Source: Phyllobacterium endophyticum (lineage in GTDB: Bacteria > Pseudomonadota > Alphaproteobacteria > Rhizobiales > Rhizobiaceae). Taken from it: a DNA stretch of 64,000 nucleotides. Shown here in pieces: positions 1 through 64,000 of the stretch (position 1 is its first letter; each line of letters opens with the position of its first letter). The stretch covers positions 1,488,001 to 1,552,000 of the forward strand of contig NZ_PGGN01000001.1 in the NCBI RefSeq assembly GCF_003010935.1, given 5' to 3'. The notes beneath the pieces were generated by a model that did not search any database, had not been told where the DNA came from, and saw only the letters and a program-made list of their open reading frames with translations. The position numbers and the translations under genes were made by a program.

Positions 1-2178
1 CTGCCGCGCTGGACCTTCTCGCTCTACTGGCGCAAGGATGGGAAGCCTATCTGGGTCAATCCGGATCTGATTGCTACCGAAAACAGCGAGGTCAGGATCG
101 AGCCGGATGATGCAGGCAAGCTTCTCACCGGCATGGCCGAGGTGCTTGGCATCGAACACGAGATGGTGGCTCCCGCCTATGAGGATCCCGCGGAGTGGAT
201 CGTCAAGGAAGGCAATCTCCCGGCCAATGTCGACCCATCCAATTCAAAGCTCAAGGACCCGGAAGAGCGCAGCCGCATGGCACGCGTCTTCGAGCGGGGA
301 CTAACCGAGCCGACGGGCTTTGTCCTGCCCGTGCAGCGCTGGAACAGCCAGGCGGCTGCGGGTCCGCGCTGGCGCAGCGAAAAATGGACAACACGGCGTG
401 GCAAGCTTTTTCTGGTGCCGGGCGATAGTCCCGTCGGCTATCGCCTGCCACTCGGTTCCTTGCCGCATGTGCCGCCTTCGCAATATCCCTTCATCGTTCA
501 GGTCGATCCATCTGTTGAGCGGGGTCCTCTGCCGGATGCAGGCGTCGAGACCGAAGCAGCAGCTGCGCGGGATGCACCGCAGGCTGTAGCCTCGTTCACG
601 GCGGCCGAAGGCAATCAACAGGAGCGGGTTGAACAGGAACTCGGTGAAATCGGCGGCGCGGTGCGCACAGCCATCTCGGTTGAACCGCGCAACGGACGGC
701 TGAGCGTATTCATGCCGCCGGTCGAAGCGCTGGAAGATTATCTCGAACTCGTCGGCGCGGCGGAAGCGGCAGCAGCAAGACTGGGTCTTCCTGTCCATAT
801 CGAAGGTTATGGTCCACCGCAGGATTCTCGCATCAATGTCATTCGCGTTGCGCCTGACCCCGGTGTCATCGAGGTGAACATCCATCCGGCATCGAACTGG
901 CGGGAATGCGTCGAAACGACGACTGCGATCTACGAGGAAGCGCGGCAGACGCGTCTCGGCGCCGACAAGTTCATGATCGATGGCCGCCATACGGGAACCG
1001 GCGGTGGCAATCACGTCGTCGTTGGCGGCGAGACACCGAACAACAGCCCATTCCTGCGCCGGCCCGATCTTTTGAAAAGCCTTGTCGTGCACTGGCAGCG
1101 CCATCCTTCGCTATCCTATCTTTTTTCGGGCATGTTCATCGGACCGACCAGCCAGGCGCCACGTTTCGACGAGGCACGCCACGACAGTCTCTACGAGCTG
1201 GAAATCGCCATGGCGCAGGTTCCGCTGCCGGGCAAAGGCACGCCGCCGCTGCCCTGGCTCGTTGACCGGCTGTTCCGCAATCTGCTCGTGGACGTAACGG
1301 GCAATACGCACCGCTCCGAGATTTGCATCGACAAGCTGTTTTCGCCGGATGGCCCGACAGGGCGTCTGGGCCTTGTCGAGTTTCGCGGCTTCGAGATGCC
1401 ACCCAATGCGCGGATGAGTCTCGCGCAGCAACTGCTGGTCCGGGCACTCATCGCGCGGTTCTGGAACAAGCCCATTGAAGGTAGCTTTGTGCGCTGGGGT
1501 ACCACGCTGCATGACCGCTTCATGCTGCCCGCCTTCGTCTGGCACGACTTTCTGGACGTACTGGCCGATTTGCGGCAGAACGGCTTCGACTTCCGCCCGG
1601 AATGGTTTGAGGCGCAGCTGGAGTTTCGCTTTCCGTTCTGCGGCGAGATTGAAAATGAAGGCGTCAAGCTCGAACTCCGGCAGGCGCTGGAGCCTTGGCA
1701 TGTCATGGGCGAGCAGGGCGCGATAGGCGGAACCGTCCGCTTCGTCGACAGTTCGGTCGAGCGGCTGCAGGTAAGGGTGGAGGGGTTCAATCCGGCCCGG
1801 CACAGCGTTGCCTGCAATGGCCGCGAAGTTCCGCTGAAAATGACCGATACGCAGGGTACCGCCGTCGCCGGCGTCCGATATAAAGCGTGGCAGCCGCGAT
1901 CAGGTTTGCATCCTATGATCCCGGTCAACACGCCATTGGTTTTCGACATCTATGATCAATGGTCGGGACGCGCCATCGGCGGCTGTGTCTATCACGTCGC
2001 ACATCCGGGCGGCCGCAGCTATGATACGTTCCCCGTGAATTCGAACGAGGCCGAGGCGCGGCGCCTGACGCGTTTCGAGCCGCGCGGACACACGGCTGGC
2101 GCCTATGAATTAAGGCGGGAGCAACCTTCGGGCGAGTTCCCGCTGACGCTGGATTTGAGGCGTCCGAGGCAGGGCTAG
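1..2178 (+). CDS. Transglutaminase-like protein with DUF2126 domain, C-terminal part (5' end outside window)
   Basis: The frame is open from base 1 ([20 protein letters not shown]...) and ends at 2178, so the start lies upstream of the window. About 725 residues are visible; family members are usually about 1,100 residues with a transglutaminase-like domain at the N-terminus, which is missing here. The visible part matches the DUF2126 C-terminal region typical of these proteins (for example [17 protein letters not shown], about residues 328-344 of the visible part, and [15 protein letters not shown]). An internal ATG at 133 would give a long frame but cuts into conserved sequence, so it is not the start. 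The gene is followed 88 bases later by an ATP-grasp/alpha-E fusion and then by a small transglutaminase. This conserved neighbourhood is thought from comparative genomics to make or process a peptide or amide modification; the substrate is unknown. Confidence 0.88.
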
Positions 2179-2266
2179 TATTGCCGAAGCCGCTTATCTT
2201 TCCGAGGAAGCGTTAATCCTCGTCGAATGTTTCGCCTAGAATTAATGTAGATCCCACATAAATGAA

Positions 2267-4669
2267 ATGTCACAAGTGAATAAAGTTCAACCACTTTCCA
2301 TCCCAGGCTTGCTTGCAAGCTATACGCCGCTGGCAGGCGTAGCCGACGAGATGATCGACCCGTCCGGAAAAGTGCGTCCGGGCTGGGAGGTTCTGCTTCA
2401 CACCCTCGACCAGATCGGTCCCGAGAAGCTGGCGACGCGTTTTGCCCGGGCGAACCAGTACCTGCTGGACGCCGGCGTGTTCTACCGCGTCTATGACGAG
2501 AACGGCACACAGGAACGCGAATGGCCGCTGGCCCATATCCCAATCCTGATCAATGAGGCGGACTGGCAATCGATCACCAAGGGCCTGACCCAGCGCGCCG
2601 ATCTTCTTGAAGACATCGTTGCGGATATCTATGGCGAGACCAAACTCGTTCGCGACGGGATATTGCCACCAGACCTGATTGCCTCCAACCCGGAGTTCCT
2701 GCACCCGCTGGCAGGCGTAAAACCGGCTAGCGGCCATTTCCTGCATTTTTGCGCATTCGAGCTCGGGCGAGCGCCGAATGGCCAGTGGTGGGTACTGGGT
2801 GACCGCACTCAAGCGGCCTCCGGAGCCGGATTCGCGCTCGAAAACAGGGTTGCGACGACGCGCGCATTGTCCGACGTTTCCAACGCCATGAATGTTCATC
2901 GGCTTGCGGGTTTCTTCAAGGATTTCCGCGACGCCATGCAGGGCCTGGTCACAGATCCGCAGGGACGTGCCGCGATCCTGACACCTGGACCCAACAACGA
3001 GACTTATTTCGAGCACGCCTATATCGCGCGCTATCTGGGCTTCATGCTTCTTGAGGGCGATGACCTGACCGTCAGCAAGGGCAGGACGATGGTGCGGACC
3101 GTATCGGGCCTCAAGCCCGTGGACGTTCTGTGGCGGCGAATGGATGCTGCCTATATGGACCCGCTGGAACTGAAGCCGGACTCCTGGATCGGCACGCCGG
3201 GCATTGTCAGCGCGTTGCGCCAGCAATCGGTCTCGCTGGTCAATGCGCTTGGCTCGGGAATTCTCGAGACGCGCGCGCTTTTGGCTTTTCTGCCCGCAAT
3301 TTCGAAGGCGCTGCACAATCGCGAACTGGCGCTGCCGAGCATCGCCACATGGTGGTGTGGTCAGGACAAGGAGCGCAAGTACGTCATGGATCGCCTCGAC
3401 CATATGATGGTTGGCCCGGCGCTGTCGACACGGCTGCCGTTCGAGGACGTCGATGCCACCGTGCTTGGATCCACGCTCGATGCCGGGGCGAGGGCGGCGC
3501 TTCTCGCGCGGTTGGAGAAGGACGGGCGCGGGCTGGTCGGCCAGGAGAAAGTCAAGCTCTCGACCACGCCGGTTTACGTCGACGGCAAGCTGGAACCCCG
3601 GCCTTTCGTGCTGCGCGTCTTTGCGGCACGCCACAAGGACGGCTGGAGCTTCATGCCGGGCGGGTTTGCCCGCGTCGGGCGCACCATGGATACGGCGGCC
3701 ATTGCCATGCAGCGGGGCGGGCAGGCCGCCGATGTCTGGATCACCTCGAGCGGACCTGTAGCGAGGGATACATTGCTGCCGCGCGAAGACGACACATTCC
3801 GGCGCAATGTCCCGGGAACGTTGCCGAGTCGCGCCGCCGAAAACCTGATGTGGATGGGCCGTTATATAGAACGGGCCGAGGGAACTGCCCGTATTCTGCG
3901 CGCCTGCCATGCCCGCTATGCCGAAGCTGCGAATATGGAAACTCCGTTGCTCGACGAGATGCGTGCCTATTTAAAGCCGCTTGGTGTCAATCTCGATGCG
4001 GCGATTCCAAAGGGACTGCAGCGTTCCATCGACGGTGCGATGCTAAGCGCCGGCCGTATCCGCGACCGTTTTTCGCCCGACGGCTGGCTTGCATTGCGCG
4101 ACCTGTCCAAGACGATCCACCGCTTCACGGATGCAGTTTCGCCTGGCGATGATGCAACGCGCGCCATGACGATCATCCTGCGCAAGCTCGCCGGGTTTTC
4201 TGGGCTCGTGCATGAGAACATGTATCGGTTCACAGGATGGCGCTTCCTCGAAATCGGCAGGCGGCTCGAGCGTGGGATTCAGATGGCGCGCGTATTGGCA
4301 ACGCTGTCGCGGCATGATGCGGCGGAAGGTTCGCTGGAGATGCTGCTGGAGATCGGCGACAGCGTCATGACCCATAGGCGCCAGTACAGCGTCTATTCGG
4401 GCCGTTTGAGTGTGCTCGACCTTTTGGCGCTCGATCCGCTCAACCCGCGGTCCATCATCTTTCAGCTCGATGCGCTCAAGACAGAGTTCAGCCTGCTCCC
4501 GTCGCGCGACGCCAACACCCACATGCCATTGTTTTCCAAGGAGGTACTGCGTCTGCATACGGAGCTCGCGATCATGGAGGCGCATGAACTCACGCCTGAA
4601 AAGCTCGAGACGATCGCTTTCGAAATGGGAAATCTTTACGATATGATCTCCGACACCTATTTCGCGTGA
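2267..4669 (+). CDS. Circularly permuted ATP-grasp protein fused to alpha-E domain
   Basis: The product has 800 residues. Residues 1 to about 470 match the circularly permuted ATP-grasp family (old names DUF404/DUF407), with FYRVYDENG, ALENRVATTRALSDV and LTPGPNNETYFEHAYIARYLG. From about residue 525 (AENLMWMGRYIERAEGTAR) to the end it matches the all-helical alpha-E domain (DUF403). In many bacteria these are two adjacent genes; here they are one polypeptide. ATP-grasp enzymes form amide or peptide bonds using ATP, and alpha-E proteins are their near-constant partners. Neighbours on both sides are transglutaminase-like, so the three genes probably act on the same peptide. No strong ribosome site precedes the ATG. 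The chosen start fits the usual family N-terminus. Confidence 0.9.
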   Translation: MSQVNKVQPLSIPGLLASYTPLAGVADEMIDPSGKVRPGWEVLLHTLDQIGPEKLATRFARANQYLLDAGVFYRVYDENGTQEREWPLAHIPILINEADWQSITKGLTQRADLLEDIVADIYGETKLVRDGILPPDLIASNPEFLHPLAGVKPASGHFLHFCAFELGRAPNGQWWVLGDRTQAASGAGFALENRVATTRALSDVSNAMNVHRLAGFFKDFRDAMQGLVTDPQGRAAILTPGPNNETYFEHAYIARYLGFMLLEGDDLTVSKGRTMVRTVSGLKPVDVLWRRMDAAYMDPLELKPDSWIGTPGIVSALRQQSVSLVNALGSGILETRALLAFLPAISKALHNRELALPSIATWWCGQDKERKYVMDRLDHMMVGPALSTRLPFEDVDATVLGSTLDAGARAALLARLEKDGRGLVGQEKVKLSTTPVYVDGKLEPRPFVLRVFAARHKDGWSFMPGGFARVGRTMDTAAIAMQRGGQAADVWITSSGPVARDTLLPREDDTFRRNVPGTLPSRAAENLMWMGRYIERAEGTARILRACHARYAEAANMETPLLDEMRAYLKPLGVNLDAAIPKGLQRSIDGAMLSAGRIRDRFSPDGWLALRDLSKTIHRFTDAVSPGDDATRAMTIILRKLAGFSGLVHENMYRFTGWRFLEIGRRLERGIQMARVLATLSRHDAAEGSLEMLLEIGDSVMTHRRQYSVYSGRLSVLDLLALDPLNPRSIIFQLDALKTEFSLLPSRDANTHMPLFSKEVLRLHTELAIMEAHELTPEKLETIAFEMGNLYDMISDTYFA

Positions 4670-4745
4670 AGTCGGGGCCGGTTTTCTCCCGTTGAGGGGA
4701 CGATAGATCGGCGCCTTCCATTGCGGCAGAACAGAAAACGGTTGC

Positions 4746-5624
4746 ATGCTTTACAATATTCGCCTTCATCTTCACTACGATTACGAGCGGTCCGCTGCGG
4801 GCGGGCGGCACCACATTCGCGTCATGCCGCAGGCGATTCCCGGCGTGCAACGCATTATCGCATCGAGCCTTTCGGTCGATCCGGTTTCTGCGGAACGCTC
4901 CGAGTTCACGGATTTCTTCTCAACCAACGTGACCTCGATCGTCTATCGCAACCCGCATGAGACGCTCGACGTGACCATGACGGCCCGTGTGAATGTCACG
5001 CGACCGCAGACGATGCTGGATGTTTCCCCTGATCTGGCCGGTCTGCAGAAAGAGATTCGCAGCGTCTGGTCGGTCGCCGCCGATGCGCCGCATCATTTCC
5101 TCGCCACGAGCACCCATGCAGCAATCGACCCTGACATAACCGCCTACGCCGCGCAAAGCCGCGTGAATGCGCGAACCGTGACGGAACTGGTCCACGATCT
5201 CAACCGGCGCATCCATGCGGATTTTACCTATGATGGAGATGCGACGGACGTGCGGACCAAGGCGCGTCAGGCTTTCGATCTGAAGGCCGGTGTTTGCCAG
5301 GATTTCAGCCACATCATGATCGCCGGGCTCCGCGGGCTTGGCATTCCCGCAGGCTATGTCAGCGGTTTCCTGCGAACGATTCCCCGACCCGGCAAGGAGC
5401 GGCTGGAAGGAGCGGATGCCATGCACGCCTGGGTGCGCGCATGGTGCGGACGCGAGGCGGGATGGCAGGAGTTCGACCCCACCAACGACATGGCGGCGGG
5501 GAACGATCACATCACCATCGGTTACGGTCGGGACTATGCGGACGTTTCGCCCATCGTTGGCATTTTGAAGACGAGCGGCTCGCAAGAGGGCAAGCAATCG
5601 GTCGACGTGATTCCGCTGGAGTGA
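4746..5624 (+). CDS. Transglutaminase-like cysteine protease/amidase
   Basis: The product has 292 residues. An N-terminal beta domain typical of bacterial transglutaminases (MLYNIRLHLHYDYERSAAGGRHHIRVMP) is followed by the papain-like core. The likely catalytic triad is visible: Cys in AGVCQDFSHIM (about residue 181), His in DAMHAWVRAW (about residue 225) and Asp in EFDPTND (about residue 243). It lies 76 bases after the ATP-grasp/alpha-E gene on the same strand and probably shares its transcript. Family proteins are more likely to hydrolyse amide or peptide bonds than to cross-link. The substrate is unknown. Confidence 0.9.
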   Translation: MLYNIRLHLHYDYERSAAGGRHHIRVMPQAIPGVQRIIASSLSVDPVSAERSEFTDFFSTNVTSIVYRNPHETLDVTMTARVNVTRPQTMLDVSPDLAGLQKEIRSVWSVAADAPHHFLATSTHAAIDPDITAYAAQSRVNARTVTELVHDLNRRIHADFTYDGDATDVRTKARQAFDLKAGVCQDFSHIMIAGLRGLGIPAGYVSGFLRTIPRPGKERLEGADAMHAWVRAWCGREAGWQEFDPTNDMAAGNDHITIGYGRDYADVSPIVGILKTSGSQEGKQSVDVIPLE

Positions 5625-5645
5625 AATTAAGCGCAATGCTGCTGT

Positions 5646-5764
5646 GCGTGGTTCGACAAGCTGACCTTAAGGGAGGTGAGCTGGTTTGCAAGCAATCGGC
5701 AACGTTGCGGATTAGTTCTCCCTGCGAACGCAGCATCCCTCATGGTGAGCTTGTCGAACCACGC
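5646..5764. repeat. Palindromic intergenic repeat, copy 1
   Basis: Perfect 17-base inverted arms occur at 5646-5662 and 5748-5764 (GCGTGGTTCGACAAGCT and its complement), enclosing about 85 bases that contain the palindrome CAACGTTG near 5699. The arms and core recur at 35488-35638. The element lies between a stop codon and the next start, as REP/RIME-type repeats of alphaproteobacteria do. It could fold into a long RNA hairpin downstream of the transglutaminase gene. Confidence 0.8.
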
Positions 5765-5831
5765 TGAATGAATTTGCCGGCCGGATGGAATCTTAAAACG
5801 GTTTTTCTTGGTTTCTGGAATTCCCGGGAAT

Positions 5832-6959
5832 ATGGTCGGCACCATGCTTGCCATTCCGCCTTTGATGCTCACCACCGGTCCCGTTCCTGCTTATCCGGAA
5901 GTGCTTGAAGCGCTCGGGTCGCCGGTACTTTACGATTATCATCCCGCGTTCCAGACCTTTTATGCCGAAGTTACCGAAAAGCTGCGCAAGGCTCTTCGAA
6001 CCGAAACCACTCCGGTCATCATGCAAGGTGAGGCCATCCTCGGGATCGAAGCCGCTGCGGCGGCTCTGATCGCTGCCGACGATGTGGTTCTGAACCTCGT
6101 TTCCGGGCCCTACGGCAGAGAATTTGACACCTGGGCAGGCCGCTATGGCAAGGAGGTCATCGAACAAGCGGTTCCTTATGATGATGTTATCGATCCGCAG
6201 GTCGTGCGCGAGGCATTGGCGAGGCGGCCCGACATCTCCGTTGTATCCCTCTGCCATCACGAAACGCCATGCGGCACGCTGAATCCCCTGAACGAAATAG
6301 GTGCGATCGTCGCGTCACATGGCGCCTGCCTGATCGTCGATGCCGTGTCGTCCTTCGGAGGGATGAGCGTGCATCCCGAGGAGGCTCACGCCGATATTTT
6401 CATCACGTCGCCGTCGAAATGCCTTGGCAGCACGCCCGGTCTGAGCCTGATCGCCCTGAGCGAACGTGCCTGGGCCAAGATCCAAGCCAACCCGGACGCT
6501 CCGCGGAATTCTTTCCTCAGCCTTCTGGCCTGGAGGAACGCATCGGAACCCGGCAAGCCATTTCCCGTCACCCCTTCCGTCAGCGAGATCTATGCGCTGG
6601 ACGCGGCGCTGGACCGACATGCACAAGAGGGACCCGAAAACGTGTGGGCCCGCCACGCGGTGACGGCGGCGATCACGCGCAAGGGCCTGTTTGAACTTGG
6701 ATTGCCCCTATGGCCCAAGCAGGAAGCCTTTTGCTCGCCCACCGCGACTGTCTTCAAGGTGCCGCAGGGCGTCAGCGACGTCGCCCTGCGCGATCGCCTG
6801 TTGCACGATCACGGCATTCTTGTCTCGCTTGGTCGCGGCGAGACGACGGGCAAGGTGCTCCGCGTCGGCCACATGGGCGCTTCGGCAGAGCCGGACTTTG
6901 CCCGGCAGTTCATTGCCGCGTTGACCGCCATTCTGGCCGAACCCTTTTCCGCCGACTGA
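5832..6959 (+). CDS. Class V aminotransferase, pyridoxamine--pyruvate transaminase-like
   Basis: The product has 375 residues from ATG 5832. The frame extends back to a TTG at 5808, and ATG 5844 is also possible. The sequence resembles Mesorhizobium pyridoxamine--pyruvate transaminase along its length: LTTGPVPAYPEVLEALGS, VLYDYHPAFQ, VSLCHHETPCGTLNPL and DAVSSFGGM. The PLP-binding lysine should be in TSPSKCLGSTPG (about residue 197). In the known enzyme this fold uses pyridoxamine as substrate and makes pyridoxal plus alanine. Alternatives are alanine-glyoxylate or serine-pyruvate type activity. The gene is followed 14 bases later by a complete peptide-type ABC importer, so the enzyme may act on an amine or amino compound taken up by it. 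Confidence 0.83.
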   Translation: MVGTMLAIPPLMLTTGPVPAYPEVLEALGSPVLYDYHPAFQTFYAEVTEKLRKALRTETTPVIMQGEAILGIEAAAAALIAADDVVLNLVSGPYGREFDTWAGRYGKEVIEQAVPYDDVIDPQVVREALARRPDISVVSLCHHETPCGTLNPLNEIGAIVASHGACLIVDAVSSFGGMSVHPEEAHADIFITSPSKCLGSTPGLSLIALSERAWAKIQANPDAPRNSFLSLLAWRNASEPGKPFPVTPSVSEIYALDAALDRHAQEGPENVWARHAVTAAITRKGLFELGLPLWPKQEAFCSPTATVFKVPQGVSDVALRDRLLHDHGILVSLGRGETTGKVLRVGHMGASAEPDFARQFIAALTAILAEPFSAD

Positions 6960-6973
6960 GAGGATTTGCAACA

Positions 6974-8590
6974 ATGTCCCGTATCTTGTTGAACAGGCGC
7001 AGTTTTCTCGCAACAACCGCGAGTGCCGGAGCGATGGTGATCTTGCCCAATCGGGCGGGCGCGCTGGCTGCGGCACCTGTCAAAGGTGGACGTCTGGTCG
7101 TGGCCGGGGACAGCGAGCCGGCAAATCTCAACCCCGCCATCGTCGCCTCCAATGGTGTGTTCTTCGTCGCCAGCAAGGTGATCGAGCCTCTGGCCGAACA
7201 ATCATACGAGGGCAGCGACGGGCTTGCACCGCGTCTTGCCATATCCTGGGAAGGATCGGCCGACGGGCATACCGCGACCTTCAAGCTGCGCGACGGCGTG
7301 ACCTGGCATGACGGCAAGCCATTCACCTCGGCGGATGTGGCATTCTCCGCGCTGGAAGTCTGGAGGAAGCTGCAGAACCTCGGACGCGTGGTGTTCAAGA
7401 ATCTCGAAAGCGTCGAAACGCCGGACGACCACACGGCTGTTTTCAAGTTTTCACAACCGACGCCATTCCAGTTGATCCGAAACGCGCTGCCGGTGGTAAC
7501 TTCGGTCCTGCCGAAGCACCTCTACGAGGGCACGGACATTGCCAAGAACCCGGCGAACCAGAAGTTGGTCGGCACCGGCCCTTTCAAATTCGGCGAGTAC
7601 AAGCCGGGGGAATACTACCTGCTGAAGCGCAACGACGCCTATTGGCAGAAGGACGCGCCGCTACTCGATGAGATCGTCTATCAAATCCTGCCGGACCGCG
7701 CGGCGGCGGGCAATGCGCTGGAAGCCGGGGAAATCCAGCTCGCCGCTTTTTCCGCCGTGCCGCTCGCCGATCTTGAGCGGATCTCCAAAGTGCCTGGACT
7801 GAAAGTATATCCAAACGGCTATGAAGCGCTGACGTATCAGCTCATCGTCGAAATCAACCATCGGCGCAAGGAACTCGCAGACGTCAGAGTGCGTCGCGCT
7901 CTTGCTCACTCGATCGATCATGCGTTCGTGGTCAAGACGATCTTCCTTGGCTATGCCAAATCTGCGACTGGGCCGATCCCGGCTTATGACAAGACGTTCT
8001 ACGAGCCGGACACCGCGACATACGCGTTCGATCCGGCCAAGGCCGAAGCATTGCTGGACGAGGCGGGCTACAAGCGCGGTGCCGACGGAAATCGCTTCAC
8101 CCTGAAATTGCGCCCGGCACCTTTCTTCAACGAAACAAAGCAGTTCGGCGATTATCTTCGCCAGGCGCTCGCAAAGATTGGTATCGACGCGCGGGTGGTC
8201 AGCAACGACACGCCGGCACACTTGAAGGCCGTTTACACAGATCACGATTTCGACATCACGGTTGCGACGCCGGTCTACCGCTCCGATCCGGCAATTTCGA
8301 CAACGATCCTGTTCGAAAGCGGTCTTCCTGCGGGCGTGCCATTTTCCAATCAGTATGGTTATGCCAATGCGGAAGTGGACAGGCTGATCAAGGATGCAGC
8401 CTCGGAGATCGATGCCGCCAAGCGCGCCGACCTGTACAAGGAGTTGCAGAGAAAGGTGGCGGATGACCTTCCGCTCATCAATGTCGCTGAATTTTCCTTC
8501 ATCTCCGTAGCGCATGACAGCGTGCAGAATGTCTCGAACAATCCTCGCTGGGCCGTTTCGAATTGGGCAGATGTCTGGTTGAGGGAGTGA
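6974..8590 (+). CDS. Tat-exported solute-binding protein of a dipeptide-type ABC importer (SBP family 5)
   Basis: The product has 538 residues from ATG 6974; the open frame extends further upstream but overlaps the aminotransferase gene. The N-terminus carries a twin-arginine signal (NRRSFLATTASAGAMVI), so export is probably by Tat as a folded protein, ending near the Ala-rich GALAAAP. The mature part has family 5 (DppA/OppA-like) features: LKPRLAISWEGS-like opening, FKLRDGVTWHDGKPFTSADVAFS, LVGTGPFKFGEYKPGEYYLLKRND and VRRALAHSIDH. The partners are two permeases and two ATPases directly downstream. The ligand cannot be read from sequence. The preceding aminotransferase gene suggests an amino compound rather than a plain peptide. 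Confidence 0.9.
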   Translation: MSRILLNRRSFLATTASAGAMVILPNRAGALAAAPVKGGRLVVAGDSEPANLNPAIVASNGVFFVASKVIEPLAEQSYEGSDGLAPRLAISWEGSADGHTATFKLRDGVTWHDGKPFTSADVAFSALEVWRKLQNLGRVVFKNLESVETPDDHTAVFKFSQPTPFQLIRNALPVVTSVLPKHLYEGTDIAKNPANQKLVGTGPFKFGEYKPGEYYLLKRNDAYWQKDAPLLDEIVYQILPDRAAAGNALEAGEIQLAAFSAVPLADLERISKVPGLKVYPNGYEALTYQLIVEINHRRKELADVRVRRALAHSIDHAFVVKTIFLGYAKSATGPIPAYDKTFYEPDTATYAFDPAKAEALLDEAGYKRGADGNRFTLKLRPAPFFNETKQFGDYLRQALAKIGIDARVVSNDTPAHLKAVYTDHDFDITVATPVYRSDPAISTTILFESGLPAGVPFSNQYGYANAEVDRLIKDAASEIDAAKRADLYKELQRKVADDLPLINVAEFSFISVAHDSVQNVSNNPRWAVSNWADVWLRE

Positions 8591-8666
8591 TGCAATTGGA
8601 GTTGACTGCTGGTTGTCCAGCTGTCCCTTTAGACTCGACCCGTAAGCGCGTCCACCGGAGTTCTCC

Positions 8667-9647
8667 TTGCCGCCTCTCCTTGCCTTCTTCCTGAGACGTA
8701 TAGTGACTGCGCTTCCGGTTCTCGCCGTGGTGCTGGTCGGGAGCTTTCTCCTGCTCGAGGCGGCTCCCGGCGATGCGGTGGATGCCTACGTCGCCCGATC
8801 CGGCGCCATGGATGCGGATCAGTTGGCGCAACTTCGTCAGGAATGGCAACTCGACGAGGGACCGCTTCACCGCTTCAGGGCCTATGCGTCGGCACTGGTA
8901 CAAGGCGATCTTGGCTGGTCTAGCGCTTTCGAGCGGCGCGTTGCTTCGGTAATACTGGAACGCCTGCCGATTACGCTGCTATTGATGGGTGTCGCCACGG
9001 CGCTGGCGTTCTTTCTCGGATCGCTTCTGGGAGTGATTGCTGGAGCAAATCCCGGATCGTTTCGCGACCGCTTTCTGTCAACCACATCGCTGGCGCTCTA
9101 TGCCGTGCCGGGTTTCTGGCTTGGTCTGGTACTCATCGTGATCTTCGCCGTCGACCTGCGCTGGCTGCCGATCGGGGGAATTGAATCGATTGCGTCAGGC
9201 AAGACCGGGTTCTCGCGCATGGGAGATATCGGTAGGCACCTGATCCTGCCGGTCGCCTCGCTCGCCATGGTCTACCTCGCGCTCTATCTCAGGCTCATGC
9301 GCGACCGGATGAACGAGGTCTGGCGCGATCCTTTCGTACAGGCATTGAAAGCGCGAGGCCTGAGCCGCAACCGTATCGTGTGGCGGCATGTAGCGCGCAA
9401 CGCGGTCCTTCCGGTGGTGACAATGCTTGGATTGCAGGCAGCCGCGATGCTCGGTGGCAGCGTGGTAGTGGAAAGCGTATTCGCAATACCCGGCTTCGGC
9501 CGGCTGGCCGCGGAGGCGGTGGCCCGCCGCGATACGCCGCTCTTGCTTGGCGTGATCCTGTGCAGCGCTATCACTGTGATAACAGTCAATCTCCTGGTGG
9601 ACCTTGCCTATGGAAAGCTTGATCCTCGTGTGCGGGTGGGACGATGA
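8667..9647 (+). CDS. Dipeptide-type ABC transporter permease, DppB-like
   Basis: The product has 326 residues from a TTG start, chosen because a GGAG lies 7 bases upstream (8656-8659) and the N-terminus PPLLAFFLRRIVTALPVLAVV is the normal first membrane segment of DppB-type proteins. It has six predicted membrane segments and the conserved cytoplasmic loop ALKARGLSRNRIVWRHVARNAVLP, which contacts the ATPases. It is part of the operon with the binding protein before it, and its stop overlaps the next start by 4 bases. Confidence 0.92.
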   Translation: MPPLLAFFLRRIVTALPVLAVVLVGSFLLLEAAPGDAVDAYVARSGAMDADQLAQLRQEWQLDEGPLHRFRAYASALVQGDLGWSSAFERRVASVILERLPITLLLMGVATALAFFLGSLLGVIAGANPGSFRDRFLSTTSLALYAVPGFWLGLVLIVIFAVDLRWLPIGGIESIASGKTGFSRMGDIGRHLILPVASLAMVYLALYLRLMRDRMNEVWRDPFVQALKARGLSRNRIVWRHVARNAVLPVVTMLGLQAAAMLGGSVVVESVFAIPGFGRLAAEAVARRDTPLLLGVILCSAITVITVNLLVDLAYGKLDPRVRVGR

Positions 9648-10459
9648 AACGGTGGCGGCAGTTGAACCTCGAAGGGCGTGCAGGCTGCGTTCTGCTGGTC
9701 GCTCTTGTGCTGATGGCTTTGCTGGCGCCGTTAATCGCGCCAGGCGATCCGCTGGCGATTACCGGCGAGCCCATGCTGCGGCCGTTTTCTTCCGAAGCGC
9801 ATATGCTTGGGACGGACAGGCTCGGCCGCGATGTTCTTGCAGGGCTATTGCATGGCACGCGAACGACACTGCTGGTTGCGCTCTTCTCGGCCGCTGTTGC
9901 GTTGAGTGCCGGCAGTATTGTTGGCACGCTCGCCGGTTTCCTCGGTGGTATCGCCGATATGGTATTGATGCGCATCACGGAGGCGTTTCAGACCGTGCCG
10001 GCCTTTCTGCTTGCCCTGGCAGCAATCAGCGCCACCGGCCCAAGTGTTCCAACGCTGATATTCGCCATCAGCCTCGGCACCTGGACCCAAGCCGCCCGTG
10101 TCACACGCGCGCAGGTATTGTCTCTGCGCGAGCGGGACTTTGTTGCGGCAGCCCGCACGCTTGGCATGCGCCCGCTGGAAATTGCGTTCCGTGAGATACT
10201 TCCCAATGCTTTTGGCCCCACGGCATCGCTGGCCGCCATTTCGGTCGCTGCTGCAATCCTGATTGAAGCTGCCCTGTCTTTCCTTGGTTTTGGCGATCCC
10301 AACCGCGTGACCTGGGGAAGCATGATCGCCGAAGGACGAACCGTCCTGCGTTCCGCGCCTTATCTGTCGATTGTTCCGGGCATTGCGCTGGTGGTTACGG
10401 TGCTCGGCATTCATTTGCTCGGACGAGGGCTGTCGCACAGGGAAAGATTGCAACCATGA
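9644..10459 (+). CDS. Dipeptide-type ABC transporter permease, DppC-like
   Basis: The product has 271 residues. The N-terminal membrane segment (VLLVALVLMALLAPLIAPGDP) and the following LGTDRLGRDVLAGLLHGTRTTLLVAL are the hallmark of DppC/OppC proteins. The EAA loop is AARTLGMRPLEIAFREILPN. ATGA overlaps with both the upstream DppB gene and the downstream ATPase gene indicate translational coupling. Confidence 0.93.
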   Translation: MKRWRQLNLEGRAGCVLLVALVLMALLAPLIAPGDPLAITGEPMLRPFSSEAHMLGTDRLGRDVLAGLLHGTRTTLLVALFSAAVALSAGSIVGTLAGFLGGIADMVLMRITEAFQTVPAFLLALAAISATGPSVPTLIFAISLGTWTQAARVTRAQVLSLRERDFVAAARTLGMRPLEIAFREILPNAFGPTASLAAISVAAAILIEAALSFLGFGDPNRVTWGSMIAEGRTVLRSAPYLSIVPGIALVVTVLGIHLLGRGLSHRERLQP

Positions 10460-11271
10460 CAGATACTTACGTCCATGTCCGGAATCTGGATGTCAGCTAT
10501 GGCAGGACTGCCGCCTTGAGGGGAGTGTCTCTCGACCTGGCCAAAGGCGGCAGGTTAGCGCTAATCGGCGAGAGTGGCTCGGGCAAGTCAACGCTCGCCA
10601 TGGCCATCGCGGGTCTCTTGCCAACATCGGCAACGACGCTGGGGGCGATCGAATTTCCAGCTCTCCCGCAGAAGCCAAGGCCGGGCAAGGACATCGGCGT
10701 CGTGTTTCAGGATCCGAACGGCAGCCTCGATCCTGTGATGAGTGTAGGCGACCAGATCGCCGAAGTGGTCATGACCCATCAGGGCACCGGCTGGATCTCA
10801 GCGCGGGTAAGGGCGGTGGAACTGCTCGACCGGGTCCGCATTCCCAAGGCGTTGTCCCGGCTCAACAGCTATCCGCATGAATTCTCCGGGGGTCAAAGGC
10901 AGCGCATCGCGCTTGCCGCTGCCTTGGCCGGCAGACCCTCGCTGCTCATCGCCGATGAACCCACCAGTGCGCTCGACACGCTCGTGCAGCAGCATATCGT
11001 CGATCTGCTTGATGTACTGGTGCGGGAGAGTGGGCTGACGCTGCTGTTCGTCACCCACGACATCGCGCTTGCATCGCAGCGCGCCGATCGGATTGCCGTG
11101 CTTTACAAAGGCAGACTTGTAGAAATCGGCGAGACTACAAAGGTGCTACGCCAACCCGAGCATCCCTATACCAAAGCGCTGATCAGCACGCATGTCTCGC
11201 TCGCAACACCGCGGAGGAAGCGGCTTGCTGAAGTCGATATGGCTGAAATCGACATGAGCGGACTGCGATGA
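10456..11271 (+). CDS. Dipeptide-type ABC transporter ATP-binding protein, DppD-like
   Basis: The product has 271 residues. The Walker A motif is GESGSGKST (near residue 38), the Q-loop is in VVFQDPNGSLDPVM, the signature is SGGQRQRIALAAALAG, and the Walker B motif is LLIADEPTSALD, with the switch His in FVTHD. It is shorter than classic DppD (about 320 residues), because the C-terminal oligopeptide/dipeptide region is only partly present (QPEHPYTKALI). It forms the ATPase pair with the next gene, which it overlaps by 4 bases. Confidence 0.93.
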   Translation: MTDTYVHVRNLDVSYGRTAALRGVSLDLAKGGRLALIGESGSGKSTLAMAIAGLLPTSATTLGAIEFPALPQKPRPGKDIGVVFQDPNGSLDPVMSVGDQIAEVVMTHQGTGWISARVRAVELLDRVRIPKALSRLNSYPHEFSGGQRQRIALAAALAGRPSLLIADEPTSALDTLVQQHIVDLLDVLVRESGLTLLFVTHDIALASQRADRIAVLYKGRLVEIGETTKVLRQPEHPYTKALISTHVSLATPRRKRLAEVDMAEIDMSGLR

Positions 11272-12050
11272 CAGAAGGCGCAGTGGCGTTGCCGGTCCTG
11301 GAGGTCAAGAATCTTGCCAGGCGGTTTGGAGATCGCGGGTCGGGGGGGCTGAAGGACGTCACCTTCTCGATTGCGCAGGGTGAGACCCTTGCCGTCGTGG
11401 GCGCTTCCGGTTCCGGCAAGACCACGCTGGCAAGGCTGATCATGCGGCTTGCGAAGCCTGACAATGGTTCAATCATCTTTCAAGGAAGGGATATTACCGC
11501 GCTTGGCGGCGAGTCCCTCCGGCGTCTGCGGCCCCGGTTCCAGATGATATTTCAGGACGCGCTGGCGGCATTCAATCCGCGTGCCACCGTTCGCCGCATC
11601 CTGGAAGATCCGCTGCGAATACACGCGCTTGCAGAACCGAGAGATTTCGACGCCGCCGTTGATGCCATTCTCGAACGCGTTGGGCTCGGCAGTGAATTCC
11701 GGCAGCGTTTGCCGCTCGAACTCTCGGGGGGACAACGCCAGCGCATTGCCATCGCTCGCGCTATCCTTACCCGTCCGGATCTCGTCGTACTCGATGAACC
11801 GGTATCGGCGCTGGACGTTTCGGTACGCGCGCAAATTCTCAACCTGTTGCTCGATCTTCAGGAGGAGAGGGGCGTCGCCTACCTTTTTATCTCACATGAT
11901 CTTGCTGTCGTGCGGGCCTTTGCCGACAGGATGATCGTTATGGACGAGGGGCGGATCGTCGAAAGCGGCGGAACAGAGGCCATTTTGGTCAGCCCCCTGT
12001 CGGAGACTACTCGCTCGTTGATTCAGGCTGTGCCGCGGCTGGCAGACTGA
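11268..12050 (+). CDS. Dipeptide-type ABC transporter ATP-binding protein, DppF-like
   Basis: The product has 260 residues. The Walker A motif is GASGSGKTT, the Q-loop lies in MIFQDALAAFNPRATV, the signature is SGGQRQRIAIARAIL, and the Walker B motif is LVVLDEPVSALDVSVRAQILNLL, with the switch His in FISHDLAVV. This is the last gene of the importer operon. It is followed by a short hairpin and T-rich stretch at 12065-12084. Confidence 0.93.
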   Translation: MTEGAVALPVLEVKNLARRFGDRGSGGLKDVTFSIAQGETLAVVGASGSGKTTLARLIMRLAKPDNGSIIFQGRDITALGGESLRRLRPRFQMIFQDALAAFNPRATVRRILEDPLRIHALAEPRDFDAAVDAILERVGLGSEFRQRLPLELSGGQRQRIAIARAILTRPDLVVLDEPVSALDVSVRAQILNLLLDLQEERGVAYLFISHDLAVVRAFADRMIVMDEGRIVESGGTEAILVSPLSETTRSLIQAVPRLAD

Positions 12051-12064
12051 GATTGTCCCCCAAT

Positions 12065-12084
12065 GCCCGGTTTCTCGGGCTTTT
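12065..12084 (+). terminator. Probable intrinsic terminator of the importer operon
   Basis: A GCCCG/CGGGC stem with a short loop is followed by TTTT, 15 bases after the DppF-like stop codon. The stem is short, so termination may be partial. Confidence 0.5.
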
Positions 12085-12155
12085 CGATCATATTGATAGG
12101 CCGGGCCCCTGAGGTCTAGGCTGCGGCTTAATCCTTCGTACCCCGAATTCCTGAA

Positions 12156-12177
12156 TCCAATTTTCCATAAAATTGGA
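12156..12177. promoter_or_regulatory. Perfect 9-base inverted repeat before the zinc-ribbon gene
   Basis: TCCAATTTT and its complement AAAATTGGA are separated by CCAT and end 12 bases before the ATG at 12190. The position suits an operator or an RNA hairpin that controls translation of the small gene. No T-run follows it as a terminator would have. Confidence 0.45.
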
Positions 12178-12189
12178 ATAAACGAGTAT

Positions 12190-12396
12190 ATGGCAAACTC
12201 TTCATATCCGGAATTTGAATGTGCGAAATGCACAGCGGTGATGGTCGCCGTGCGGCGGAACCTGTCGGATTCAAGTGCCATCATCTGTAGCCGCTGCGGC
12301 AATTTTCTTGGGACCTTCGCCGATCTGGACAAACGACCCGCGCCGGAATGTCAGCGAACAGAGCCTTGGTTTTCGGCCGAGGACAGGGCGCCCTAA
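12190..12396 (+). CDS. Small zinc-ribbon protein
   Basis: The product has 68 residues. Two cysteine pairs, CAKC (residues 11-14) and CSRC (residues 33-36), are spaced as in a zinc ribbon (ECAKCTAVM, IICSRCGNFLG). No catalytic motif or membrane segment is visible. It stands alone between the importer terminator and a strong hairpin at 12424-12471, with an inverted repeat just upstream. The paired cysteines and reasonable codon use argue that it is real. The function is unknown. Confidence 0.6.
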   Translation: MANSSYPEFECAKCTAVMVAVRRNLSDSSAIICSRCGNFLGTFADLDKRPAPECQRTEPWFSAEDRAP

Positions 12397-12423
12397 GGCG
12401 CGCACGTACTTTCTTTCACAAGT

Positions 12424-12471
12424 GAGGCCCAGATTACTCACCGTTGAAACCGGTGGACAATCTTGGGCCTC
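12424..12471. other. Long stable hairpin of unknown role
   Basis: The arms GAGGCCCAGATT (12424-12435) and AATCTTGGGCCTC (12459-12471) pair with a single bulged base, and an inner CACCG/CGGTG stem closes the loop. It lies 27 bases after the zinc-ribbon stop codon. No U-tract follows, so it is not a classic terminator. It may protect a transcript end or be part of a structured RNA. Confidence 0.5.
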
Positions 12472-12579
12472 TATCGGGATGCAGGTCGATCTCGCTCAAC
12501 GCCTACCCGATGCAGCCAAACGTCCAGGGTATGAGGTTGGTTCCCGACAGATCCGCTTCGACGCTGCGTGAGCCCAAGG

Positions 12580-12681
12580 TCACTTTTGGCCGTGACTCCA
12601 TTTCTTGAACAAATATACAAGCGTTCCGGTCCAGGCGACGGCCGTGAGCATCGCCAAAATGAGTGCGTAGTGACTGTTCAT
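12580..12681 (-). CDS. Candidate 33-residue single-pass membrane peptide
   Basis: On the minus strand an ATG at 12681 opens a 33-codon frame beginning MNSHYALILAMLTAVAWTGT and continuing LVYLFKKWSHGQK, then TGA. It has one hydrophobic segment of about 20 residues followed by a Lys/Arg-type positive tail, the usual layout of a small inner-membrane protein. A purine-rich GAAGAGGGA lies 9-13 bases upstream, a weak spacing. The frame ends within a region that otherwise holds no gene. I do not recognise the family. Confidence 0.5.
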   Translation of the reverse strand: MNSHYALILAMLTAVAWTGTLVYLFKKWSHGQK

Positions 12682-12929
12682 GGACACACTAGTCCCTCTT
12701 CATTGGAAGGCTCGATTTTTCGCGGGCAACCCGCACGCGGTACCGGAGCCTTGTTGCCGAATATCGCCGGCGACTCGTTCGATTGTCTTTTTGTACTGCT
12801 TAGCTGTCAACTCACAACACGGCTGTTCGTTCCTTGTTCACAGGGTCGGGCGGGTTACTTCGGAAGCCCGGACCGATCCCTTGCCTGCGTCAATCCGGTC
12901 ATTGAAATCCGGTAATTCCGGTACTACAT

Positions 12930-13035
12930 CAAGCTCAGTCAGCGCGGTCCTCCTCCCATTTCCGTGCTGGCTGTTCCCCTCTGGAGGTTTATGACCTTCA
13001 CAATTAGGCCGGGCTCTTCAGCCCGGCTCTTTTTT
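12930..13035 (+). ncRNA. Trans-acting small RNA, AbcR/alpha-r15-like
   Basis: A 12-bp stem (12936-12947 with 12962-12973) presents a 14-base loop containing CCTCCTCCC, a perfect anti-Shine-Dalgarno sequence. A second CU-rich stretch (CCCCTCTGGAGG) follows, then a strong intrinsic terminator at 13008-13035. This arrangement is that of the AbcR (alpha-r15) small RNAs of Rhizobiales, Hfq-dependent repressors of ABC-transporter mRNAs. The 5' end is estimated, since no clear promoter boxes were found. Identification is from structure and remembered family features, not from a search. Confidence 0.68.
13008..13035 (+). terminator. Intrinsic terminator of the small RNA
   Basis: GCCGGGCT pairs with AGCCCGGC around a CTTC loop, followed by TCTTTTTT. 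The T-tract lies on the plus strand, so it terminates plus-strand transcription and not the minus-strand hydrolase gene next to it. Confidence 0.9.
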
Positions 13036-13675
13036 AAGCTCGCAGGCGCTTTGCCCATGCCCCGACTGTGCCCGCCATCGATCTGAGGTGATCGGCAGCG
13101 GTGAAGCCGGAGACGTTCTTGCGCGGCTTCAGATCATGATCGCCATCCTCTAGCCAGAAAAACTCAATGCTGCTGGAGAGCGGATAATTCGTGATTTGCT
13201 CCCTTGTGCCGAACTCGTCACGCGTTCCCTGGCAAATCAGGGTCGGTGTCTTTAGCTCGAGAAGATGTTTGGTACGGAGCTGCCCGGGCTTTCCCGGCGG
13301 GTGAAAAGGATAACCAAGGCAGACAAGCCCGGTAATCCCGCCAGATGAATAGAGATCATCCGCGATCATGCTGGCGACCCGGCCGCCCATCGACTTGCCG
13401 CCGATGATCAGCGAGCCAGTTGCCCCTAATTCGGTGACCGCGGCAATATATTCGGGTTGGAGTGTTTCGGCGCGGGGCGGAGGCTTGCGCGCACCCGATA
13501 TGCGGCGCTCCGCCATGTAGCCAAATTCGAAACGGGCAACGCGAAAACCTGCTGAGGCAAGTGCCTTCGTACTGGCTTCCATCGATGCAGAATCCATTGG
13601 CGCGCCCGCCCCGTGGGCAAGAAGGATGGTAACGGCGGCATCTTCAGCGCCGTCGAACAGAAATCTTTCGCGCAT
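13034..13675 (-). CDS. Alpha/beta hydrolase of the KANL3/TEX30-like family
   Basis: The product has 213 residues. LLAHGAGAPMDS near the N-terminus is the oxyanion region. The nucleophile elbow is GGKSMGGRVAS (Ser about residue 95), a later Asp lies in CQGTRDEFG, and the His is in EDGDHDLKPRK. Together they give a complete Ser-Asp-His triad. The substrate is unknown; the relatives are small esterases or thioesterase-like proteins. Its stop overlaps the end of the convergent small RNA by two bases. tRNA-Pro lies just upstream on the same strand. Confidence 0.82.
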   Translation of the reverse strand: MRERFLFDGAEDAAVTILLAHGAGAPMDSASMEASTKALASAGFRVARFEFGYMAERRISGARKPPPRAETLQPEYIAAVTELGATGSLIIGGKSMGGRVASMIADDLYSSGGITGLVCLGYPFHPPGKPGQLRTKHLLELKTPTLICQGTRDEFGTREQITNYPLSSSIEFFWLEDGDHDLKPRKNVSGFTAADHLRSMAGTVGAWAKRLRA

Positions 13676-13701
13676 GTCAGAGATTTCATTGTTTCAACGA
13701 C

Positions 13702-13778
13702 TGGTCGGAGTGAGAGGATTCGAACCTCCGACCCCGTCGTCCCGAACGACGTGCGCTACCAGGCTGCGCTACACTCCG
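13702..13778 (-). tRNA. tRNA-Pro (anticodon CGG), CCA encoded
   Basis: On the minus strand a cloverleaf is seen with acceptor arms CGGAGTG and CACTCCG, T-loop GGTTCGAATCC and anticodon stem CGTCG/CGACG around TTCGGGA, giving anticodon CGG. The 3' CCA is in the DNA. The length is 77 bases. It reads toward the hydrolase gene. Confidence 0.95.
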
Positions 13779-13964
13779 TGACCAGTATTGCGGGTATATA
13801 ACGTCCGGTTCCCACGCTCGCAAGCTGTTTCCTGCGCACATTCTCAATTGTGCGAGTGGTAAGTTGAGTTCACTCTCCAAACAACCGATTTGCCTACTGT
13901 AATCAGCGGCCAAAGTCTTGTATCGGTTGGAAAAGCATTTATTGGGGACGCTCGGAACGCGGGA

Positions 13965-16226
13965 ATGCAATTGATAGCGACGGAAAAGCACAAGATCATC
14001 AGCTTCGTCATGAGCGGCGGTGTGGGCTCCCGGCTGTGGCCATTGTCACGCGAGGACTTCCCGAAACAGTTCCACAATTTCTCTGGCCTCGGCTCAATGG
14101 TGCAGCGCACCGTCAAGCGCATGGCGGCCCGATCGTCCGGTATTTCCGTCCCTGTCTATCTGCTGGCCTCTGAACGCCACGCAGACCGCATCAGCCAGGA
14201 TCTGGCAGGCATCGACCTTGCCGGTGGCCGAGCAATCCTCGAACCGATGGGCCGCAATACGGCGTCGGCCGTGGTGATTGCCACGGAGGTGACGCTCCGG
14301 GAACACGGCGATGACCTTGTGCTTGTGGTGCCGTCAGATCACGAGATCACCACGGACCGGGAATTCTGGAAAACTGTAGACAACGGCGTGAAAGCGGCCG
14401 AAGCCGGACGGATTGTCGTCTTCGGTATTCATCCGGACCGGCCCGAAACGGGCTACGGCTATATTGAGGTTGGGCCAGAGATCGAGGGCATTCGCGACGT
14501 CGTGCGGTTTGTCGAGAAACCCAGCGAAGAGATTGCAAAACAATATCTCGAATCGGAGAACTTCCTCTGGAACGCAGGTATTTTCCTTTTCCGTGCCAGC
14601 GTCATGCGCGACGCGTTCAAGAGGCACGCCGCAGACATCTGGGAAAGTGCAGTCGCCGCGCTGGATCAGGCCGATACGAATATATCTGGCACATATCTGC
14701 CCCATGATCTCTACCAGGCGGTCCCGTCGATCTCGGTCGACTATGCAATTATGGAACGAGCTTCGGACATTGCTCTCGTACCGGCGAAATTCCGCTGGAA
14801 TGATCTCGGCTCGTGGCAATCGCTGCTGGAGGCCGGCTCGGTCGATGGCAACGGCAATGTGATCGTGGGCGACGTCGTGGCAATCGATTGCGAGCACAGT
14901 TACCTGCGCAGTGATGGCCGGTTGCTGTCTGCAGTGGGCCTTCGGGACACCGCCGTGGTTGCAACCGCCGACGCCACATTCGTTGCGCCGGTCAGCGAAA
15001 GCCAGAATGTTCGCAAGGTTGTCGAGCAACTGGAAAAAACTGGACGCCTTGAGGCCAAATTCACGCCCGCGCAGGATCGCCTTCCCCACGTTGGGGCCTA
15101 TGGCAACCGGGTCCGCCACTGGCTTTTCGAGGAAACTTTGCCGCTGTGGTCTACCGCCGGCGTCGATGAGCGCCATGGCGGATTTCACGAGGTAATGTCC
15201 TTTGACGCAACACCGATCGTCAAACCCAAGCGAATGCGCACCATGGCTCGGCAAATCTACGCCTTTGCCGTGGCACACGAAATGGGATGGGATGGACCTG
15301 CACACGCGCTGATCGACCACGGACTCGAGTTTATTTGTGCCAATGGGCGCACGGACCGCGGTGGCTGGATCAGAACGTTCAGTCCAGAGGGTGGGGTTCT
15401 TGATGCTACCGAGGACGCCTACGATCAGTCATTTGTGCTGCTGGCGCTCGCTCACGCTCATAAGGCTGGTCACAAGAAGGCGCTGGCGCTTGGTACCGAG
15501 ACATTCGCGTTCATCGACGAATATCTGGCTGACGCCCGGCTGACGGGATTTTTGGAAACGCCGGAAGATAAAGGACTGCGGCGCTCCAATCCGCATATGC
15601 ACCTGCTCGAGGCATTTCTTGCGTGGCACGCGGTTACCGGCAATCGCGACTTCCTGCAGCGGGCGGCGCGCATCGTCGATCTTTTCCGCCACCACATGTT
15701 CGATGCGGAAACCTGGACGCTGGGTGAGTATTTCAGCAATGACTGGGAACGCGCACCGGGTGAGCAGGGAGAATGGACCGAACCGGGGCACCATTTCGAA
15801 TGGGCCTCGCTTCTGATCACTTTCGCAGCCGCATCCGGGCAGAAGGACGTGATCCGCTTTGCCCGCAAGCTCTATTCATCAGCGATCGCCAATGGATTGA
15901 ACCGGGCGACGGGCCTTGCCTATGGCGCCGTATCCCGCCATGGCCTGCCGCTGGACACGAACTCCCGAAGCTGGCCGCAGACTGAAGCGGTCAAGGCGGC
16001 AATGGCGCTTGACGGCAATGGCGGTCCCGACCTGAAGCCGGAAGTGGAGGCGCGCGTCGGCCGCCTCTTCCGCTGGCACATCGAGCCGGCGCCGAAGGGG
16101 CTGTGGATCGATCTCATCGACGAAACCGGCCGCGCCAGGGCTGAAGATGTGCCAGCCTCGATCTTCTATCATTTGGTGAGCGCGCTGACGCAATATCTCG
16201 ACTATGTCGGCAAGGAGGCTCGGTAG
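13965..16226 (+). CDS. Mannose-1-phosphate guanylyltransferase fused to AGE-family sugar isomerase/epimerase domain
   Basis: The product has 753 residues from ATG 13965; a TTG at 13890 would add 25 residues. Residues about 8-350 are a GDP-mannose pyrophosphorylase with the nucleotide signature SGGVGSRLWPLSREDFPKQF, plus FVEKPSEE and ENFLWNAGIF. Residues about 375-750 are an N-acylglucosamine 2-epimerase (AGE/CE, mannose isomerase-like) domain, with DERHGGFHEVM, NPHMHLLEAFLAWH and RSWPQTEAVKAAMAL. Common bifunctional enzymes (AlgA/ManC type) carry a cupin phosphomannose isomerase instead, so the AGE domain may replace it and give mannose-6-phosphate or mannose isomerisation. GDP-mannose feeds O-antigen or exopolysaccharide synthesis. 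It stands alone. Confidence 0.88.
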   Translation: MQLIATEKHKIISFVMSGGVGSRLWPLSREDFPKQFHNFSGLGSMVQRTVKRMAARSSGISVPVYLLASERHADRISQDLAGIDLAGGRAILEPMGRNTASAVVIATEVTLREHGDDLVLVVPSDHEITTDREFWKTVDNGVKAAEAGRIVVFGIHPDRPETGYGYIEVGPEIEGIRDVVRFVEKPSEEIAKQYLESENFLWNAGIFLFRASVMRDAFKRHAADIWESAVAALDQADTNISGTYLPHDLYQAVPSISVDYAIMERASDIALVPAKFRWNDLGSWQSLLEAGSVDGNGNVIVGDVVAIDCEHSYLRSDGRLLSAVGLRDTAVVATADATFVAPVSESQNVRKVVEQLEKTGRLEAKFTPAQDRLPHVGAYGNRVRHWLFEETLPLWSTAGVDERHGGFHEVMSFDATPIVKPKRMRTMARQIYAFAVAHEMGWDGPAHALIDHGLEFICANGRTDRGGWIRTFSPEGGVLDATEDAYDQSFVLLALAHAHKAGHKKALALGTETFAFIDEYLADARLTGFLETPEDKGLRRSNPHMHLLEAFLAWHAVTGNRDFLQRAARIVDLFRHHMFDAETWTLGEYFSNDWERAPGEQGEWTEPGHHFEWASLLITFAAASGQKDVIRFARKLYSSAIANGLNRATGLAYGAVSRHGLPLDTNSRSWPQTEAVKAAMALDGNGGPDLKPEVEARVGRLFRWHIEPAPKGLWIDLIDETGRARAEDVPASIFYHLVSALTQYLDYVGKEAR

Positions 16227-16249
16227 GCCCTGCTGCCTTGCTTTCGTAG

Positions 16250-16279
16250 GAATATACACTTACATCTATTCGAATATAC
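16250..16279. promoter_or_regulatory. Direct repeat GAATATAC upstream of vapBC
   Basis: GAATATAC occurs at 16250-16257 and 16272-16279, 22 bases apart, which is two helical turns, just before the antitoxin gene. TA operons are usually autorepressed by an antitoxin-toxin complex bound to paired sites, so this is a candidate operator. Confidence 0.45.
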
Positions 16280-16304
16280 GGAAAATGGACGTGGGAAGCG
16301 TAAC

Positions 16305-16550
16305 ATGTCGCTTTATATCAGAGACAGCGAAGTCGATGCGTTGGCAAAACGAGTGCAGCAGGCGATAAAGGCGCCGACCAAGACGGCGGCCGTCAAGATT
16401 GCATTGCAGCACGAGCTCGAAAACGCACGCAAAAGCATACCTTTGCGTGAACGCATAAGGAAGATTCAGGATGATGTTAAAGCCATGGGACCGGACGATC
16501 CGAATTTCGATATGAAGGCCTTTATGGATGAAGGCTGGGATGGTCTTTGA
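16305..16550 (+). CDS. vapB: VapB-family antitoxin
   Basis: The product has 81 residues. MSLYIRDSEVDALAKRVQQ is the ribbon-helix-helix DNA-binding start of the VapB/Rv0623-like group, which is followed by a helical, acidic tail (DDPNFDMKAFMDEGWDGL) of the type that wraps the PIN toxin. Its stop TGA overlaps the toxin ATG (TGATG), giving translational coupling. Two 8-base direct repeats lie upstream. Confidence 0.88.
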   Translation: MSLYIRDSEVDALAKRVQQAIKAPTKTAAVKIALQHELENARKSIPLRERIRKIQDDVKAMGPDDPNFDMKAFMDEGWDGL

Positions 16551-16987
16551 TGTTTCTGGATGCCTCGGCTATTGTCGCCATTTTGGGGGATGAGGAGGAT
16601 GCGGAATTCCTTCTTTCCAAAATCCAACAAGCGAATAGCCCCGTAATCTATTCATCATTGTCAATATATGAGGCGGTCATAGGATTGGCGCGAAAAAAAT
16701 TCATTGGCGCACACGGAGATCAATTACCAACGTTGCCTTCTTTTATCCAGCAGGCACAAATCCACGTAGCAAGATTTATTGAAGCCATCGATGCTACAGA
16801 AATTCCCATTGGCGCAGCCATGCATCGCATAGCGATTGAAGCCAGCCGAAACTATGGACGTGCCGTGGCCCATCCTGCTCGATTGAACTTTGGCGATTGC
16901 TTTGCCTATGCATGCGCCAAGGCTCACAATGTCTCGCTATTATATAAGGGCGATGACTTTCCTTTGACGGATATCGTCTCCGCCTGA
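16550..16987 (+). CDS. vapC: VapC-family PIN-domain ribonuclease toxin
   Basis: The product has 145 residues from ATG 16550; a TTG 3 bases earlier is less likely. The PIN acidic residues are visible: Asp in MFLDASAIVAIL, Glu in SIYEAVIGLARK, Asp in NFGDCFAYACAKAHN, and the late Asp in YKGDDF. VapC toxins cut tRNA or rRNA. Base composition is a little lower in GC than the flanking genes, consistent with transfer. Confidence 0.9.
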   Translation: MFLDASAIVAILGDEEDAEFLLSKIQQANSPVIYSSLSIYEAVIGLARKKFIGAHGDQLPTLPSFIQQAQIHVARFIEAIDATEIPIGAAMHRIAIEASRNYGRAVAHPARLNFGDCFAYACAKAHNVSLLYKGDDFPLTDIVSA

Positions 16988-16988
16988 A

Positions 16989-18452
16989 TCAATAGGGACT
17001 TTCCACGTCGCCCGTCTCCACATAGACCGACTTGATCTGGCTGTAGTGATAAAGCGCCGCCAGCCCGTTTTCACGGCCGACGCCGGATTGCTTGAAGCCG
17101 CCAAACGGCATTTCGACCGGCGCGAGATTATAGGTGTTTATCCAGCAGGTGCCGGCCTTGAGCTGGCCGATCACGCGGTGGGCGCGCGACAAATCCTTGG
17201 TAAACACGCCGGCCGAGAGGCCAAACTCCGTATCGTTCGCGCGGGCAATCACTTCCTGCTCGTCCTGGAAGTCGAGAACGGCCACAACGGGGCCGAATAT
17301 CTCCTCGCGTGCGATGACCATATCGTCAGTCACGTCGGTGAAAATGGTAGGTTCAACGAAACACCCGCCCTCGAAGCCTTGCATTTTTGGAACGCCGCCG
17401 CCGAAATGCAGCGTTGCGCCCTCGGCCTTGCCCTTTTCGATGTAAGACACGACCTTGTCGCGCTGCGACGCGTTTACCAGCGGACCGAGATGGATATCGG
17501 GGTCGAGGGGATCGCCAAGTCGGATGGCTTTCGTGCGCGTCGTCAGGCGGTCGAGAAACCGATCCTTTATGCCGCCTTGCAAGAAAACCCGAGTGCCATT
17601 GGAACAAACCTGGCCGGTCGAATAAAAGTTACCCAGCAGCGCGCCGCCCACGGCATTTTCCACATCCGCATCATCGAAGATGATCAGCGGCGACTTGCCG
17701 CCGAGCTCCATGGTGGCGTGCTTCATGTGCGACCCGGCCTGTGCCAGAACGCGCCTGCCCGTAGGGACCGAACCTGTGAGCGAAACCTTGGCCACCAGCG
17801 GATGATCGACCAGTTGCGAGCCGACATCGCCAAAACCCTGCAAGACATTGAAAAGCCCATCGGGCAGACCGGCTTCCTTGTAGATCTCGGCAAGGGCAAG
17901 GGCGGAGAGCGGCGTGTTTTCGGAAGGCTTGAATATCATGGCGTTGCCCGCTGCGAGCGCTGGGGCAGATTTCCAGCCCGCACCCTGGATCGGGTAGTTC
18001 CATGCACCAATGCCAACACATACGCCCAAGGCTTCGCGGCGCGTATAGGCATAGGAACCGCCAAGCTCGATCATCTCACCGTTGAACCCCGCAATGATGC
18101 CGCCATAGAATTCCAGCGCGTCTGCGGCGGAGGCGGGGTCGGCAACGAGCGTTTCCTGAATGGCCTTGCCCGTATCGAGCGTTTCAAGCTCGGCCAGCTC
18201 TGCATTTCGGGCACGCAGGATATCGGCAGCGCGACGCAGGATGCGGCCACGCTCGACGGGTTTCAACGCGGCCCAAGCCGGTTGAGCAGCTGCTGCGGCC
18301 TGCACGGCCTGTTCGACAAGCGCCGGCGTTGCACCAAAGAGCCTGGCAATGATCTCGCCCGTTGCCGGATAGATCACATCGAGCGGCTTGCCTTCCTTGT
18401 CTTCGACGAAGCGCCCATTGATGAAGTGTGATGCCTTGGGCTGTGCGCGCAT
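16989..18452 (-). CDS. betB: Betaine aldehyde dehydrogenase
   Basis: The product has 487 residues from the ATG at 18452, which is preceded 7 bases upstream by AGGAG; a longer frame exists but lacks a ribosome site. It oxidises betaine aldehyde to glycine betaine with NAD(P)+. Motifs: the general base Glu in [10 protein letters not shown], the catalytic Cys in [11 protein letters not shown], and [14 protein letters not shown] at the end. It is the last gene of the betC-betA-betB run and serves osmoprotection or use of choline as carbon and nitrogen source. Confidence 0.94.
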
Positions 18453-18504
18453 GGGAGTTCTCCTGAGTTCAAATTCATATCGAGCGGAAGTGCAGCATCG
18501 CCAT

Positions 18505-20154
18505 TCATCTGTCACTCTCCCGCCACCGCGAATTGATCCACGGCTCCTGGTTGGAACGAGGCAGGGGATCGCGCCCAAGAATATGGTCGGCGGCTTTTTC
18601 CCCGGTCATGATCGAAGGAGCGTTGAGATTGCCGTTTGTGACGCGCGGAAAGATCGAGCTGTCGGCGACGCGCAATCCCTCGACGCCGATCACCCGGCAC
18701 TGCGGGTCCACTACCGCCGCCGGATCGTTGGCCGAACCCATCTTGCAGGTGCCGCAGGGATGGAAGGCACTTTCCGCGTGTTCGCGGATGAAGGCGTCGA
18801 TTTCTTCATCCGACTGCACATGGTCACCCGGCGAAATCTCGCGACCGCGATAAGGATCGAGCGCTGCCTGTCCGAATATCTCGCGTGTCAGGCGCACGGC
18901 GTGGCGAAAATCCGTCCAGTCGTCCGGATGTGACATGTAGTTGAAAACGATCCTGGGCTTTTCGAATGGATCGGCGGAGCGAAGTGTAACGCTGCCGCGG
19001 GACTTTGAGCGCATCGGTCCGACATGGGCCTGAAAGCCATGGCCCTTCACCGCCGCCTTGCCATCGTAGCGAATAGCCGCGGGGAGAAAATGATACTGGA
19101 TATCAGGATAATCGACGCCTGGCTTCGACCGGACGAATGCCGCGGATTCGAAATGGTTGGTAGCGCCGTGTCCGGTCTTGAAGAGTAGCCACTGCGCGCC
19201 GATCATTGCCTTGGAGATGAGCCCGAGCCTGGAGTTCAGCGTGATCGGCTTCAGGCTCTCCTGCTGGATATAGACCTCCATGTGGTCCTGGAGGTTCTGG
19301 CCGACACCGGCGCGGTCGGCGACGACTTCGATTCCATGCTCTCTGAGGTGAGCAGCCGGGCCAATGCCCGACAGCATCAAGAGCTTGGGCGAGTTGATGG
19401 ACGACGCAGCCACGATTACCTCGCGGCGGGCCAGAATGGTTTCCATCTTGCCGCGACGCGTGATTTCGACACCGACGGCGCGTTGATTCTCGACGACAAT
19501 ACGCCGCGCGAAGCCATTGACGAGATTCACGTTTTGTCGCTTCAACGCGGGTCGAAGATAGGCATTGGCCGTGGACCAGCGACGTCCTTTATAGATCGTC
19601 TGCTCCATGGCCCCAAAGCCTTCCTGCTTCGAGCCATTGTAGTCTTCGGTGATTTCGAAGCCGGCTTGCTTGCCAGCATCGACGAAGGCGTGGAACAACG
19701 GATTGTCCCTCCGCCCGCGCTGCACATGCATAGGGCCGTTGGTGCCGCGCCATCCGGCTTCGCCGCCATGCGAATGCTCCATACGTTTGAAATAGGGCAG
19801 CACATCCGCGTAGGACCAGCCGGCCGCGCCACTTTCCGCCCAATGGTCGAAGTCGTGCGCATGTCCGCGCACATACACCATGCCGTTGATCGAGGATGAT
19901 CCGCCTATGACTTTGCCGCGCGGGGTTACCAGCCTGCGCCCGCCGAGATGCGGTTCGGGTTCAGACGTAAAGCCCCAGTCATAGGTACTCATGTTCATCG
20001 GGAAGGAGAGAGCAGCCGGCATCTGGATGAACGGCCCGATATCGGTACCGCCGAATTCAACGACGATCACCGAATGCTTGCCGTCCTCCGACAGGCGGTA
20101 GGCCATGGCAGACCCCGCAGACCCAGAACCGATGATGACAAAATCTGCTTCCAT
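18505..20154 (-). CDS. betA: Choline dehydrogenase (GMC oxidoreductase)
   Basis: The product has 549 residues from ATG 20154 ([20 protein letters not shown]). The FAD-binding GSGSAGS motif is at the N-terminus, a GMC signature is present ([20 protein letters not shown]), and the catalytic His region CGTCKMG is near residue 466. It oxidises choline to betaine aldehyde at the membrane. It lies 52 bases upstream of betB and 14 bases downstream of betC. Confidence 0.94.
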
Positions 20155-20168
20155 AGTGCTTTTCTTGC

Positions 20169-21689
20169 TCACTCGCCACGCGGATAGCGGGCATTCTCTT
20201 CCAAAACGTTCAGGTCCATATGATTGCGCATGTAGCGCTCCGATGCCTTCTGCAACGGCTGATAGTCCCACGGATAGTAGGAGCCATTCCGCAACGCTTC
20301 GTAGACAACCCAACGCCGCGCCTGGCTTTCCCGCACGTCAGTATCGAACTGAGCCATATCCCAGCGCTGCCGGGCCTTTGCCATGAGATTGCCGAGCAGT
20401 TCAGCGTGCGCCGGGTCGCTGGCGAGATTGGCCAATTCGCGCGGATCCGATTCAAGATCATAGAGTTGCGGCGGATCGATCTCGCAATGCACGAACTTGT
20501 ACTTGCCGTCTCTGATGCAAACGAGCGGGGCGCTGGAGCCTTCCGCCGCATATTCCATCAGAACAGGCGAGTGACGCCCCTTGCCCTGCATGAGGGGTGT
20601 CAAGTCTTCGCCGTCCGTCCACGGAAGAATTTCGGCGATGTCGATACCGGCAAGGGCGCCGAGCGTTGGATTTATGTCGAGCGTGGAAACTGACTGGGAG
20701 ATCAGTTGCGGATCGATGCCCTTGCCCGCGATCATCAATGGAACACGCGCCGAGCCTTCGAAAAAGTTCATCTTGAACCACAGGCCGCGCTCGCCCAGCA
20801 TGTCGCCATGATCCGACGTGAACAGGATGATCGTGTCGTCGAGCATGCGCGTCGCCTGCAGGACTTCAAGGATTTCGCCGATCTTGTCGTCTATATAGGA
20901 GATGTTTGCAAGATAGCCCCGGCGCGCCCGGCGCACCTGTTCGGCGGTAATATCGAAAGCCGTATGCTCGCACGCCTCCAGAAGCCGTTGCGAGTGCGGG
21001 TCGTGGTTCTCGAACGCCATGGCGCCGATCTGCGGATCGAGTGCAGGCGAACCCTCATAAAGGTCCCAATATTTCCGCCGCGCTACATACGGATCGTGCG
21101 GGTGGGTGAACGAGACGGTGAGGCACCACGGGCGCCGCGATGCATCGTCCGCCTCGCGGGACAACTGATAGAGCTTCTGCCGGGCGTGAAACGCCACCTC
21201 GTCGTCATATTCCATCTGGTTGGTGATCTCGGCCACCCCTGCGCCGGTGACGGACCCAAGATTGTGATACCACCAGTCGATGCGCTCGCCGGGCTTGCGG
21301 TAATCGGGCGTCCAGCCAAAATCCGCCGGATAGATATCCGTGGTCAGCCGCTCTTCAAGCCCGTGCAGTTGGTCCGGTCCGACAAAATGCATCTTGCCGG
21401 AAAGTCCGGTATAGTAGCCGGCGCGGCGAAGATGATGTGCGTATGTCGGAATATCCGACACGAACTCGGCGGCGTTGTCATAGACGCGAGTACGCGACGG
21501 GAGTTGTCCCGACATGAGCGAAGCGCGGGCCGGAGCGCAGAGCGGCGAAGCGGTGTAGGTATTGGCAAAGCGGGCCGAGCGCTGCGCCAGAGCTTTCAGG
21601 TGGGGTGCATGGATGAAATCCGCAGGACCATTCGGAAATAGGGTTCCGTTCAGCTGATCGACCATCAGGATGAGAATATTGGGCTTCAT
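20169..21689 (-). CDS. betC: Choline-sulfatase
   Basis: The product has 506 residues from ATG 21689. It is a type I sulfatase whose active-site Cys, at about residue 51 (CAPAR within [12 protein letters not shown]), is modified to formylglycine; metal ligands are in MVDQLNG and [14 protein letters not shown]. It cleaves choline-O-sulfate to choline and sulfate, and its C-terminal half has the choline-sulfatase-type extension. It is the first gene of the run betC-betA-betB. No betI regulator is found beside it. Confidence 0.93.
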
Positions 21690-21901
21690 GCAGGCTCCGG
21701 CAGCGACTAATTCGTCTGTATGGCATTTTCCATATGGCAATGGCGCTCGCTGTTTCAGTTACGCCATTGTGCAGCGCATGACGACCGATATTTCAGACTG
21801 TCGATACCAGACGCAGAATGAAACAATCGGCACATGAAGGTTCGCCTTGAAGCGGCGGCGATTCGTGTCTACGTGAACGGAGAGATTTTGGAGGAATGGA
21901 A

Positions 21902-23068
21902 ATGACAGCGTGTATCGTCGGATGGTCGCATTTGCCGTTTGGGAAACTTGAGGGGGAAACCGTTGAAAGCCTGATCGTAAAGGCCGCTGTCGGTGCTCTC
22001 GATCACGCGGGCATCGGCCCCGGCGATGTTGATGAGATCGTGCTCGGGCATTTCAACGCCGGTTTCTCACCACAGGATTTTACCGCCAGTCTGGTTCTTC
22101 AGGCCAGCGATGCATTCCGCTTCAAGCCGGCCACGCGGGTGGAGAACGCTTGTGCGACCGGATCGGCAGCCGTGCATCAGGGTATCAAGACAATCCGTGC
22201 AGGCGCCGCGAGGGTGGTGCTGGTCGTGGGTGTCGAAAAGATGACGTCGACGCCGGGACCCGAGATCGGCAAAAATCTGCTGAAAGCATCGTATCTTCGG
22301 GAAGAGGGGGAGATTCCTGCCGGTTTCGCTGGTGTTTTCGGCCAGATTGCGGCTGCCTATTTCCAGAAGCATGGCGACCAGTCCGATGCGCTCGCGATGA
22401 TCGCCGCCAAGAACCACAGGAACGGCGTCAACAATCCCTATGCGCAGATGCGCAAGGATCTTGGCTATGATTTCTGCCGCCAGGAGAGCGAGAAGAACCC
22501 TTTCGTCGCCGGGCCGCTGAAACGGACTGATTGCTCGTTGGTTTCCGACGGCGCAGCGGCACTGGTTCTTACCGATACGCAAACCGCCCTGAAGATGAAG
22601 CGTGCCGTCGCGTTCCGCGGAGCCGCGCACGTGCAGGATTTCCTGCCAATTTCAAAGCGCGACATTTTGCTGTTCGAGGGTTGTTCGGAGGGCTGGAAGC
22701 GTGCGCTCGATCAGGCGGGCGTGACCGTAGACGATCTGTCATTCGTCGAAACGCACGACTGCTTCACCATTGCCGAATTGATCGAGTATGAGGCAATGGG
22801 ACTGGCAAAGCCCGGCGAGGGGGCCAAGATAGCACTCGAGGGCCAGACGGAAATGGGCGGACGCTTGCCCGTCAACCCCTCTGGCGGCCTCAAGGCCAAG
22901 GGTCATCCAATTGGCGCCAGCGGCGTTTCAATGCACGTGCTTTCGTCAATGCAATTGATGGGGGAAGCAGGTGGCATACAGGTGCCAAACGCCAAACTCG
23001 CCGGGATATTCAACATGGGTGGCGCGGCTGTGGCGAATTACGTGTCCGTGCTTGAGCGTATCAAGTGA
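21902..23068 (+). CDS. Thiolase-family acetyl-CoA acetyltransferase
   Basis: The product has 388 residues. ATG 21902 is preferred to 21896 because GGAGG (21890-21894) then has a 7-base spacing. The catalytic Cys is in ENACATGSAAVH (near residue 86), and the later base region is KGHPIGASG. The sequence is closer to the SCP2-type/non-canonical thiolases than to PhaA. The transcript diverges from betC across about 210 bases. The role is unknown: acyl-CoA breakdown or acetoacetyl-CoA formation are possible. Confidence 0.82.
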   Translation: MTACIVGWSHLPFGKLEGETVESLIVKAAVGALDHAGIGPGDVDEIVLGHFNAGFSPQDFTASLVLQASDAFRFKPATRVENACATGSAAVHQGIKTIRAGAARVVLVVGVEKMTSTPGPEIGKNLLKASYLREEGEIPAGFAGVFGQIAAAYFQKHGDQSDALAMIAAKNHRNGVNNPYAQMRKDLGYDFCRQESEKNPFVAGPLKRTDCSLVSDGAAALVLTDTQTALKMKRAVAFRGAAHVQDFLPISKRDILLFEGCSEGWKRALDQAGVTVDDLSFVETHDCFTIAELIEYEAMGLAKPGEGAKIALEGQTEMGGRLPVNPSGGLKAKGHPIGASGVSMHVLSSMQLMGEAGGIQVPNAKLAGIFNMGGAAVANYVSVLERIK

Positions 23069-23069
23069 T

Positions 23070-23810
23070 CTAAAAGCCGATCCTGCCGAATCCGGGAACC
23101 TTCAGTCCCGGATTCAAAATATCCACACCCGCTACCAAGCCCAGCAAATTGATCTCGAATCCGCTGCGAGAACCGGCGGAAATGCCCGCATATCCGAAAA
23201 ACGTAGCGTGAAAGTTCTGCCAATCGTCGTCAATTTCAAATAACTTGCCAGCCGTTGGAAAATCGCGCCCGACTGCATTTGATGGCAGCACGATTCCCAT
23301 CTTGGGAACGGAACGGAGAACATGTGCAACGAAACTGTTTGAGTTTGGGCCTGGCCAGATCGTGTAGTTACCTGGCTTTCCGTAAGGATATTCATCGATT
23401 ACAGCTTGGATCTTCGGAATTAAAGTTTCCGCTTCGGCGCCATGAAATTCACGCACGACAAACGGCTTATTGGAATACCAGCGCCCGTCGGCATCATAGG
23501 CATTCTTGCGCACCGGTATTCCCCAGCCGACAACATCATAACGGTCATAGCTTGTCGTACCAGCCCGCTTTATGACCAACCACGAATGCAGAGACAGAGC
23601 ACCTTTTAAACCTCCGGTTCGAGCGGCGAGAATGTAGATCGCCGACTCGTTAATTTCTGGCTTGGTACGAATAACACCGCTGGAGCTCCAGTCAGCGCTT
23701 CGCCAATTGTCCTCATGATGTTGGGTCATCCACCAACCAATTGCGGCCAGAGAAGGAAGAATGAAGACAATGAAAACAACGAGCACCAGACGAAGGAATA
23801 ATTTGAGCAC
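23070..23810 (-). CDS. DUF3750-family membrane-anchored protein
   Basis: The product has 246 residues. It has an N-terminal membrane anchor (LRLVLVVFIVFILPSLAAIG) followed by a soluble domain with LHSWLVIKRAG, DVVGWGIPVRKNAYDADG and IWPGPNSNSFVAHVL, typical of DUF3750. It probably sits in the periplasm. No enzymatic function is established. It starts within 100 bases of the asparaginase gene and is divergent from it. Confidence 0.8.
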   Translation of the reverse strand: MLKLFLRLVLVVFIVFILPSLAAIGWWMTQHHEDNWRSADWSSSGVIRTKPEINESAIYILAARTGGLKGALSLHSWLVIKRAGTTSYDRYDVVGWGIPVRKNAYDADGRWYSNKPFVVREFHGAEAETLIPKIQAVIDEYPYGKPGNYTIWPGPNSNSFVAHVLRSVPKMGIVLPSNAVGRDFPTAGKLFEIDDDWQNFHATFFGYAGISAGSRSGFEINLLGLVAGVDILNPGLKVPGFGRIGF

Positions 23811-23903
23811 GCGGCTTTCTCCATTGGAAAGGGGAACGGACCACCTTATAACACCATGGATTCCGGCTGATTTAGGTCAACATCCCAGGGAATGTGGGGC
23901 ACG

Positions 23904-24923
23904 ATGAGCAATCCGGTACTGGTTGAAGTTTTTCGCGGCGAGACGGTCGAGAGCCGCCATCGTGGCGCGGTGATCGTGACCGACGGCGACGGCAAGATCG
24001 TCTTTTCGCTCGGCGACATCGAGCGGCCGACCTTTCCACGCTCCGCGATCAAGGCGATCCAGGCATTGCCGCTGCTGGAGAGCGGTGCAGCGGATGCCTA
24101 TGGCTTCGGGAATGAGGAACTTGCCATGGCCTGCGCCTCGCATTCCGGCGAACCGCAGCACGTGGCGAAGGCCGCTGACATGCTGGCTCGTGCCGGGCTG
24201 GATGTTTCGGCGCTCGAATGCGGAACGCATTGGCCAGCGCAACAGCCTGTGCTCATCGCGCTGGCCAGAAGCGGCCAGGAGCCGACGCCGCTGCACAATA
24301 ACTGCTCGGGCAAGCATGCAGGGTTCCTGTGCACCTGCCGCCATCTGGGCAAGGAGACGCGCGGCTATTCTGCCCTGGGCTCGCCCGAACAGGATTTGGT
24401 GCGCGATGTGATGGAGAGCGTCACCGGCGCACCACACGCGCTGGATCGTTGCGGCACCGATGGTTGCTCTATCCCGACTTACGCCATTCCCTTGAGGAAC
24501 CTCGCACATGGTTTCGCCCGCATGGCGACGGGAGCAGGTCTCGAGCCGGGCCGTGCCGCGGCGGCACGGCGCCTTCTCGAAGCCGCAATGGCGGCACCGT
24601 TCTATGTTGCCGGCACCAACCGCGCCTGTACGCTTCTAATGGAGATGGCTCCAAAGCGCATATTCGTGAAGGGTGGCGCTGAAGGGGTCTACGCCGGCGC
24701 CTTGCCGGAGCTCGGGCTCGGCATAGCAATCAAGTGCGATGACGGGAGCGCGCGGGGGTCCGAGGCAATAATCGCCACGGTCCTGGCACGCATTTATCGC
24801 AACGAGGATGAGCTGGAGTCGAAGCTCGATAGGTTCGCCGACCGCGAAATGCGCAACTGGAACGGAATTACCTACGGTGTGATTAGCCCGACGGAGGCAC
24901 TGACAGACGCGGACATCAACTGA
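23904..24923 (+). CDS. Asparaginase (Rhizobium-type AnsA family)
   Basis: The product has 339 residues from ATG 23904; ATG 23892 would add 4 residues. It belongs to the rhizobial asparaginase family unrelated to AnsA/AnsB of enterics: SHSGEPQHV, HNNCSGKHAGFLC and the conserved DGCSIPTYAIPL. It hydrolyses L-asparagine to aspartate and ammonia. Its last 8 bases overlap the end of the convergent Tat-repeat gene. Confidence 0.87.
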   Translation: MSNPVLVEVFRGETVESRHRGAVIVTDGDGKIVFSLGDIERPTFPRSAIKAIQALPLLESGAADAYGFGNEELAMACASHSGEPQHVAKAADMLARAGLDVSALECGTHWPAQQPVLIALARSGQEPTPLHNNCSGKHAGFLCTCRHLGKETRGYSALGSPEQDLVRDVMESVTGAPHALDRCGTDGCSIPTYAIPLRNLAHGFARMATGAGLEPGRAAAARRLLEAAMAAPFYVAGTNRACTLLMEMAPKRIFVKGGAEGVYAGALPELGLGIAIKCDDGSARGSEAIIATVLARIYRNEDELESKLDRFADREMRNWNGITYGVISPTEALTDADIN

Positions 24924-26259
24924 CGATATTCCGTTCCACGGTAAGGTTCGGATAGATCTGTGCGCCCTTTGCGGTCAGGTCTCTCGCGGTGATATCACTC
25001 CAGCTATGGCCGACGATGCCGCCATTGCGGGAACCCTGGATGATGTTATCGCAGATAATAGCCGAGCCCGCTCCCGGGACGACGCTGACATAGATGCCTT
25101 CGCCCGAGGTTCGGACAATATTGCCTGTTGCAATGACATTGCGCATATAGGCGCCCCAGCCAAGCTGAATGCCGTAAAGCGGAGCATTTTCGACGACGTT
25201 GCCCGCAATCGAGATGTCTGCTTCTGCGCTTATGCCGATGCCGAACGTGCCGGGATAGGGGCCTTTCGATGCCAGATTGCGGACAACGTTCCCGTTGCAT
25301 GTGCCAAGCCGCCCGCCATTGTCGAAGTTGACCATGGAAATGCCGTTGGCGGCGCCATCGACGAGATTGTTGGCTATGATTGCTCCCTCGAAGGCGAACT
25401 CCGAATAAATCGCAGTCTCGCCGCTCGCGGTGCAGTTGTTGCCGCTAACCTGGAGATTGCTGGCGCTATTGCCACGGATGGCGGAAAAAGCGCTGTCGTT
25501 GATGATATTATTGGAAACAACTACATTATTCGCGCGGAAGACATTGATGGCGTTGCCGTTCTGGCCGGTACCGCCCGCATCCGCCCTGATCCCGCCAATG
25601 CGGTTGCCGCTGATGATCGTGCCGTCCCGCCCCTGGTCGTAACGCTGGACGATGATGCCTCCATTGCCGCAATCGTTGATCTCGTTGCCGCTGATCGAAA
25701 GTCCCGTAGAGTCCGCCGCAAAAATGGCCGCATCGCTGGCGCCGGAGATGCGCGAATGCTCGATGCGTCCGCCGCATTTGAACAGATCGACGGCATTCCT
25801 GCGCGCGCCGACAATCTGGCAATCGTCCAGCGCAAGACGAGGCACGTTGCTGGCTTCCAACAGCCCCCGAACACTTTCGCCCAGAGGCCGCCCATCGCCG
25901 TCGATGACAAGACCGCTGAGCTGGATATAGGTGGAACCGCTGGCCGTCATCAACGCTGACCTGCCTCCGAACAGAAGCCGTGACTTCCCGGGAACGCCAC
26001 TGAGATTGACATAACCTGGAGCCTGGACGCCGGAGACAATGTAGGTGCCGGGTGGCAGGAATATCTGCTGACCCGACGAGCTCGCCTTGACCAGCAGGGC
26101 ATTCAGCTCGACCGTCTGATCATCAGGGGCCCCCGGTTTCAAGCCGAATTCGGCGGCGTTGATCATTCCCGACGAAGCCTGCGCTTCCGTCCTTTGTGGC
26201 AGAATGCCGGTCCCGGCAAGCGCGGCCAGACCAGTCAGGAATATGCGTCGGTCGATCAT
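24916..26259 (-). CDS. TIGR03808-type Tat-translocated repetitive protein
   Basis: The product has 447 residues from ATG 26259; an in-frame TTG lies 7 codons upstream. A Tat signal is visible (DRRIFLTGLAALAGTG). The rest is a parallel beta-helix rich in Asn/Gly/Ile turns (SISGNEINDCGNGGIIVQR, ISGNRIGGIRADAGG, VSNNIINDSAFSAIRGN), as in pectate-lyase-like folds. These repeats are common to the TIGR03808 family of Rhizobiales, whose job is unknown; a surface or periplasmic polysaccharide role is possible. Confidence 0.85.
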   Translation of the reverse strand: MIDRRIFLTGLAALAGTGILPQRTEAQASSGMINAAEFGLKPGAPDDQTVELNALLVKASSSGQQIFLPPGTYIVSGVQAPGYVNLSGVPGKSRLLFGGRSALMTASGSTYIQLSGLVIDGDGRPLGESVRGLLEASNVPRLALDDCQIVGARRNAVDLFKCGGRIEHSRISGASDAAIFAADSTGLSISGNEINDCGNGGIIVQRYDQGRDGTIISGNRIGGIRADAGGTGQNGNAINVFRANNVVVSNNIINDSAFSAIRGNSASNLQVSGNNCTASGETAIYSEFAFEGAIIANNLVDGAANGISMVNFDNGGRLGTCNGNVVRNLASKGPYPGTFGIGISAEADISIAGNVVENAPLYGIQLGWGAYMRNVIATGNIVRTSGEGIYVSVVPGAGSAIICDNIIQGSRNGGIVGHSWSDITARDLTAKGAQIYPNLTVERNIVS

Positions 26260-26340
26260 GGAATTATCCGCGGAAGACAATGAGAGGCGCGACGGAGGAT
26301 TGCACTTGCTGTAGGGCCTAGCAAGGCATACCTTCGTTCG

Positions 26341-26814
26341 ATGAGCAGAGCTTTCACGAAGGAAGACGACAGCAACTCTTCGATCGATCTCGGCGAGCGC
26401 CCACTAAGCCCGCACAGGAATCTGGTGACCGAGAAGGGTCTGGCTTTGATAGATGCCGAACTTGCCGCCGCGCACGAGGCGTTGGCAAAAGGTAACGCGG
26501 AGGCTGACCGCGATTCGATAGCGCGAGCTTCGCGCGATCTGCGCTACTGGAACGCCCGCAGGGAATCAGCCGAAATCTCCCGCCCCGATCCGCATAGCAA
26601 GGTCGTCCGGTTCGGCATGACAGTCACGATTGCCGATGAGGACGACAAGACGCAAACCTGGGCGATTGTCGGAGAGGACGAAGCGGACGCCAGCCATGGC
26701 AAGATCTCGCACGTGTCGCCCATGGCGAAGGCGATGTTCGGTAAATCCGTTGGTGATAGTTTTGTGCTGAATGATCACGAGTGGGAAATTACGGCGATCA
26801 ACACAGCGCCCTGA
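26341..26814 (+). CDS. GreA/GreB-family transcription elongation factor
   Basis: The product has 157 residues. The N-terminal part (PHRNLVTEKGLALIDAELAAAHEAL) resembles the Gre coiled coil and the C-terminal part (ADASHGKISHVSPMAKAMFGKSVGDSF) is the FKBP-like domain. It is slightly shorter than GreB, and no second copy of the acidic loop can be confirmed. Gre factors rescue backtracked RNA polymerase; paralogues in alphaproteobacteria may act as stress variants. Confidence 0.82.
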   Translation: MSRAFTKEDDSNSSIDLGERPLSPHRNLVTEKGLALIDAELAAAHEALAKGNAEADRDSIARASRDLRYWNARRESAEISRPDPHSKVVRFGMTVTIADEDDKTQTWAIVGEDEADASHGKISHVSPMAKAMFGKSVGDSFVLNDHEWEITAINTAP

Positions 26815-26864
26815 GTTGATTGTCAGTCATGCAGCGAAGTGCAAACGGTCCAATTAAGGCATTT

Positions 26865-27242
26865 TCACACGGGCTCGGTATGATCGCGGAAGAAAGCTGC
26901 CGCGCCTGTTTCGTCAATTTCGCCAGCGGCGACGTTCATCACAAACGTGTAAAGTGTACCGGGATCGGCAGTCGGCACATAGCCGTTGATCACGAGGAAG
27001 GCGAGGGTTGCGGCGAGCGCCGTACGCTTGTTTCCATCGACAAAGGCATGGTTTCTGGCCAAGCCAAACATGTAAGCTCCGGCTAGCGCTGCTGGATCGC
27101 CATCGTTAGATTTGTTTTCGGCGCGAGCCAAAGCCGATTCGAGGGCATTTTCGTCTCTCAAACCGTGAGCCCCGCCATGACGGTGCAACTGCTCCGCATG
27201 CATTGCTTCCACTGACAAGCGGGAAAGGAATTCCCAACTCAT
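26865..27242 (-). CDS. doc: Doc-type (Fic fold) toxin, death-on-curing family
   Basis: The product has 125 residues. The core motif HAFVDGNKR (about residues 64-72) matches Fic/Doc HxFxDGNKR. Doc toxins phosphorylate EF-Tu and stop translation. It lies downstream of an AbrB-type antitoxin, with ATGA overlap at 27239-27242. It may also act as an AMP-transferase, the activity of most Fic relatives. Confidence 0.9.
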   Translation of the reverse strand: MSWEFLSRLSVEAMHAEQLHRHGGAHGLRDENALESALARAENKSNDGDPAALAGAYMFGLARNHAFVDGNKRTALAATLAFLVINGYVPTADPGTLYTFVMNVAAGEIDETGAAAFFRDHTEPV

Positions 27243-27460
27243 TCAGCAAGCTTTTGAAAAACGGTCTTGTACTTGTCCATCATTTTGCGTGCGGCTTCCA
27301 TCTGACGTTCGAACGAATCGTCAGTAGGCTTCAAAATTATGCCGTCGGCAGTTTGAATGACTTCCAGCTGATCTCCAGCCTTCAGATGGTTCCTCTCAAG
27401 CACATCCTTCGGGAGGATAACCCCTTCCGAATTTCCGATTTTCCTCACGGTTACATTCAT
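27239..27460 (-). CDS. AbrB/MazE-type antitoxin partner of Doc
   Basis: The product has 73 residues. The swapped-hairpin AbrB fold start (MNVTVRKIGNSEGVILPKDVLE) is followed by a helical tail (RQMEAARKMMDKYKTVFQKL) suited to toxin binding. Doc usually pairs with Phd; an AbrB-type partner is a known variant. An inverted repeat at 27476-27495 is a candidate autorepression site. Confidence 0.86.
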   Translation of the reverse strand: MNVTVRKIGNSEGVILPKDVLERNHLKAGDQLEVIQTADGIILKPTDDSFERQMEAARKMMDKYKTVFQKLAE

Positions 27461-27475
27461 GGCCCTAACTCCGAT

Positions 27476-27495
27476 GTTATAACGAGAGGTATAAC
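27476..27495. promoter_or_regulatory. Inverted repeat upstream of the AbrB-doc operon
   Basis: GTTATA and TATAAC form a 6-base inverted pair, 8 bases apart, starting 16 bases before the antitoxin ATG (minus strand). AbrB-type antitoxins bind such AT-rich palindromes. Confidence 0.5.
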
Positions 27496-27532
27496 GTAAG
27501 TGTATGGCACATACAAGCTGGAGATCGTGGTC

Positions 27533-28525
27533 TCACAACCAGCCCTTTTTGCGGAAGATCAGCAGGGGGATTACCGCCGAGGCGACCATTACGCCGATGG
27601 CCATAGGATAGCCCCAGACTTCATCGAGTTCCGGCATGAAATGAAAATTCATGCCGTAGATGGATGCCACCAGCGTCGGCGGCATGAAAGCGACAGCGGC
27701 GACGGAGAAAATCTTGATGATGGCGTTTTGCTCGATCGAAATCAGTCCGACGACCGTATCGAGCAGGAAGGTCACCTTGTTGGACAGGAAGTCGACATAG
27801 GTGCTCAATGATTGGGTGTCTCGCTCCAGCGATTTGATCGTAGCGCGCGTATCCCTCTTGTTGAGGTTCTCGTTCGGAATGGCCGCCAGGTAGACGAGGA
27901 GTCGGCTGACGCCCGCAATGCTCTCGCGAATCTTGGACAGAAACGCACCCTGGATACCGATACTGTTGAGACTGTCCCTGAAGTTCTTGGTTGTCATCGG
28001 CTTGTCGTTTTCCGATCGCCGAAAAATCGCATGGGAATTAACGTCGATTTCGCCGGCTACACCTTCAAGAATGTCTGCGATACGGTCGGTCACCGCCTCG
28101 ATCAAGCCCAAGAGGACGCTGATGCCGCCGCATCCAGGAGTAATGAGACCGTTTCCCGGCTTGGTCGCACGACCGATGAACAGGGTGAACGCCTTGGGAT
28201 CCGTGTAACGCACGGTCACGAGCATTTTCCCGGTCAATATGAAAGAGACCGGGGCGATGCCGTGATGTTTCAACTCGGTAGAGTGCAGGATCGAAGCTGT
28301 CAGATATTGCGCACCGTTCTCGGCGTAGAAGCGACTGGACTCTTCGATTTCAATCATGTCCTCGTGCGTTGGTATGGCCGCCTTGGTCCAAGCCTCGGCT
28401 TGGTCATCTTCTTCGCGCGTTGGATTTATGAGATCGATCCAGACCGCCTTCGCGGGCAGTGCAGCACCCGGGAGAGCGGCACTCGGCATGAGATAGTCGT
28501 CTTCCAGCGTATAGACATAAATCAT
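27533..28525 (-). CDS. corA: CorA-family divalent-cation (Mg2+/Co2+) transporter
   Basis: The product has 330 residues. The cytoplasmic N-terminal domain ends in a long helix, followed by two C-terminal membrane segments. The pore signature is YGMNF (about residue 292), and a positively charged RKKGW end is present. It begins one base after the mcmA stop on the same strand and is probably in its transcript. B12-dependent mutase and a Co2+/Mg2+ channel may be linked by cobalt, but this is inference. Confidence 0.9.
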   Translation of the reverse strand: MIYVYTLEDDYLMPSAALPGAALPAKAVWIDLINPTREEDDQAEAWTKAAIPTHEDMIEIEESSRFYAENGAQYLTASILHSTELKHHGIAPVSFILTGKMLVTVRYTDPKAFTLFIGRATKPGNGLITPGCGGISVLLGLIEAVTDRIADILEGVAGEIDVNSHAIFRRSENDKPMTTKNFRDSLNSIGIQGAFLSKIRESIAGVSRLLVYLAAIPNENLNKRDTRATIKSLERDTQSLSTYVDFLSNKVTFLLDTVVGLISIEQNAIIKIFSVAAVAFMPPTLVASIYGMNFHFMPELDEVWGYPMAIGVMVASAVIPLLIFRKKGWL

Positions 28526-28526
28526 T

Positions 28527-30659
28527 TCAAAGCGAATCCAGCAAGGTATCGATCAGTTTCTCGGCTGCTTCACCGATCACGGTTCCGGGCGGGAAAATGG
28601 CAGTGGCGCCGCCCTTCAGCACAGCTTCATGATCCTGTGGCGGTATGACACCTCCAACGACGATGAGTATATCGTCGCGTTCGTGCCGTCTCAGCGCCTG
28701 CTTAAGCTCCGGTACAAGGGTCAGATGCCCCGCCGCCAGCGATGATACGCCGATAATGTTGACATTGCTTTCAACGGCGAGCTCCGCAACTTCGTCCGGG
28801 GTCTGGAACATTGCGCCGACGATGACATCAAAGCCGAGGTCGCCAAAAGCAGTGGCAATTACCTTTTGACCGCGGTCATGACCATCCTGACCCATCTTGG
28901 CAACAAGAATGCGGGGCTTCCCGCCGTTGCGTCTTTCAAAAGTTGCCGCCTTGGCCTCCACGCGATCGATGATCTCGCTCTTGCCGGCCTCCTTGCGATA
29001 GACGCCGGAAATTGTATGCATTTCAGCGACATGCCGCCCGTAAACCTTTTCAAGGGCGAGAGAAATCTCGCCAACCGTCGCGCGGGCTCGCGCGGCTCTG
29101 ATTGCAAAATCCAGAAGGTTTCCCGAACCGGTTTCAGCGGCGCCCGTCAGGGCGGCTAGAGCAGCATCCACAGCGGCAACATCGCGCGTCCCCTTCAACT
29201 GCTGTAGTTTGGAGAGCTGACGCGCACGCACTTCGGCATTGTCTACCTTGAGTACGTCCACTTCCGTTTCCTCGGATGGCCGGTAAGAGTTGACGCCGAT
29301 GACGGGTTGCTGCCCGCTGTCTATGCGTGCCTGGGTTCGCGCGGCGGCGGCTTCAATCCGCATCTTTGGAATACCCTGTTCTATGGCCTTGGCCATGCCG
29401 CCCAGCGCTTCGATCTCCTCGATGTGGGCGAGGGCACGGGCAGCCAGGTCATGCGTAAGCCGCTCGACGTAAAACGAACCACCCCACGGATCTATGGTGC
29501 GGGTCGTACCGGACTCTTTTTGCAATACCAGTTGCGTACTGCGGGCAATGTGAGCCGAGTGATCTGTTGGGAGAGCCAGAGCCTCGTCGAAGGAATTGGT
29601 GTGCAGCGACTGAGTATGCCCCTGTGTCGAAGCCATGGCCTCGATCATGGTGCGAACGATATTATTGTGAGGATCCTGAGCTGTCAGCGACCAACCGGAC
29701 GTTTGCGAATGGGTGCGCAAGGAGAGCGAACGTTCGTCCTTGGGATTGAAGTTCTTCTTCATCAGCACCGCCCAGAGCAGGCGCGCCGCGCGTAGCTTCG
29801 CCACTTCCATGAAGAAATTCATGCCGATGGCCCAGAAGAAGGAAAGACGCGGTGCGAAACTGTCAATGTCCTGACCCGCCGCGACGCCGGCCCGTGCATA
29901 TTCGATGCCATCGGCGATCGTGTAGGCAAGTTCAAGATCAGCGGTCGCGCCCGCTTCCTGCATGTGGTAACCCGAGATCGAGATCGAGTTGAACTTCGGC
30001 ATGTTTTCCGACGTATAGGAAAAGATGTCCGAAACGATGCGCATCGAGGGCTGCGGCGGATAGATATAGGTGTTGCGAACCATGAACTCCTTCAGAATGT
30101 CGTTCTGAATGGTTCCGGCGAGCTGATTCTGGCTCACTCCCTGTTCTTCGGCAGCAACGATGTAGAGCGCCAGGATTGGCAGCACCGCGCCGTTCATGGT
30201 CATTGAGACGGTCATTTCGCCAAGCGGAATACCGTCGAATAGCTGCTGCATATCGAGGATCGAATCGATGGCAACGCCAGCCATGCCGACGTCGCCTGCA
30301 ACACGGGGATGATCACTGTCGTAACCGCGATGGGTGGCGAGATCGAAGGCAACGGAGAGGCCTTTCTGGCCCGCGCCAAGGTTGCGTCGGTAAAAGGCAT
30401 TGGATTCCTCGGCGGTCGAGAATCCGGCATACTGCCGGATCGTCCACGGCTGCTGCACATACATGGTCGGGTAGGGCCCGCGGATGAATGGCGCGGCACC
30501 GGGATAAGTGTCCAGATGCGGCAAGCCTGCAAGCGCAGGTTCATCATACATGCGTTCGACGTCGATACCCTCTGGAGTTCGCCATGCCGTGCCTTCCGGC
30601 GTGGGGGCGACGGTTTTCGGCTCTTGCCAATCGATCGTGGTGAAATCCGGAATCTTCAT
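28527..30659 (-). CDS. mcmA: Methylmalonyl-CoA mutase, large (B12-binding) subunit
   Basis: The product has 710 residues. The N-terminal barrel binds CoA ([36 protein letters not shown]). The C-terminal domain has the cobalamin motif DGHDRG with Gly-rich partners ([22 protein letters not shown]). It converts (R)-methylmalonyl-CoA to succinyl-CoA in the propionate, odd-chain and branched-chain amino acid route. It starts one base after the small subunit gene stop. Confidence 0.95.
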
Positions 30660-30660
30660 T

Positions 30661-32103
30661 TTATTCAGGAGCCTGCAAAGTTTCGTCGAGACGCGGGAAG
30701 GTCAGCGGTTCGCAATGAACGACGCCGTCCGTCGGCAATGGCATGATGGGAGCATCGAGTACTTTGACCGGGCGCTCCTGCTTCGCGGGAAAAAGCGTGG
30801 TGCCTATGATCGTTCGTTTGCCCGCGAGAAACGCCTTCGACCGCTTCCTGCGTGCTTCCACGATACGGGCCTGAAACTTGCCATCGACGAGGCTTTGCAA
30901 GATGCCCCCGTCGCGCTCCAGCGTCTGGAATTCCCTCCAGGCGGCCTCACAAAGCTTTTCCGTCAGACTTTCGATCGCACCTGACCCACGTGCAGGATCC
31001 GCAACAAAAGCGAGGTTGCTTTCGTCAGCAAGGATTAGCTGGGTGTTGCGGGCAAGGCGCCGCGCGGGCGCATCCGGCAATCCATGGGCTATCGTGTGCG
31101 GCAGTATGGTTAGCGAATCTGCGCCGCCTGTGGCAGCGGCAAACCCGGCGATCGTCGTTCGCAGGATATTCGTTTCGGGATCGAGTTTCGTCATCATCCG
31201 ATACGAAGTCTCGGCGTGAATGGTTGCCTGCGAAGGACGCATGCTGCCACAGGCTTCTTGTAACCGCGCCCACAGCCGCCGCAAAGCCCGGATCTTGGCC
31301 ATCGAAAGGAGCTGATCCTGATCGACCGACAGAGCAAAGCCGATATGCGGAGCCGCATAGACGATGGGCTGGCGGGCCTCTTCGAACAAACGGAAATGCC
31401 CCGTGGTGATGGAAAGCATGGCGCCGAGTTCCTGCGCTTCCGTCGCCCCGGCATTGTGGTAGACACGGCCGTCCGCCTCCAGCACGATTCCGGGCAGGTC
31501 AGATGAAAAGAAGCCCGACAACGACTGCGGCAGAGAGGCTTTGAGCGCGGCAAGGCTCATACGCAAGCGGCCTGTCCCGGCGAGCGTGGCGGCGGGATCG
31601 ATCCCCAGGGAAAAGCTAAGCGTGCTCGGGTTCACGTCACGCGGGCGCATGTAATCCACGAACCAATCGGCGCAGGCACGGCTTTTCGGATGCACGTCCA
31701 TGCGCAGATGCACCATGTCGAGATGAACGCCGTAGAGCACCTTGTCGACCGCTTCGCGTGTGGAAGGAAGTCCATAGCCGAACGCATTGGGCGCGCCCTC
31801 GAAGACCAGGGCGATCCCAGTTGCTCCGTTCTCCAGTTCTTCCAACAATTGCCTATTGGCCCGTACCGGGTCCGGATCGTCGATGCGCTGAACGACATGC
31901 CATGGTTTCAGAGGATTTCTTCGCGGGGTCAGCTGGGCCGTGCGCCGCCGCTCATAAAGGGGTTCGACGGAGATATCGTCGTCTGTCTTCGAAATGAGCG
32001 ATTCATTGAATTCCGCGCCTTTAAGGGCTTTTTGCGCAAGTTTAACCCAGGCCTGCCGGTCAATCGACGCAAATTCAATTTCCTTGAGCAGTGACGCGTC
32101 CAT
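30661..32103 (-). CDS. mcmB: Methylmalonyl-CoA mutase, small subunit
   Basis: The product has 480 residues and is homologous to the large-subunit barrel ([45 protein letters not shown]). It lacks the DxHxxG cobalamin motif, as expected for the non-catalytic small subunit. It forms the heterodimer with mcmA directly downstream. It is the first gene of mcmB-mcmA-corA, transcribed away from the SDR gene. Confidence 0.93.
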
Positions 32104-32288
32104 GCTTTCTCCCGGTTACGGTATTCTTTTCGCGACTTTAGGGGGAACCATGCTGCTTCGCAATAAAGCAAAGCGCCGCTGGCTCAACTTACTGGAGCGG
32201 GACATTCTTCGTTCGATCAGGTTTCGGGTGGCTGGGGAGACGGAGGCGTGAAAGGCTGATGCCTCTCCAACCTCGAAAGGTCGAAAGA

Positions 32289-33053
32289 ATGAACACACTG
32301 ATTGGAAAGACGGCCATCGTCACCGGCGCGAGTTCCGGAATCGGCTATGAGACTGCAAGGCTTTTTGCCGGCGAAGGCGCCAATGTTGTCCTGGCAGCAC
32401 GACGCCAGCAGGAGCTCGACAAATTGGCGGCGCTCATCGAGTGGGATGGTGGGAAAGCTATCGCTCTGGCAGGCGACGTTCGTGACGAAGCCTATGCCAA
32501 GTCATTGGTTGAACTGGCGGAAAGCACTTTTGGCGGTCTGGACATCGCCTTCAATAATGCCGGCACAAATGGGGAAATGGGACCGACGCCGGACGTTTCG
32601 CTTGCTGGCTGGCAAGAGGCCCTGAACGTCAATCTGACGGGAGCTTTCCTCGGGGCTAAATACCAGATCCCCGCGCTGCAAAGACGCGGCGGCGGCTCGC
32701 TTATCTTCACGTCGACCTTTGTCGGCTACACGGTGGGAATGCCGGGTACCGCGGCCTATGCCGCGAGCAAGGCAGGGGTCATCGGCCTGATGAAGACACT
32801 TGCCGCAGAGCTCGGGCCGCAGGGGATCAGAGTTAATGCCATATTGCCCGGCGGAACCGCAACGAGCCTCGCCGAGGCTTGGGTCGACACGCCGGAGAAA
32901 CTGGCATTTGTCGAGGGATTGCATGCACTTAAGCGACGGGCAATGCCTGAAGAAATCGCCAGGTCAGTGCTCTACCTTGCGTCCGACGCGTCGAGTTTTA
33001 CCACTGGCTCGGCCTTGCTAGTGGATGGCGGTGTGTCGATCAACCGGACCTGA
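32289..33053 (+). CDS. Short-chain dehydrogenase/reductase
   Basis: The product has 254 residues from ATG 32289, chosen over a frame opening 30 bases earlier because AAAGG lies about 9 bases ahead. Motifs are the cofactor TGASSGIG, the structural NNAG, and the catalytic SSxxxYxxxK-type YAASKAG with an upstream Thr-Ser-Thr (STFVGYT). It is of the classical SDR type, with NADP(H) or NAD(H) unresolved. The substrate is unknown. Confidence 0.88.
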   Translation: MNTLIGKTAIVTGASSGIGYETARLFAGEGANVVLAARRQQELDKLAALIEWDGGKAIALAGDVRDEAYAKSLVELAESTFGGLDIAFNNAGTNGEMGPTPDVSLAGWQEALNVNLTGAFLGAKYQIPALQRRGGGSLIFTSTFVGYTVGMPGTAAYAASKAGVIGLMKTLAAELGPQGIRVNAILPGGTATSLAEAWVDTPEKLAFVEGLHALKRRAMPEEIARSVLYLASDASSFTTGSALLVDGGVSINRT

Positions 33054-33176
33054 AAGAAATGGCTAGAGCCAATCCCTTGGCCATCAGGAAAACCTTCGCT
33101 CTGCTCATAATGTCTCTGGTGATCGAATTATCTAAAATATTCAGCTTGATACCAGGTTTTTCCAACTGCCTGCAAA

Positions 33177-33204
33177 ACAAAAACGCGCGCCGAAAAGCGC
33201 GCGT
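33177..33204 (-). terminator. Terminator of the small helical protein gene
   Basis: ACGCGCGC (33183-33190) pairs with GCGCGCGT (33197-33204) around CGAAAA. On the minus strand the stem is followed by TTTTTGTTTT, so it stops minus-strand transcription coming from 33230. It lies 26 bases past that gene. Confidence 0.85.
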
Positions 33205-33229
33205 CTTCGGGTCTGCCGATGGAACGGGT

Positions 33230-33595
33230 TCAAACGAACTGGCTCAGGCCGGGGATCGAGTTCACCACATCGTCGACCGGACCGCTGCCAGCCTTTTCAC
33301 GAGCAAAAGCAATGGTTTCCTTGGAGATGCCAGTGATTTCGCCCATGCCGAGACCAATGCCCATCAGCTTGGAACCAAGGCCCATGACGCCTGGCATCAG
33401 GCCGGAAAGACCGCCACCACTATTGTTGGCTTCGGCAATGGCCGCTTCCGCACCGGGAACGCCGGCGATCAACTGGTCAACCTTGTCGGCCGGAGCCTCT
33501 TTTTGCAGGAACGCCAGGATGAGGCCGACAGCCTTGCGAGCCGTTTCCGGATCGGTGCCGACATTGGCGGAAATGCGCGCGATAAGTTCGTCCAT
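33230..33595 (-). CDS. Small helical protein, DUF2267/DUF2780-like
   Basis: The product has 121 residues from ATG 33595, preceded by GGGAG at a 9-base spacing; the longer frame ends in non-conserved sequence. N-terminal residues MDELIARISANVGTDPETARKAVGLILAFLQKEAP are a helical motif seen in DUF2267-like proteins, followed by Gly/Met-rich and Ala-rich helices. The function is unknown. A 16-bp perfect palindrome lies upstream at 33620-33635 and a terminator follows. Confidence 0.6.
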   Translation of the reverse strand: MDELIARISANVGTDPETARKAVGLILAFLQKEAPADKVDQLIAGVPGAEAAIAEANNSGGGLSGLMPGVMGLGSKLMGIGLGMGEITGISKETIAFAREKAGSGPVDDVVNSIPGLSQFV

Positions 33596-33619
33596 AAGTC
33601 CAATCTCCCGTCTGATATA

Positions 33620-33635
33620 ATTACGTTTACGTAAT
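33620..33635. promoter_or_regulatory. Perfect palindrome ATTACGTTTACGTAAT
   Basis: Two 7-base arms, ATTACGT and ACGTAAT, are separated by TT, starting 24 bases before the ATG of the small helical protein gene. Its size and symmetry suit a dimeric regulator. No regulator gene lies next to it, so the binding protein is unknown. Confidence 0.55.
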
Positions 33636-33922
33636 ATGCGCGAATTTTCTTTCGCACAAGGTCCTGTTGTCAATCTGGATCACCGCTCAACCTCCTACAA
33701 TCAAAATACAGCTGGAGGGCGAAATTTCAGTGCCAAAAAGACGCTTTCTCGCGCGAAGCACGCATGATCCTGCGCAAGAGCACCAGATTTCCAGTCGGTT
33801 CGCATTTCAGAAATGGCGCAACGTCTGCAATAATCCGACGTGATAAAATTCCGAGGCATTGTCGCGCGGAAATTGGCTGGTTATACCCTTGGTGAGTGAC
33901 TTCGTGACGAGGATGGAACGAC
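33636..33922. other. Intergenic stretch with no recognised gene
   Basis: This region between the small helical protein gene and the HerA-like gene holds no convincing open frame. GAGGATGGAACGAC before the ATG at 33923 gives the HerA-like gene a ribosome site (GAGG, 10-base spacing). Confidence 0.6.
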
Positions 33923-35449
33923 ATGGCCGATGACAGTATTTTCCTTGGCGCAAGCCGCAAGCCCGACGACACCTACAACCAGGCCGAATCTCTGCTGCTG
34001 AAATTCGGCAACCGGCATGGTCTGGTGACGGGCGCAACCGGGACGGGCAAGACTGTTACTCTGCAAGTTCTGGCTGAGGGATTCTCAAAAGCCGGTGTTC
34101 CGGTTTTCTGTGCCGACATCAAGGGCGATCTGTCTGGCATCGGAGCCAAGGGCGAAGACAAGGACTTCCTCGTCAAGCGCGCTGCCGACATCAAGCTCGA
34201 CCCTTATGAGCTTTCCGCTTCGCCGGTCATCTTCTGGGACATTTTCGGCGAGCAGGGGCACCCGATCCGCGCCACGGTTTCCGAGATGGGCCCGTTGCTT
34301 CTATCGCGCCTGATGAACCTGACCGAAGCCCAGGAAGGCGTTCTCAACATCGCGTTCAAGATCGCGGATGAGGAGGGGCTGCTCTTGCTTGACATGAAGG
34401 ACCTGCAGGCTCTTCTCGTCAACATCGCGGAGCGCGCCGAAGAAATTTCGGCGCGCTACGGCAATGTCACCAAACCATCGGTCGGTGCGATCCAGCGTTC
34501 GCTGCTGGTACTGGAACAGCAGGGCGGCACCAAATTCTTTGGCGAACCCGCATTGAAGATCGCCGACATCATGCGCACCGACACCAATGGCCGCGGCCTT
34601 GTCAGCGTGCTTGCCGCCGACAAGCTGATGATGAACCCGCGGCTTTATTCGACCTTCCTGCTCTGGCTTCTATCCGAGCTGTTCGAGGAATTGCCGGAAA
34701 TCGGCGATCCGGAAAAGCCGCGCCTCGTATTCTTCTTCGACGAGGCGCACCTGCTCTTCAACGAAGCCCCGAAAGCGCTGTTGACCCGCGTCGAACAGGT
34801 GGTGCGCCTGATCCGTTCCAAGGGCGTCGGCGTATTCTTTATTTCGCAGAATCCACTTGACGTGCCGGAGACGGTGCTGGCGCAGCTCGGCAACCGCCTG
34901 CAGCATGCGCTCCGGGCCTATACGCCCCGGGAGCAGAACGCGGTGAAGACCGCCGCCGACACATTCCGCGCCAATCCCGCATTCAACACGTTCGAAGCCA
35001 TCACGAATCTTGCAACGGGCGAGGCGCTGGTATCGACGCTCGCCGACAAGGGCGTGCCGTCCATGGTGCAGAGGACATTGATCCGCCCGCCGGCGGGGCG
35101 CATCGGACCCCTGACCAGCGACGAACGCCAGACCCTGATCAATGCCAGTCCCGTGGCCGGAATATACGACGAGATGGTCGACCGCGAATCCGCCTATGAG
35201 CTTTTGCAGAAGAAGGCGGAACAGGCAAAGGCCGAGCCCGAGGTGCAGGAAGCCAGCGCCGACAGCACCGGCGGGTGGAAGCTGCCGGATTTTCTCGGAG
35301 GCGAGAGCAAGCCCGGCCCGCGCGGCGGTCAGCCGCGCGCCCGCCAGACGGTCGCCGAAGCCGCAATGAAATCGGTCGTGCGATCAGTCGGGAGTTCGCT
35401 CGGGCGGGCTCTGGTGCGCGGGATATTGGGCAGCCTCAGCCGGCGATAG
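33923..35449 (+). CDS. HerA-like helicase/ATPase, DUF853 type
   Basis: The product has 508 residues. The Walker A motif is GATGTGKTVT (about residue 38), the Walker B motif is LVFFFDEAHLLF (about residue 270), and arginine-finger-type RLIRSKGVGVFFISQNP follows. The tail is low-complexity and basic. Members of this bacterial family (DUF853) lack a known partner nuclease (NurA) here. They are a conserved DNA-translocase-like ATPase of unknown process. It is a monocistronic gene with a palindromic repeat downstream. Confidence 0.86.
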   Translation: MADDSIFLGASRKPDDTYNQAESLLLKFGNRHGLVTGATGTGKTVTLQVLAEGFSKAGVPVFCADIKGDLSGIGAKGEDKDFLVKRAADIKLDPYELSASPVIFWDIFGEQGHPIRATVSEMGPLLLSRLMNLTEAQEGVLNIAFKIADEEGLLLLDMKDLQALLVNIAERAEEISARYGNVTKPSVGAIQRSLLVLEQQGGTKFFGEPALKIADIMRTDTNGRGLVSVLAADKLMMNPRLYSTFLLWLLSELFEELPEIGDPEKPRLVFFFDEAHLLFNEAPKALLTRVEQVVRLIRSKGVGVFFISQNPLDVPETVLAQLGNRLQHALRAYTPREQNAVKTAADTFRANPAFNTFEAITNLATGEALVSTLADKGVPSMVQRTLIRPPAGRIGPLTSDERQTLINASPVAGIYDEMVDRESAYELLQKKAEQAKAEPEVQEASADSTGGWKLPDFLGGESKPGPRGGQPRARQTVAEAAMKSVVRSVGSSLGRALVRGILGSLSRR

Positions 35450-35487
35450 CCAATATCTGACGAAAACCCTGCCGTAATTTGCAGCTG

Positions 35488-35638
35488 CCCTGTGCGTGGT
35501 TCGCTCTTCGACAGGCTCAGGATGAAGCTCACCATGAGGAAAGGTTGGTGGGCTGCATGTTATCCGTCAACGTTGCAGAGCCTGGCTTGCTGCAATCAAC
35601 GCAGTTCTGTCATGGTTAGCTTGTCGAACCACGCAGGG
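35488..35638. repeat. Palindromic intergenic repeat, copy 2
   Basis: The outer arms CCCTGTGCGTGGTTCG (35488-35503) and CGAACCACGCAGGG (35625-35638) are complementary, one base bulged, and the interior has GTTAGCTTGTCG near 35615 and CAACGTTG near 35569. The arms, core and position after a gene match the copy at 5646-5764. It lies between the HerA-like stop and the autotransporter start. Confidence 0.78.
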
Positions 35639-35859
35639 CACCGATGCTGGCGAGTACGCCGTACTGCCAAGTGCGACCAGGGCAACTTTAGCGATTAAGG
35701 TATCTATCTAACAACTTGAAAGTGTGTGTTTTCTTGCAACATGCATATTAAATAATCGTGCCTCGAATTCAGGCAGTTGACACAACGGTATACAACCGCA
35801 AGGCTGTACCAGCCATTTTTGTAATTCATATTGCCCGATATTTTCAAAGGACGCTTTTC

Positions 35860-38800
35860 ATGTATGCATTTTCAGGGGCGGATTCCGCCCGTTCTCCGTT
35901 CTCACCATCATTCCAACGCACCCGGTGCAAGCTGCTTTCGTTTGTGTCAGCAGCTGCGATCGCCATGGCCATGACTGCAGTTCCCGCGGTGGCGCAGGAG
36001 CTGGGGAAATATTTCAACGCGGATGGCAGCCGAACGGATAATCTCGATACGGCTATGCAGAGTTGGCGCGACGATCCGGAATTCAAGGGAACATGGGGTT
36101 TTGCAGCCATCAATGCTGAAGCGGCATTTGCTCGAGGTATCACCGGCAAGGGCGTTACCATCGGTCTCCTTGATAGCGGCACGAAAGTGAGCCACCCTGA
36201 ATTCAAGGACAAGAACATCAAGGTCTTGAGCTTTACCGGCGCCTATGCCGACGGAACACCGTTCGATATTCGCGGCGACGATCCAAAGGATGGGCATGGC
36301 ACAAAAATGGCAGGGCTTCTTGGCGCTGCCCGTAATGGAATTCCTATGATGGGCCTGGCCTATGGCGCGGATCTGGTAATCGGCAGCACCGGGCTCAACG
36401 ACAGCCATGATCTCGAATTTGCGACGAGGCCATACGAGTATTTCAAGCTTGTGCAGGAGGCGCTGGTCGAATCCGGTGTGCGCATCATCAGTAATAGCTG
36501 GGGCCAATCACCGGGAGTTACAGGCAGCTTGAACTATCTCAACGGGTTTTATGCCCGTGCGCCCAAGCCTTCCTATCTGGATGCGATGGCCGATGCTGCA
36601 AATGCCGGCGTGATCCAGGTTGTCGCTGGCTATAATGAGCGAACGGCCAATCCTGCAATTACGCCGATATTGCCGCATTACAGGCCAGAACTTGAGAAGA
36701 ACTGGGTCGCCGTTGCCAATCTGAATGCTCCTGAAGAGTTGGGCTATAGCAATAAATGCGGAGCAGCAAAATACTGGTGTATTTCCGCTCCCGGTGATGG
36801 CTCCACAAGCACAAGTCTTGATGATGGTTATGCTAGTGCCGGCGGGACATCGTCCGCGACGCCCCATGCTTCCGCGACGCTGGCTTTGCTGATGCAGCGC
36901 TTTCCTGGCCTCGGCAACAACGAAATTCGTCAGATCATGCTGACCACGGCAACGGATATAGGCGAGGCGGGTGCCGACGCCAAGTTTGGTTGGGGTCGCA
37001 TCGATATTGCCAAAGCCATGAACGGTCCAGCCCAGTTCCTGTCGCGGTTCAACGCCAATCTGGGTGCGGGGGTTTCTGACACCTGGTCTAACGACATCAG
37101 CCAGGTGGCGCTCGACCAGCGGCAAAAGGAGGAGAAGGCTGAGATCACCGCCTGGGCCAAACGCAAAGGCGAAAAGCGTTGGGAGACCGGAGCTCCAGAT
37201 CCGCAAAAATCCGAGACCTTCATCCGCCTGACCGAGCGCTACATGAACGTATCTCCCGCCGCCAAGAAACTGCTGGAAGACGCGATTGCGGCCAACCTTC
37301 CGGTGGGTTTCTCAGGCCAAAAGCTGCGGGCCGCTCTGGCTTCTGCCGAAGCCGATCCGGTGGCATCGGCTCTGCTTGCGCTCTACGAGAAGCAGCACCC
37401 TGACTGGACTGGCCCCTTTAGTACAGCAACGGATTACACCAATTTCCTTTCCGCCTATAAGGACGAGCGTTCGTTGGCGATGGCGATAGCTAGTGCAGAT
37501 CCAAGTATGGCGGAATTGATCGAGAATGCGTCCGAATATTTGTCCAGCGAATCCCGCACCGGCTATCTCTCGACCAAAACCTACGAAGCCGGGCTCACCA
37601 AATCCGGTTTGGGTTCGCTGACGCTTGCTGGCAAGAACACCTATCGCGGCGATACGATCATCGATGGCGGGGAGCTTGCCATTGCCGAGCAAGCTTCGAT
37701 CATCTCGAACGCCTTCGTCAATGATACGGGCCGGTTTTCCGTCGATGGGACGGCGGCGAATGTGAGCGTCAACAAAGGCGGGCAGCTGCGGGTCAGCGGG
37801 ACCGGCACGACGGGCGATCTTGTGCTGAATGGTGGCCTCGCCAGCCTCGATGGTTCGAGCGGCAGGGTCGCTGTCAATTCCGGCGGCAGGCTTGCCGGCA
37901 CTGGTAAACTTGCGGAGCTTTCCGCCAATGCTGGCGGTGCGGTTGCGCCAGGCCATTCGATCGGCATATTGCGTGTGGATGGAGATGCAACCTTCAAACC
38001 TGGCAGTGTCTACGAGGTTGAGGTGGCCGGCGGAGGAAGTGACCGCATCGATGCAGAAGGCAAGGCCTATCTGCTCGGCGGCATTGTCAGCATCAGACCT
38101 GAAGCCGGAGGGAAAGCCCTGTCGCCTTCTGATCTGGTTGCGTTGCGCGACCGTCCCTATACGATTCTGACCGCCGGTGACGGAGTAACCGGCATGTTCG
38201 ATGCGGTCGAACCACGCTATGTGTTCATCGGCGCAAGCCTTGGCTACGACGCGATCAGCGTCAAGGCCACGCTTGGCCGCAACGATGTCGCCTTTGCCTC
38301 GCTTGGTTCGACCTACAACGAACGGGCGCTGCTCGGCGGGATCGACAACAGCGGATTTGGCAATCCGCTGCATGACATGATTGTCGTTGCCGAAAATAAG
38401 GAAATGCCCGCTGCTGTCGCTTTGGCGATCAATGAAGGGCTCATTGCCCCGACACTGGCCGGCGTGCTTGCCAGGGATGCAAGCGCGATCGGCAATGCGG
38501 CGCAGAACCGCATGCGCGCGGCCTTCAATGGGGTGACCGTCAAGGAGCAGGCAACCACTGCGCCGCTGGCATTTGCTCCGGCGCAAGGCACGAAGACTGG
38601 CGACGCCTTCGACGCGGTAACGCCGCCGCCAGCCACGACTGCCCTGTGGGGCGAGGCCTATGGCGCTTTCGCGCATGCGGCAGGCGACGGTAATGCGGCG
38701 GGCTACAGCCGCGACACCGGCGGCTTCGTCACCGGGCTCGACGGCGTGGTGGCCGAGACGTGGCGCATGGGTGTGCTGGCCGGCTATGGCAACACCTCGC

Positions 38801-39474
38801 TCGACAGCGGCACTTCGAAAGCCTCGGTGGATAGCTATTCTGTCGGGCTTTATGGCGGCACCGCGTGGGACAATCTGCGCTTGAGCCTCGGCACGGCGCT
38901 CAGCCAGAACGAGATCGACGCGGACCGCACGGCGGTCTTTGGCGATCTCGTCAATCGCCACAGCGCTTCCTATGATGCGAAGAGCGTGCAGGTTTTCGGC
39001 GAGCTCGGCTATGCGGTGAGATCCGCCTATGCCGATTTCGAGCCCTTCGCCGCGGCAAGCTATGTGCATCTGAAGACCGGCGGCTTCCAGGAGAACGGCG
39101 GGATCAGCAACCTGAGCGGGCTGGGCGGAACGACCGATCTCACCACCACGACGCTTGGGCTTCGCGCATCGCGCGAGTTTGCGCTGAGCGACCGGGTCAG
39201 CCTGACGGCGCGGGGGCTCCTCGGCTGGAGCCATGCCTTTGGTGACGTGACGCCGGCCGCAAAGCTTGCCTTCGCCGGCGGCCAGCCCTTCGACGTCAAA
39301 GGCTTGGCCGTCGCGCGGGATACCGGCATTGTCGAGGCGGGGTTCGACTTCACGCTGAGCCCATCGAAAGGGATTTCTGGCAACGTGACGACGCTCGGCC
39401 TGACCTATAGCGGGCAGTTCTCCGAGAGTGCCAGCAACAATGCGCTCAAGGCTGATCTGACGGTAAGGTTCTGA
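35860..39474 (+). CDS. Subtilisin-type serine protease autotransporter
   Basis: The product has 1,204 residues from ATG 35860 (AAAGGA about 9 bases upstream; an earlier GTG at 35758 is less likely). The signal ends near AVAQE (residue 46). The S8 catalytic triad is Asp105 (LLDSGTKV), His146 (DGHGTKMAGLLG) and Ser331 (GGTSSATPHAS). A long beta-helical passenger stretch with autotransporter repeat turns (GGELAIAEQAS, GTGTTGDLVLNGG) leads to a C-terminal beta-barrel of about 280 residues ending VRF, as in type V secretion. It would be placed on the outer surface and may cleave itself or host or competitor proteins. Confidence 0.93.
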   Translation: MYAFSGADSARSPFSPSFQRTRCKLLSFVSAAAIAMAMTAVPAVAQELGKYFNADGSRTDNLDTAMQSWRDDPEFKGTWGFAAINAEAAFARGITGKGVTIGLLDSGTKVSHPEFKDKNIKVLSFTGAYADGTPFDIRGDDPKDGHGTKMAGLLGAARNGIPMMGLAYGADLVIGSTGLNDSHDLEFATRPYEYFKLVQEALVESGVRIISNSWGQSPGVTGSLNYLNGFYARAPKPSYLDAMADAANAGVIQVVAGYNERTANPAITPILPHYRPELEKNWVAVANLNAPEELGYSNKCGAAKYWCISAPGDGSTSTSLDDGYASAGGTSSATPHASATLALLMQRFPGLGNNEIRQIMLTTATDIGEAGADAKFGWGRIDIAKAMNGPAQFLSRFNANLGAGVSDTWSNDISQVALDQRQKEEKAEITAWAKRKGEKRWETGAPDPQKSETFIRLTERYMNVSPAAKKLLEDAIAANLPVGFSGQKLRAALASAEADPVASALLALYEKQHPDWTGPFSTATDYTNFLSAYKDERSLAMAIASADPSMAELIENASEYLSSESRTGYLSTKTYEAGLTKSGLGSLTLAGKNTYRGDTIIDGGELAIAEQASIISNAFVNDTGRFSVDGTAANVSVNKGGQLRVSGTGTTGDLVLNGGLASLDGSSGRVAVNSGGRLAGTGKLAELSANAGGAVAPGHSIGILRVDGDATFKPGSVYEVEVAGGGSDRIDAEGKAYLLGGIVSIRPEAGGKALSPSDLVALRDRPYTILTAGDGVTGMFDAVEPRYVFIGASLGYDAISVKATLGRNDVAFASLGSTYNERALLGGIDNSGFGNPLHDMIVVAENKEMPAAVALAINEGLIAPTLAGVLARDASAIGNAAQNRMRAAFNGVTVKEQATTAPLAFAPAQGTKTGDAFDAVTPPPATTALWGEAYGAFAHAAGDGNAAGYSRDTGGFVTGLDGVVAETWRMGVLAGYGNTSLDSGTSKASVDSYSVGLYGGTAWDNLRLSLGTALSQNEIDADRTAVFGDLVNRHSASYDAKSVQVFGELGYAVRSAYADFEPFAAASYVHLKTGGFQENGGISNLSGLGGTTDLTTTTLGLRASREFALSDRVSLTARGLLGWSHAFGDVTPAAKLAFAGGQPFDVKGLAVARDTGIVEAGFDFTLSPSKGISGNVTTLGLTYSGQFSESASNNALKADLTVRF

Positions 39475-39816
39475 GGGGTGTTGGGTGGCTAAAGCCAGGA
39501 ATAAAGTCCGATTTATATCCACGCCGATGCAGAGCTTCGAAGCAGCTGAGCATCGGCGCGACATTGATGATGTTGCAGCGGCTTTGCGCCAATAGTTCGA
39601 AGCAAGCCTGTAATATCCGCACAACGCTATTCATCACCTCTTTCGAAAGGATAAGCGAATCCCGTTTTCTGACGAGTTAGCCAGCGACTGAGAAAAGTGC
39701 CCGGTTTAGGCATTTCCCCTCAGTGCAAGCGCGGTCGGTCGTCGAGGCATTGCGTGCTTTGAATCGATCCGCCGATGCTAACGGCTGCGCCGCGCTCTGC
39801 TTGCGAAGAGGACGGT
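39475..39816. other. Intergenic stretch after the autotransporter; one hairpin
   Basis: No gene is supported. CGCCGATGC (39522-39530) and GCATCGGCG (39550-39558) form a 9-bp perfect hairpin, with GCTTCGAAGC inside the loop, 48 bases after the autotransporter stop. No T-run follows, so termination is uncertain. Confidence 0.5.
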
Positions 39817-41004
39817 TTAGCATGCACTAATCATACGTTGTCCCAGAAGCCGGGCCGAAATGGGGAGCAGGGCAGATGCTTGTGCCAATCCCGAAGATCC
39901 AAGCAATGTGGCTACACGAAGATCAGGTTTGGTCAGGGGCTTACGTCCCTCGGTGTCAAGAATTCCGAGGTCGATCTGCGCAAGCATCAATTCCAATATT
40001 TCCCGGGGAAAGAACCCACCCAGAATGATCGTATCGGGATTGATCAGTTGAACGACACTGGCAAGAGGTGAGGAAAGCAGTCTTCCCCGTTCGCAGATCC
40101 AATCACCCAGCTTGCGGTCATTTTGTTTTAACAGTCCCGTCAGATACGGTTCATTGAGGACCTCCAGGGACACGTCAAGGTAATGAGCCAAATCGACAAG
40201 ATTCGGCCGCGGACCGGTCTCAGGAAGAAGCGCGCCTATATTTGCTGCCTGATTGAAGCCTCCACGGAGTAATCTGCTCTCGTACACCGCTCCTCCGCCG
40301 ATGCCGAAATCGAGCGTGATGTAGAATAGACATTTGCTGGAAGTACCCGACCGTTGCGCTTCAAAACTTGCAATACAGTATGCGCCATTATCCCAATAGA
40401 CCGGCAGGTCGAAGTGGTCAGTCATGGCATTGGCAAGACGCTGAAATGGCAGCTTCGCCTGTGTCGGCGTCACCTCGAACAAGGCGCCGTCCTCGTTTAC
40501 AATCGCCGGAATCGCCATGCCGATCCCAAGAACCGGGACTTGCGATGTTTCCAGGAGATCCCGGACATTGTGCAATATCGTTTCGACGATAGCGTCTATC
40601 TCACCCTCGATGGAGGGCAATCTGACCTCGACCACATTTCCGTCGAGGTCGGTGCGCACAAGCGAGTATTGCGTGCCACTTAGATGAATACCAATGGTAT
40701 GATACGCATCCTTCATCAACCACATCCGAACCGCAGGCTGGCCTCGTTCCCCGCTTTGAGGGACGGAACGCTCCTCTCTTACCAGGCCGATCGCCCGGAA
40801 ATTGCCGGCAGCCTTCGTCAGCAATGACTTCGAAACCCCGAGGTGGCGGGCAATTTGCGTGCGGCTCTGGCCGGGATATCTACGAATGTGGCGGAGCACA
40901 GCAAATTCGACGTCCGTTAGTCGAATGCCCTCCGGGCGCAAATGCTTGGTCAACGTCACTCCTCGATATTGCGAGCCAACAAAGAAACTACTTGTTATAT
41001 TCAC
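39817..41004 (-). CDS. ROK-family transcriptional regulator
   Basis: The frame gives 395 residues from GTG 41004. A later TTG at 40953 (after CGAGGAG at 5-base spacing) is a plausible true start. An N-terminal winged helix (LRHIRRYPGQSRTQIARHLGVSKSLLTKAAGNFRAIGLV) precedes a ROK sugar-kinase-like domain (IGIHLSGTQYSLVR, VLGIGMAIPAIV, LDFGIGGGAVY). The kinase residues look incomplete, as in NagC/Mlc regulators, which bind sugars or sugar phosphates. It is divergent from the ABC operon 100 bases away and probably controls it. An inverted repeat GTTCT-N5-AGAAC lies at 41047-41061. Confidence 0.85.
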   Translation of the reverse strand: MNITSSFFVGSQYRGVTLTKHLRPEGIRLTDVEFAVLRHIRRYPGQSRTQIARHLGVSKSLLTKAAGNFRAIGLVREERSVPQSGERGQPAVRMWLMKDAYHTIGIHLSGTQYSLVRTDLDGNVVEVRLPSIEGEIDAIVETILHNVRDLLETSQVPVLGIGMAIPAIVNEDGALFEVTPTQAKLPFQRLANAMTDHFDLPVYWDNGAYCIASFEAQRSGTSSKCLFYITLDFGIGGGAVYESRLLRGGFNQAANIGALLPETGPRPNLVDLAHYLDVSLEVLNEPYLTGLLKQNDRKLGDWICERGRLLSSPLASVVQLINPDTIILGGFFPREILELMLAQIDLGILDTEGRKPLTKPDLRVATLLGSSGLAQASALLPISARLLGQRMISAC

Positions 41005-41046
41005 GTCATGAATTTAATGTATCACCACCACATAAAACATTGAACC

Positions 41047-41061
41047 GTTCTTTTTTAGAAC
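41047..41061. promoter_or_regulatory. Candidate ROK operator
   Basis: GTTCT and AGAAC are inverted across 5 T residues in the divergent region, 40 bases before the ABC ATPase start. Short arms make this weak evidence. Confidence 0.3.
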
Positions 41062-41100
41062 CCGATACTCAAAATCATTTTTCGGCGTCAGCGAGGTGAT

Positions 41101-42168
41101 ATGGCATCTCTTTCCATTAAAAGTGTTTCGAAGACTTTCGCTAATGGCATGTGCGTACTTGATGGAATCAATGTTGATATTTCCTCAGGGGAATTCGTTA
41201 CCCTGCTTGGCCCTTCCGGATGCGGCAAAACGACTTTGCTCAAAGCCATTGCGGGTTTTCACCCGATCACATCGGGTCAATTCCTGATTGATGGCAAGGA
41301 CATTACGCAGCTCTCACCGGAGCAGCGCAACACGGCCATGTGTTTCCAATCCTATGCCCTTTTCCCCCACCTGACCGTGAGCGAAAATATACTGTTCGGT
41401 CCAAGACAGAAGCAAGTCAGCAAAGCTGATTGTGCTGCACGGCTGGCGACGACACTTCGGCAGGTTGACCTTGAATCGCAGGCGGCGAAGTTGCCCTCGG
41501 CGCTCTCGGGCGGACAGCAGCAACGCGTCGCGCTCGGCCGCGCCGTCGCGATGCGACCTGGCGTGATCCTGTTTGATGAACCGCTGTCGAACCTTGATGC
41601 GAAATTGCGCGAGCAAGTGCGTTTCGAGATACGGGCGCTGCAGTCGGAGCAAGGCTTCACTGCCATCTATGTTACCCATGATCAGGCGGAAGCATTGGCC
41701 ATGTCCGACCGTATAGTTGTGCTCAACACTGGCAGAGTCGAACAAATCGGAACGCCATTGGACCTTTATCACCGGCCGGTCAACCGTTTCGTCGCCGATT
41801 TTATTGGCGCTGCCAATATACTGAAAGCGGACGTTGTGGGCCGCGACGGCGACGGCAAGTGGCTGATCGATACTGGCCTGGGTCGCTTGGCAGTCAGTTC
41901 CGCCACTGAACCTGCCGCCTCAAGTATCTATGTCTGCTGGCGACCGGAGGATGCCCGGTTTGTGGCCAACAGTTCGTCCACGCCGAACAACACATTTTCG
42001 GTGCGCGTGCTTGCACAAGCCTTCCAGGGGAATGTGACGGACGTTTTCGTGGAAGGAGCGATGGGCGGGCCGCGATATCGGGTTCAGACCCGTGGCCCCC
42101 TGACAATCGGTTCTATCCAGGATTTTCACGTCGATCCCACCCATATCGCGTTTCTTGAGGCGGCATGA
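41101..42168 (+). CDS. ABC transporter ATP-binding protein (PotA/AfuC-like)
   Basis: The product has 355 residues. The Walker A motif is GPSGCGKTT, the Q-loop is FQSYALFPHLTV, the signature is LSGGQQQRVALGRAV, and the Walker B motif is VILFDEPLSNLDAKLREQ, with the switch His in YVTHDQAEAL. A C-terminal TOBE domain (about residue 270 on) is present. The type serves polyamine, iron, phosphonate or sugar-phosphate importers. AGGTGAT gives a good ribosome site. It is the first gene of a six-gene run and its stop overlaps the next start. Confidence 0.93.
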   Translation: MASLSIKSVSKTFANGMCVLDGINVDISSGEFVTLLGPSGCGKTTLLKAIAGFHPITSGQFLIDGKDITQLSPEQRNTAMCFQSYALFPHLTVSENILFGPRQKQVSKADCAARLATTLRQVDLESQAAKLPSALSGGQQQRVALGRAVAMRPGVILFDEPLSNLDAKLREQVRFEIRALQSEQGFTAIYVTHDQAEALAMSDRIVVLNTGRVEQIGTPLDLYHRPVNRFVADFIGAANILKADVVGRDGDGKWLIDTGLGRLAVSSATEPAASSIYVCWRPEDARFVANSSSTPNNTFSVRVLAQAFQGNVTDVFVEGAMGGPRYRVQTRGPLTIGSIQDFHVDPTHIAFLEAA

Positions 42169-43040
42169 TGGAAGCTCGGAATCCCGCATCGCGACGGAGG
42201 ATGTTGCTCATCATGCTGCTCCTGCCGGGGATAGGCCCGATCGTCCTTCTCGTGGGAAGCGTCCTTGCTATGGCCGTTGCCCAATCCGTTGGCTATTTCA
42301 ACTTCTCAGGTGCGAGCGGCTTTTCGCTCGAGTTCTGGGCAAAACAGACTGCGAGCCCGATTCTGGGTAGTTCCGTTGTCTATTCCTTGAGAATTGCCTT
42401 TGCATCGGCGTTGCTTTCAACGGCGCTCGCCTATCCGGTAGCATTGTGGCTGCGTACACCTTTTCCGGGTTCGGCGAGCGTAAGCGCGTTGTTCCGCGCG
42501 CCCTTGCTGGTTCCCGGCCTTGTAGCCGCCTTTCTCTTCGTCAACGTCATCTCATTTCATGGTTTTCTCAACGAAGCCCTCATTGGCCTTGGCCTGATCG
42601 ACAAGCCACTACGCATGCAAAACGACCGGTACGGACTCGGCGTCATTTTCTTACAAGTGTGGAAGAATATGCCGTTTGCGCTTCTGCTCCTGTCGTCATC
42701 TGTTCGTGCCATCCACGGCGATCTTCTGGATGCCGCCCGTGACCTTGGTGCGGGTACTTTTTCAAGGTTCTTCAAGGTAATTTTGCCTTTGACGCTGCCG
42801 GCATTGCAGGCTGCCTTGTGTCTTGTCTTTATTGGTGCGGCAGGAGATTATTCGTTTCAGGTCATTGCTGGCCCGACAGGTGTCAGTTCGCTCGCTCAGC
42901 ACATGTATACCGTCCAGCATGAATTCGGCTCATGGAACGAGGCCGCGGTCGTGGCAGTCATACTCATGATCGTGGCGCTTACCGGTTCATTTCTGCTAGT
43001 CGCCATCAGCAAACTGGCCATTGCGCGCAGGTGGCTGTGA
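42165..43040 (+). CDS. ABC transporter permease (first)
   Basis: The product has 291 residues, with ATG 42165 or 42168 as start. It has six predicted membrane segments (MLLIMLLLPGIGPIVLLVGSV at the start) and the EAA loop DLLDAARDLGAGTFSRFFKVILP. It is translationally coupled to the ATPase gene before it and the second permease after it (TGATG). Confidence 0.92.
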   Translation: MMEARNPASRRRMLLIMLLLPGIGPIVLLVGSVLAMAVAQSVGYFNFSGASGFSLEFWAKQTASPILGSSVVYSLRIAFASALLSTALAYPVALWLRTPFPGSASVSALFRAPLLVPGLVAAFLFVNVISFHGFLNEALIGLGLIDKPLRMQNDRYGLGVIFLQVWKNMPFALLLLSSSVRAIHGDLLDAARDLGAGTFSRFFKVILPLTLPALQAALCLVFIGAAGDYSFQVIAGPTGVSSLAQHMYTVQHEFGSWNEAAVVAVILMIVALTGSFLLVAISKLAIARRWL

Positions 43041-43858
43041 TGCAGAAGCTGAACAGATGGTTTGCACTTTTCCTCGTACCGATTTTGATTGTCTGGCTGT
43101 GTATACCATTCGGCATGGCCATTCTCTGGTCGCTGGTCGATCCTGATTATCCATGGAGCTACCCGGACCTGTTTCCGCCGAAGCTTTCCTTCCAACGATG
43201 GGTGGATATGTGGCAAACAACCAATCTTGCCGGAGCGCTCGTTAACAGTTATCTGCTCGCGCCAACCGTCGCGGTGATAACCCTGGTGCTCGCCATGCCA
43301 ACAGCCTATGCGCTTGGCCGGCTGGAGTTCAGGCTCAAGCCGTTAGTCCAGCTTGTTTCACTGCTTCCGCTGGTTCTGCCAGGCTTCGTGATCGCGCTTT
43401 TCTTCACTGCCATGTTGTTCAGACTTGGGCTCTATTCCAAATTCACCGGCATTGCCATTGGCCACAGCGTTCTCTTTTTGCCCTATGCAATCCGCATCCT
43501 CACGACCTCTTTTTCCCAAGTGCGGCAAGATCTTGTCGATGCTGCCCGCGACCTTGGCGCAAGTTCATTGAAGTGCTTCTCAACGGCCTATCTCCCGGTC
43601 CTCAAACCCGGCATTCTTGCCGCCTTGATTATCGTCTTCATCCAGAGCATTGAAGAATTCGCACTGTCGTTCGTTCTTGGGTCACCGGATTTCACGACTG
43701 TCCCAACGATCCTCTATTCTTATCTCGGTTATAATTTTATCCGGCCAAACGCAGCGGTCGTCTCGCTTGTCCTCGTCATTCCCAACGTCGTCCTCATGCT
43801 TTTGCTTGAACGTATGCTCAAGAGCGAAGGCGCTATCATTTCCGGTGGCAAGGGGTAA
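43040..43858 (+). CDS. ABC transporter permease (second)
   Basis: The product has 272 residues from ATG 43040, which overlaps the previous stop. The membrane segments include WFALFLVPILIVWLCIPFGMAI, and the coupling loop is DLVDAARDLGASSLKCFSTAYLP. With the first permease it makes a heterodimeric channel of the spermidine/2-aminoethylphosphonate/ferric type. Confidence 0.92.
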   Translation: MQKLNRWFALFLVPILIVWLCIPFGMAILWSLVDPDYPWSYPDLFPPKLSFQRWVDMWQTTNLAGALVNSYLLAPTVAVITLVLAMPTAYALGRLEFRLKPLVQLVSLLPLVLPGFVIALFFTAMLFRLGLYSKFTGIAIGHSVLFLPYAIRILTTSFSQVRQDLVDAARDLGASSLKCFSTAYLPVLKPGILAALIIVFIQSIEEFALSFVLGSPDFTTVPTILYSYLGYNFIRPNAAVVSLVLVIPNVVLMLLLERMLKSEGAIISGGKG

Positions 43859-43890
43859 ATCCGGAACGCAATCAATAGAAAGGTCATATT

Positions 43891-44964
43891 ATGTTCAAGC
43901 ACCTTATTTCAATTGCCGCCGTCGCTATGGTTAGCCTCTCGGGAACTCTCCCGGCCGATGCGAGCGAGCTTGCCTCCAGGCCTTGGGAAGACATTGTGGC
44001 GGAAGCCAAAGCGGAAGGTCAGGTAGTCTGGTATCAATGGTACACGCAGCCGAAATTTCGCGAGCTGGTGCGCGAATTCGAGAAGGCCTACTCCATCAAG
44101 GTCACCATTCCCGATGGGACACCAGATGGCAATCTGAGTAAATTCTTGGCCGAGCGTGACAGGCCGCAGGGCGATATAGACGTGATTTCCATCGGGGGCG
44201 ACCAATTGCCAAAAATCGATGTCACGGCAATGTTTGCCGGCCCGCTGACCGGGCTGCCCAATTACAGCGAGTTGCGCACGAAGATCAATGGAGGGGACGG
44301 CAAGGGCTATGCCGTGGCGTTCTGGGGCAATCAGACCGGTTTAGCCTATGACCCTTCCCGCATCAGCGCTGCCGCTTTGCCGCAAAGTTTCGCGGAATTT
44401 ACCGAGTGGATCAAACAGAACCCGCTTGATTTTGCCTTCAATGATCCCCGCGGTGGTGGTGCTGGTAACGCCCTTATTCAGGCAGTGGTTCGCGTCACTG
44501 TAGCAAATGGGGATCTTGAACGTGGCAACTATCACGCGGCTTGGGACTGGTTCACCTCGAACAAGGAAAGTTACGGTTTCACGGCATCGAATGCCGACAG
44601 CCTGACGCGGCTGAACGGTGGAGAATTCCAGATAGTCGCCGCTTGGGCCGATCACCTCGCTGCGCTGCAGCAGAAGGGCGAAATCGATAAGCGGATGCAA
44701 TTCTATATACCCAGGTTTGGCATGCCGGGCGGCGGCAATGTCGTCGGTATTGCGGCCAATGCAAAACACAAGGCTGCGGCCCTGTTATTCATCGATTGGC
44801 TTACTTCGGCGGCTACACAGAAGCGGCTTCACAACGAGATGGGCGCTCTTTCCGTAAGTGGCGCTCCCACAGCACAGCAAACACATTCAACCGATTGGCT
44901 TCCAGTAAAACAAACTGAAGCGATCAAGTCGGAATTCATCAAAGAGGTCGTTCTTGCCCATTAA
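43891..44964 (+). CDS. ABC transporter solute-binding protein
   Basis: The product has 357 residues. It carries a Sec signal (MFKHLISIAAVAMVSLSGTLPADAS). The mature part resembles iron/polyamine/hexose-phosphate type periplasmic proteins (WEDIVAEAKAEGQVVWYQW, YAVAFWGNQTGLAYDPSRI, GIAANAKHKAAALLFIDWL). The ligand is not clear from sequence. The enzymes encoded after it suggest a phosphorylated ligand. Its last codons overlap the TTG start of the next gene. Confidence 0.88.
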   Translation: MFKHLISIAAVAMVSLSGTLPADASELASRPWEDIVAEAKAEGQVVWYQWYTQPKFRELVREFEKAYSIKVTIPDGTPDGNLSKFLAERDRPQGDIDVISIGGDQLPKIDVTAMFAGPLTGLPNYSELRTKINGGDGKGYAVAFWGNQTGLAYDPSRISAAALPQSFAEFTEWIKQNPLDFAFNDPRGGGAGNALIQAVVRVTVANGDLERGNYHAAWDWFTSNKESYGFTASNADSLTRLNGGEFQIVAAWADHLAALQQKGEIDKRMQFYIPRFGMPGGGNVVGIAANAKHKAAALLFIDWLTSAATQKRLHNEMGALSVSGAPTAQQTHSTDWLPVKQTEAIKSEFIKEVVLAH

Positions 44965-45706
44965 TACCGAAAAAATCCTGTCAAACAGGACGGAAAGCTC
45001 TATTGCGCCTTCAGGCGTCGGAACAAAATTCAATCCCGATGGGAGCGTGCGGCCATTTCCCGGCAATACGATCATTTGCCACCTGCCAGCGGACAGCGCG
45101 CTGCGCGTACCGCTTGAGGCACTGTATGATGCATTGGCACAATCGGAATTCGCCGCCTTTCTTGCTCTACTGCCGCCCGCAAGCTGGCACATGACCATAT
45201 TCGAAGGCGTTTGCGACCAGGTGCGGCAGCCCGGATTGTGGCCATACGACTTACCGCTGGATGCAACGCTTGCCGAATGCAACGATTTGTTCGACAGGAA
45301 ATTGGTTCACTTCGACCTTGGTTGCGAATTGCCGCTGCAGATGCAATTGAGCGGGATAAGGCCGCTTCTCAATGGCATCACGCTTCGTCTCGTTCCCGCG
45401 CGGGCCCCTATCGAGGCAGAAATGCGTGAATTGCGCGATCGGCTGTCCAGACTCCTCAACATCCGCCACCCACGTCATGAGACCTATGAGTTCCATCTCA
45501 GCATCGCCTATGCGATCCGGTTCCTTTCGGAAACGCAACAGGAAGAATTGATGCGGCTGATCGAAAACGTCTTGCCCTCCGCAAGCGCAGAAATAGTTCT
45601 CGGCGCTCCGGAATTCTGTATTTTCAACGACATGTTTGCCTTCCACCGGCGTTTCTATCTGCGAAAGGCAAAGGGGCATAATCATCATGTTTGCATTTCT
45701 GGGTGA
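44954..45706 (+). CDS. 2H phosphoesterase-superfamily protein (DUF1868)
   Basis: The product has 250 residues from a TTG start (AGAGG 6 bases upstream, no other start in the frame before conserved sequence). Two H-x-T/S motifs, the mark of 2H phosphoesterases, are visible: WHMTIFEG (about residue 76) and FHLSIAYAI (about residue 180). Members of the superfamily open cyclic phosphates or cleave phosphodiesters. It sits between a solute-binding protein gene and an IMPase-like gene, so it may act on an imported phosphodiester or cyclic polyol phosphate. Confidence 0.8.
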   Translation: MPINTEKILSNRTESSIAPSGVGTKFNPDGSVRPFPGNTIICHLPADSALRVPLEALYDALAQSEFAAFLALLPPASWHMTIFEGVCDQVRQPGLWPYDLPLDATLAECNDLFDRKLVHFDLGCELPLQMQLSGIRPLLNGITLRLVPARAPIEAEMRELRDRLSRLLNIRHPRHETYEFHLSIAYAIRFLSETQQEELMRLIENVLPSASAEIVLGAPEFCIFNDMFAFHRRFYLRKAKGHNHHVCISG

Positions 45707-46460
45707 CGTCGCAAGCAAGGCTGGAGAATTGGCCAAGCACTTCCAGCAAACGCCAGACAGACTGGTCGTTGAGGCCAAGGCGCCGCTTGATATCGTGACC
45801 GCGGCCGACCGCGCCGTCGAAGCGTTGATCGTGTCGACCATTCACCAGGCATTTCCGAGCGACGCATTTCTGGGTGAGGAAGGCGCGCAACGAAGCGGCA
45901 GCTCGGGACGGCTCTGGGTCATTGATCCGATTGATGGCACCGCCAACTATATGCATGATCTACCGTGGTGGGCCATATCGATCGGTCTGTTGCAGGACGG
46001 CAAGCCTGCAGCTGGCATTGTGCATGCGCCAGCTATGGGCATCACCCTCTCGGCTGTTGTGGGGCAGGGCGTAAGGCTCAACGGTCAAGTGTTCACTTTG
46101 CCACCGTGCAAGACAAGCCCGGTCGCGCCAATTGTTTTTACCGGGTGCGCGCCGGGATTGCGCGCAGGCGGCCTCGACACCGAGGCAAGCCAGTTCATTC
46201 GCGATCATCTGTCAGGTGTCGAGCGCAATCTTGGCAGTGCGACCGCAAGCCTCCTGCAGGTCCTGTCCGGTCATGCGCACCTTTATCTTGGTTTCGGTGA
46301 AAACCTTTGGGATGTTTGCACCGGCGCGATCATAGCCGATGAGCTGGGCTTGATGCATTCATTGGATTGGGAGACGGCGGCGGATGGTGCACCCTTCAAT
46401 TTCACCTGCGGAATGCATCCCTGGATTGAGCAGGCGAAACAAAAGCTTGTCTTAGTATAG
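45687..46460 (+). CDS. Inositol-monophosphatase-family phosphatase
   Basis: The product has 257 residues from ATG 45687; an earlier TTG at 45636 is possible. The metal-site motifs DAFLGEEG, WVIDPIDGTANYMH and the late LWDVCTGAIIADELG are those of the IMPase family. It dephosphorylates inositol-phosphate-like polyol phosphates in a Mg2+-dependent way; other sugar or nucleotide phosphates are possible. It overlaps the 2H phosphoesterase gene by 20 bases and ends the operon. Confidence 0.88.
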   Translation: MFAFLGDVASKAGELAKHFQQTPDRLVVEAKAPLDIVTAADRAVEALIVSTIHQAFPSDAFLGEEGAQRSGSSGRLWVIDPIDGTANYMHDLPWWAISIGLLQDGKPAAGIVHAPAMGITLSAVVGQGVRLNGQVFTLPPCKTSPVAPIVFTGCAPGLRAGGLDTEASQFIRDHLSGVERNLGSATASLLQVLSGHAHLYLGFGENLWDVCTGAIIADELGLMHSLDWETAADGAPFNFTCGMHPWIEQAKQKLVLV

Positions 46461-46632
46461 TATAACGGGAAGTATATTCTCAATTGATACGTTAGTAGTA
46501 TTTTAATGACGCGCGTTGTGCATTAAACGTTAGTGGATGTCAGTAAGGGATATGAGTTAACAAATATTAATTGTCCAGAGCTGAATACAAATATTTCAAT
46601 TAATATTTTTACAAATTGTTCAGGAGGCTCAA
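46461..46632. promoter_or_regulatory. AT-rich intergenic region before the GDPD gene
   Basis: This region is clearly AT-rich relative to the flanks, without a terminator of the usual form after the IMPase-like gene. CAGGAGG sits 5 bases before the TTG at 46633. It may carry a promoter for the GDPD gene. Confidence 0.45.
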
Positions 46633-48951
46633 TTGCGATCTAGGATTTGTCTTTTACTAGCTGCCCTTGCCTTGTGCATCGGCCATACGGCTCCCGCCGA
46701 TGCGGCCTGTTATGATCCGCGAGAGGTAATCAGACAGACCAAAAATCCTCGCAATACCACGATTATGACCGTCATGCATCGTGGTCTATGGCTTTCCAAT
46801 GACAACCGTCTGCCGGAAAATAGTATCGGCGCGGCCTTGGCGGCCGATCAAACCTGTATTCCGGGGATCGAATTAGATGTGCGGCTGACAAAGGATCGTG
46901 TCCCTGTGCTGATGCACGATGCAACCTATGGGCGCTTGACCGACGTTTTTAGGCAGGAGCCCGGTAACACCGGTAATCCTAATAAATTCTATCCCGACGA
47001 GCCCAATCCAACGGGCTATAATCCTAAAGTGGTTGACCTTAATTGGGTTGACAACGATGAAAAAGGCAATCCGGCAACTGACAAGGGGGCTCGTTTCCTG
47101 AAGTTGCTGGATAATCCCAATTCGTCAAATCGCAGCGACACAGGCAACGTAACCAATTACTATGTCGAAAGTGTCAAGACCTTTTATGATCAATATCTGG
47201 ACAACCGGATGTCAACGGTCGTATTTTTTCACATAGTTGATCCTGCTGCCACCGAATATGTTCTTCAAGAAATTTACAAGGACCAACGCGACTATAATCA
47301 GGGGTATGGCGCCCGGTTGCGAGCGGCAGAATTCACGATCATCAAATTCCCCGCATGGTCGTTTCCAACGCCTGACGAATACCGGGAGACGCTAAGAAAA
47401 GCCAAGAAAGCAGCTGGCGTTGATGAATCGGCTCCCGATCCCCTAGCCTATCCCTACTATGGTCCTCAAACCTTGCAAGAGCTCATTGATAATACCAAAA
47501 ACAAGACCATAGGCAAGATTACAGACCCTTACACGCAATCCATCGAACTTTGGATCAAAGCCGAAGATGTAAGGATCGGTGTTGAACTCAACGTGAAAGA
47601 TCCAGCACACCTGCTGCAGCCAGAATATGAGAGGGCAAAAGGTAAAGTAGCGCTGGGATCTCTCCATGCAGTCCCGGATTATCCCCGTGTGCATCCGGGG
47701 ACAAGTCCGGGATACCGGATACCGCATGTCAAAGAAGGAACAAAGGGCCAGACAATTGCAGCGAAAGACGGCTTCTATATCGGCTCAATCGGCGCGTGCT
47801 GCTATGAACTGTCCGATAAGCTGACAGGAGGCGACAAGATTGACAGACGCCTTGATGTCAATTTCATCGTCGGAACAGACAAGGGCAAGCCGACCAACAC
47901 CATAATTACAACCGATGACGAAGATGCGGTCGCCCAAGCCATCGCTAAAACTCATGGGCGATCGGCGCTTTGGCCTTACTCCCCCCTTCTGAGGACCGTA
48001 CTTGCATTTGATTACCAGATGAAGCCTTACCATAGCATCATCCGCGACAACGGTAAGGTCGTTACTGCAACCATCGGAAGCACCCCGCTCACTTGGCAGA
48101 CGGATTCAAATTCAAGCAGCGCTGCGTTTTCCCAATTCAATGGTCAAGGCTATCTTTTCTTTGAGCGGGCGGGATCAAACTACCATGAGTTGCTCTTCAA
48201 GAATTTCAACGGATCTACTATGTCGGACGGTGAATGGGCATTGTCTCCAGGGCAAAACCTCTACAGTCGCGGCCGTCCTGCGATCGCCACATCAGATGGT
48301 TACCTGCATTACTTTGGCAATAACTTCAATGTACTTGAAACATTGACGCTTGGTCGCCTTGGATATTGGGGGCAATTAAGCCGTGGACGGACCCTTGGCC
48401 ATGGGGGCCTTCGAGCTGAAGTGAAGCCGGTTCAAACGGGTTACAAGATAGGCGGGTCACCCGCGGCATCTGCATTTGGCGGAAGTGTTGTTGTGCTGTT
48501 CAAGGATTTTGAGAATAGACTACTATATTCTCTCTATGATGGCTACCAAATGAGAGTTCCTTGGGCAGTAAAGATCGGCGCGAAGCATGCAGTGGCGCAA
48601 CTGGTACGAGGTACGGAATTTACATCCATCCCGTTTAACGGAAGATTGTTTGTTTTCCTGTCAGGTTTTCAATTCGCCGAGGAATCCATTATGTGTATGA
48701 CATTTAATGGAACGGGATGGAGCGAACTCACCTGGGTTCCCAATACTACTTCGTATGGGCTTCCGGCAGTGGCGATCGAACGATCGCACATTGTACTCTA
48801 TACTCGCTCTGCTGATGGTAAAAACCGGCTGATGCATAACTCGCTGAGCTTTCCCGACGGTCAAGCACCCTCATGCAATGGCGAATGGTCAGGCAATTCG
48901 GAAGTTCCAGGGCCCGTACTATTGCACACCGCGCCGGTTGCACTTCAATGA
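46633..48951 (+). CDS. Exported glycerophosphodiester phosphodiesterase with C-terminal repeat (propeller-like) domain
   Basis: The product has 772 residues from TTG 46633 (CAGGAGG 5 bases upstream). A Sec signal is visible (MRSRICLLLAALALCIGHTAPADAA). The GDPD catalytic half has MHRGLWLSNDNRLPENSIGAA, GIELDVRLTKDRVPVLMHD and a further acidic site near ELNVKDP. The second half, about 450 to the end, has repeats like GSPAASAFGGSVVVLF and GLPAVAIERSHIVLY, as in beta-propeller or lectin-like domains. GDPDs split glycerophosphodiesters to glycerol-3-phosphate and an alcohol (choline, inositol, glycerol). The gene is lower in GC than its neighbours. It may be horizontally acquired. Confidence 0.85.
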   Translation: MRSRICLLLAALALCIGHTAPADAACYDPREVIRQTKNPRNTTIMTVMHRGLWLSNDNRLPENSIGAALAADQTCIPGIELDVRLTKDRVPVLMHDATYGRLTDVFRQEPGNTGNPNKFYPDEPNPTGYNPKVVDLNWVDNDEKGNPATDKGARFLKLLDNPNSSNRSDTGNVTNYYVESVKTFYDQYLDNRMSTVVFFHIVDPAATEYVLQEIYKDQRDYNQGYGARLRAAEFTIIKFPAWSFPTPDEYRETLRKAKKAAGVDESAPDPLAYPYYGPQTLQELIDNTKNKTIGKITDPYTQSIELWIKAEDVRIGVELNVKDPAHLLQPEYERAKGKVALGSLHAVPDYPRVHPGTSPGYRIPHVKEGTKGQTIAAKDGFYIGSIGACCYELSDKLTGGDKIDRRLDVNFIVGTDKGKPTNTIITTDDEDAVAQAIAKTHGRSALWPYSPLLRTVLAFDYQMKPYHSIIRDNGKVVTATIGSTPLTWQTDSNSSSAAFSQFNGQGYLFFERAGSNYHELLFKNFNGSTMSDGEWALSPGQNLYSRGRPAIATSDGYLHYFGNNFNVLETLTLGRLGYWGQLSRGRTLGHGGLRAEVKPVQTGYKIGGSPAASAFGGSVVVLFKDFENRLLYSLYDGYQMRVPWAVKIGAKHAVAQLVRGTEFTSIPFNGRLFVFLSGFQFAEESIMCMTFNGTGWSELTWVPNTTSYGLPAVAIERSHIVLYTRSADGKNRLMHNSLSFPDGQAPSCNGEWSGNSEVPGPVLLHTAPVALQ

Positions 48952-49472
48952 AAGACACGGGCCCTCACAATTTTGTCGTTGCGCAAACACCCCCCTTGCG
49001 AGCGCGTTCGACTCGGTTCCGGCTTCCTCATCGGCGAGCCTTGAACGGCCGCATCATTCCTGTCCGGGCTGTGCAGGGATGACGCGACTGCCATGCCTGG
49101 TCGATGACGATGCGGGAGCGTCGCGCGTTTTTGCTACTTGCCCTGCCCCCGGGATCTGGCGAAAACCGCGCCTGGGACTTCGCGCCAAGACGTACGAGCC
49201 TGCGAAGCGTGTTTGGATAGGCTCAGGCACAACCCGGCAAACAGCAGTCATGAAAAAGGGAGACCGTCACCAAGGCCATAGCGTCGGTGACGAAAAGGAC
49301 GGAATAGGCGTTATGAGGCTCGTAACATGGCTTGTGGAGATCAGAGGAACAAATCCACGATAAAAAGGTAGCCATCGCGCTGGCTTCGATCCCGGTTTCT
49401 TCCACCCTCACGGTCCGACTCTAAAGTACGCTCCTCGTGGAGCCATCCGGGCATGGACGAGATCCTCCCATC
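48952..49472. other. Convergent intergenic region, no recognised gene
   Basis: The region lies between the GDPD and phospholipase C genes. Several open frames occur but none has convincing homology, start or ribosome site. No clear terminator hairpin was seen. Confidence 0.5.
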
Positions 49473-51941
49473 TTATTCGATGAACCGAATGGAAGGTGTC
49501 GAACTTTCTTCGATGAAAAACTGCCCTGATGATTTCGGATGGGCCGATAGTGAGGTGGCAGGTATAGCAGGGCTGCCGGCGGTTTCGACGGGCGGCCTTT
49601 TGTCGACCGTTGCTACGGGAAGATCGTCTATTGTTAAGAACGGATCAGTTCGGCTGGGCTCACCATTTTCGATGTGTCCGGCGATGCGCCGCTTGAATGG
49701 AGCGGCTGTTTTTCCATGCTTGTCGGTAAATTCGACTGTCACATCGTACCAAGCTTCTCTTGTGGGAATCTGAACGACCTTCCTGGTATAGCCTGTCTGA
49801 TCCATCGGGAGTGGTACCATGATGAAGTCTTGCGGCGTACCATCGGCACCCCATATTGGCGAATATTTGTTGGATATCTTGAGAAAGCGGCCTTCTTTCC
49901 AACAACCGGTTATATCGAGATAAAGCTCAAGGTCCTGCCAGGGGTCGATGGCAGTTTCACCAACATAGACGGTGATCTTGGCATCGATATTTGCGTCATT
50001 GTTGCCCTCCAGTTCATAAAGATAGCCGTTCGGACCATGGATAGAAAACCCATACTTGTCGGATATGGGTAGTTCAGGGTTCAAAGGTTCTTCCTTCACA
50101 ACTGTATATCTCTTCGGAGCACCGGCGGAAACGTTATCGTAGGCATAGAAAGAGACGCCTGCGGAGCTCGTGGACAAGCAGAGATTGAGCTTGCTGTTTT
50201 GCGCATCGATAGTGCCGTTGACGCTAAAGTAATAGGGCAACGGTCGCGCTTTGCGCGTGCCGTCAAGGTTCGATGTCTGGTTTGAGGCAAACCATGTGAG
50301 CGGATTGTCCACTTTAGGAAGATTCTTGGTGTTGTCTGCAGGTACAGTGGGCGACTTGGAAAATAATGGACCGCGGCGGTTAAATTCCTTTTTGACAAGG
50401 CCTGTCGTCTTTGCATCAGGCTTGCCGAAATCAAGGGCCGAAGTCAGATCACCTGCGACCGCGCGCCGCCAGTCGGAAATATTGGGTTCCGCAATGCCAA
50501 ATCGTGCCTCAAGGAATTGGAGCACGGATGTGTGGTCGAAAACCTGTGAACACACCCAACCGCCCTTTGACCAAGGCGATATCACTATACAGGGTACGCG
50601 CGGCCCGAAGCCAAGGGGATTCCGCCCATCTATTTCATGCTTGAGGCTGTCTTGCAAAGAGGAGGACACTTCACCATCCGCACCGGTCACGGGCGGCATG
50701 GGCGGCACGATATGGTCAAAATATCCATCGTTTTCATCATAGTTGAGGATAAGGACAGTCTTGCTCCACACTTTCGGATTGGCAACGAGGCCACTCAAAA
50801 CTTTGTTTATGTAATAAGCGCCCCTGGTGCTTCCTCCAGAGTGCTCGGAGTAGCATTGTGGTGCAACTATCCACGAAATATTTGGAAGCTTATTACGCCA
50901 GACATCGAACTCAAATTCGTAAAGCGTACGGTTTGTTACGCCTTTTTTTGTCAGCGCGTCCAGCTTGCCATGATCAACTTTGACTTCCTTTCCTACGCAA
51001 AAATCTTTCAAAAACTTAAGAAATGTTTCCTTGAATAATGGAGTTTCATGAATCGGATCGGGTAAATAGCAGCGTCCATTCGTCCAAAAGCAACCTTTGA
51101 CCGGTTTATTGCGATAGGCATTGAAGGTTTCCAGCGCATTATCGGTGAAGTTATCAGTTGCAAAGTCTAAAGCTTGGCCGGTTCCACCCTGATAGGTTCG
51201 CCAGCTGATTTTTTTCGTCTTGTTGGCTGGCAGTGCGTTGAATTCTTCTATTCGCTCGGGATAGGTCTTCCAGGCATGGCCACCCGAGATCCTTTTCAGA
51301 AACCCCCCATTCGGGTCAGACGCTGTGCCCGACATCAAATGCAACCGATTTGGATATGTGTCGCCATGCACCGAGGAGTGGTAATGGTCGCAAATCGTGA
51401 ATGAATTGGCAAGATGCCGGTGGTAGCTCACGTCCTGGTGTTTGAGATGCCCCATCACCAGCACATCTTTTTTCGCTTCAAGCCACCGGTCATAGCTTCC
51501 CTTGTTCCAAGCCTTTATCCCCGAATCCATCCCGTGATGGGTGCCACGTATGTTTTCTCCATTCTTGCCGTAATCAATATGGAATGGAGCAACGAATTCC
51601 GCCTTTGGATCTACACCGCAACGCTTTTCGGCCGTCATGCTTGCGATGGCTTTGTTGGAATTCGGCTGAAACCACGTTGCCTTACCTGTCGATGGCAATA
51701 CGACCGGGCGAGGGTCCGTATAGCCGCGTACGCCGTTATAGGTGCCAAAATAATGATCGAACGATCGGTTTTCCTGCATAAGGATCACCACGTGCTCGAC
51801 GTCGAGTATAGTTCCAGTGACCCTGTTGGGCTCGATGGCGAGGGCCTGCTGGATAGCTGGAGGCATTGCGCTGAGGCCCGCTGTGCCCGCTGCGGTCACA
51901 CCCATCATCTTCATAAATTCACGGCGGTCGATAGCAGTCAT
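49473..51941 (-). CDS. Phospholipase C, phosphocholine-specific (Tat-exported)
   Basis: The product has 822 residues from ATG 51941. The N-terminal Tat signal is MTAIDRREFMKMMGVTAAGT. The phosphoesterase core has VVILMQENRSFDHYFGT, HGDTYPNRLHLMSG, NYDENDGYFDHIVPP and DHTSVLQFLE. C-terminal repeats of the bacterial PLC domain (DUF756) follow, from about residue 590. It hydrolyses phosphatidylcholine or sphingomyelin to diacylglycerol and phosphocholine, outside the cell. It converges on the GDPD gene. Its GC content is close to that of the GDPD gene, lower than the rest of the window. Confidence 0.9.
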   Translation of the reverse strand: MTAIDRREFMKMMGVTAAGTAGLSAMPPAIQQALAIEPNRVTGTILDVEHVVILMQENRSFDHYFGTYNGVRGYTDPRPVVLPSTGKATWFQPNSNKAIASMTAEKRCGVDPKAEFVAPFHIDYGKNGENIRGTHHGMDSGIKAWNKGSYDRWLEAKKDVLVMGHLKHQDVSYHRHLANSFTICDHYHSSVHGDTYPNRLHLMSGTASDPNGGFLKRISGGHAWKTYPERIEEFNALPANKTKKISWRTYQGGTGQALDFATDNFTDNALETFNAYRNKPVKGCFWTNGRCYLPDPIHETPLFKETFLKFLKDFCVGKEVKVDHGKLDALTKKGVTNRTLYEFEFDVWRNKLPNISWIVAPQCYSEHSGGSTRGAYYINKVLSGLVANPKVWSKTVLILNYDENDGYFDHIVPPMPPVTGADGEVSSSLQDSLKHEIDGRNPLGFGPRVPCIVISPWSKGGWVCSQVFDHTSVLQFLEARFGIAEPNISDWRRAVAGDLTSALDFGKPDAKTTGLVKKEFNRRGPLFSKSPTVPADNTKNLPKVDNPLTWFASNQTSNLDGTRKARPLPYYFSVNGTIDAQNSKLNLCLSTSSAGVSFYAYDNVSAGAPKRYTVVKEEPLNPELPISDKYGFSIHGPNGYLYELEGNNDANIDAKITVYVGETAIDPWQDLELYLDITGCWKEGRFLKISNKYSPIWGADGTPQDFIMVPLPMDQTGYTRKVVQIPTREAWYDVTVEFTDKHGKTAAPFKRRIAGHIENGEPSRTDPFLTIDDLPVATVDKRPPVETAGSPAIPATSLSAHPKSSGQFFIEESSTPSIRFIE

Positions 51942-52589
51942 AATTCTATAGATCCTCAAATGGGAAAAGGCGCCAAAGCGCCAGAGATATTTTCAAATAC
52001 AGCGAATTGCGGGAGGTGGAAAAATCCTCAAGGTAGAATTCCTCGACATAAAATTGTCCAGAGATGGGAGTGCAAATTTGTGTAGTGGAAAGGACCACCG
52101 GTCAATTCAACGAAAGTCTAGGCCGAACGGATTTGGACTGAGGCACGTGCCGGATGGCCCGCCACCGGCGCGAAGACCTCGCGTTGCGAGCCGGCCGGCC
52201 CGTTCGGGATCAGTCATGGTGCGTGGCGGCCATGTCGGTCTTGATGAACTCCGGCGACCGGATCAGCGCATTTGTCCGCTTTGTCTTGCCGCTTTGTCGA
52301 AGAACGGATCACTAGAACCGGCTGTCCGTCCAGCAACAGGCACGGCAAATGATTTTCCCCTATCAATATGATCCCGAGACCAAGAAATGGCAGCATTGGG
52401 CAAAGATACCCAATAATTATCTTGCGGCCGGAGGACCTGGCATCTTCTGATCTGCCTTTTGGGTTGCCCGCTGGCCCGTCCCATACACTCAGGACCAGCG
52501 GGCAATAGAGCTGCCGCTCGCGATGGCCGCTTGCGACAAGGCAAATCCTCTCCGAATGAAACCCTCGAGCGAGCGCCAGGCCGATGCCG
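51942..52589. other. Region between the phospholipase C and shikimate-kinase remnant, no gene supported
   Basis: Open frames here have no recognisable family. A 33-codon plus frame at 52349-52450 (MIFPYQYDPETKKWQHWAK...) is protein-like in composition but has no ribosome site and no known relatives. The surrounding DNA is likely degenerate. Confidence 0.4.
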
Positions 52590-52768
52590 CTATAGCCATA
52601 TCGAGATTCCCTGCTCAGCGATCCGTGCGCGGGTCTCGGCATTCGTGAAGGCGCCGCCGCCGGTCGCCACCACTTTCGGTTGTCCGGCAAGGAGCCGCGC
52701 GAGCACCAGCCGCTCGCCGTCACGAAAATACGGCTCGCCGCAGTCTCTAAATCTGATATCCGCAACGA
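52590..52768 (-). pseudogene. Shikimate kinase fragment
   Basis: On the minus strand, one frame reads [20 protein letters not shown] and continues with [24 protein letters not shown], then TAG at 52590-52592. This is the middle of shikimate kinase, which has FRDGE, the core ATGGGAF motif and the ISIWL strand. The N-terminal P-loop part is missing, no start lies ahead of it, and the stop falls where the family continues. It is about 55 residues of a 175-residue enzyme, so it is a remnant. It adjoins the iron operon. Confidence 0.8.
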
Positions 52769-52862
52769 CCCCCTATATGAGCCGCTTGAGTTAGAGACTA
52801 GTCCGAAAAGGGGAAGCTAAAAGCCAGTTAGATCTGGTATCCTGATCGATATAAACAATGCA

Positions 52863-53669
52863 TTAAGCGTGGCTGACCGAGGCATAAGGCAGGCAAAAGG
52901 GTGTTCCATTGATCGGGTGCGGAATGACATGCGCCTCGACGCCAAAAACGGATTTTATCAAGCTTTGCGTCAAGAGGTCGGCAGGACTTCCGACTGCATA
53001 AATACGGCGGTCCGCGACTGCGATAATGTGATCGGCATATTGAGCAGCGTGATTGAGGTCATGAACGACCATAACCACGGTGCGGGCATGCTTCTGGTTG
53101 AGCTCCTTTAGAAGTTCAAGCACATCGAACTGGTGGGCAATATCCAGATAGGTCGTGGGCTCGTCAAGCAGCAGGATCGCGGTTTCCTGGGCCAGTGCCA
53201 TAGCAATCCACGCCCGTTGACGTTGACCGCCGGAAAGGCGATCAAGCGGACGCTCGCCCAACTCAGTCATGCTGGTCGCTGCAAGAGCTGTTTCCACCAT
53301 CTCCTCATCATGTCCGCTGAAGCGGGAAAATAATCCCTTATGAGGATGGCGACCGAAACGGCAGAGCTGCCGCACGGTCAATCCATCCGGCGATATCGGA
53401 CTCTGTGGCAGAAGCGCGAGCTTTCGCGCTACCTGCCGGCTAGACATTTGCGAGATTTCCTTGCCGTCAAGATAAACCACACCTTTGAAGGGTTGTATAA
53501 AACGTCCGAGTGCTTTTAGTAAGGTTGATTTGCCGCTGCCATTAGGCCCGATCATTGCGGTGATCCGACCATCCGGAATAGAAACGTCGATGTCCCGAAG
53601 TACCTGGGTTTCGGCATAGCCGAGTGTGAGCTGTTCTCCCGATAGCCGGAATTGCATCGTTCTAGTCAT
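52863..53669 (-). CDS. fecE: Ferric dicitrate-type ABC transporter ATP-binding protein, FecE-like
   Basis: The product has 268 residues. The Walker A motif is GPNGSGKST, the signature is LSGGQRQRAWIAMALAQ, the Walker B motif is ILLLDEPTTYLD and the switch His is in MVVHDLNHA. The FecE/FepC group drives uptake of iron-siderophore complexes. It is last in the operon and overlaps the permease gene before it by 8 bases. Confidence 0.9.
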   Translation of the reverse strand: MTRTMQFRLSGEQLTLGYAETQVLRDIDVSIPDGRITAMIGPNGSGKSTLLKALGRFIQPFKGVVYLDGKEISQMSSRQVARKLALLPQSPISPDGLTVRQLCRFGRHPHKGLFSRFSGHDEEMVETALAATSMTELGERPLDRLSGGQRQRAWIAMALAQETAILLLDEPTTYLDIAHQFDVLELLKELNQKHARTVVMVVHDLNHAAQYADHIIAVADRRIYAVGSPADLLTQSLIKSVFGVEAHVIPHPINGTPFCLPYASVSHA

Positions 53670-54663
53670 GACGTCCGGCCTCCTTTACGAGGAGAAAAAT
53701 GAGATAAGGACCGCCGATCACAGCAGCTACGATCCCCGCTGGAATTTCGTTCGGTAACGCGATCAACCGTCCGATAAGATCAGCTACAGAAAGCGTCAAG
53801 GCTCCAATCAGCCCACTCGCAGGCAATAGATGCTTTGCGCGCGAACCAACCAGCAGGCGCGCGGCGTGCGGTGCAAGCAGGCCCAGAAAGCCCATACTGC
53901 CGACGCTTGCGACACTGCCCGCGCACAGTGCAATCGATGTGAGTATAAGCCCGCTCCGCATTAGCCCCGGCGACATCCCGAGGCTGATCAGCGTGTCGTC
54001 ACCAAAGCCGCCAGCGTCAAGGCGAGCGGCAGCCAGCAACACCAACGGAAGGCACGCCAGCAACCAGAGGGTCAGGGCAAGGACGTCTACCACTGTACTC
54101 CCATAGACGCTGCCTGCGAGCCAGACCATGGATTGGTCTGTCCTGCTCGGATAAAGTATCATCACATATTGCATCAGCGCCTGTGCCAGCATACCGAGCG
54201 CAACTCCCACAAGCGCGAGCGCTGTCATGCCCCCACCAAAACTGCGACCTAATGCCAGCAGGAGTGCTGCACCACTGATGGCGCCCAGCATGACGCCTGC
54301 CGGTATCGCCCAGATGGCCCAGGCCGCAGGTGTCATAAGCCCCGCCAGAAAAGCGCCTAGCCCTGCCCATTTCGTGATACCAACGACGTCGGGTGACGCA
54401 AGCGGATTGCGAAGCGCGCCTTGTAGAAGAACGCCAGCAATCCCAAACGACGCTCCCGAGAGGATTGAAATCACCACGCGTGGTGCGCGGTACTGAGTGA
54501 CGATGAATGCGTTCTTGCCGCCGCCAATGCCATCAAGCACCTGTCCGATACTCAAGGGCACCGCGCCGACCGCCATCGCGAGCATTGCAATTGCCGCGAT
54601 GAGAACGGCGACAGCAATGCAGACCACCAATGCACGCATGTCGGTTCCGGTCATGGTGCTCAT
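53662..54663 (-). CDS. fecD: Ferric dicitrate-type ABC permease, FecD-like
   Basis: The product has 333 residues from ATG 54663, which overlaps the previous stop (ATGA). About ten membrane segments of the FecCD family are visible. RNPLASPDVVGITKWAG and GFLGLLAPHAARLLVG are conserved family motifs, and the end is LIFLLVKEAG. It pairs with the FecC-like permease before it. Confidence 0.9.
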   Translation of the reverse strand: MSTMTGTDMRALVVCIAVAVLIAAIAMLAMAVGAVPLSIGQVLDGIGGGKNAFIVTQYRAPRVVISILSGASFGIAGVLLQGALRNPLASPDVVGITKWAGLGAFLAGLMTPAAWAIWAIPAGVMLGAISGAALLLALGRSFGGGMTALALVGVALGMLAQALMQYVMILYPSRTDQSMVWLAGSVYGSTVVDVLALTLWLLACLPLVLLAAARLDAGGFGDDTLISLGMSPGLMRSGLILTSIALCAGSVASVGSMGFLGLLAPHAARLLVGSRAKHLLPASGLIGALTLSVADLIGRLIALPNEIPAGIVAAVIGGPYLIFLLVKEAGRHD

Positions 54664-55673
54664 TTCGCCCTTTGCCTCCACAGAATCAAGAGAAATGCCG
54701 GCGCGCCAAGGAGAGCGGTGACAATGCCGACCGGCATTTCTGCAGGGAATGCCGCGATGCGCCCGAGAAGATCAGCCGAATTGAGCAAGAGGGGGCCGGC
54801 TATGGCGCTGAGTACGATCAATGTAAGTTGATCACCGCCAGCAAGACGCCGCACAAAGTGTGGCACCAGAAGACCGATAAAACCGATTGGACCGCTGACC
54901 GCGACGGCGGAACCCGCAAGAACGACGATGAGAAAGGCTGCAAGGCCACCAACGCGCTTCGCATTCTGGCCGAGCGAAAGCCCCGTTGTTTCATCAAGCT
55001 CCAAAACCCCGAAATGCCGTCCGGCGAGGAGCGCGGCCCCACCGCCCATGACGGTGAACGGCAGAATGATTCGAACCTCTCCCCACTGCGCTCCGTTGAT
55101 CGACCCTGCCAGCCAGTAGAGGATATCCTGTGCGGCGTTGTTCGCAATCAGGATTGCCTGCACGAGGGCAGCAAGCACCAGTTGTATGGAGATGCCGGCA
55201 AGTGCCAGTTTCATGTCGGTGATGGTCCCCGAGACGGAAAGTGCCCACATGGCCAGTCCAACTGCCGCAGCACCCGCAAATGCGGGCCAGACGGTGCTGG
55301 CACCTCCCATTTGTGGCAGAGCAATGAGGCAGAGGACAATAGCCAGCGACGCTCCGGCATTGATACCGAATGTCTGAGGCGATGCCAGTGGATTGCGTGT
55401 CAGTGTCTGGATAAGAACACCCGCCATTGCCAAGTTCGCGCCGACAAGTAGCGCAAGGACAATACGCGGCATACGCACATTCCAGATCAGCGCGCTGTCC
55501 GGTGTACCATCCGGCGAGGCAAGCAGGGCAAGCGCACGATGTATCGGCAATTTGGAAACGCCAACCGAAACCGATGTAATCATTATGGCTGCGAGCCCAA
55601 TAGCGAGCAAACACCCGATAAGGACTGGCTTGCTGCTGTTGCGCGCCATCGGGTGCGCACGTTCCCGGCTCAT
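54660..55673 (-). CDS. fecC: Ferric dicitrate-type ABC permease, FecC-like
   Basis: The product has 337 residues. FecCD family motifs are RMPRIVLALLVGANLAMAGVLIQTLTRNPLASPQTFGINAGASLA and GFIGLLVPHFVRRLAGG. A matching pair with the FecD-like gene downstream forms the iron-complex channel. It follows the FecB-like gene by 6 bases. Confidence 0.9.
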   Translation of the reverse strand: MSRERAHPMARNSSKPVLIGCLLAIGLAAIMITSVSVGVSKLPIHRALALLASPDGTPDSALIWNVRMPRIVLALLVGANLAMAGVLIQTLTRNPLASPQTFGINAGASLAIVLCLIALPQMGGASTVWPAFAGAAAVGLAMWALSVSGTITDMKLALAGISIQLVLAALVQAILIANNAAQDILYWLAGSINGAQWGEVRIILPFTVMGGGAALLAGRHFGVLELDETTGLSLGQNAKRVGGLAAFLIVVLAGSAVAVSGPIGFIGLLVPHFVRRLAGGDQLTLIVLSAIAGPLLLNSADLLGRIAAFPAEMPVGIVTALLGAPAFLLILWRQRAK

Positions 55674-55679
55674 TGCGGT

Positions 55680-56609
55680 TCAACTGTCACTATAGACCTT
55701 TGCAAGAACTTCCCTTGCAATCATCTCCGCCGTCTTCAGCCCGCGGAAGCGGGAGAACTGATTGCGGTCGACCTCGAAGACTTTCCCCTCCTTGACCGCG
55801 GAAATATTTACGAAGGCTTCATTGTCCTTCCACTGATCAAAGACGGTGCCACCGGGATCGGTTGCAATCAGCAGAACGTCGGGATTGACGGCGATCAGCC
55901 GCTCCAGTCCGGCGCCACTTTCAACGGCATCAAGTGACTCAATGGCCGGGATCAACCCAATGGCCTTGAAGACTGAACCGGTGAACGAGGACGACGTATG
56001 GAGGCTCATGGAACCGGTACCGGCAACGGCGAGCAGGAATCGCCGCTTCTCGCCTGCAGGAATTTGTGCCACTAGGCTGGCGATGACTGCCTCATGTTCG
56101 GCAATTGCCTTACCGCCTTCTGATTTATCCCCCAATGCATAGGCGATGACCAGGACATTGTCCTTTATCGTCTGGTAACCTCCTTCCCAGCTATTGAGCA
56201 CAATCGTTGGCGCGATTGCGCTGAGCTGCCCGTAGATAGCCGTATGGCGCACTTCGTCGGCGATAATCAGATCCGGAGCCAATGCGCTGACCAGTTCGAG
56301 ATTTGGCTCAAGTCGGGTCCCAACAGAGCTATAGTCGACTTTTTTGCCGAGCAACTGCTGAATACGCAGTGGTTGATTATCGTCAGCGATGCCGATCGGA
56401 GCCAAACCGAGTGCATCCATTGCTTGGACAAAGGAAAACTCGAGCGCGACCGCGCGGATTGGCGTGCCCGTGATCTCGGTGGAGCCCAATCGATGTGCGA
56501 TGACGCGAACCCCGTCATGTGCGTTGGCGGTGCTGACCGCCGGAAGAAGCCTGGTCAGCGTAGCTGCTGCCAGGGCAAAATTTATCCTGCGCCGGGTGAG
56601 ATCGATCAT
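55680..56609 (-). CDS. fecB: Ferric dicitrate-type periplasmic binding protein, FecB-like
   Basis: The product has 309 residues from ATG 56609 (an earlier TTG at 56645 would add 12). The signal region has three arginines (LTRRRINFALAAATLTR), so Sec or Tat export is possible. The mature start is FecB-like: RAVALEFSFVQAMDALGLAPIGIADDNQ. It binds the iron chelate for the FecCDE channel. Confidence 0.88.
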   Translation of the reverse strand: MIDLTRRRINFALAAATLTRLLPAVSTANAHDGVRVIAHRLGSTEITGTPIRAVALEFSFVQAMDALGLAPIGIADDNQPLRIQQLLGKKVDYSSVGTRLEPNLELVSALAPDLIIADEVRHTAIYGQLSAIAPTIVLNSWEGGYQTIKDNVLVIAYALGDKSEGGKAIAEHEAVIASLVAQIPAGEKRRFLLAVAGTGSMSLHTSSSFTGSVFKAIGLIPAIESLDAVESGAGLERLIAVNPDVLLIATDPGGTVFDQWKDNEAFVNISAVKEGKVFEVDRNQFSRFRGLKTAEMIAREVLAKVYSDS

Positions 56610-56641
56610 TTTAGCCCTGCTCGGTTTCTTACGGCCCGTTA

Positions 56642-58795
56642 TCAAAACGCCACTGATGCACTAACAAAGAAGGTGCGCGCTTGGCCGACGAACTTGCCGC
56701 CATTGTTGTCGATCGCACGTGTGAAATATTCCTTGTCAAACAGGTTCTTCACCCCAAATGCCAATTTCGGGGCATGCTTTTTACCCTCAGGCTGATATGC
56801 CAAACGCATATTCACCGTTGCATAGCCAGGAATATCGCCATACCGCCCCGTCGAATCCTCCTCCGTCACGTAGGTTGCCCCCTCAACGGCATTCCCGGGG
56901 GCATGCTGTTTTGACTGAGCGAGAATGTCGGCGTTGAGGACCCAATCGTCGTATTGATAGCGCGCACCTATCGAACCGACGTGGTGGGAATATAATGGAA
57001 GATCACGACCTTCGAATGCGCCTGCCTCATAAGTAGCGTCCGTATATGTGTAGGTCGCCGACAAGGACAGGCCATCGAGTGCAGGAGAAAGGTCGCTCAG
57101 ATCATAACGGCCTGCGAATTCCACACCACGATGTTGCGTGGCTCCAAGATTCGTCCAAACGCCCTCACCGAAAACAGACCTTCCAAGAAAGAGTTCTTCG
57201 TCGAAATCAATGTTGAAAACGGTCAGCTCGGCGCTCCAATTTTCGCCGAGGTAGTGGGTGCCAACTTCGTAGGTTGTGGCCTTTTCCGGATGCAGACCTT
57301 CGGTTGTTGATGCGAGGTGGCTGTATTGTTGCGGACCAAAGGAAACACCGGCATTGGCAAACAGTGTCCATGAACCGTCGACTTTGTAGGCCAGCGATAT
57401 CGTCGGCAGCGCCTCGCTTGCATCTATCTCCGGAGTGATTGCCCTGGTCACATTGCCATTATTGAAATCCGTAACGTTATTATGCGTATCGATCATTTCG
57501 TAGCGAATGCCGGGTGTAACCGTCCATTTTCCAATTTCGATCTTGTCGTCGATATAGACGGCATGCGCGGTCGTTCCGCCTTTGCTTGTTTGATAGATGC
57601 CTTGGGCAAGATCGTTCGGATCGATGCCGGACGACCGGTCATAAAATGCAGTGCGGGAAGCAGTCTCGGAGCTTTCCTCCCGTAAATAGCGATAACCGAT
57701 CGTCACCTCCTGAGTTACAGGGCCAGTTTCAAACAGCCGGGAATAGCGTGGTTCTATGCCAAAATATTCATAGTCGCGTGGAGCGGCGTTAAGGCGATAC
57801 CGATTGGCGTTGGCGCCCGTGCCTTGTTGTTCCACATGGCTGCCGCGGAAAGAGTCGACATAATAAGTCAACAGCTCGAAATTGTTCTCTCCATCGTCAT
57901 GTTGATAACGCAGGGAAATGTCGTCGCGCCGGCCGGTGAATTCGTCATAACGGCGCTTGGACTGGTATGGGTCCTCTGCATATTCCTTCGCTGTCAGGCC
58001 GCCCGGCATCCTGCCTCCGCCTTCATAGTGATGGAACTGGATAGCCAGCTTGTCCGTATCGGAAAACTCATAGGCACCCTTCAGGATGATGTCGTCGATG
58101 TCGGACTTGTCGTTACCATCCCGATAACCTTTTCCGTGGATGCCGGAATAAAGTATAGCACCGCCGTAGCCGCTATCATGTGTGCCGCCGATGAAGAAAT
58201 TCGGCGTTGCCTTGACGTTGCCATTGCCTCCGACGATGTCAGCACCCGATGAGACTTCCGCGCTGAAATCCTCAGGAATCGGACGGGTGACGAAATTGAT
58301 GATACCGCCGACATTTTGCGGTCCGTAGCGTACAGAACCTGCTCCGCGTACGACATCGACCGCTTCGATGTTCCCGGATGTAAGCGGGAAGAGCGACAAC
58401 TGCGGCTGGCCGTAGGGTGCATAGGAGAGCGGAACGCCGTCCATTAATACGGTGGATCTTGGTGACAGACGCGAGGCCAGTCCACGCACGCCCAGATTGA
58501 GCGACACGTCACTTCCCCCCGTACCATTGCTGTCTTGTACCTGCACTCCAGGGACCATCCTGAGTACGTCGCGTATGTTGCTAGCGCCGCCTTCTTCGAA
58601 TTGCTTGCGGTCAATGATTGTGCGAGCGCCGGGATGTTTCAGGACCTTTTCGGCATTCGGCTGGTCTAACCAGTTGCCGGTGATCGTGATGGTGTCCAGT
58701 AGGATCGACGTTCCCTCAAGAGCGGATTCCTGTGCGTGACTGGATGTGGTCGAGGAAAAAAGGGCGAGAGCAATGGCTAAGTACGTCTTATGCAA
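56642..58795 (-). CDS. fecA: TonB-dependent outer-membrane receptor, FecA-like, without signalling domain
   Basis: The product has 717 residues. A Sec signal (MHKTYLAIALALFSSTTSSHA) precedes a TonB box region (LDTITITG). The plug has VLRMVPGVQVQDS and VLMDGVPLSYAPYGQPQLSLFPLTSGNIEAVDVVRGAGSV, close to FecA. The barrel ends FVSASVAF. Unlike classic FecA, no N-terminal STN signalling domain is present and no FecIR genes lie near, so regulation must differ. It is first in the order A-B-C-D-E. No iron box was confirmed in the 58796-59000 region. Confidence 0.88.
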   Translation of the reverse strand: MHKTYLAIALALFSSTTSSHAQESALEGTSILLDTITITGNWLDQPNAEKVLKHPGARTIIDRKQFEEGGASNIRDVLRMVPGVQVQDSNGTGGSDVSLNLGVRGLASRLSPRSTVLMDGVPLSYAPYGQPQLSLFPLTSGNIEAVDVVRGAGSVRYGPQNVGGIINFVTRPIPEDFSAEVSSGADIVGGNGNVKATPNFFIGGTHDSGYGGAILYSGIHGKGYRDGNDKSDIDDIILKGAYEFSDTDKLAIQFHHYEGGGRMPGGLTAKEYAEDPYQSKRRYDEFTGRRDDISLRYQHDDGENNFELLTYYVDSFRGSHVEQQGTGANANRYRLNAAPRDYEYFGIEPRYSRLFETGPVTQEVTIGYRYLREESSETASRTAFYDRSSGIDPNDLAQGIYQTSKGGTTAHAVYIDDKIEIGKWTVTPGIRYEMIDTHNNVTDFNNGNVTRAITPEIDASEALPTISLAYKVDGSWTLFANAGVSFGPQQYSHLASTTEGLHPEKATTYEVGTHYLGENWSAELTVFNIDFDEELFLGRSVFGEGVWTNLGATQHRGVEFAGRYDLSDLSPALDGLSLSATYTYTDATYEAGAFEGRDLPLYSHHVGSIGARYQYDDWVLNADILAQSKQHAPGNAVEGATYVTEEDSTGRYGDIPGYATVNMRLAYQPEGKKHAPKLAFGVKNLFDKEYFTRAIDNNGGKFVGQARTFFVSASVAF

Positions 58796-59564
58796 AATGG
58801 AATATCCTGTATAAAATTGGTGAATTCAGGAAATTTAGGAGAAACCTGCACGTGGAGGCGAAATATCGCTCTCCCGATAGCGCGGGTTGGCAGTTTTAAT
58901 AACGAGAGGGATTATCGACGTTCAGAAAGTGCTGAACCAGCCAATTCGATTTGATTTATCAGGCAATTCATAAGTACCTCAAAAATATTCAATATTCGTC
59001 AATATGCGCTTACTACAACGGAGGTGCAAATATTACAATGCATATAACCTGGCATGAAAGGCACGCATACCCACGATCGTTTCCGGCAACGCCGGCTTCA
59101 AAGCCATCTGACGTGGCATGCCATACGCCGATCCGGAGCAACTTCTCAGCCTCGCATGTAAGTGCAGATGGCTGACAGGCGAGTAAGTCGGTCGAGCGTT
59201 GACACAAGAGCACATCTCCTACGCGGCTTACGTTCAAGCACACTTGTTCCCGAAGTCATCTCCGCAAGTTCCCGGGAAACCTGAGGCAGTTCACTGCGGA
59301 TGCGGGAAGCGGGTTCCTCCAGTCGACGACGCCTGCAGGCCGTGGTCCCTGGTCGGCCGTGCAACTATGCACCTAAAGTCTGGATTTGCTCGCGCGACGC
59401 GGAATGATAACTGGACTGCTTTCAGGAATGCGATCCCAGAACTTCAATTTAGACGAACGCTCGCCGTCTCAGTCAGCGGGATTTTTGCAGCGCAAGCGAT
59501 GCGGATCGGCTCGACAGACTAGGAAACTAAAACTGAAACGGCATTGCGTATCATGAGACTTCAT
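58796..59564. other. Divergent region between the fecA-like gene and a LysR gene, no gene supported
   Basis: This stretch of 769 bases is the promoter side of both genes. It is AT-rich near 58900-59040. The frames here lack recognisable families or ribosome sites. Confidence 0.5.
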
Positions 59565-60470
59565 ATGAATTTTAACCGGATGGCATATTTTGCCGCCGTC
59601 GTTGACACCGGTTCGTTTACGGCTGCGGCCGATAAGTTGGGTATTACGAAGGCGGTCGTGAGCCAGCAGGTCGCGAAACTGGAAGAGGAAGCAGGGACGG
59701 CCCTGTTGGTGCGCAATACCCGCCGGATCTATCTTACCGATGCGGGACGGGCGTTTCACAGCCGCTGCAGCAGTATACTTCGCGAAGTCGAATTCGCATT
59801 TGACGAACTGGCCGAAGGTACTGAAATGCCCATGGGTTTGCTGCGGATCGTTGCACCAGTCGCCTACGGGCACTGCCTGATCGTGCCGGCGGTCGCAAAG
59901 TTCACGGAGCTCTACCCTACTTGCAGGGCCGCAGTGACCTTGAGCGACAAAGGTCACGATCTTATCGCGGAACAGATCGACATTGCTATTCGCATCGGGG
60001 ACCTTGCGGACTCCAGCCATCGGACGCGCAGGATTGGCTCGATTCACCGCTATCTGGTTTGCTCACCAGGCTTTGCCGCTAGGACTGCTGAAATCCTGCA
60101 ACCGGAAGATTTGGGTATATTGCCATTTGTGGCAAATACGGCTCTGGAAGAGCCTTATGTCTGGGAATTGACCAATCAGAACGGCGAAGTGAAGACTTTG
60201 CATGCCTCTGCATCGATTATGGTGGACGCCATGCCCGCCGTCTACGGAGCGGTGTTGGCAGGGGGCGGGCTCGCAATCTTGCCCGAATATCTTGTATCAG
60301 AGGACATTTCGAAGGGCCGTCTTTTACAAATCTTACCCGAATGGAGCGTGCCGACAGCTGGCATCCACGCCGTCTTTCCGGCGACGCGCTACCGCGCCAC
60401 CAAAGTTCGAGCTTTTATCGACCTGCTTATCAAGATGCAATCGGAGCACGGTATTCGCACGGGGGCATGA
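59565..60470 (+). CDS. LysR-family transcriptional regulator
   Basis: The product has 301 residues from ATG 59565 (upstream ATG 59553 and TTG 59544 are possible). The winged HTH is MNFNRMAYFAAVVDTGSFTAAADKLGITKAVVSQQVAKLEEEAGTALLVRNTRR, followed by a type 2 periplasmic-binding-like effector domain. It resembles LysR regulators of the HTH-DmlR/TrgX type. It lies 226 bases before the protease gene, on the same strand, and divergent from the fec-like operon. Either may be its target. Confidence 0.9.
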   Translation: MNFNRMAYFAAVVDTGSFTAAADKLGITKAVVSQQVAKLEEEAGTALLVRNTRRIYLTDAGRAFHSRCSSILREVEFAFDELAEGTEMPMGLLRIVAPVAYGHCLIVPAVAKFTELYPTCRAAVTLSDKGHDLIAEQIDIAIRIGDLADSSHRTRRIGSIHRYLVCSPGFAARTAEILQPEDLGILPFVANTALEEPYVWELTNQNGEVKTLHASASIMVDAMPAVYGAVLAGGGLAILPEYLVSEDISKGRLLQILPEWSVPTAGIHAVFPATRYRATKVRAFIDLLIKMQSEHGIRTGA

Positions 60471-60696
60471 CCGTCAGTTCCGATAGCCGAATTGGGGTGG
60501 CCAATCGGCAGCCCTTTCATCTTTGTGCACCTGGCGTGAACACCGGCATTCAATGGCGTCTGTATCCGTGAGGATATCGGACCCATTGTCTGGTTTCTCC
60601 ATACGGTGAATCAAGATTGTTGGCATACTCTCAAATGGGATTTCGTGAAAATCTGCGGGATGATTGCAACATTAGTATCATCCCGGGAGGCCCGAA

Positions 60697-63600
60697 ATGC
60701 CGACAATGATTGAAACCAACGATGCCGCTGCCGGCGTGGATACGAGTTACGAAGTGCCTGCCAACGCGCTAACAACCGGGGGCGAGTTTGTTCATGGAAA
60801 ATTCGAAAATGCGGGAGACCATGACTGGTACAAGGTCACGCTTGAAAGGGGAAAGATTTATACTTTCACTGTGGTTGGCATTGGCGATAAAAAATCGGAT
60901 CTGGCGACACAAACGGTCGTTAAGCTGCGGGATTCCGAGGGAAATCTTATCCCCGAAACAGACGCCGCTTGGCACCAAAATAATATCATGGTTGACGGAA
61001 AGCCTCAGCAAACGATCAATCAAATGGTACCGGGCGGCGATCCGGGCATTACTTCAATCACATATACAGCACCGAGAAGCGGGGTGTTCTATCTCGATAG
61101 CAGTGGTCTGAAAGGCCAGTATGGACTTTCGGCAATTGCGAATAGCAATACCACCGATAATAATGCAGCCATGGACATGGACATGGCACTCGGCGCCATA
61201 AAGAGAGGTGTCCCTTGGGATAACAGGCCTGAGCACGTCACTTGGGGCATCCGTAAAACGAACAAAACTTCGGGCGGGCCCGCTCTCGCTGTTCCCACCG
61301 CGACCTACTACGATTCGGTACGTCAGATGCTGGCGTCAATCGCAGACGTCGCAAACATAACGTTTACAGAACTCACCCCTGGAAAACAAACGGACGATGC
61401 CGACTTTAAAATCCAGATACTGGATGATCAGGGCGGCGGCGGCACAGGCACCATCGGTCGCGGACACGGGTTAATTACCGTGCACGGTTATACCGATGAC
61501 AATATCCGCAACGGTCAAAAGGCGTTCGGCACATTATTTCATGAAGTTGGCCACACGGTTGGCTTTGCTCACATGCGGGGCAGTCTTGTGGATCCAACCG
61601 ACTATAGCACACGCAACGATCTTCCTGTTTCCGTAACTAATTTTAACACTTATGCAATGCAATACAATGGCAGGGATGCCCGCGCCAACACGCCATTGCT
61701 TTATGATGTCATTGCGCTTCAACACATTTACGGAGCAAACACCAAGACAAGACTTGGCGATACGACCTATGGCTTTCACACCAATACCGGCCTTGATATT
61801 TATGATTTTGCCAAAAATCCGGCTCCCATAATGTCCCTTTGGGATGCCGGAGGCATCGACACACTCGACGTTTCCGGCTTTTCGACCAAGCAGGCAATCG
61901 ATCTGCGCGAGGGCCATTTTTCCAATATCGGGACATTGAAGAACAATGTGACGATTGCCTACGGCGCTGTTATCGAAAATGCCATTGGCGGCAGCGGCGA
62001 TAATGTGATCACCGGTAACGCTGTGCACAATGTGCTGCGTGGCGGCGCCGGCAATGATTTGATCGACGGGGCCGGGGGCGCTGATTTGATGGTCGGCGGC
62101 AATGGCGATGACAGCTATGCCGTCGATAACGCGGGCGACATAGTGGATGAGACGGGCACATCTGGAACGGATGTCATCAATTCATCGGTAACCGTTGATC
62201 TGACCGATACGAACCATGTGAAGGGTTCGGTCGAAAACCTTGCCTTGACCGGCAATGGCGATGTGAATGGCAGCGGCAACGGGCGTGGCAATGTCATTAC
62301 CGGCAATTCCGGCAATAATATCCTTGATGGCCGCGATGGAAACGATGTGCTTGACGGCGGTGCTGGTGCCGACACCATGATTGGCGGCAATGGCGACGAT
62401 ATCTTTATCGTCGATAACATTGGCGACAAGGTCGTTGAAAGCGGCACTGATGGCATCGATCTGGTCGAGGCATCGGTGAGTTTCGATCTCGGTAATCAAC
62501 AACAGGCGGTCGGCGATGTCGATAAACTGCTGTTGACGGGCAAGGCTGATATCGATGGCTCTGGCAATGAACTTGATAATGTGATCACCGGCAATGCGGG
62601 CAATAATATTCTCTTCGGCAGAGGCGGCAACGATATTCTTGATGGCGGCGCAGGTGCCGACACGATGCGTGGCGGTACAGGCAACGATACTTATATCGTC
62701 GACAATAGCGGCGATAAGGTCGATGAAGCCGGCGGCAATGGTAACGATCTCGTCAAATCCTCGGTCAGCTACAGCCTTGCCGATACCGGGGGTGATGTCG
62801 AAAATCTTGCCCTCACCGGAACTACAAACATCGATGCGACCGGTAATGCGCTGGACAATGTGCTGACCGGCAATTCCGGCAATAATATCCTCGACGGCGG
62901 CAAGGGAAAGAATATCCTGCGCGGCGGCGATGGTGATGACACATATATCATCAATAGCGCCGACGACACGATTGACGAGACCGGCACCGACGGCAATGAC
63001 ACGATCGTTTCGTCGACTGATTTCGATCTTGCGACCTCAGCCCAGGTGCACGGGCAGATCGAGAACCTGACCCTGACGGGTAGCGCCAACATCAATGGCA
63101 CCGGCAATGGGTCCGAGAATGTGCTGACCGGCAATTCCGGCGACAATGTTCTCACCGGTTTGGGCGGTAACGACATCTATGTGATCAATTCGATTGGCGA
63201 TGTTGTCAATGAGGAGGGCGGCAACGGTATCGATGGCGTCCGCTCGTCGATCAGTTTTGACCTCGGTTCTGCCCAGGCACGCGGGCAGGTCGAGAATCTG
63301 ACGCTGACCGGCGGTGATGATCTCACCGGCACGGGCAACGAGCTCGGGAATGTGATCATCGGCAATTCCGGCGATAATGTTCTCGATGGTCGGGCTGGCG
63401 ATGACACGCTTCATGGCGGGTTCGGCGCCGATACGATGCGTGGTGGCATCGGCAATGACATTTATATCGTCGACAATGCAGGCGACGTTGTCGATGAGGC
63501 CGATGGCGACGACATCGATGAGGTCCGGTCTTCGATCAGTTTTGACCTGGGTTCTGCCCAGGCACGCGGGAAGGTCGAAAATCTGACGCTGACCGGCAGT

Positions 63601-64000
63601 GCTGAACTCACGGGCACCGGCAATGAGCTCGGAAATGTGATCATCGGCAATTCCGGCGATAATGTTCTCGACGGTCGGGCTGGCGATGACACGCTTGATG
63701 GCGGGCTGGGCGCCGATACCATGCGTGGTGGCAGCGGCAATGACATCTATGTTGTCGATAATGCGCGTGATGTGGTCGATGAGGCCAGTGGCGACGGCAT
63801 CGATGAGGTCCGGTCTTCGATCGATTTCGACCTTGCTCCGGCAAAAGCGGTGCTCGGGAAGGTCGAAAATCTGACGCTGACCGGCAGTACTGATCTCACC
63901 GGCACCGGCAATGAGCTCGGAAATGTGATCACCGGCAATTCGGGCAATAATGTTCTTGAGGGTCAGGCTGGCAATGACACGCTTGATGGCGGGCTCGGGG
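60697..64000 (+). CDS. Serralysin-type RTX metalloprotease, C-terminus outside window
   Basis: The frame runs open from ATG 60697 to the window end, about 1,101 codons. GGGAGG 6 bases upstream sets the start. Residues about 10-145 are a PPC-like domain (DHDWYKVTLERGKIYTFTV). The zinc site HEVGHTVGFAH is residues 282-292, with a Met-turn in NTYAMQYN, then the serralysin TPLLYDVIALQHIYGANT. From about residue 440 GGxGxD repeats (RTX, Ca2+ binding) and VENLTLTG modules repeat every 95-100 residues. There is no signal peptide, so secretion by a type I system is likely. No T1SS gene is in view. Confidence 0.92.
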   Translation, partial: MPTMIETNDAAAGVDTSYEVPANALTTGGEFVHGKFENAGDHDWYKVTLERGKIYTFTVVGIGDKKSDLATQTVVKLRDSEGNLIPETDAAWHQNNIMVDGKPQQTINQMVPGGDPGITSITYTAPRSGVFYLDSSGLKGQYGLSAIANSNTTDNNAAMDMDMALGAIKRGVPWDNRPEHVTWGIRKTNKTSGGPALAVPTATYYDSVRQMLASIADVANITFTELTPGKQTDDADFKIQILDDQGGGGTGTIGRGHGLITVHGYTDDNIRNGQKAFGTLFHEVGHTVGFAHMRGSLVDPTDYSTRNDLPVSVTNFNTYAMQYNGRDARANTPLLYDVIALQHIYGANTKTRLGDTTYGFHTNTGLDIYDFAKNPAPIMSLWDAGGIDTLDVSGFSTKQAIDLREGHFSNIGTLKNNVTIAYGAVIENAIGGSGDNVITGNAVHNVLRGGAGNDLIDGAGGADLMVGGNGDDSYAVDNAGDIVDETGTSGTDVINSSVTVDLTDTNHVKGSVENLALTGNGDVNGSGNGRGNVITGNSGNNILDGRDGNDVLDGGAGADTMIGGNGDDIFIVDNIGDKVVESGTDGIDLVEASVSFDLGNQQQAVGDVDKLLLTGKADIDGSGNELDNVITGNAGNNILFGRGGNDILDGGAGADTMRGGTGNDTYIVDNSGDKVDEAGGNGNDLVKSSVSYSLADTGGDVENLALTGTTNIDATGNALDNVLTGNSGNNILDGGKGKNILRGGDGDDTYIINSADDTIDETGTDGNDTIVSSTDFDLATSAQVHGQIENLTLTGSANINGTGNGSENVLTGNSGDNVLTGLGGNDIYVINSIGDVVNEEGGNGIDGVRSSISFDLGSAQARGQVENLTLTGGDDLTGTGNELGNVIIGNSGDNVLDGRAGDDTLHGGFGADTMRGGIGNDIYIVDNAGDVVDEADGDDIDEVRSSISFDLGSAQARGKVENLTLTGSAELTGTGNELGNVIIGNSGDNVLDGRAGDDTLDGGLGADTMRGGSGNDIYVVDNARDVVDEASGDGIDEVRSSIDFDLAPAKAVLGKVENLTLTGSTDLTGTGNELGNVITGNSGNNVLEGQAGNDTLDGGLG
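62230..64000 (+). repeat. Tandem RTX modules in the metalloprotease gene, seven copies visible
   Basis: The ENLxLTG/GTGNELGNVITGNSGNN unit recurs near 62230, 62524, 62799, 63060, 63291, 63573 and 63864, and the last three copies are near-identical in DNA, 285 and 288 bases apart. The 288 spacing includes one extra codon. Recent duplication is likely; the array continues beyond the window. Confidence 0.85.

What the first reader, a model, noticed from the sequence alone, without database searches (positions are those of the whole stretch)
39817..51941. Candidate phospholipid-headgroup scavenging system: ROK regulator, ABC importer, 2H phosphoesterase, IMPase, then secreted GDPD and phospholipase C
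Seen: a six-gene run 41101-46460 with overlapping or closely spaced genes encodes an importer followed by a DUF1868/2H phosphoesterase (two H-x-T/S motifs) and an IMPase-family phosphatase, divergent from a ROK regulator. Next come an exported GDPD and a Tat-exported phospholipase C. Known: 2H enzymes act on cyclic phosphates or phosphodiesters, IMPases on polyol monophosphates, GDPD and PLC on phospholipid headgroups; hexose-phosphate importers use binding proteins of the AfuA kind. Inferred: secreted enzymes release a phosphorylated headgroup, the importer takes it in, the 2H enzyme opens it, and IMPase removes the phosphate. Inositol cyclic phosphate or glycerophosphoinositol are candidates; no named system with this set is known to me.
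Basis: partly seen in the sequence, partly recalled or inferred. Interest (0 to 1): 0.85.

Follow-up and report, generated by a model that had tools for sequence, protein, structure and literature searches.

The report
Sugar-phosphodiester import and breakdown operon
This bacterium carries a compact gene set that most likely imports an unusual nutrient made of two sugar-like parts joined by a phosphate, cuts it and removes the phosphate; relatives of the importer in many bacteria stand beside enzymes that cut such links, some of them on crown-gall plasmids next to genes for a known nutrient of this kind.

Summary
In detail: ROK regulator, ABC importer, DUF1868/2H enzyme and IMPase form one operon (39817-46460). 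The phospholipid reading is not supported. A binding-protein search returned 78 loci; 72 have a phosphodiesterase within 7 kb, of four interchangeable types (2H, two GDPD types, NPP). Of the other six, one has a phosphodiester glycosidase and five are distant relatives. On some Agrobacterium Ti plasmids the operon sits beside agrocinopine synthase and carries the accessory genes of the known acc (agrocinopine) operon, but another importer and regulator. In some marine and Vibrio loci galT or galE joins it. A 2025 Science paper shows a ROK/TonB-receptor/2H cluster (xanR-xanT-xanP) in Xanthomonas that uses xanthosan, a galactose phosphodiester. So the window most likely encodes uptake of an agrocinopine/xanthosan-class sugar phosphodiester: 2H cuts it, IMPase removes the phosphate. 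The exported GDPD has a relative in two of the 78 loci, the phospholipase C in none. The full 2H-IMPase-importer trio recurs in only 3 of 55 non-redundant loci. The ligand is unproven. New: an inner-membrane importer family for this class, in plant-, animal- and sea-associated bacteria.

The parts
39817..41004 (-). ROK-family transcriptional regulator, divergent from the operon
   Evidence: PF00480 54.6 bits plus MarR HTH; a ROK gene is found near 48 of 55 non-redundant SBP-found relatives
41000..41013 (.). Candidate ROK operator TTCACGTCATGAAT (inverted repeat)
   Evidence: Pattern T[TA]CA[TC]GTCATG[AC]A[CT] occurs 8 times in 1.59 Mb (87 loci, both strands), all 8 in the ROK-ATPase gap of the window's own clade; the pattern was read from these sequences, so this is a specificity check, not an independent test. 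It overlaps the annotated ROK start, which may therefore lie downstream
41101..42168 (+). ABC importer ATPase
   Evidence: PF00005 119.8 bits and TOBE_2
42165..43040 (+). ABC importer permease 1
   Evidence: PF00528
43040..43858 (+). ABC importer permease 2
   Evidence: PF00528; start set by the TGATG overlap; 58-59% identical to L073/L074
43891..44964 (+). Periplasmic solute-binding protein, proposed sugar-phosphodiester receptor
44954..45706 (+). DUF1868/2H phosphodiesterase, H79xT81 and H181xS183; proposed to cut the imported diester
   Evidence: PF08975 134 bits; PDB 2fsq homologue E 6.5e-27; first-motif H and T in 55 of 55, second-motif H in 55 of 55 and its S/T in 53 of 55 aligned relatives
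45687..46460 (+). IMPase-family phosphatase, proposed to dephosphorylate the released sugar phosphate
   Evidence: PF00459 168 bits; best match of AccG of pAtK84b among 12138 frames of 87 loci, 34.5%, E 2e-46
46633..48951 (+). Large exported GDPD-like protein: possible accessory enzyme, membership uncertain
   Evidence: PF03009 42 bits; relatives beside the importer in L157 (25% over 468 aligned columns) and L123; 1 of 151 family genomes, the window's own

Best explanation
The operon imports a sugar phosphodiester of the agrocinopine/xanthosan class and breaks it down. Proposed steps: (1) the periplasmic binding protein captures the diester; (2) the ABC importer brings it in; (3) the 2H enzyme hydrolyses the phosphodiester to a sugar monophosphate plus a second sugar or alcohol; (4) the IMPase-family enzyme removes the phosphate, giving free sugar; (5) the ROK protein, bound to the palindrome in the divergent promoter, releases DNA on sensing a product. 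Shown here: gene content, conservation, exchange of phosphodiesterases, the link to agrocinopine genes on Ti plasmids and to galT/galE elsewhere, and the operator-like motif. Shown by others: AccF-type cleavage of agrocinopine and XanP cleavage of xanthosan to Gal-1-P. Inferred: the ligand class and each step in this organism. Which sugar is unknown; a galactose- or glucose-containing diester is most likely.
For: (a) 72 of 78 loci found by the binding protein carry a 2H, GDPD, GDPD+DUF4996 or NPP gene (over 80 bits) within 7 kb; the 6 without are L141 and five distant relatives, L164-L168; L141 has a PF09992 phosphodiester glycosidase instead. Of 55 non-redundant loci, 53 have one of the four over 100 bits, in 39 on the same strand within 500 bases. 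Control: GDPD or NPP over 60 bits within 7 kb of a DUF1868 gene without this importer, 0 of 35 loci. (b) On the binding-protein tree the phosphodiesterase label needs at least 15 changes among 7 states, 'none' included; well-supported branches alone force 4 for GDPD, 2 for 2H and 5 for GDPD+DUF4996. Unrelated enzymes in one slot imply one shared bond type. (c) Six of the 12 Agrobacterium plasmid records were read: all six have ROK, importer, GDPD, IMPase and traR. The Na/Pi protein beside acc on pAtK84b is 80-86% identical to those of L169, L170 and the pieces in L172, and its epimerase 67% to that of L170. The synthase of pAvCG412 and its two closest matches (87-99.7%; the next is 58%) lie on three plasmids that all carry this importer. 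(d) AccG is an IMPase and its best match in the set is the window's. (e) galT with 2H in L143, L146, L147, L161 and with GDPD in L151; galT+galE on pVS127; GDPD-IMPase-galT on pW43C. The window's genome has no TIGR00209 galT match, which fits a phosphatase route. (f) ROK + 2H also pair with a TctABC importer and an IMPase (L075), and 2H with a YtfQ-type galactofuranose importer (L072). (g) XanR is ROK and XanP a 2H enzyme with the same HxT...HxS pattern, cutting xanthosan to Gal-1-P.
Against: No ligand or activity is known to me for any protein of this importer family. L088 (binding protein 38% identical, outside the 78) has none of the four phosphodiesterases within 7 kb; its nearest candidate is a sulfatase-family gene. 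IMPase is near only 15 of the 55 non-redundant loci and the 2H-IMPase-importer trio in 3; IMPase is absent near the closest relatives L091-L093, L095 and L096. On the Ti plasmids the enzyme is a GDPD, not 2H, and it is only 35-36% identical to AccF. A GDPD is also the partner of the glycerophosphodiester importer Ugp (recalled), so glycerophosphodiesters are not excluded. I could not test that XanP itself belongs to PF08975.
Confidence: 0.77

Rival explanations
1. Phospholipid-headgroup scavenging: secreted GDPD and phospholipase C release a glycerophospho- or inositol phosphodiester, which the importer takes in.
For: GDPD and PLC genes lie next door in the window; GDPDs of either type are the commonest partner of the importer family (36 of 55); large exported GDPDs also stand beside the importer in Proteus and Providencia; inositol phosphates are classic IMPase substrates (recalled).
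Against: PLC has no hit in any of the 78 related loci, and the exported GDPD a long one in two; the GDPD is absent from the other 150 family genomes searched. Partner genes in relatives concern sugars and opines, not lipids.
Confidence: 0.1
2. Hexose-phosphate importer of the AfuABC kind: the true ligand is a sugar monophosphate and the phosphodiesterases serve an unrelated purpose.
Confidence: 0.07
3. The window encodes a closed circuit: the exported GDPD-like protein makes a sugar phosphodiester, as AvrBs2 and agrocinopine synthase do, and the operon takes it back.
For: The GDPD has a long insert between its catalytic HD and final D, as agrocinopine synthase has, and both show a CY motif in the aligned insert; its relatives stand beside the importer in L123 and L157; the paper reports AvrBs2-like proteins in Providencia stuartii and Salmonella enterica.
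Against: The arginine reported essential in AvrBs2 (R544) would fall on the R of RCYD in agrocinopine synthase but is C in the window, L123, L157 and pMLa. The NCBIfam AvrBs2 model scores ordinary GDPDs almost as high (30.7 and 32.5 bits against 34.2). A Sec-exported enzyme would presumably meet no UDP-sugar in the periplasm.
Confidence: 0.06

Closest known systems
acc operon (agrocinopine catabolism) of pTiC58/pAtK84b
   Same: ABC importer, phosphodiesterase AccF, IMPase-family phosphatase AccG (PF00459), with Na/Pi gene, aldose epimerase and sucrose phosphorylase nearby; the window IMPase is AccG's best match in the set
   Different: AccA is an SBP_bac_5 protein with dipeptide-type ABC partners, and AccR is not a ROK by its annotation; the window has PF13416, ROK and a 2H enzyme in place of AccF, and no Na/Pi, epimerase or sucrose phosphorylase in the operon
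xanR-xanT-xanP (xanthosan use, Xanthomonas; PMC12807533)
   Same: ROK regulator and 2H phosphodiesterase with HxT...HxS motifs acting on a sugar phosphodiester
   Different: The parts of the paper read name an outer-membrane TonB receptor and no inner-membrane importer or IMPase; no TonB receptor stands in the window operon
Ugp importer with UgpQ (recalled)
   Same: ABC importer plus GDPD in one system for phosphodiesters
   Different: Another ABC subfamily, no ROK, no 2H, no IMPase; recalled, tested only by family scores
Stand-alone DUF1868 proteins (such as Atu0111, PDB 2fsq)
   Same: Same Pfam family and catalytic motifs
   Different: A 99-supported branch of the 2H tree parts 28 stand-alone rows from 27 others: 20 importer-linked, 4 stand-alone, 2 ytf-linked, 1 Tct-linked (Atu0111 itself was not in that tree)

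Membership tests
acc-type agrocinopine catabolic operon | AccA-type (SBP_bac_5) binding protein with dipeptide-type ABC subunits | tested here: not met
   AccA is PF00496; the window protein is PF13416/PF01547/PF13343
acc-type agrocinopine catabolic operon | AccF-type GDPD as phosphodiesterase in the operon | tested here: not met
   The slot holds a PF08975 2H enzyme; relatives on Ti plasmids do have a GDPD
acc-type agrocinopine catabolic operon | AccG-type IMPase-family phosphatase | tested here: met
   34.5%, E 2e-46 to AccG, its best match among 12138 frames; AccG is PF00459
acc-type agrocinopine catabolic operon | uptake and catabolism of agrocinopine | not testable with these tools
   needs ligand binding and growth assays
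xan (xanthosan) utilisation cluster | ROK regulator with 2H phosphodiesterase | tested here: met
   HxT...HxS spacing 102 in the window, 105 in XanP as numbered in the paper
xan (xanthosan) utilisation cluster | TonB-dependent receptor xanT in the operon | tested here: not met
   none among the ten main proteins between 39817 and 52765 scanned with Pfam
xan (xanthosan) utilisation cluster | 2H protein orthologous to XanP | not tested
   XanP was not fetched; the paper calls it a 2H-phosphoesterase superfamily protein
DUF1868 / PF08975 2H phosphodiesterases | PF08975 domain and two HxS/T motifs | tested here: met
   134 bits, cut-off 21; H79xT81, H181xS183; conservation
AvrBs2/agrocinopine-synthase clade (for the exported GDPD 46633-48951) | family-specific R and D (R544, D547 in AvrBs2) in the catalytic centre | tested here: not met
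   RCYD in agrocinopine synthase, CCYE in the window; that RCYD is the motif of the paper rests on its R-x-x-D spacing, and the alignment is at about 25% identity or less, so not beyond doubt
Ferric-ion binding proteins (FbpA kind) | adjacent tyrosine pair that binds iron (recalled) | tested here: not met
   no YY in the 357-aa sequence
AfuA hexose-phosphate binding proteins | fold and hexose-phosphate binding | tested here: inconclusive
   [not shown]
Ugp glycerophosphodiester importer | subfamily score for UgpC | tested here: not met
   332.5 bits against a cut-off of 432 for NF008653

The most novel reading that the evidence does not exclude
Sugar phosphodiesters are a common bacterial currency, not a curiosity of two plant pathogens: a widespread, unnamed class of utilisation loci exists in plant-, animal- and sea-associated bacteria. 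In it the importer (this ABC family, AccA type, YtfQ type, TctABC) and the phosphodiesterase (2H, two GDPD types, NPP, phosphodiester glycosidase) are exchanged freely while the chemistry stays the same. This ABC family would be its main inner-membrane importer, and on some Ti plasmids a second, unrecognised agrocinopine importer.
Probability: 0.55. Interest if true: 0.88.

Novelty: new variant of a known kind. Interest (0 to 1): 0.77.

Why it matters
Xanthosan (2025) and agrocinopine show that bacteria can have a private nutrient made as a sugar phosphodiester. If this importer family is a receptor for such compounds, a search by binding protein gives a list of species that consume them, including some E. 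coli strains, Salmonella diarizonae, Pasteurellaceae, Proteus, Treponema, Vibrio and marine Rhodobacteraceae, for which my searches found no such study. It gives a likely role to importer-linked members of DUF1868, which Pfam still describes as a domain of unknown function, offers a candidate inner-membrane importer for xanthosan-like compounds, and suggests that some Ti plasmids carry a second agrocinopine uptake system. Each point can be tested with purified proteins.

Tried and rejected
Rejected: phospholipid source (PLC and exported GDPD not conserved with the operon). Rejected: iron or polyamine ligand (no tyrosine pair; the binding protein matches two NCBIfam models, both far below cut-off). 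Rejected as proof: the weak AvrBs2 model hit of the exported GDPD, because ordinary GDPDs score 30.7 and 32.5 bits. Led nowhere: viral contigs for the 2H enzyme (no relative); fold comparison for the ligand (many ligand classes alike; a second look at Foldseek's matches, not a full search); solved structures by sequence (no close relative); naming the host organism (matches covering at most 5% of the query; species not determined); a first palindrome scan of promoters, which led to the better motif. The Foldseek PDB search and a second structure prediction, for the GDPD, found the machine busy.

Rows dropped: one search left out 8 of 87 binding proteins (fragments L156, L157, L159, L162; distant or partial L164, L166, L167, L168) and 18 at 95% identity or more, leaving 61. 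further left out the window, L073 and L074 (found through the 2H gene), L165 (distant), L170 and L087, leaving 55. One search left out 6 near-duplicate rows and skipped the partial L110. The phosphodiesterase profiles were built from the same loci. The scan works by short peptide patterns and is not exhaustive. L088-L090 are outside the 78-locus count; L089 and L090 hold more distant binding proteins, each with a GDPD and an IMPase nearby.

Papers: PMC12807533, parts 1-3 of 5 read (main text to the start of the references) and passages; PMC4526662, PMC10410297, PMC8554961, PMC6546132, PMC10745273 and PMC7365797, passages only. Searches behind 'not in print': DUF1868, 0 papers; agrocinopine + ROK family, 0; xanthosan, 1; sugar phosphodiester + transporter + phosphodiesterase, 2; searches listed no paper whose title or abstract start describes this importer. 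The library is open-access PMC only.

Full report
WHAT IS THERE. The window holds a divergent ROK gene (39817-41004, -) and six tightly packed genes on the + strand: ATPase 41101-42168, permeases 42165-43040 and 43040-43858, binding protein 43891-44964, DUF1868/2H 44954-45706, IMPase 45687-46460. A large GDPD-like gene, exported by the look of its N-terminus, follows after 172 bases (46633-48951), and a phospholipase C with a twin-arginine motif lies on the other strand (49473-51959; TIGR03396 above cut-off). PF08975 is present once in the 5.5-Mb genome, in 19 of 151 family genomes and 23 of 249 order genomes. Most other copies stand alone: of 37 neighbourhoods fetched, two (L073, L074) had the same importer.

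THE IMPORTER FAMILY. The binding protein is rare close to home: 7 of 151 family genomes at E 1e-30, of which the window, G115 and G080 are strong, and 2 of 385 class genomes, its own and G659; neither of the two same-genus genomes G063 and G149 reached 1e-30. A scan of 84,980 species genomes with a five-row alignment gave 78 loci from Rhizobium, Roseibium, Thalassospira, Agrobacterium vitis, Dickeya, Pantoea, Buttiauxella, Salmonella diarizonae, an Escherichia, Proteus, Providencia, Pasteurellaceae, Marinomonas, many Rhodobacteraceae, and spirochaetes including a Treponema. The order ROK | ATPase - permease - permease - binding protein is widely kept; in the two spirochaete loci L097 and L113 the binding protein comes first. 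Of 5426 complete E. coli genomes, 2 match at least 80% of an Escherichia copy of the locus.

ONE SLOT, SEVERAL PHOSPHODIESTERASES. Clustering genes around the binding protein showed that the place after it, or across the divergent promoter, is filled by one of several unrelated enzymes: DUF1868/2H; short GDPD (PF03009); GDPD with DUF4996; or type I phosphodiesterase/NPP (PF01663). With profile searches of all frames of at least 60 residues, 72 of the 78 loci have one within 7 kb at more than 80 bits; the six without are L141 and five distant relatives, L164-L168. L141 has a phosphodiester glycosidase (PF09992, 63 bits) next to its binding protein, a fifth enzyme type for such bonds. Of 55 non-redundant loci found by the binding protein, 53 have one of the four types above 100 bits: a GDPD in 36, 2H in 16 (NPP in three, alone or with another). 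The two without are L141 and L155, and L155 has a shorter PF01663 gene (66.8 bits) beside it. In 39 of the 53 the enzyme is on the same strand within 500 bases. Control: around 35 DUF1868 genes without this importer, no GDPD or NPP reached 60 bits within 7 kb. One counter-example stands: L088 (binding protein 38% identical, outside the 78) has none of the four, but a sulfatase-family gene (PF00884, with a partial PF01663 match) just upstream of its ATPase. On a tree of 61 binding proteins the label needs at least 15 changes among 7 states, 'none' included (shuffled mean 30.4); 2H needs 3 changes, of which well-supported branches force 2. Repeated replacement of one phosphodiesterase by an unrelated one is best explained by an imported phosphodiester.

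AFTER THE CUT. An IMPase is near 15 of the 55; together with 2H it is near 3 (L094, L134, L135), in the window and L094 directly after 2H. Elsewhere there is a HAD phosphatase (L113, L151), an Agp-like glucose-1-phosphatase (L112, 406 bits, cut-off 425), a Na/Pi transporter (5 of 55) or galT (3 of 55). galT follows the binding protein in L143, L146, L147 and L161, before 2H (Pfam-checked in L143 only). On Vibrio plasmid pVS127 galT and galE lie beside the ROK-GDPD pair, and on pW43C the order is GDPD - IMPase - galT. The window's own genome has no TIGR00209 galT match, so a phosphatase would be the natural outlet for a sugar 1-phosphate there.

THE AGROCINOPINE LINK. 12 of 23 plasmid records with this binding protein are Agrobacterium; six were read. 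On pAvCG412 the operon stands next to agrocinopine synthase and RolB, and runs ROK | ATPase - permeases - binding protein - GDPD - IMPase - Na/Pi - sucrose phosphorylase - traR. pTi_CFBP2407 has the same layout, its synthase identified. pTiAF3.44 has aldose epimerase in place of sucrose phosphorylase; A. vitis F2/5 has both plus alpha-galactosidase; pAtAG67 and pTiLBA1191 are similar (in the latter several genes look broken). No synthase is annotated in the stretches of these last four. The A. vitis loci L099 and L153 carry the pAvCG412-type synthase too. The known acc operon of pAtK84b has accR, accA-E, two accF and accG, followed by a Na+/phosphate symporter, aldose epimerase and sucrose phosphorylase. 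Its Na/Pi protein is 83-84% identical to those of L169/L170, its epimerase 67% to that of L170, and the best match of AccG among all 12138 frames is the window's IMPase; the Ti-plasmid GDPD is 35-36% identical to the AccFs. I infer that on these plasmids the agrocinopine cassette recurs with the AccA-type importer and AccR replaced by the window-type importer and ROK. The synthase of pAvCG412 and its two closest matches (87-99.7%; the next is 58%) lie on three importer-bearing plasmids, CP055267, KY000060 and MZ773647. PMC7365797 (passage) reports a candidate synthase, acsx, and acc genes in A. [quoted passage not shown]

THE XANTHOSAN LINK. PMC12807533 shows that in Xanthomonas AvrBs2 makes xanthosan, a cyclic galactose-phosphate dimer, from UDP-galactose, that XanT takes it up and that XanP, a 2H enzyme in a cluster with a ROK gene xanR, cuts it to Gal-1-P; mutation of either HxT/S motif abolishes activity. 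The window 2H has the same HxT...HxS pattern at nearly the same spacing (102 against 105 residues). In the 2H tree a 99-supported branch parts 28 stand-alone rows from 27 others, 20 of them importer-linked, and the catalytic H, T and H are invariant in 55 of 55 rows. 2H also pairs with other importers: ROK + 2H + TctC/TctB/TctA + IMPase in L075, and 2H + YtfQ/R/T/YjfF galactofuranose importer in L072 (YtfQ 557 bits, cut-off 510), with L076 placed next to it by its 2H and neighbouring hits. On a Kosakonia plasmid DUF1868, ROK and GDPD stand together beside this importer.

REGULATION. The gap between ROK and ATPase holds TTCACGTCATGAAT (41000-41013). The pattern T[TA]CA[TC]GTCATG[AC]A[CT] occurs 8 times in 1.59 Mb of 87 loci, all 8 in this gap in the window's clade (window, L091-L096, L171). 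It was read from those sequences, so this shows specificity only.

THE EXPORTED GDPD AND THE PLC. The GDPD-like protein is found in 1 of 151 family genomes. Relatives over the GDPD domain are beside the importer in Providencia (L157) and Proteus (L123) and, without the importer in the stretch shown, on pMLa. It shares a long insert and a CY motif with agrocinopine synthase, but the place of the arginine essential in AvrBs2 holds a cysteine, and its weak AvrBs2-model score is not specific. It may act on the same compound outside the cell; making it is less likely. No PLC hit was found in the 78 loci. In two same-genus genomes the flanks at about 35.6-39.6 kb and 52.9-56.6 kb have only weaker, partial matches, and binding protein and GDPD are missing, so these look like accessory genes.

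CONCLUSION. The operon most likely imports and breaks down a sugar phosphodiester of the agrocinopine/xanthosan class. Gene content and associations are shown; the ligand, the reaction order and regulation by product are inferred. Known kind: acc and xan. New: the importer family, its range, the exchange of phosphodiesterases and importers, and a role for DUF1868 in it.

Noticed in passing
window 35492-35636: A short dispersed repeat with dozens of copies at about 70-97% identity in this genome and two same-genus genomes; it folds better than shuffles, z -2.7.
   Followed up: partly
window 35758-39474: Large protein that by eye looks like a subtilisin-type autotransporter; part of it matches several places in the same genus. 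No family search was run.
   Followed up: no
window 52863-56645: Ferric-siderophore-type ABC operon (ATPase, two permeases, binding protein) on the minus strand, with only partial matches of about 65-68% in one same-genus genome. Family read by eye.
   Followed up: no
L141 11214-12566: PF09992 phosphodiester glycosidase next to the importer, a possible fifth interchangeable phosphodiester-cleaving enzyme.
   Followed up: partly
L075 9408-15769: 2H + ROK divergent from TctC-TctB-TctA and an IMPase: same enzymes with a tripartite importer.
   Followed up: partly
L072 4560-10209: 2H gene co-directional with a complete YtfQ/YtfR/YtfT/YjfF galactofuranose-type importer; L076 similar by its 2H.
   Followed up: partly
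L123 9447-11396; L157 about 2922-4337: Large exported GDPD-like genes beside the importer in Proteus and Providencia; several L157 genes, ROK and binding protein included, are broken into frames.
   Followed up: partly
[not shown]
   Followed up: partly
L112 11271-12581: Agp-like glucose-1-phosphatase after the binding protein in Avibacterium.
   Followed up: no
L109, L114, L116, L119, L156 (Pantoea): A porin-like gene follows the GDPD in five Pantoea loci, a possible outer-membrane partner (porin call by eye).
   Followed up: no
L088 3393-7601: More distant importer with an iron-containing alcohol dehydrogenase (PF13685) and a sulfatase-family gene upstream, and no 2H, GDPD or NPP.
   Followed up: partly
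L089, L090: Still more distant binding proteins (26-27% identical) with a GDPD and an IMPase nearby, so the phosphodiester link may reach beyond this family.
   Followed up: no
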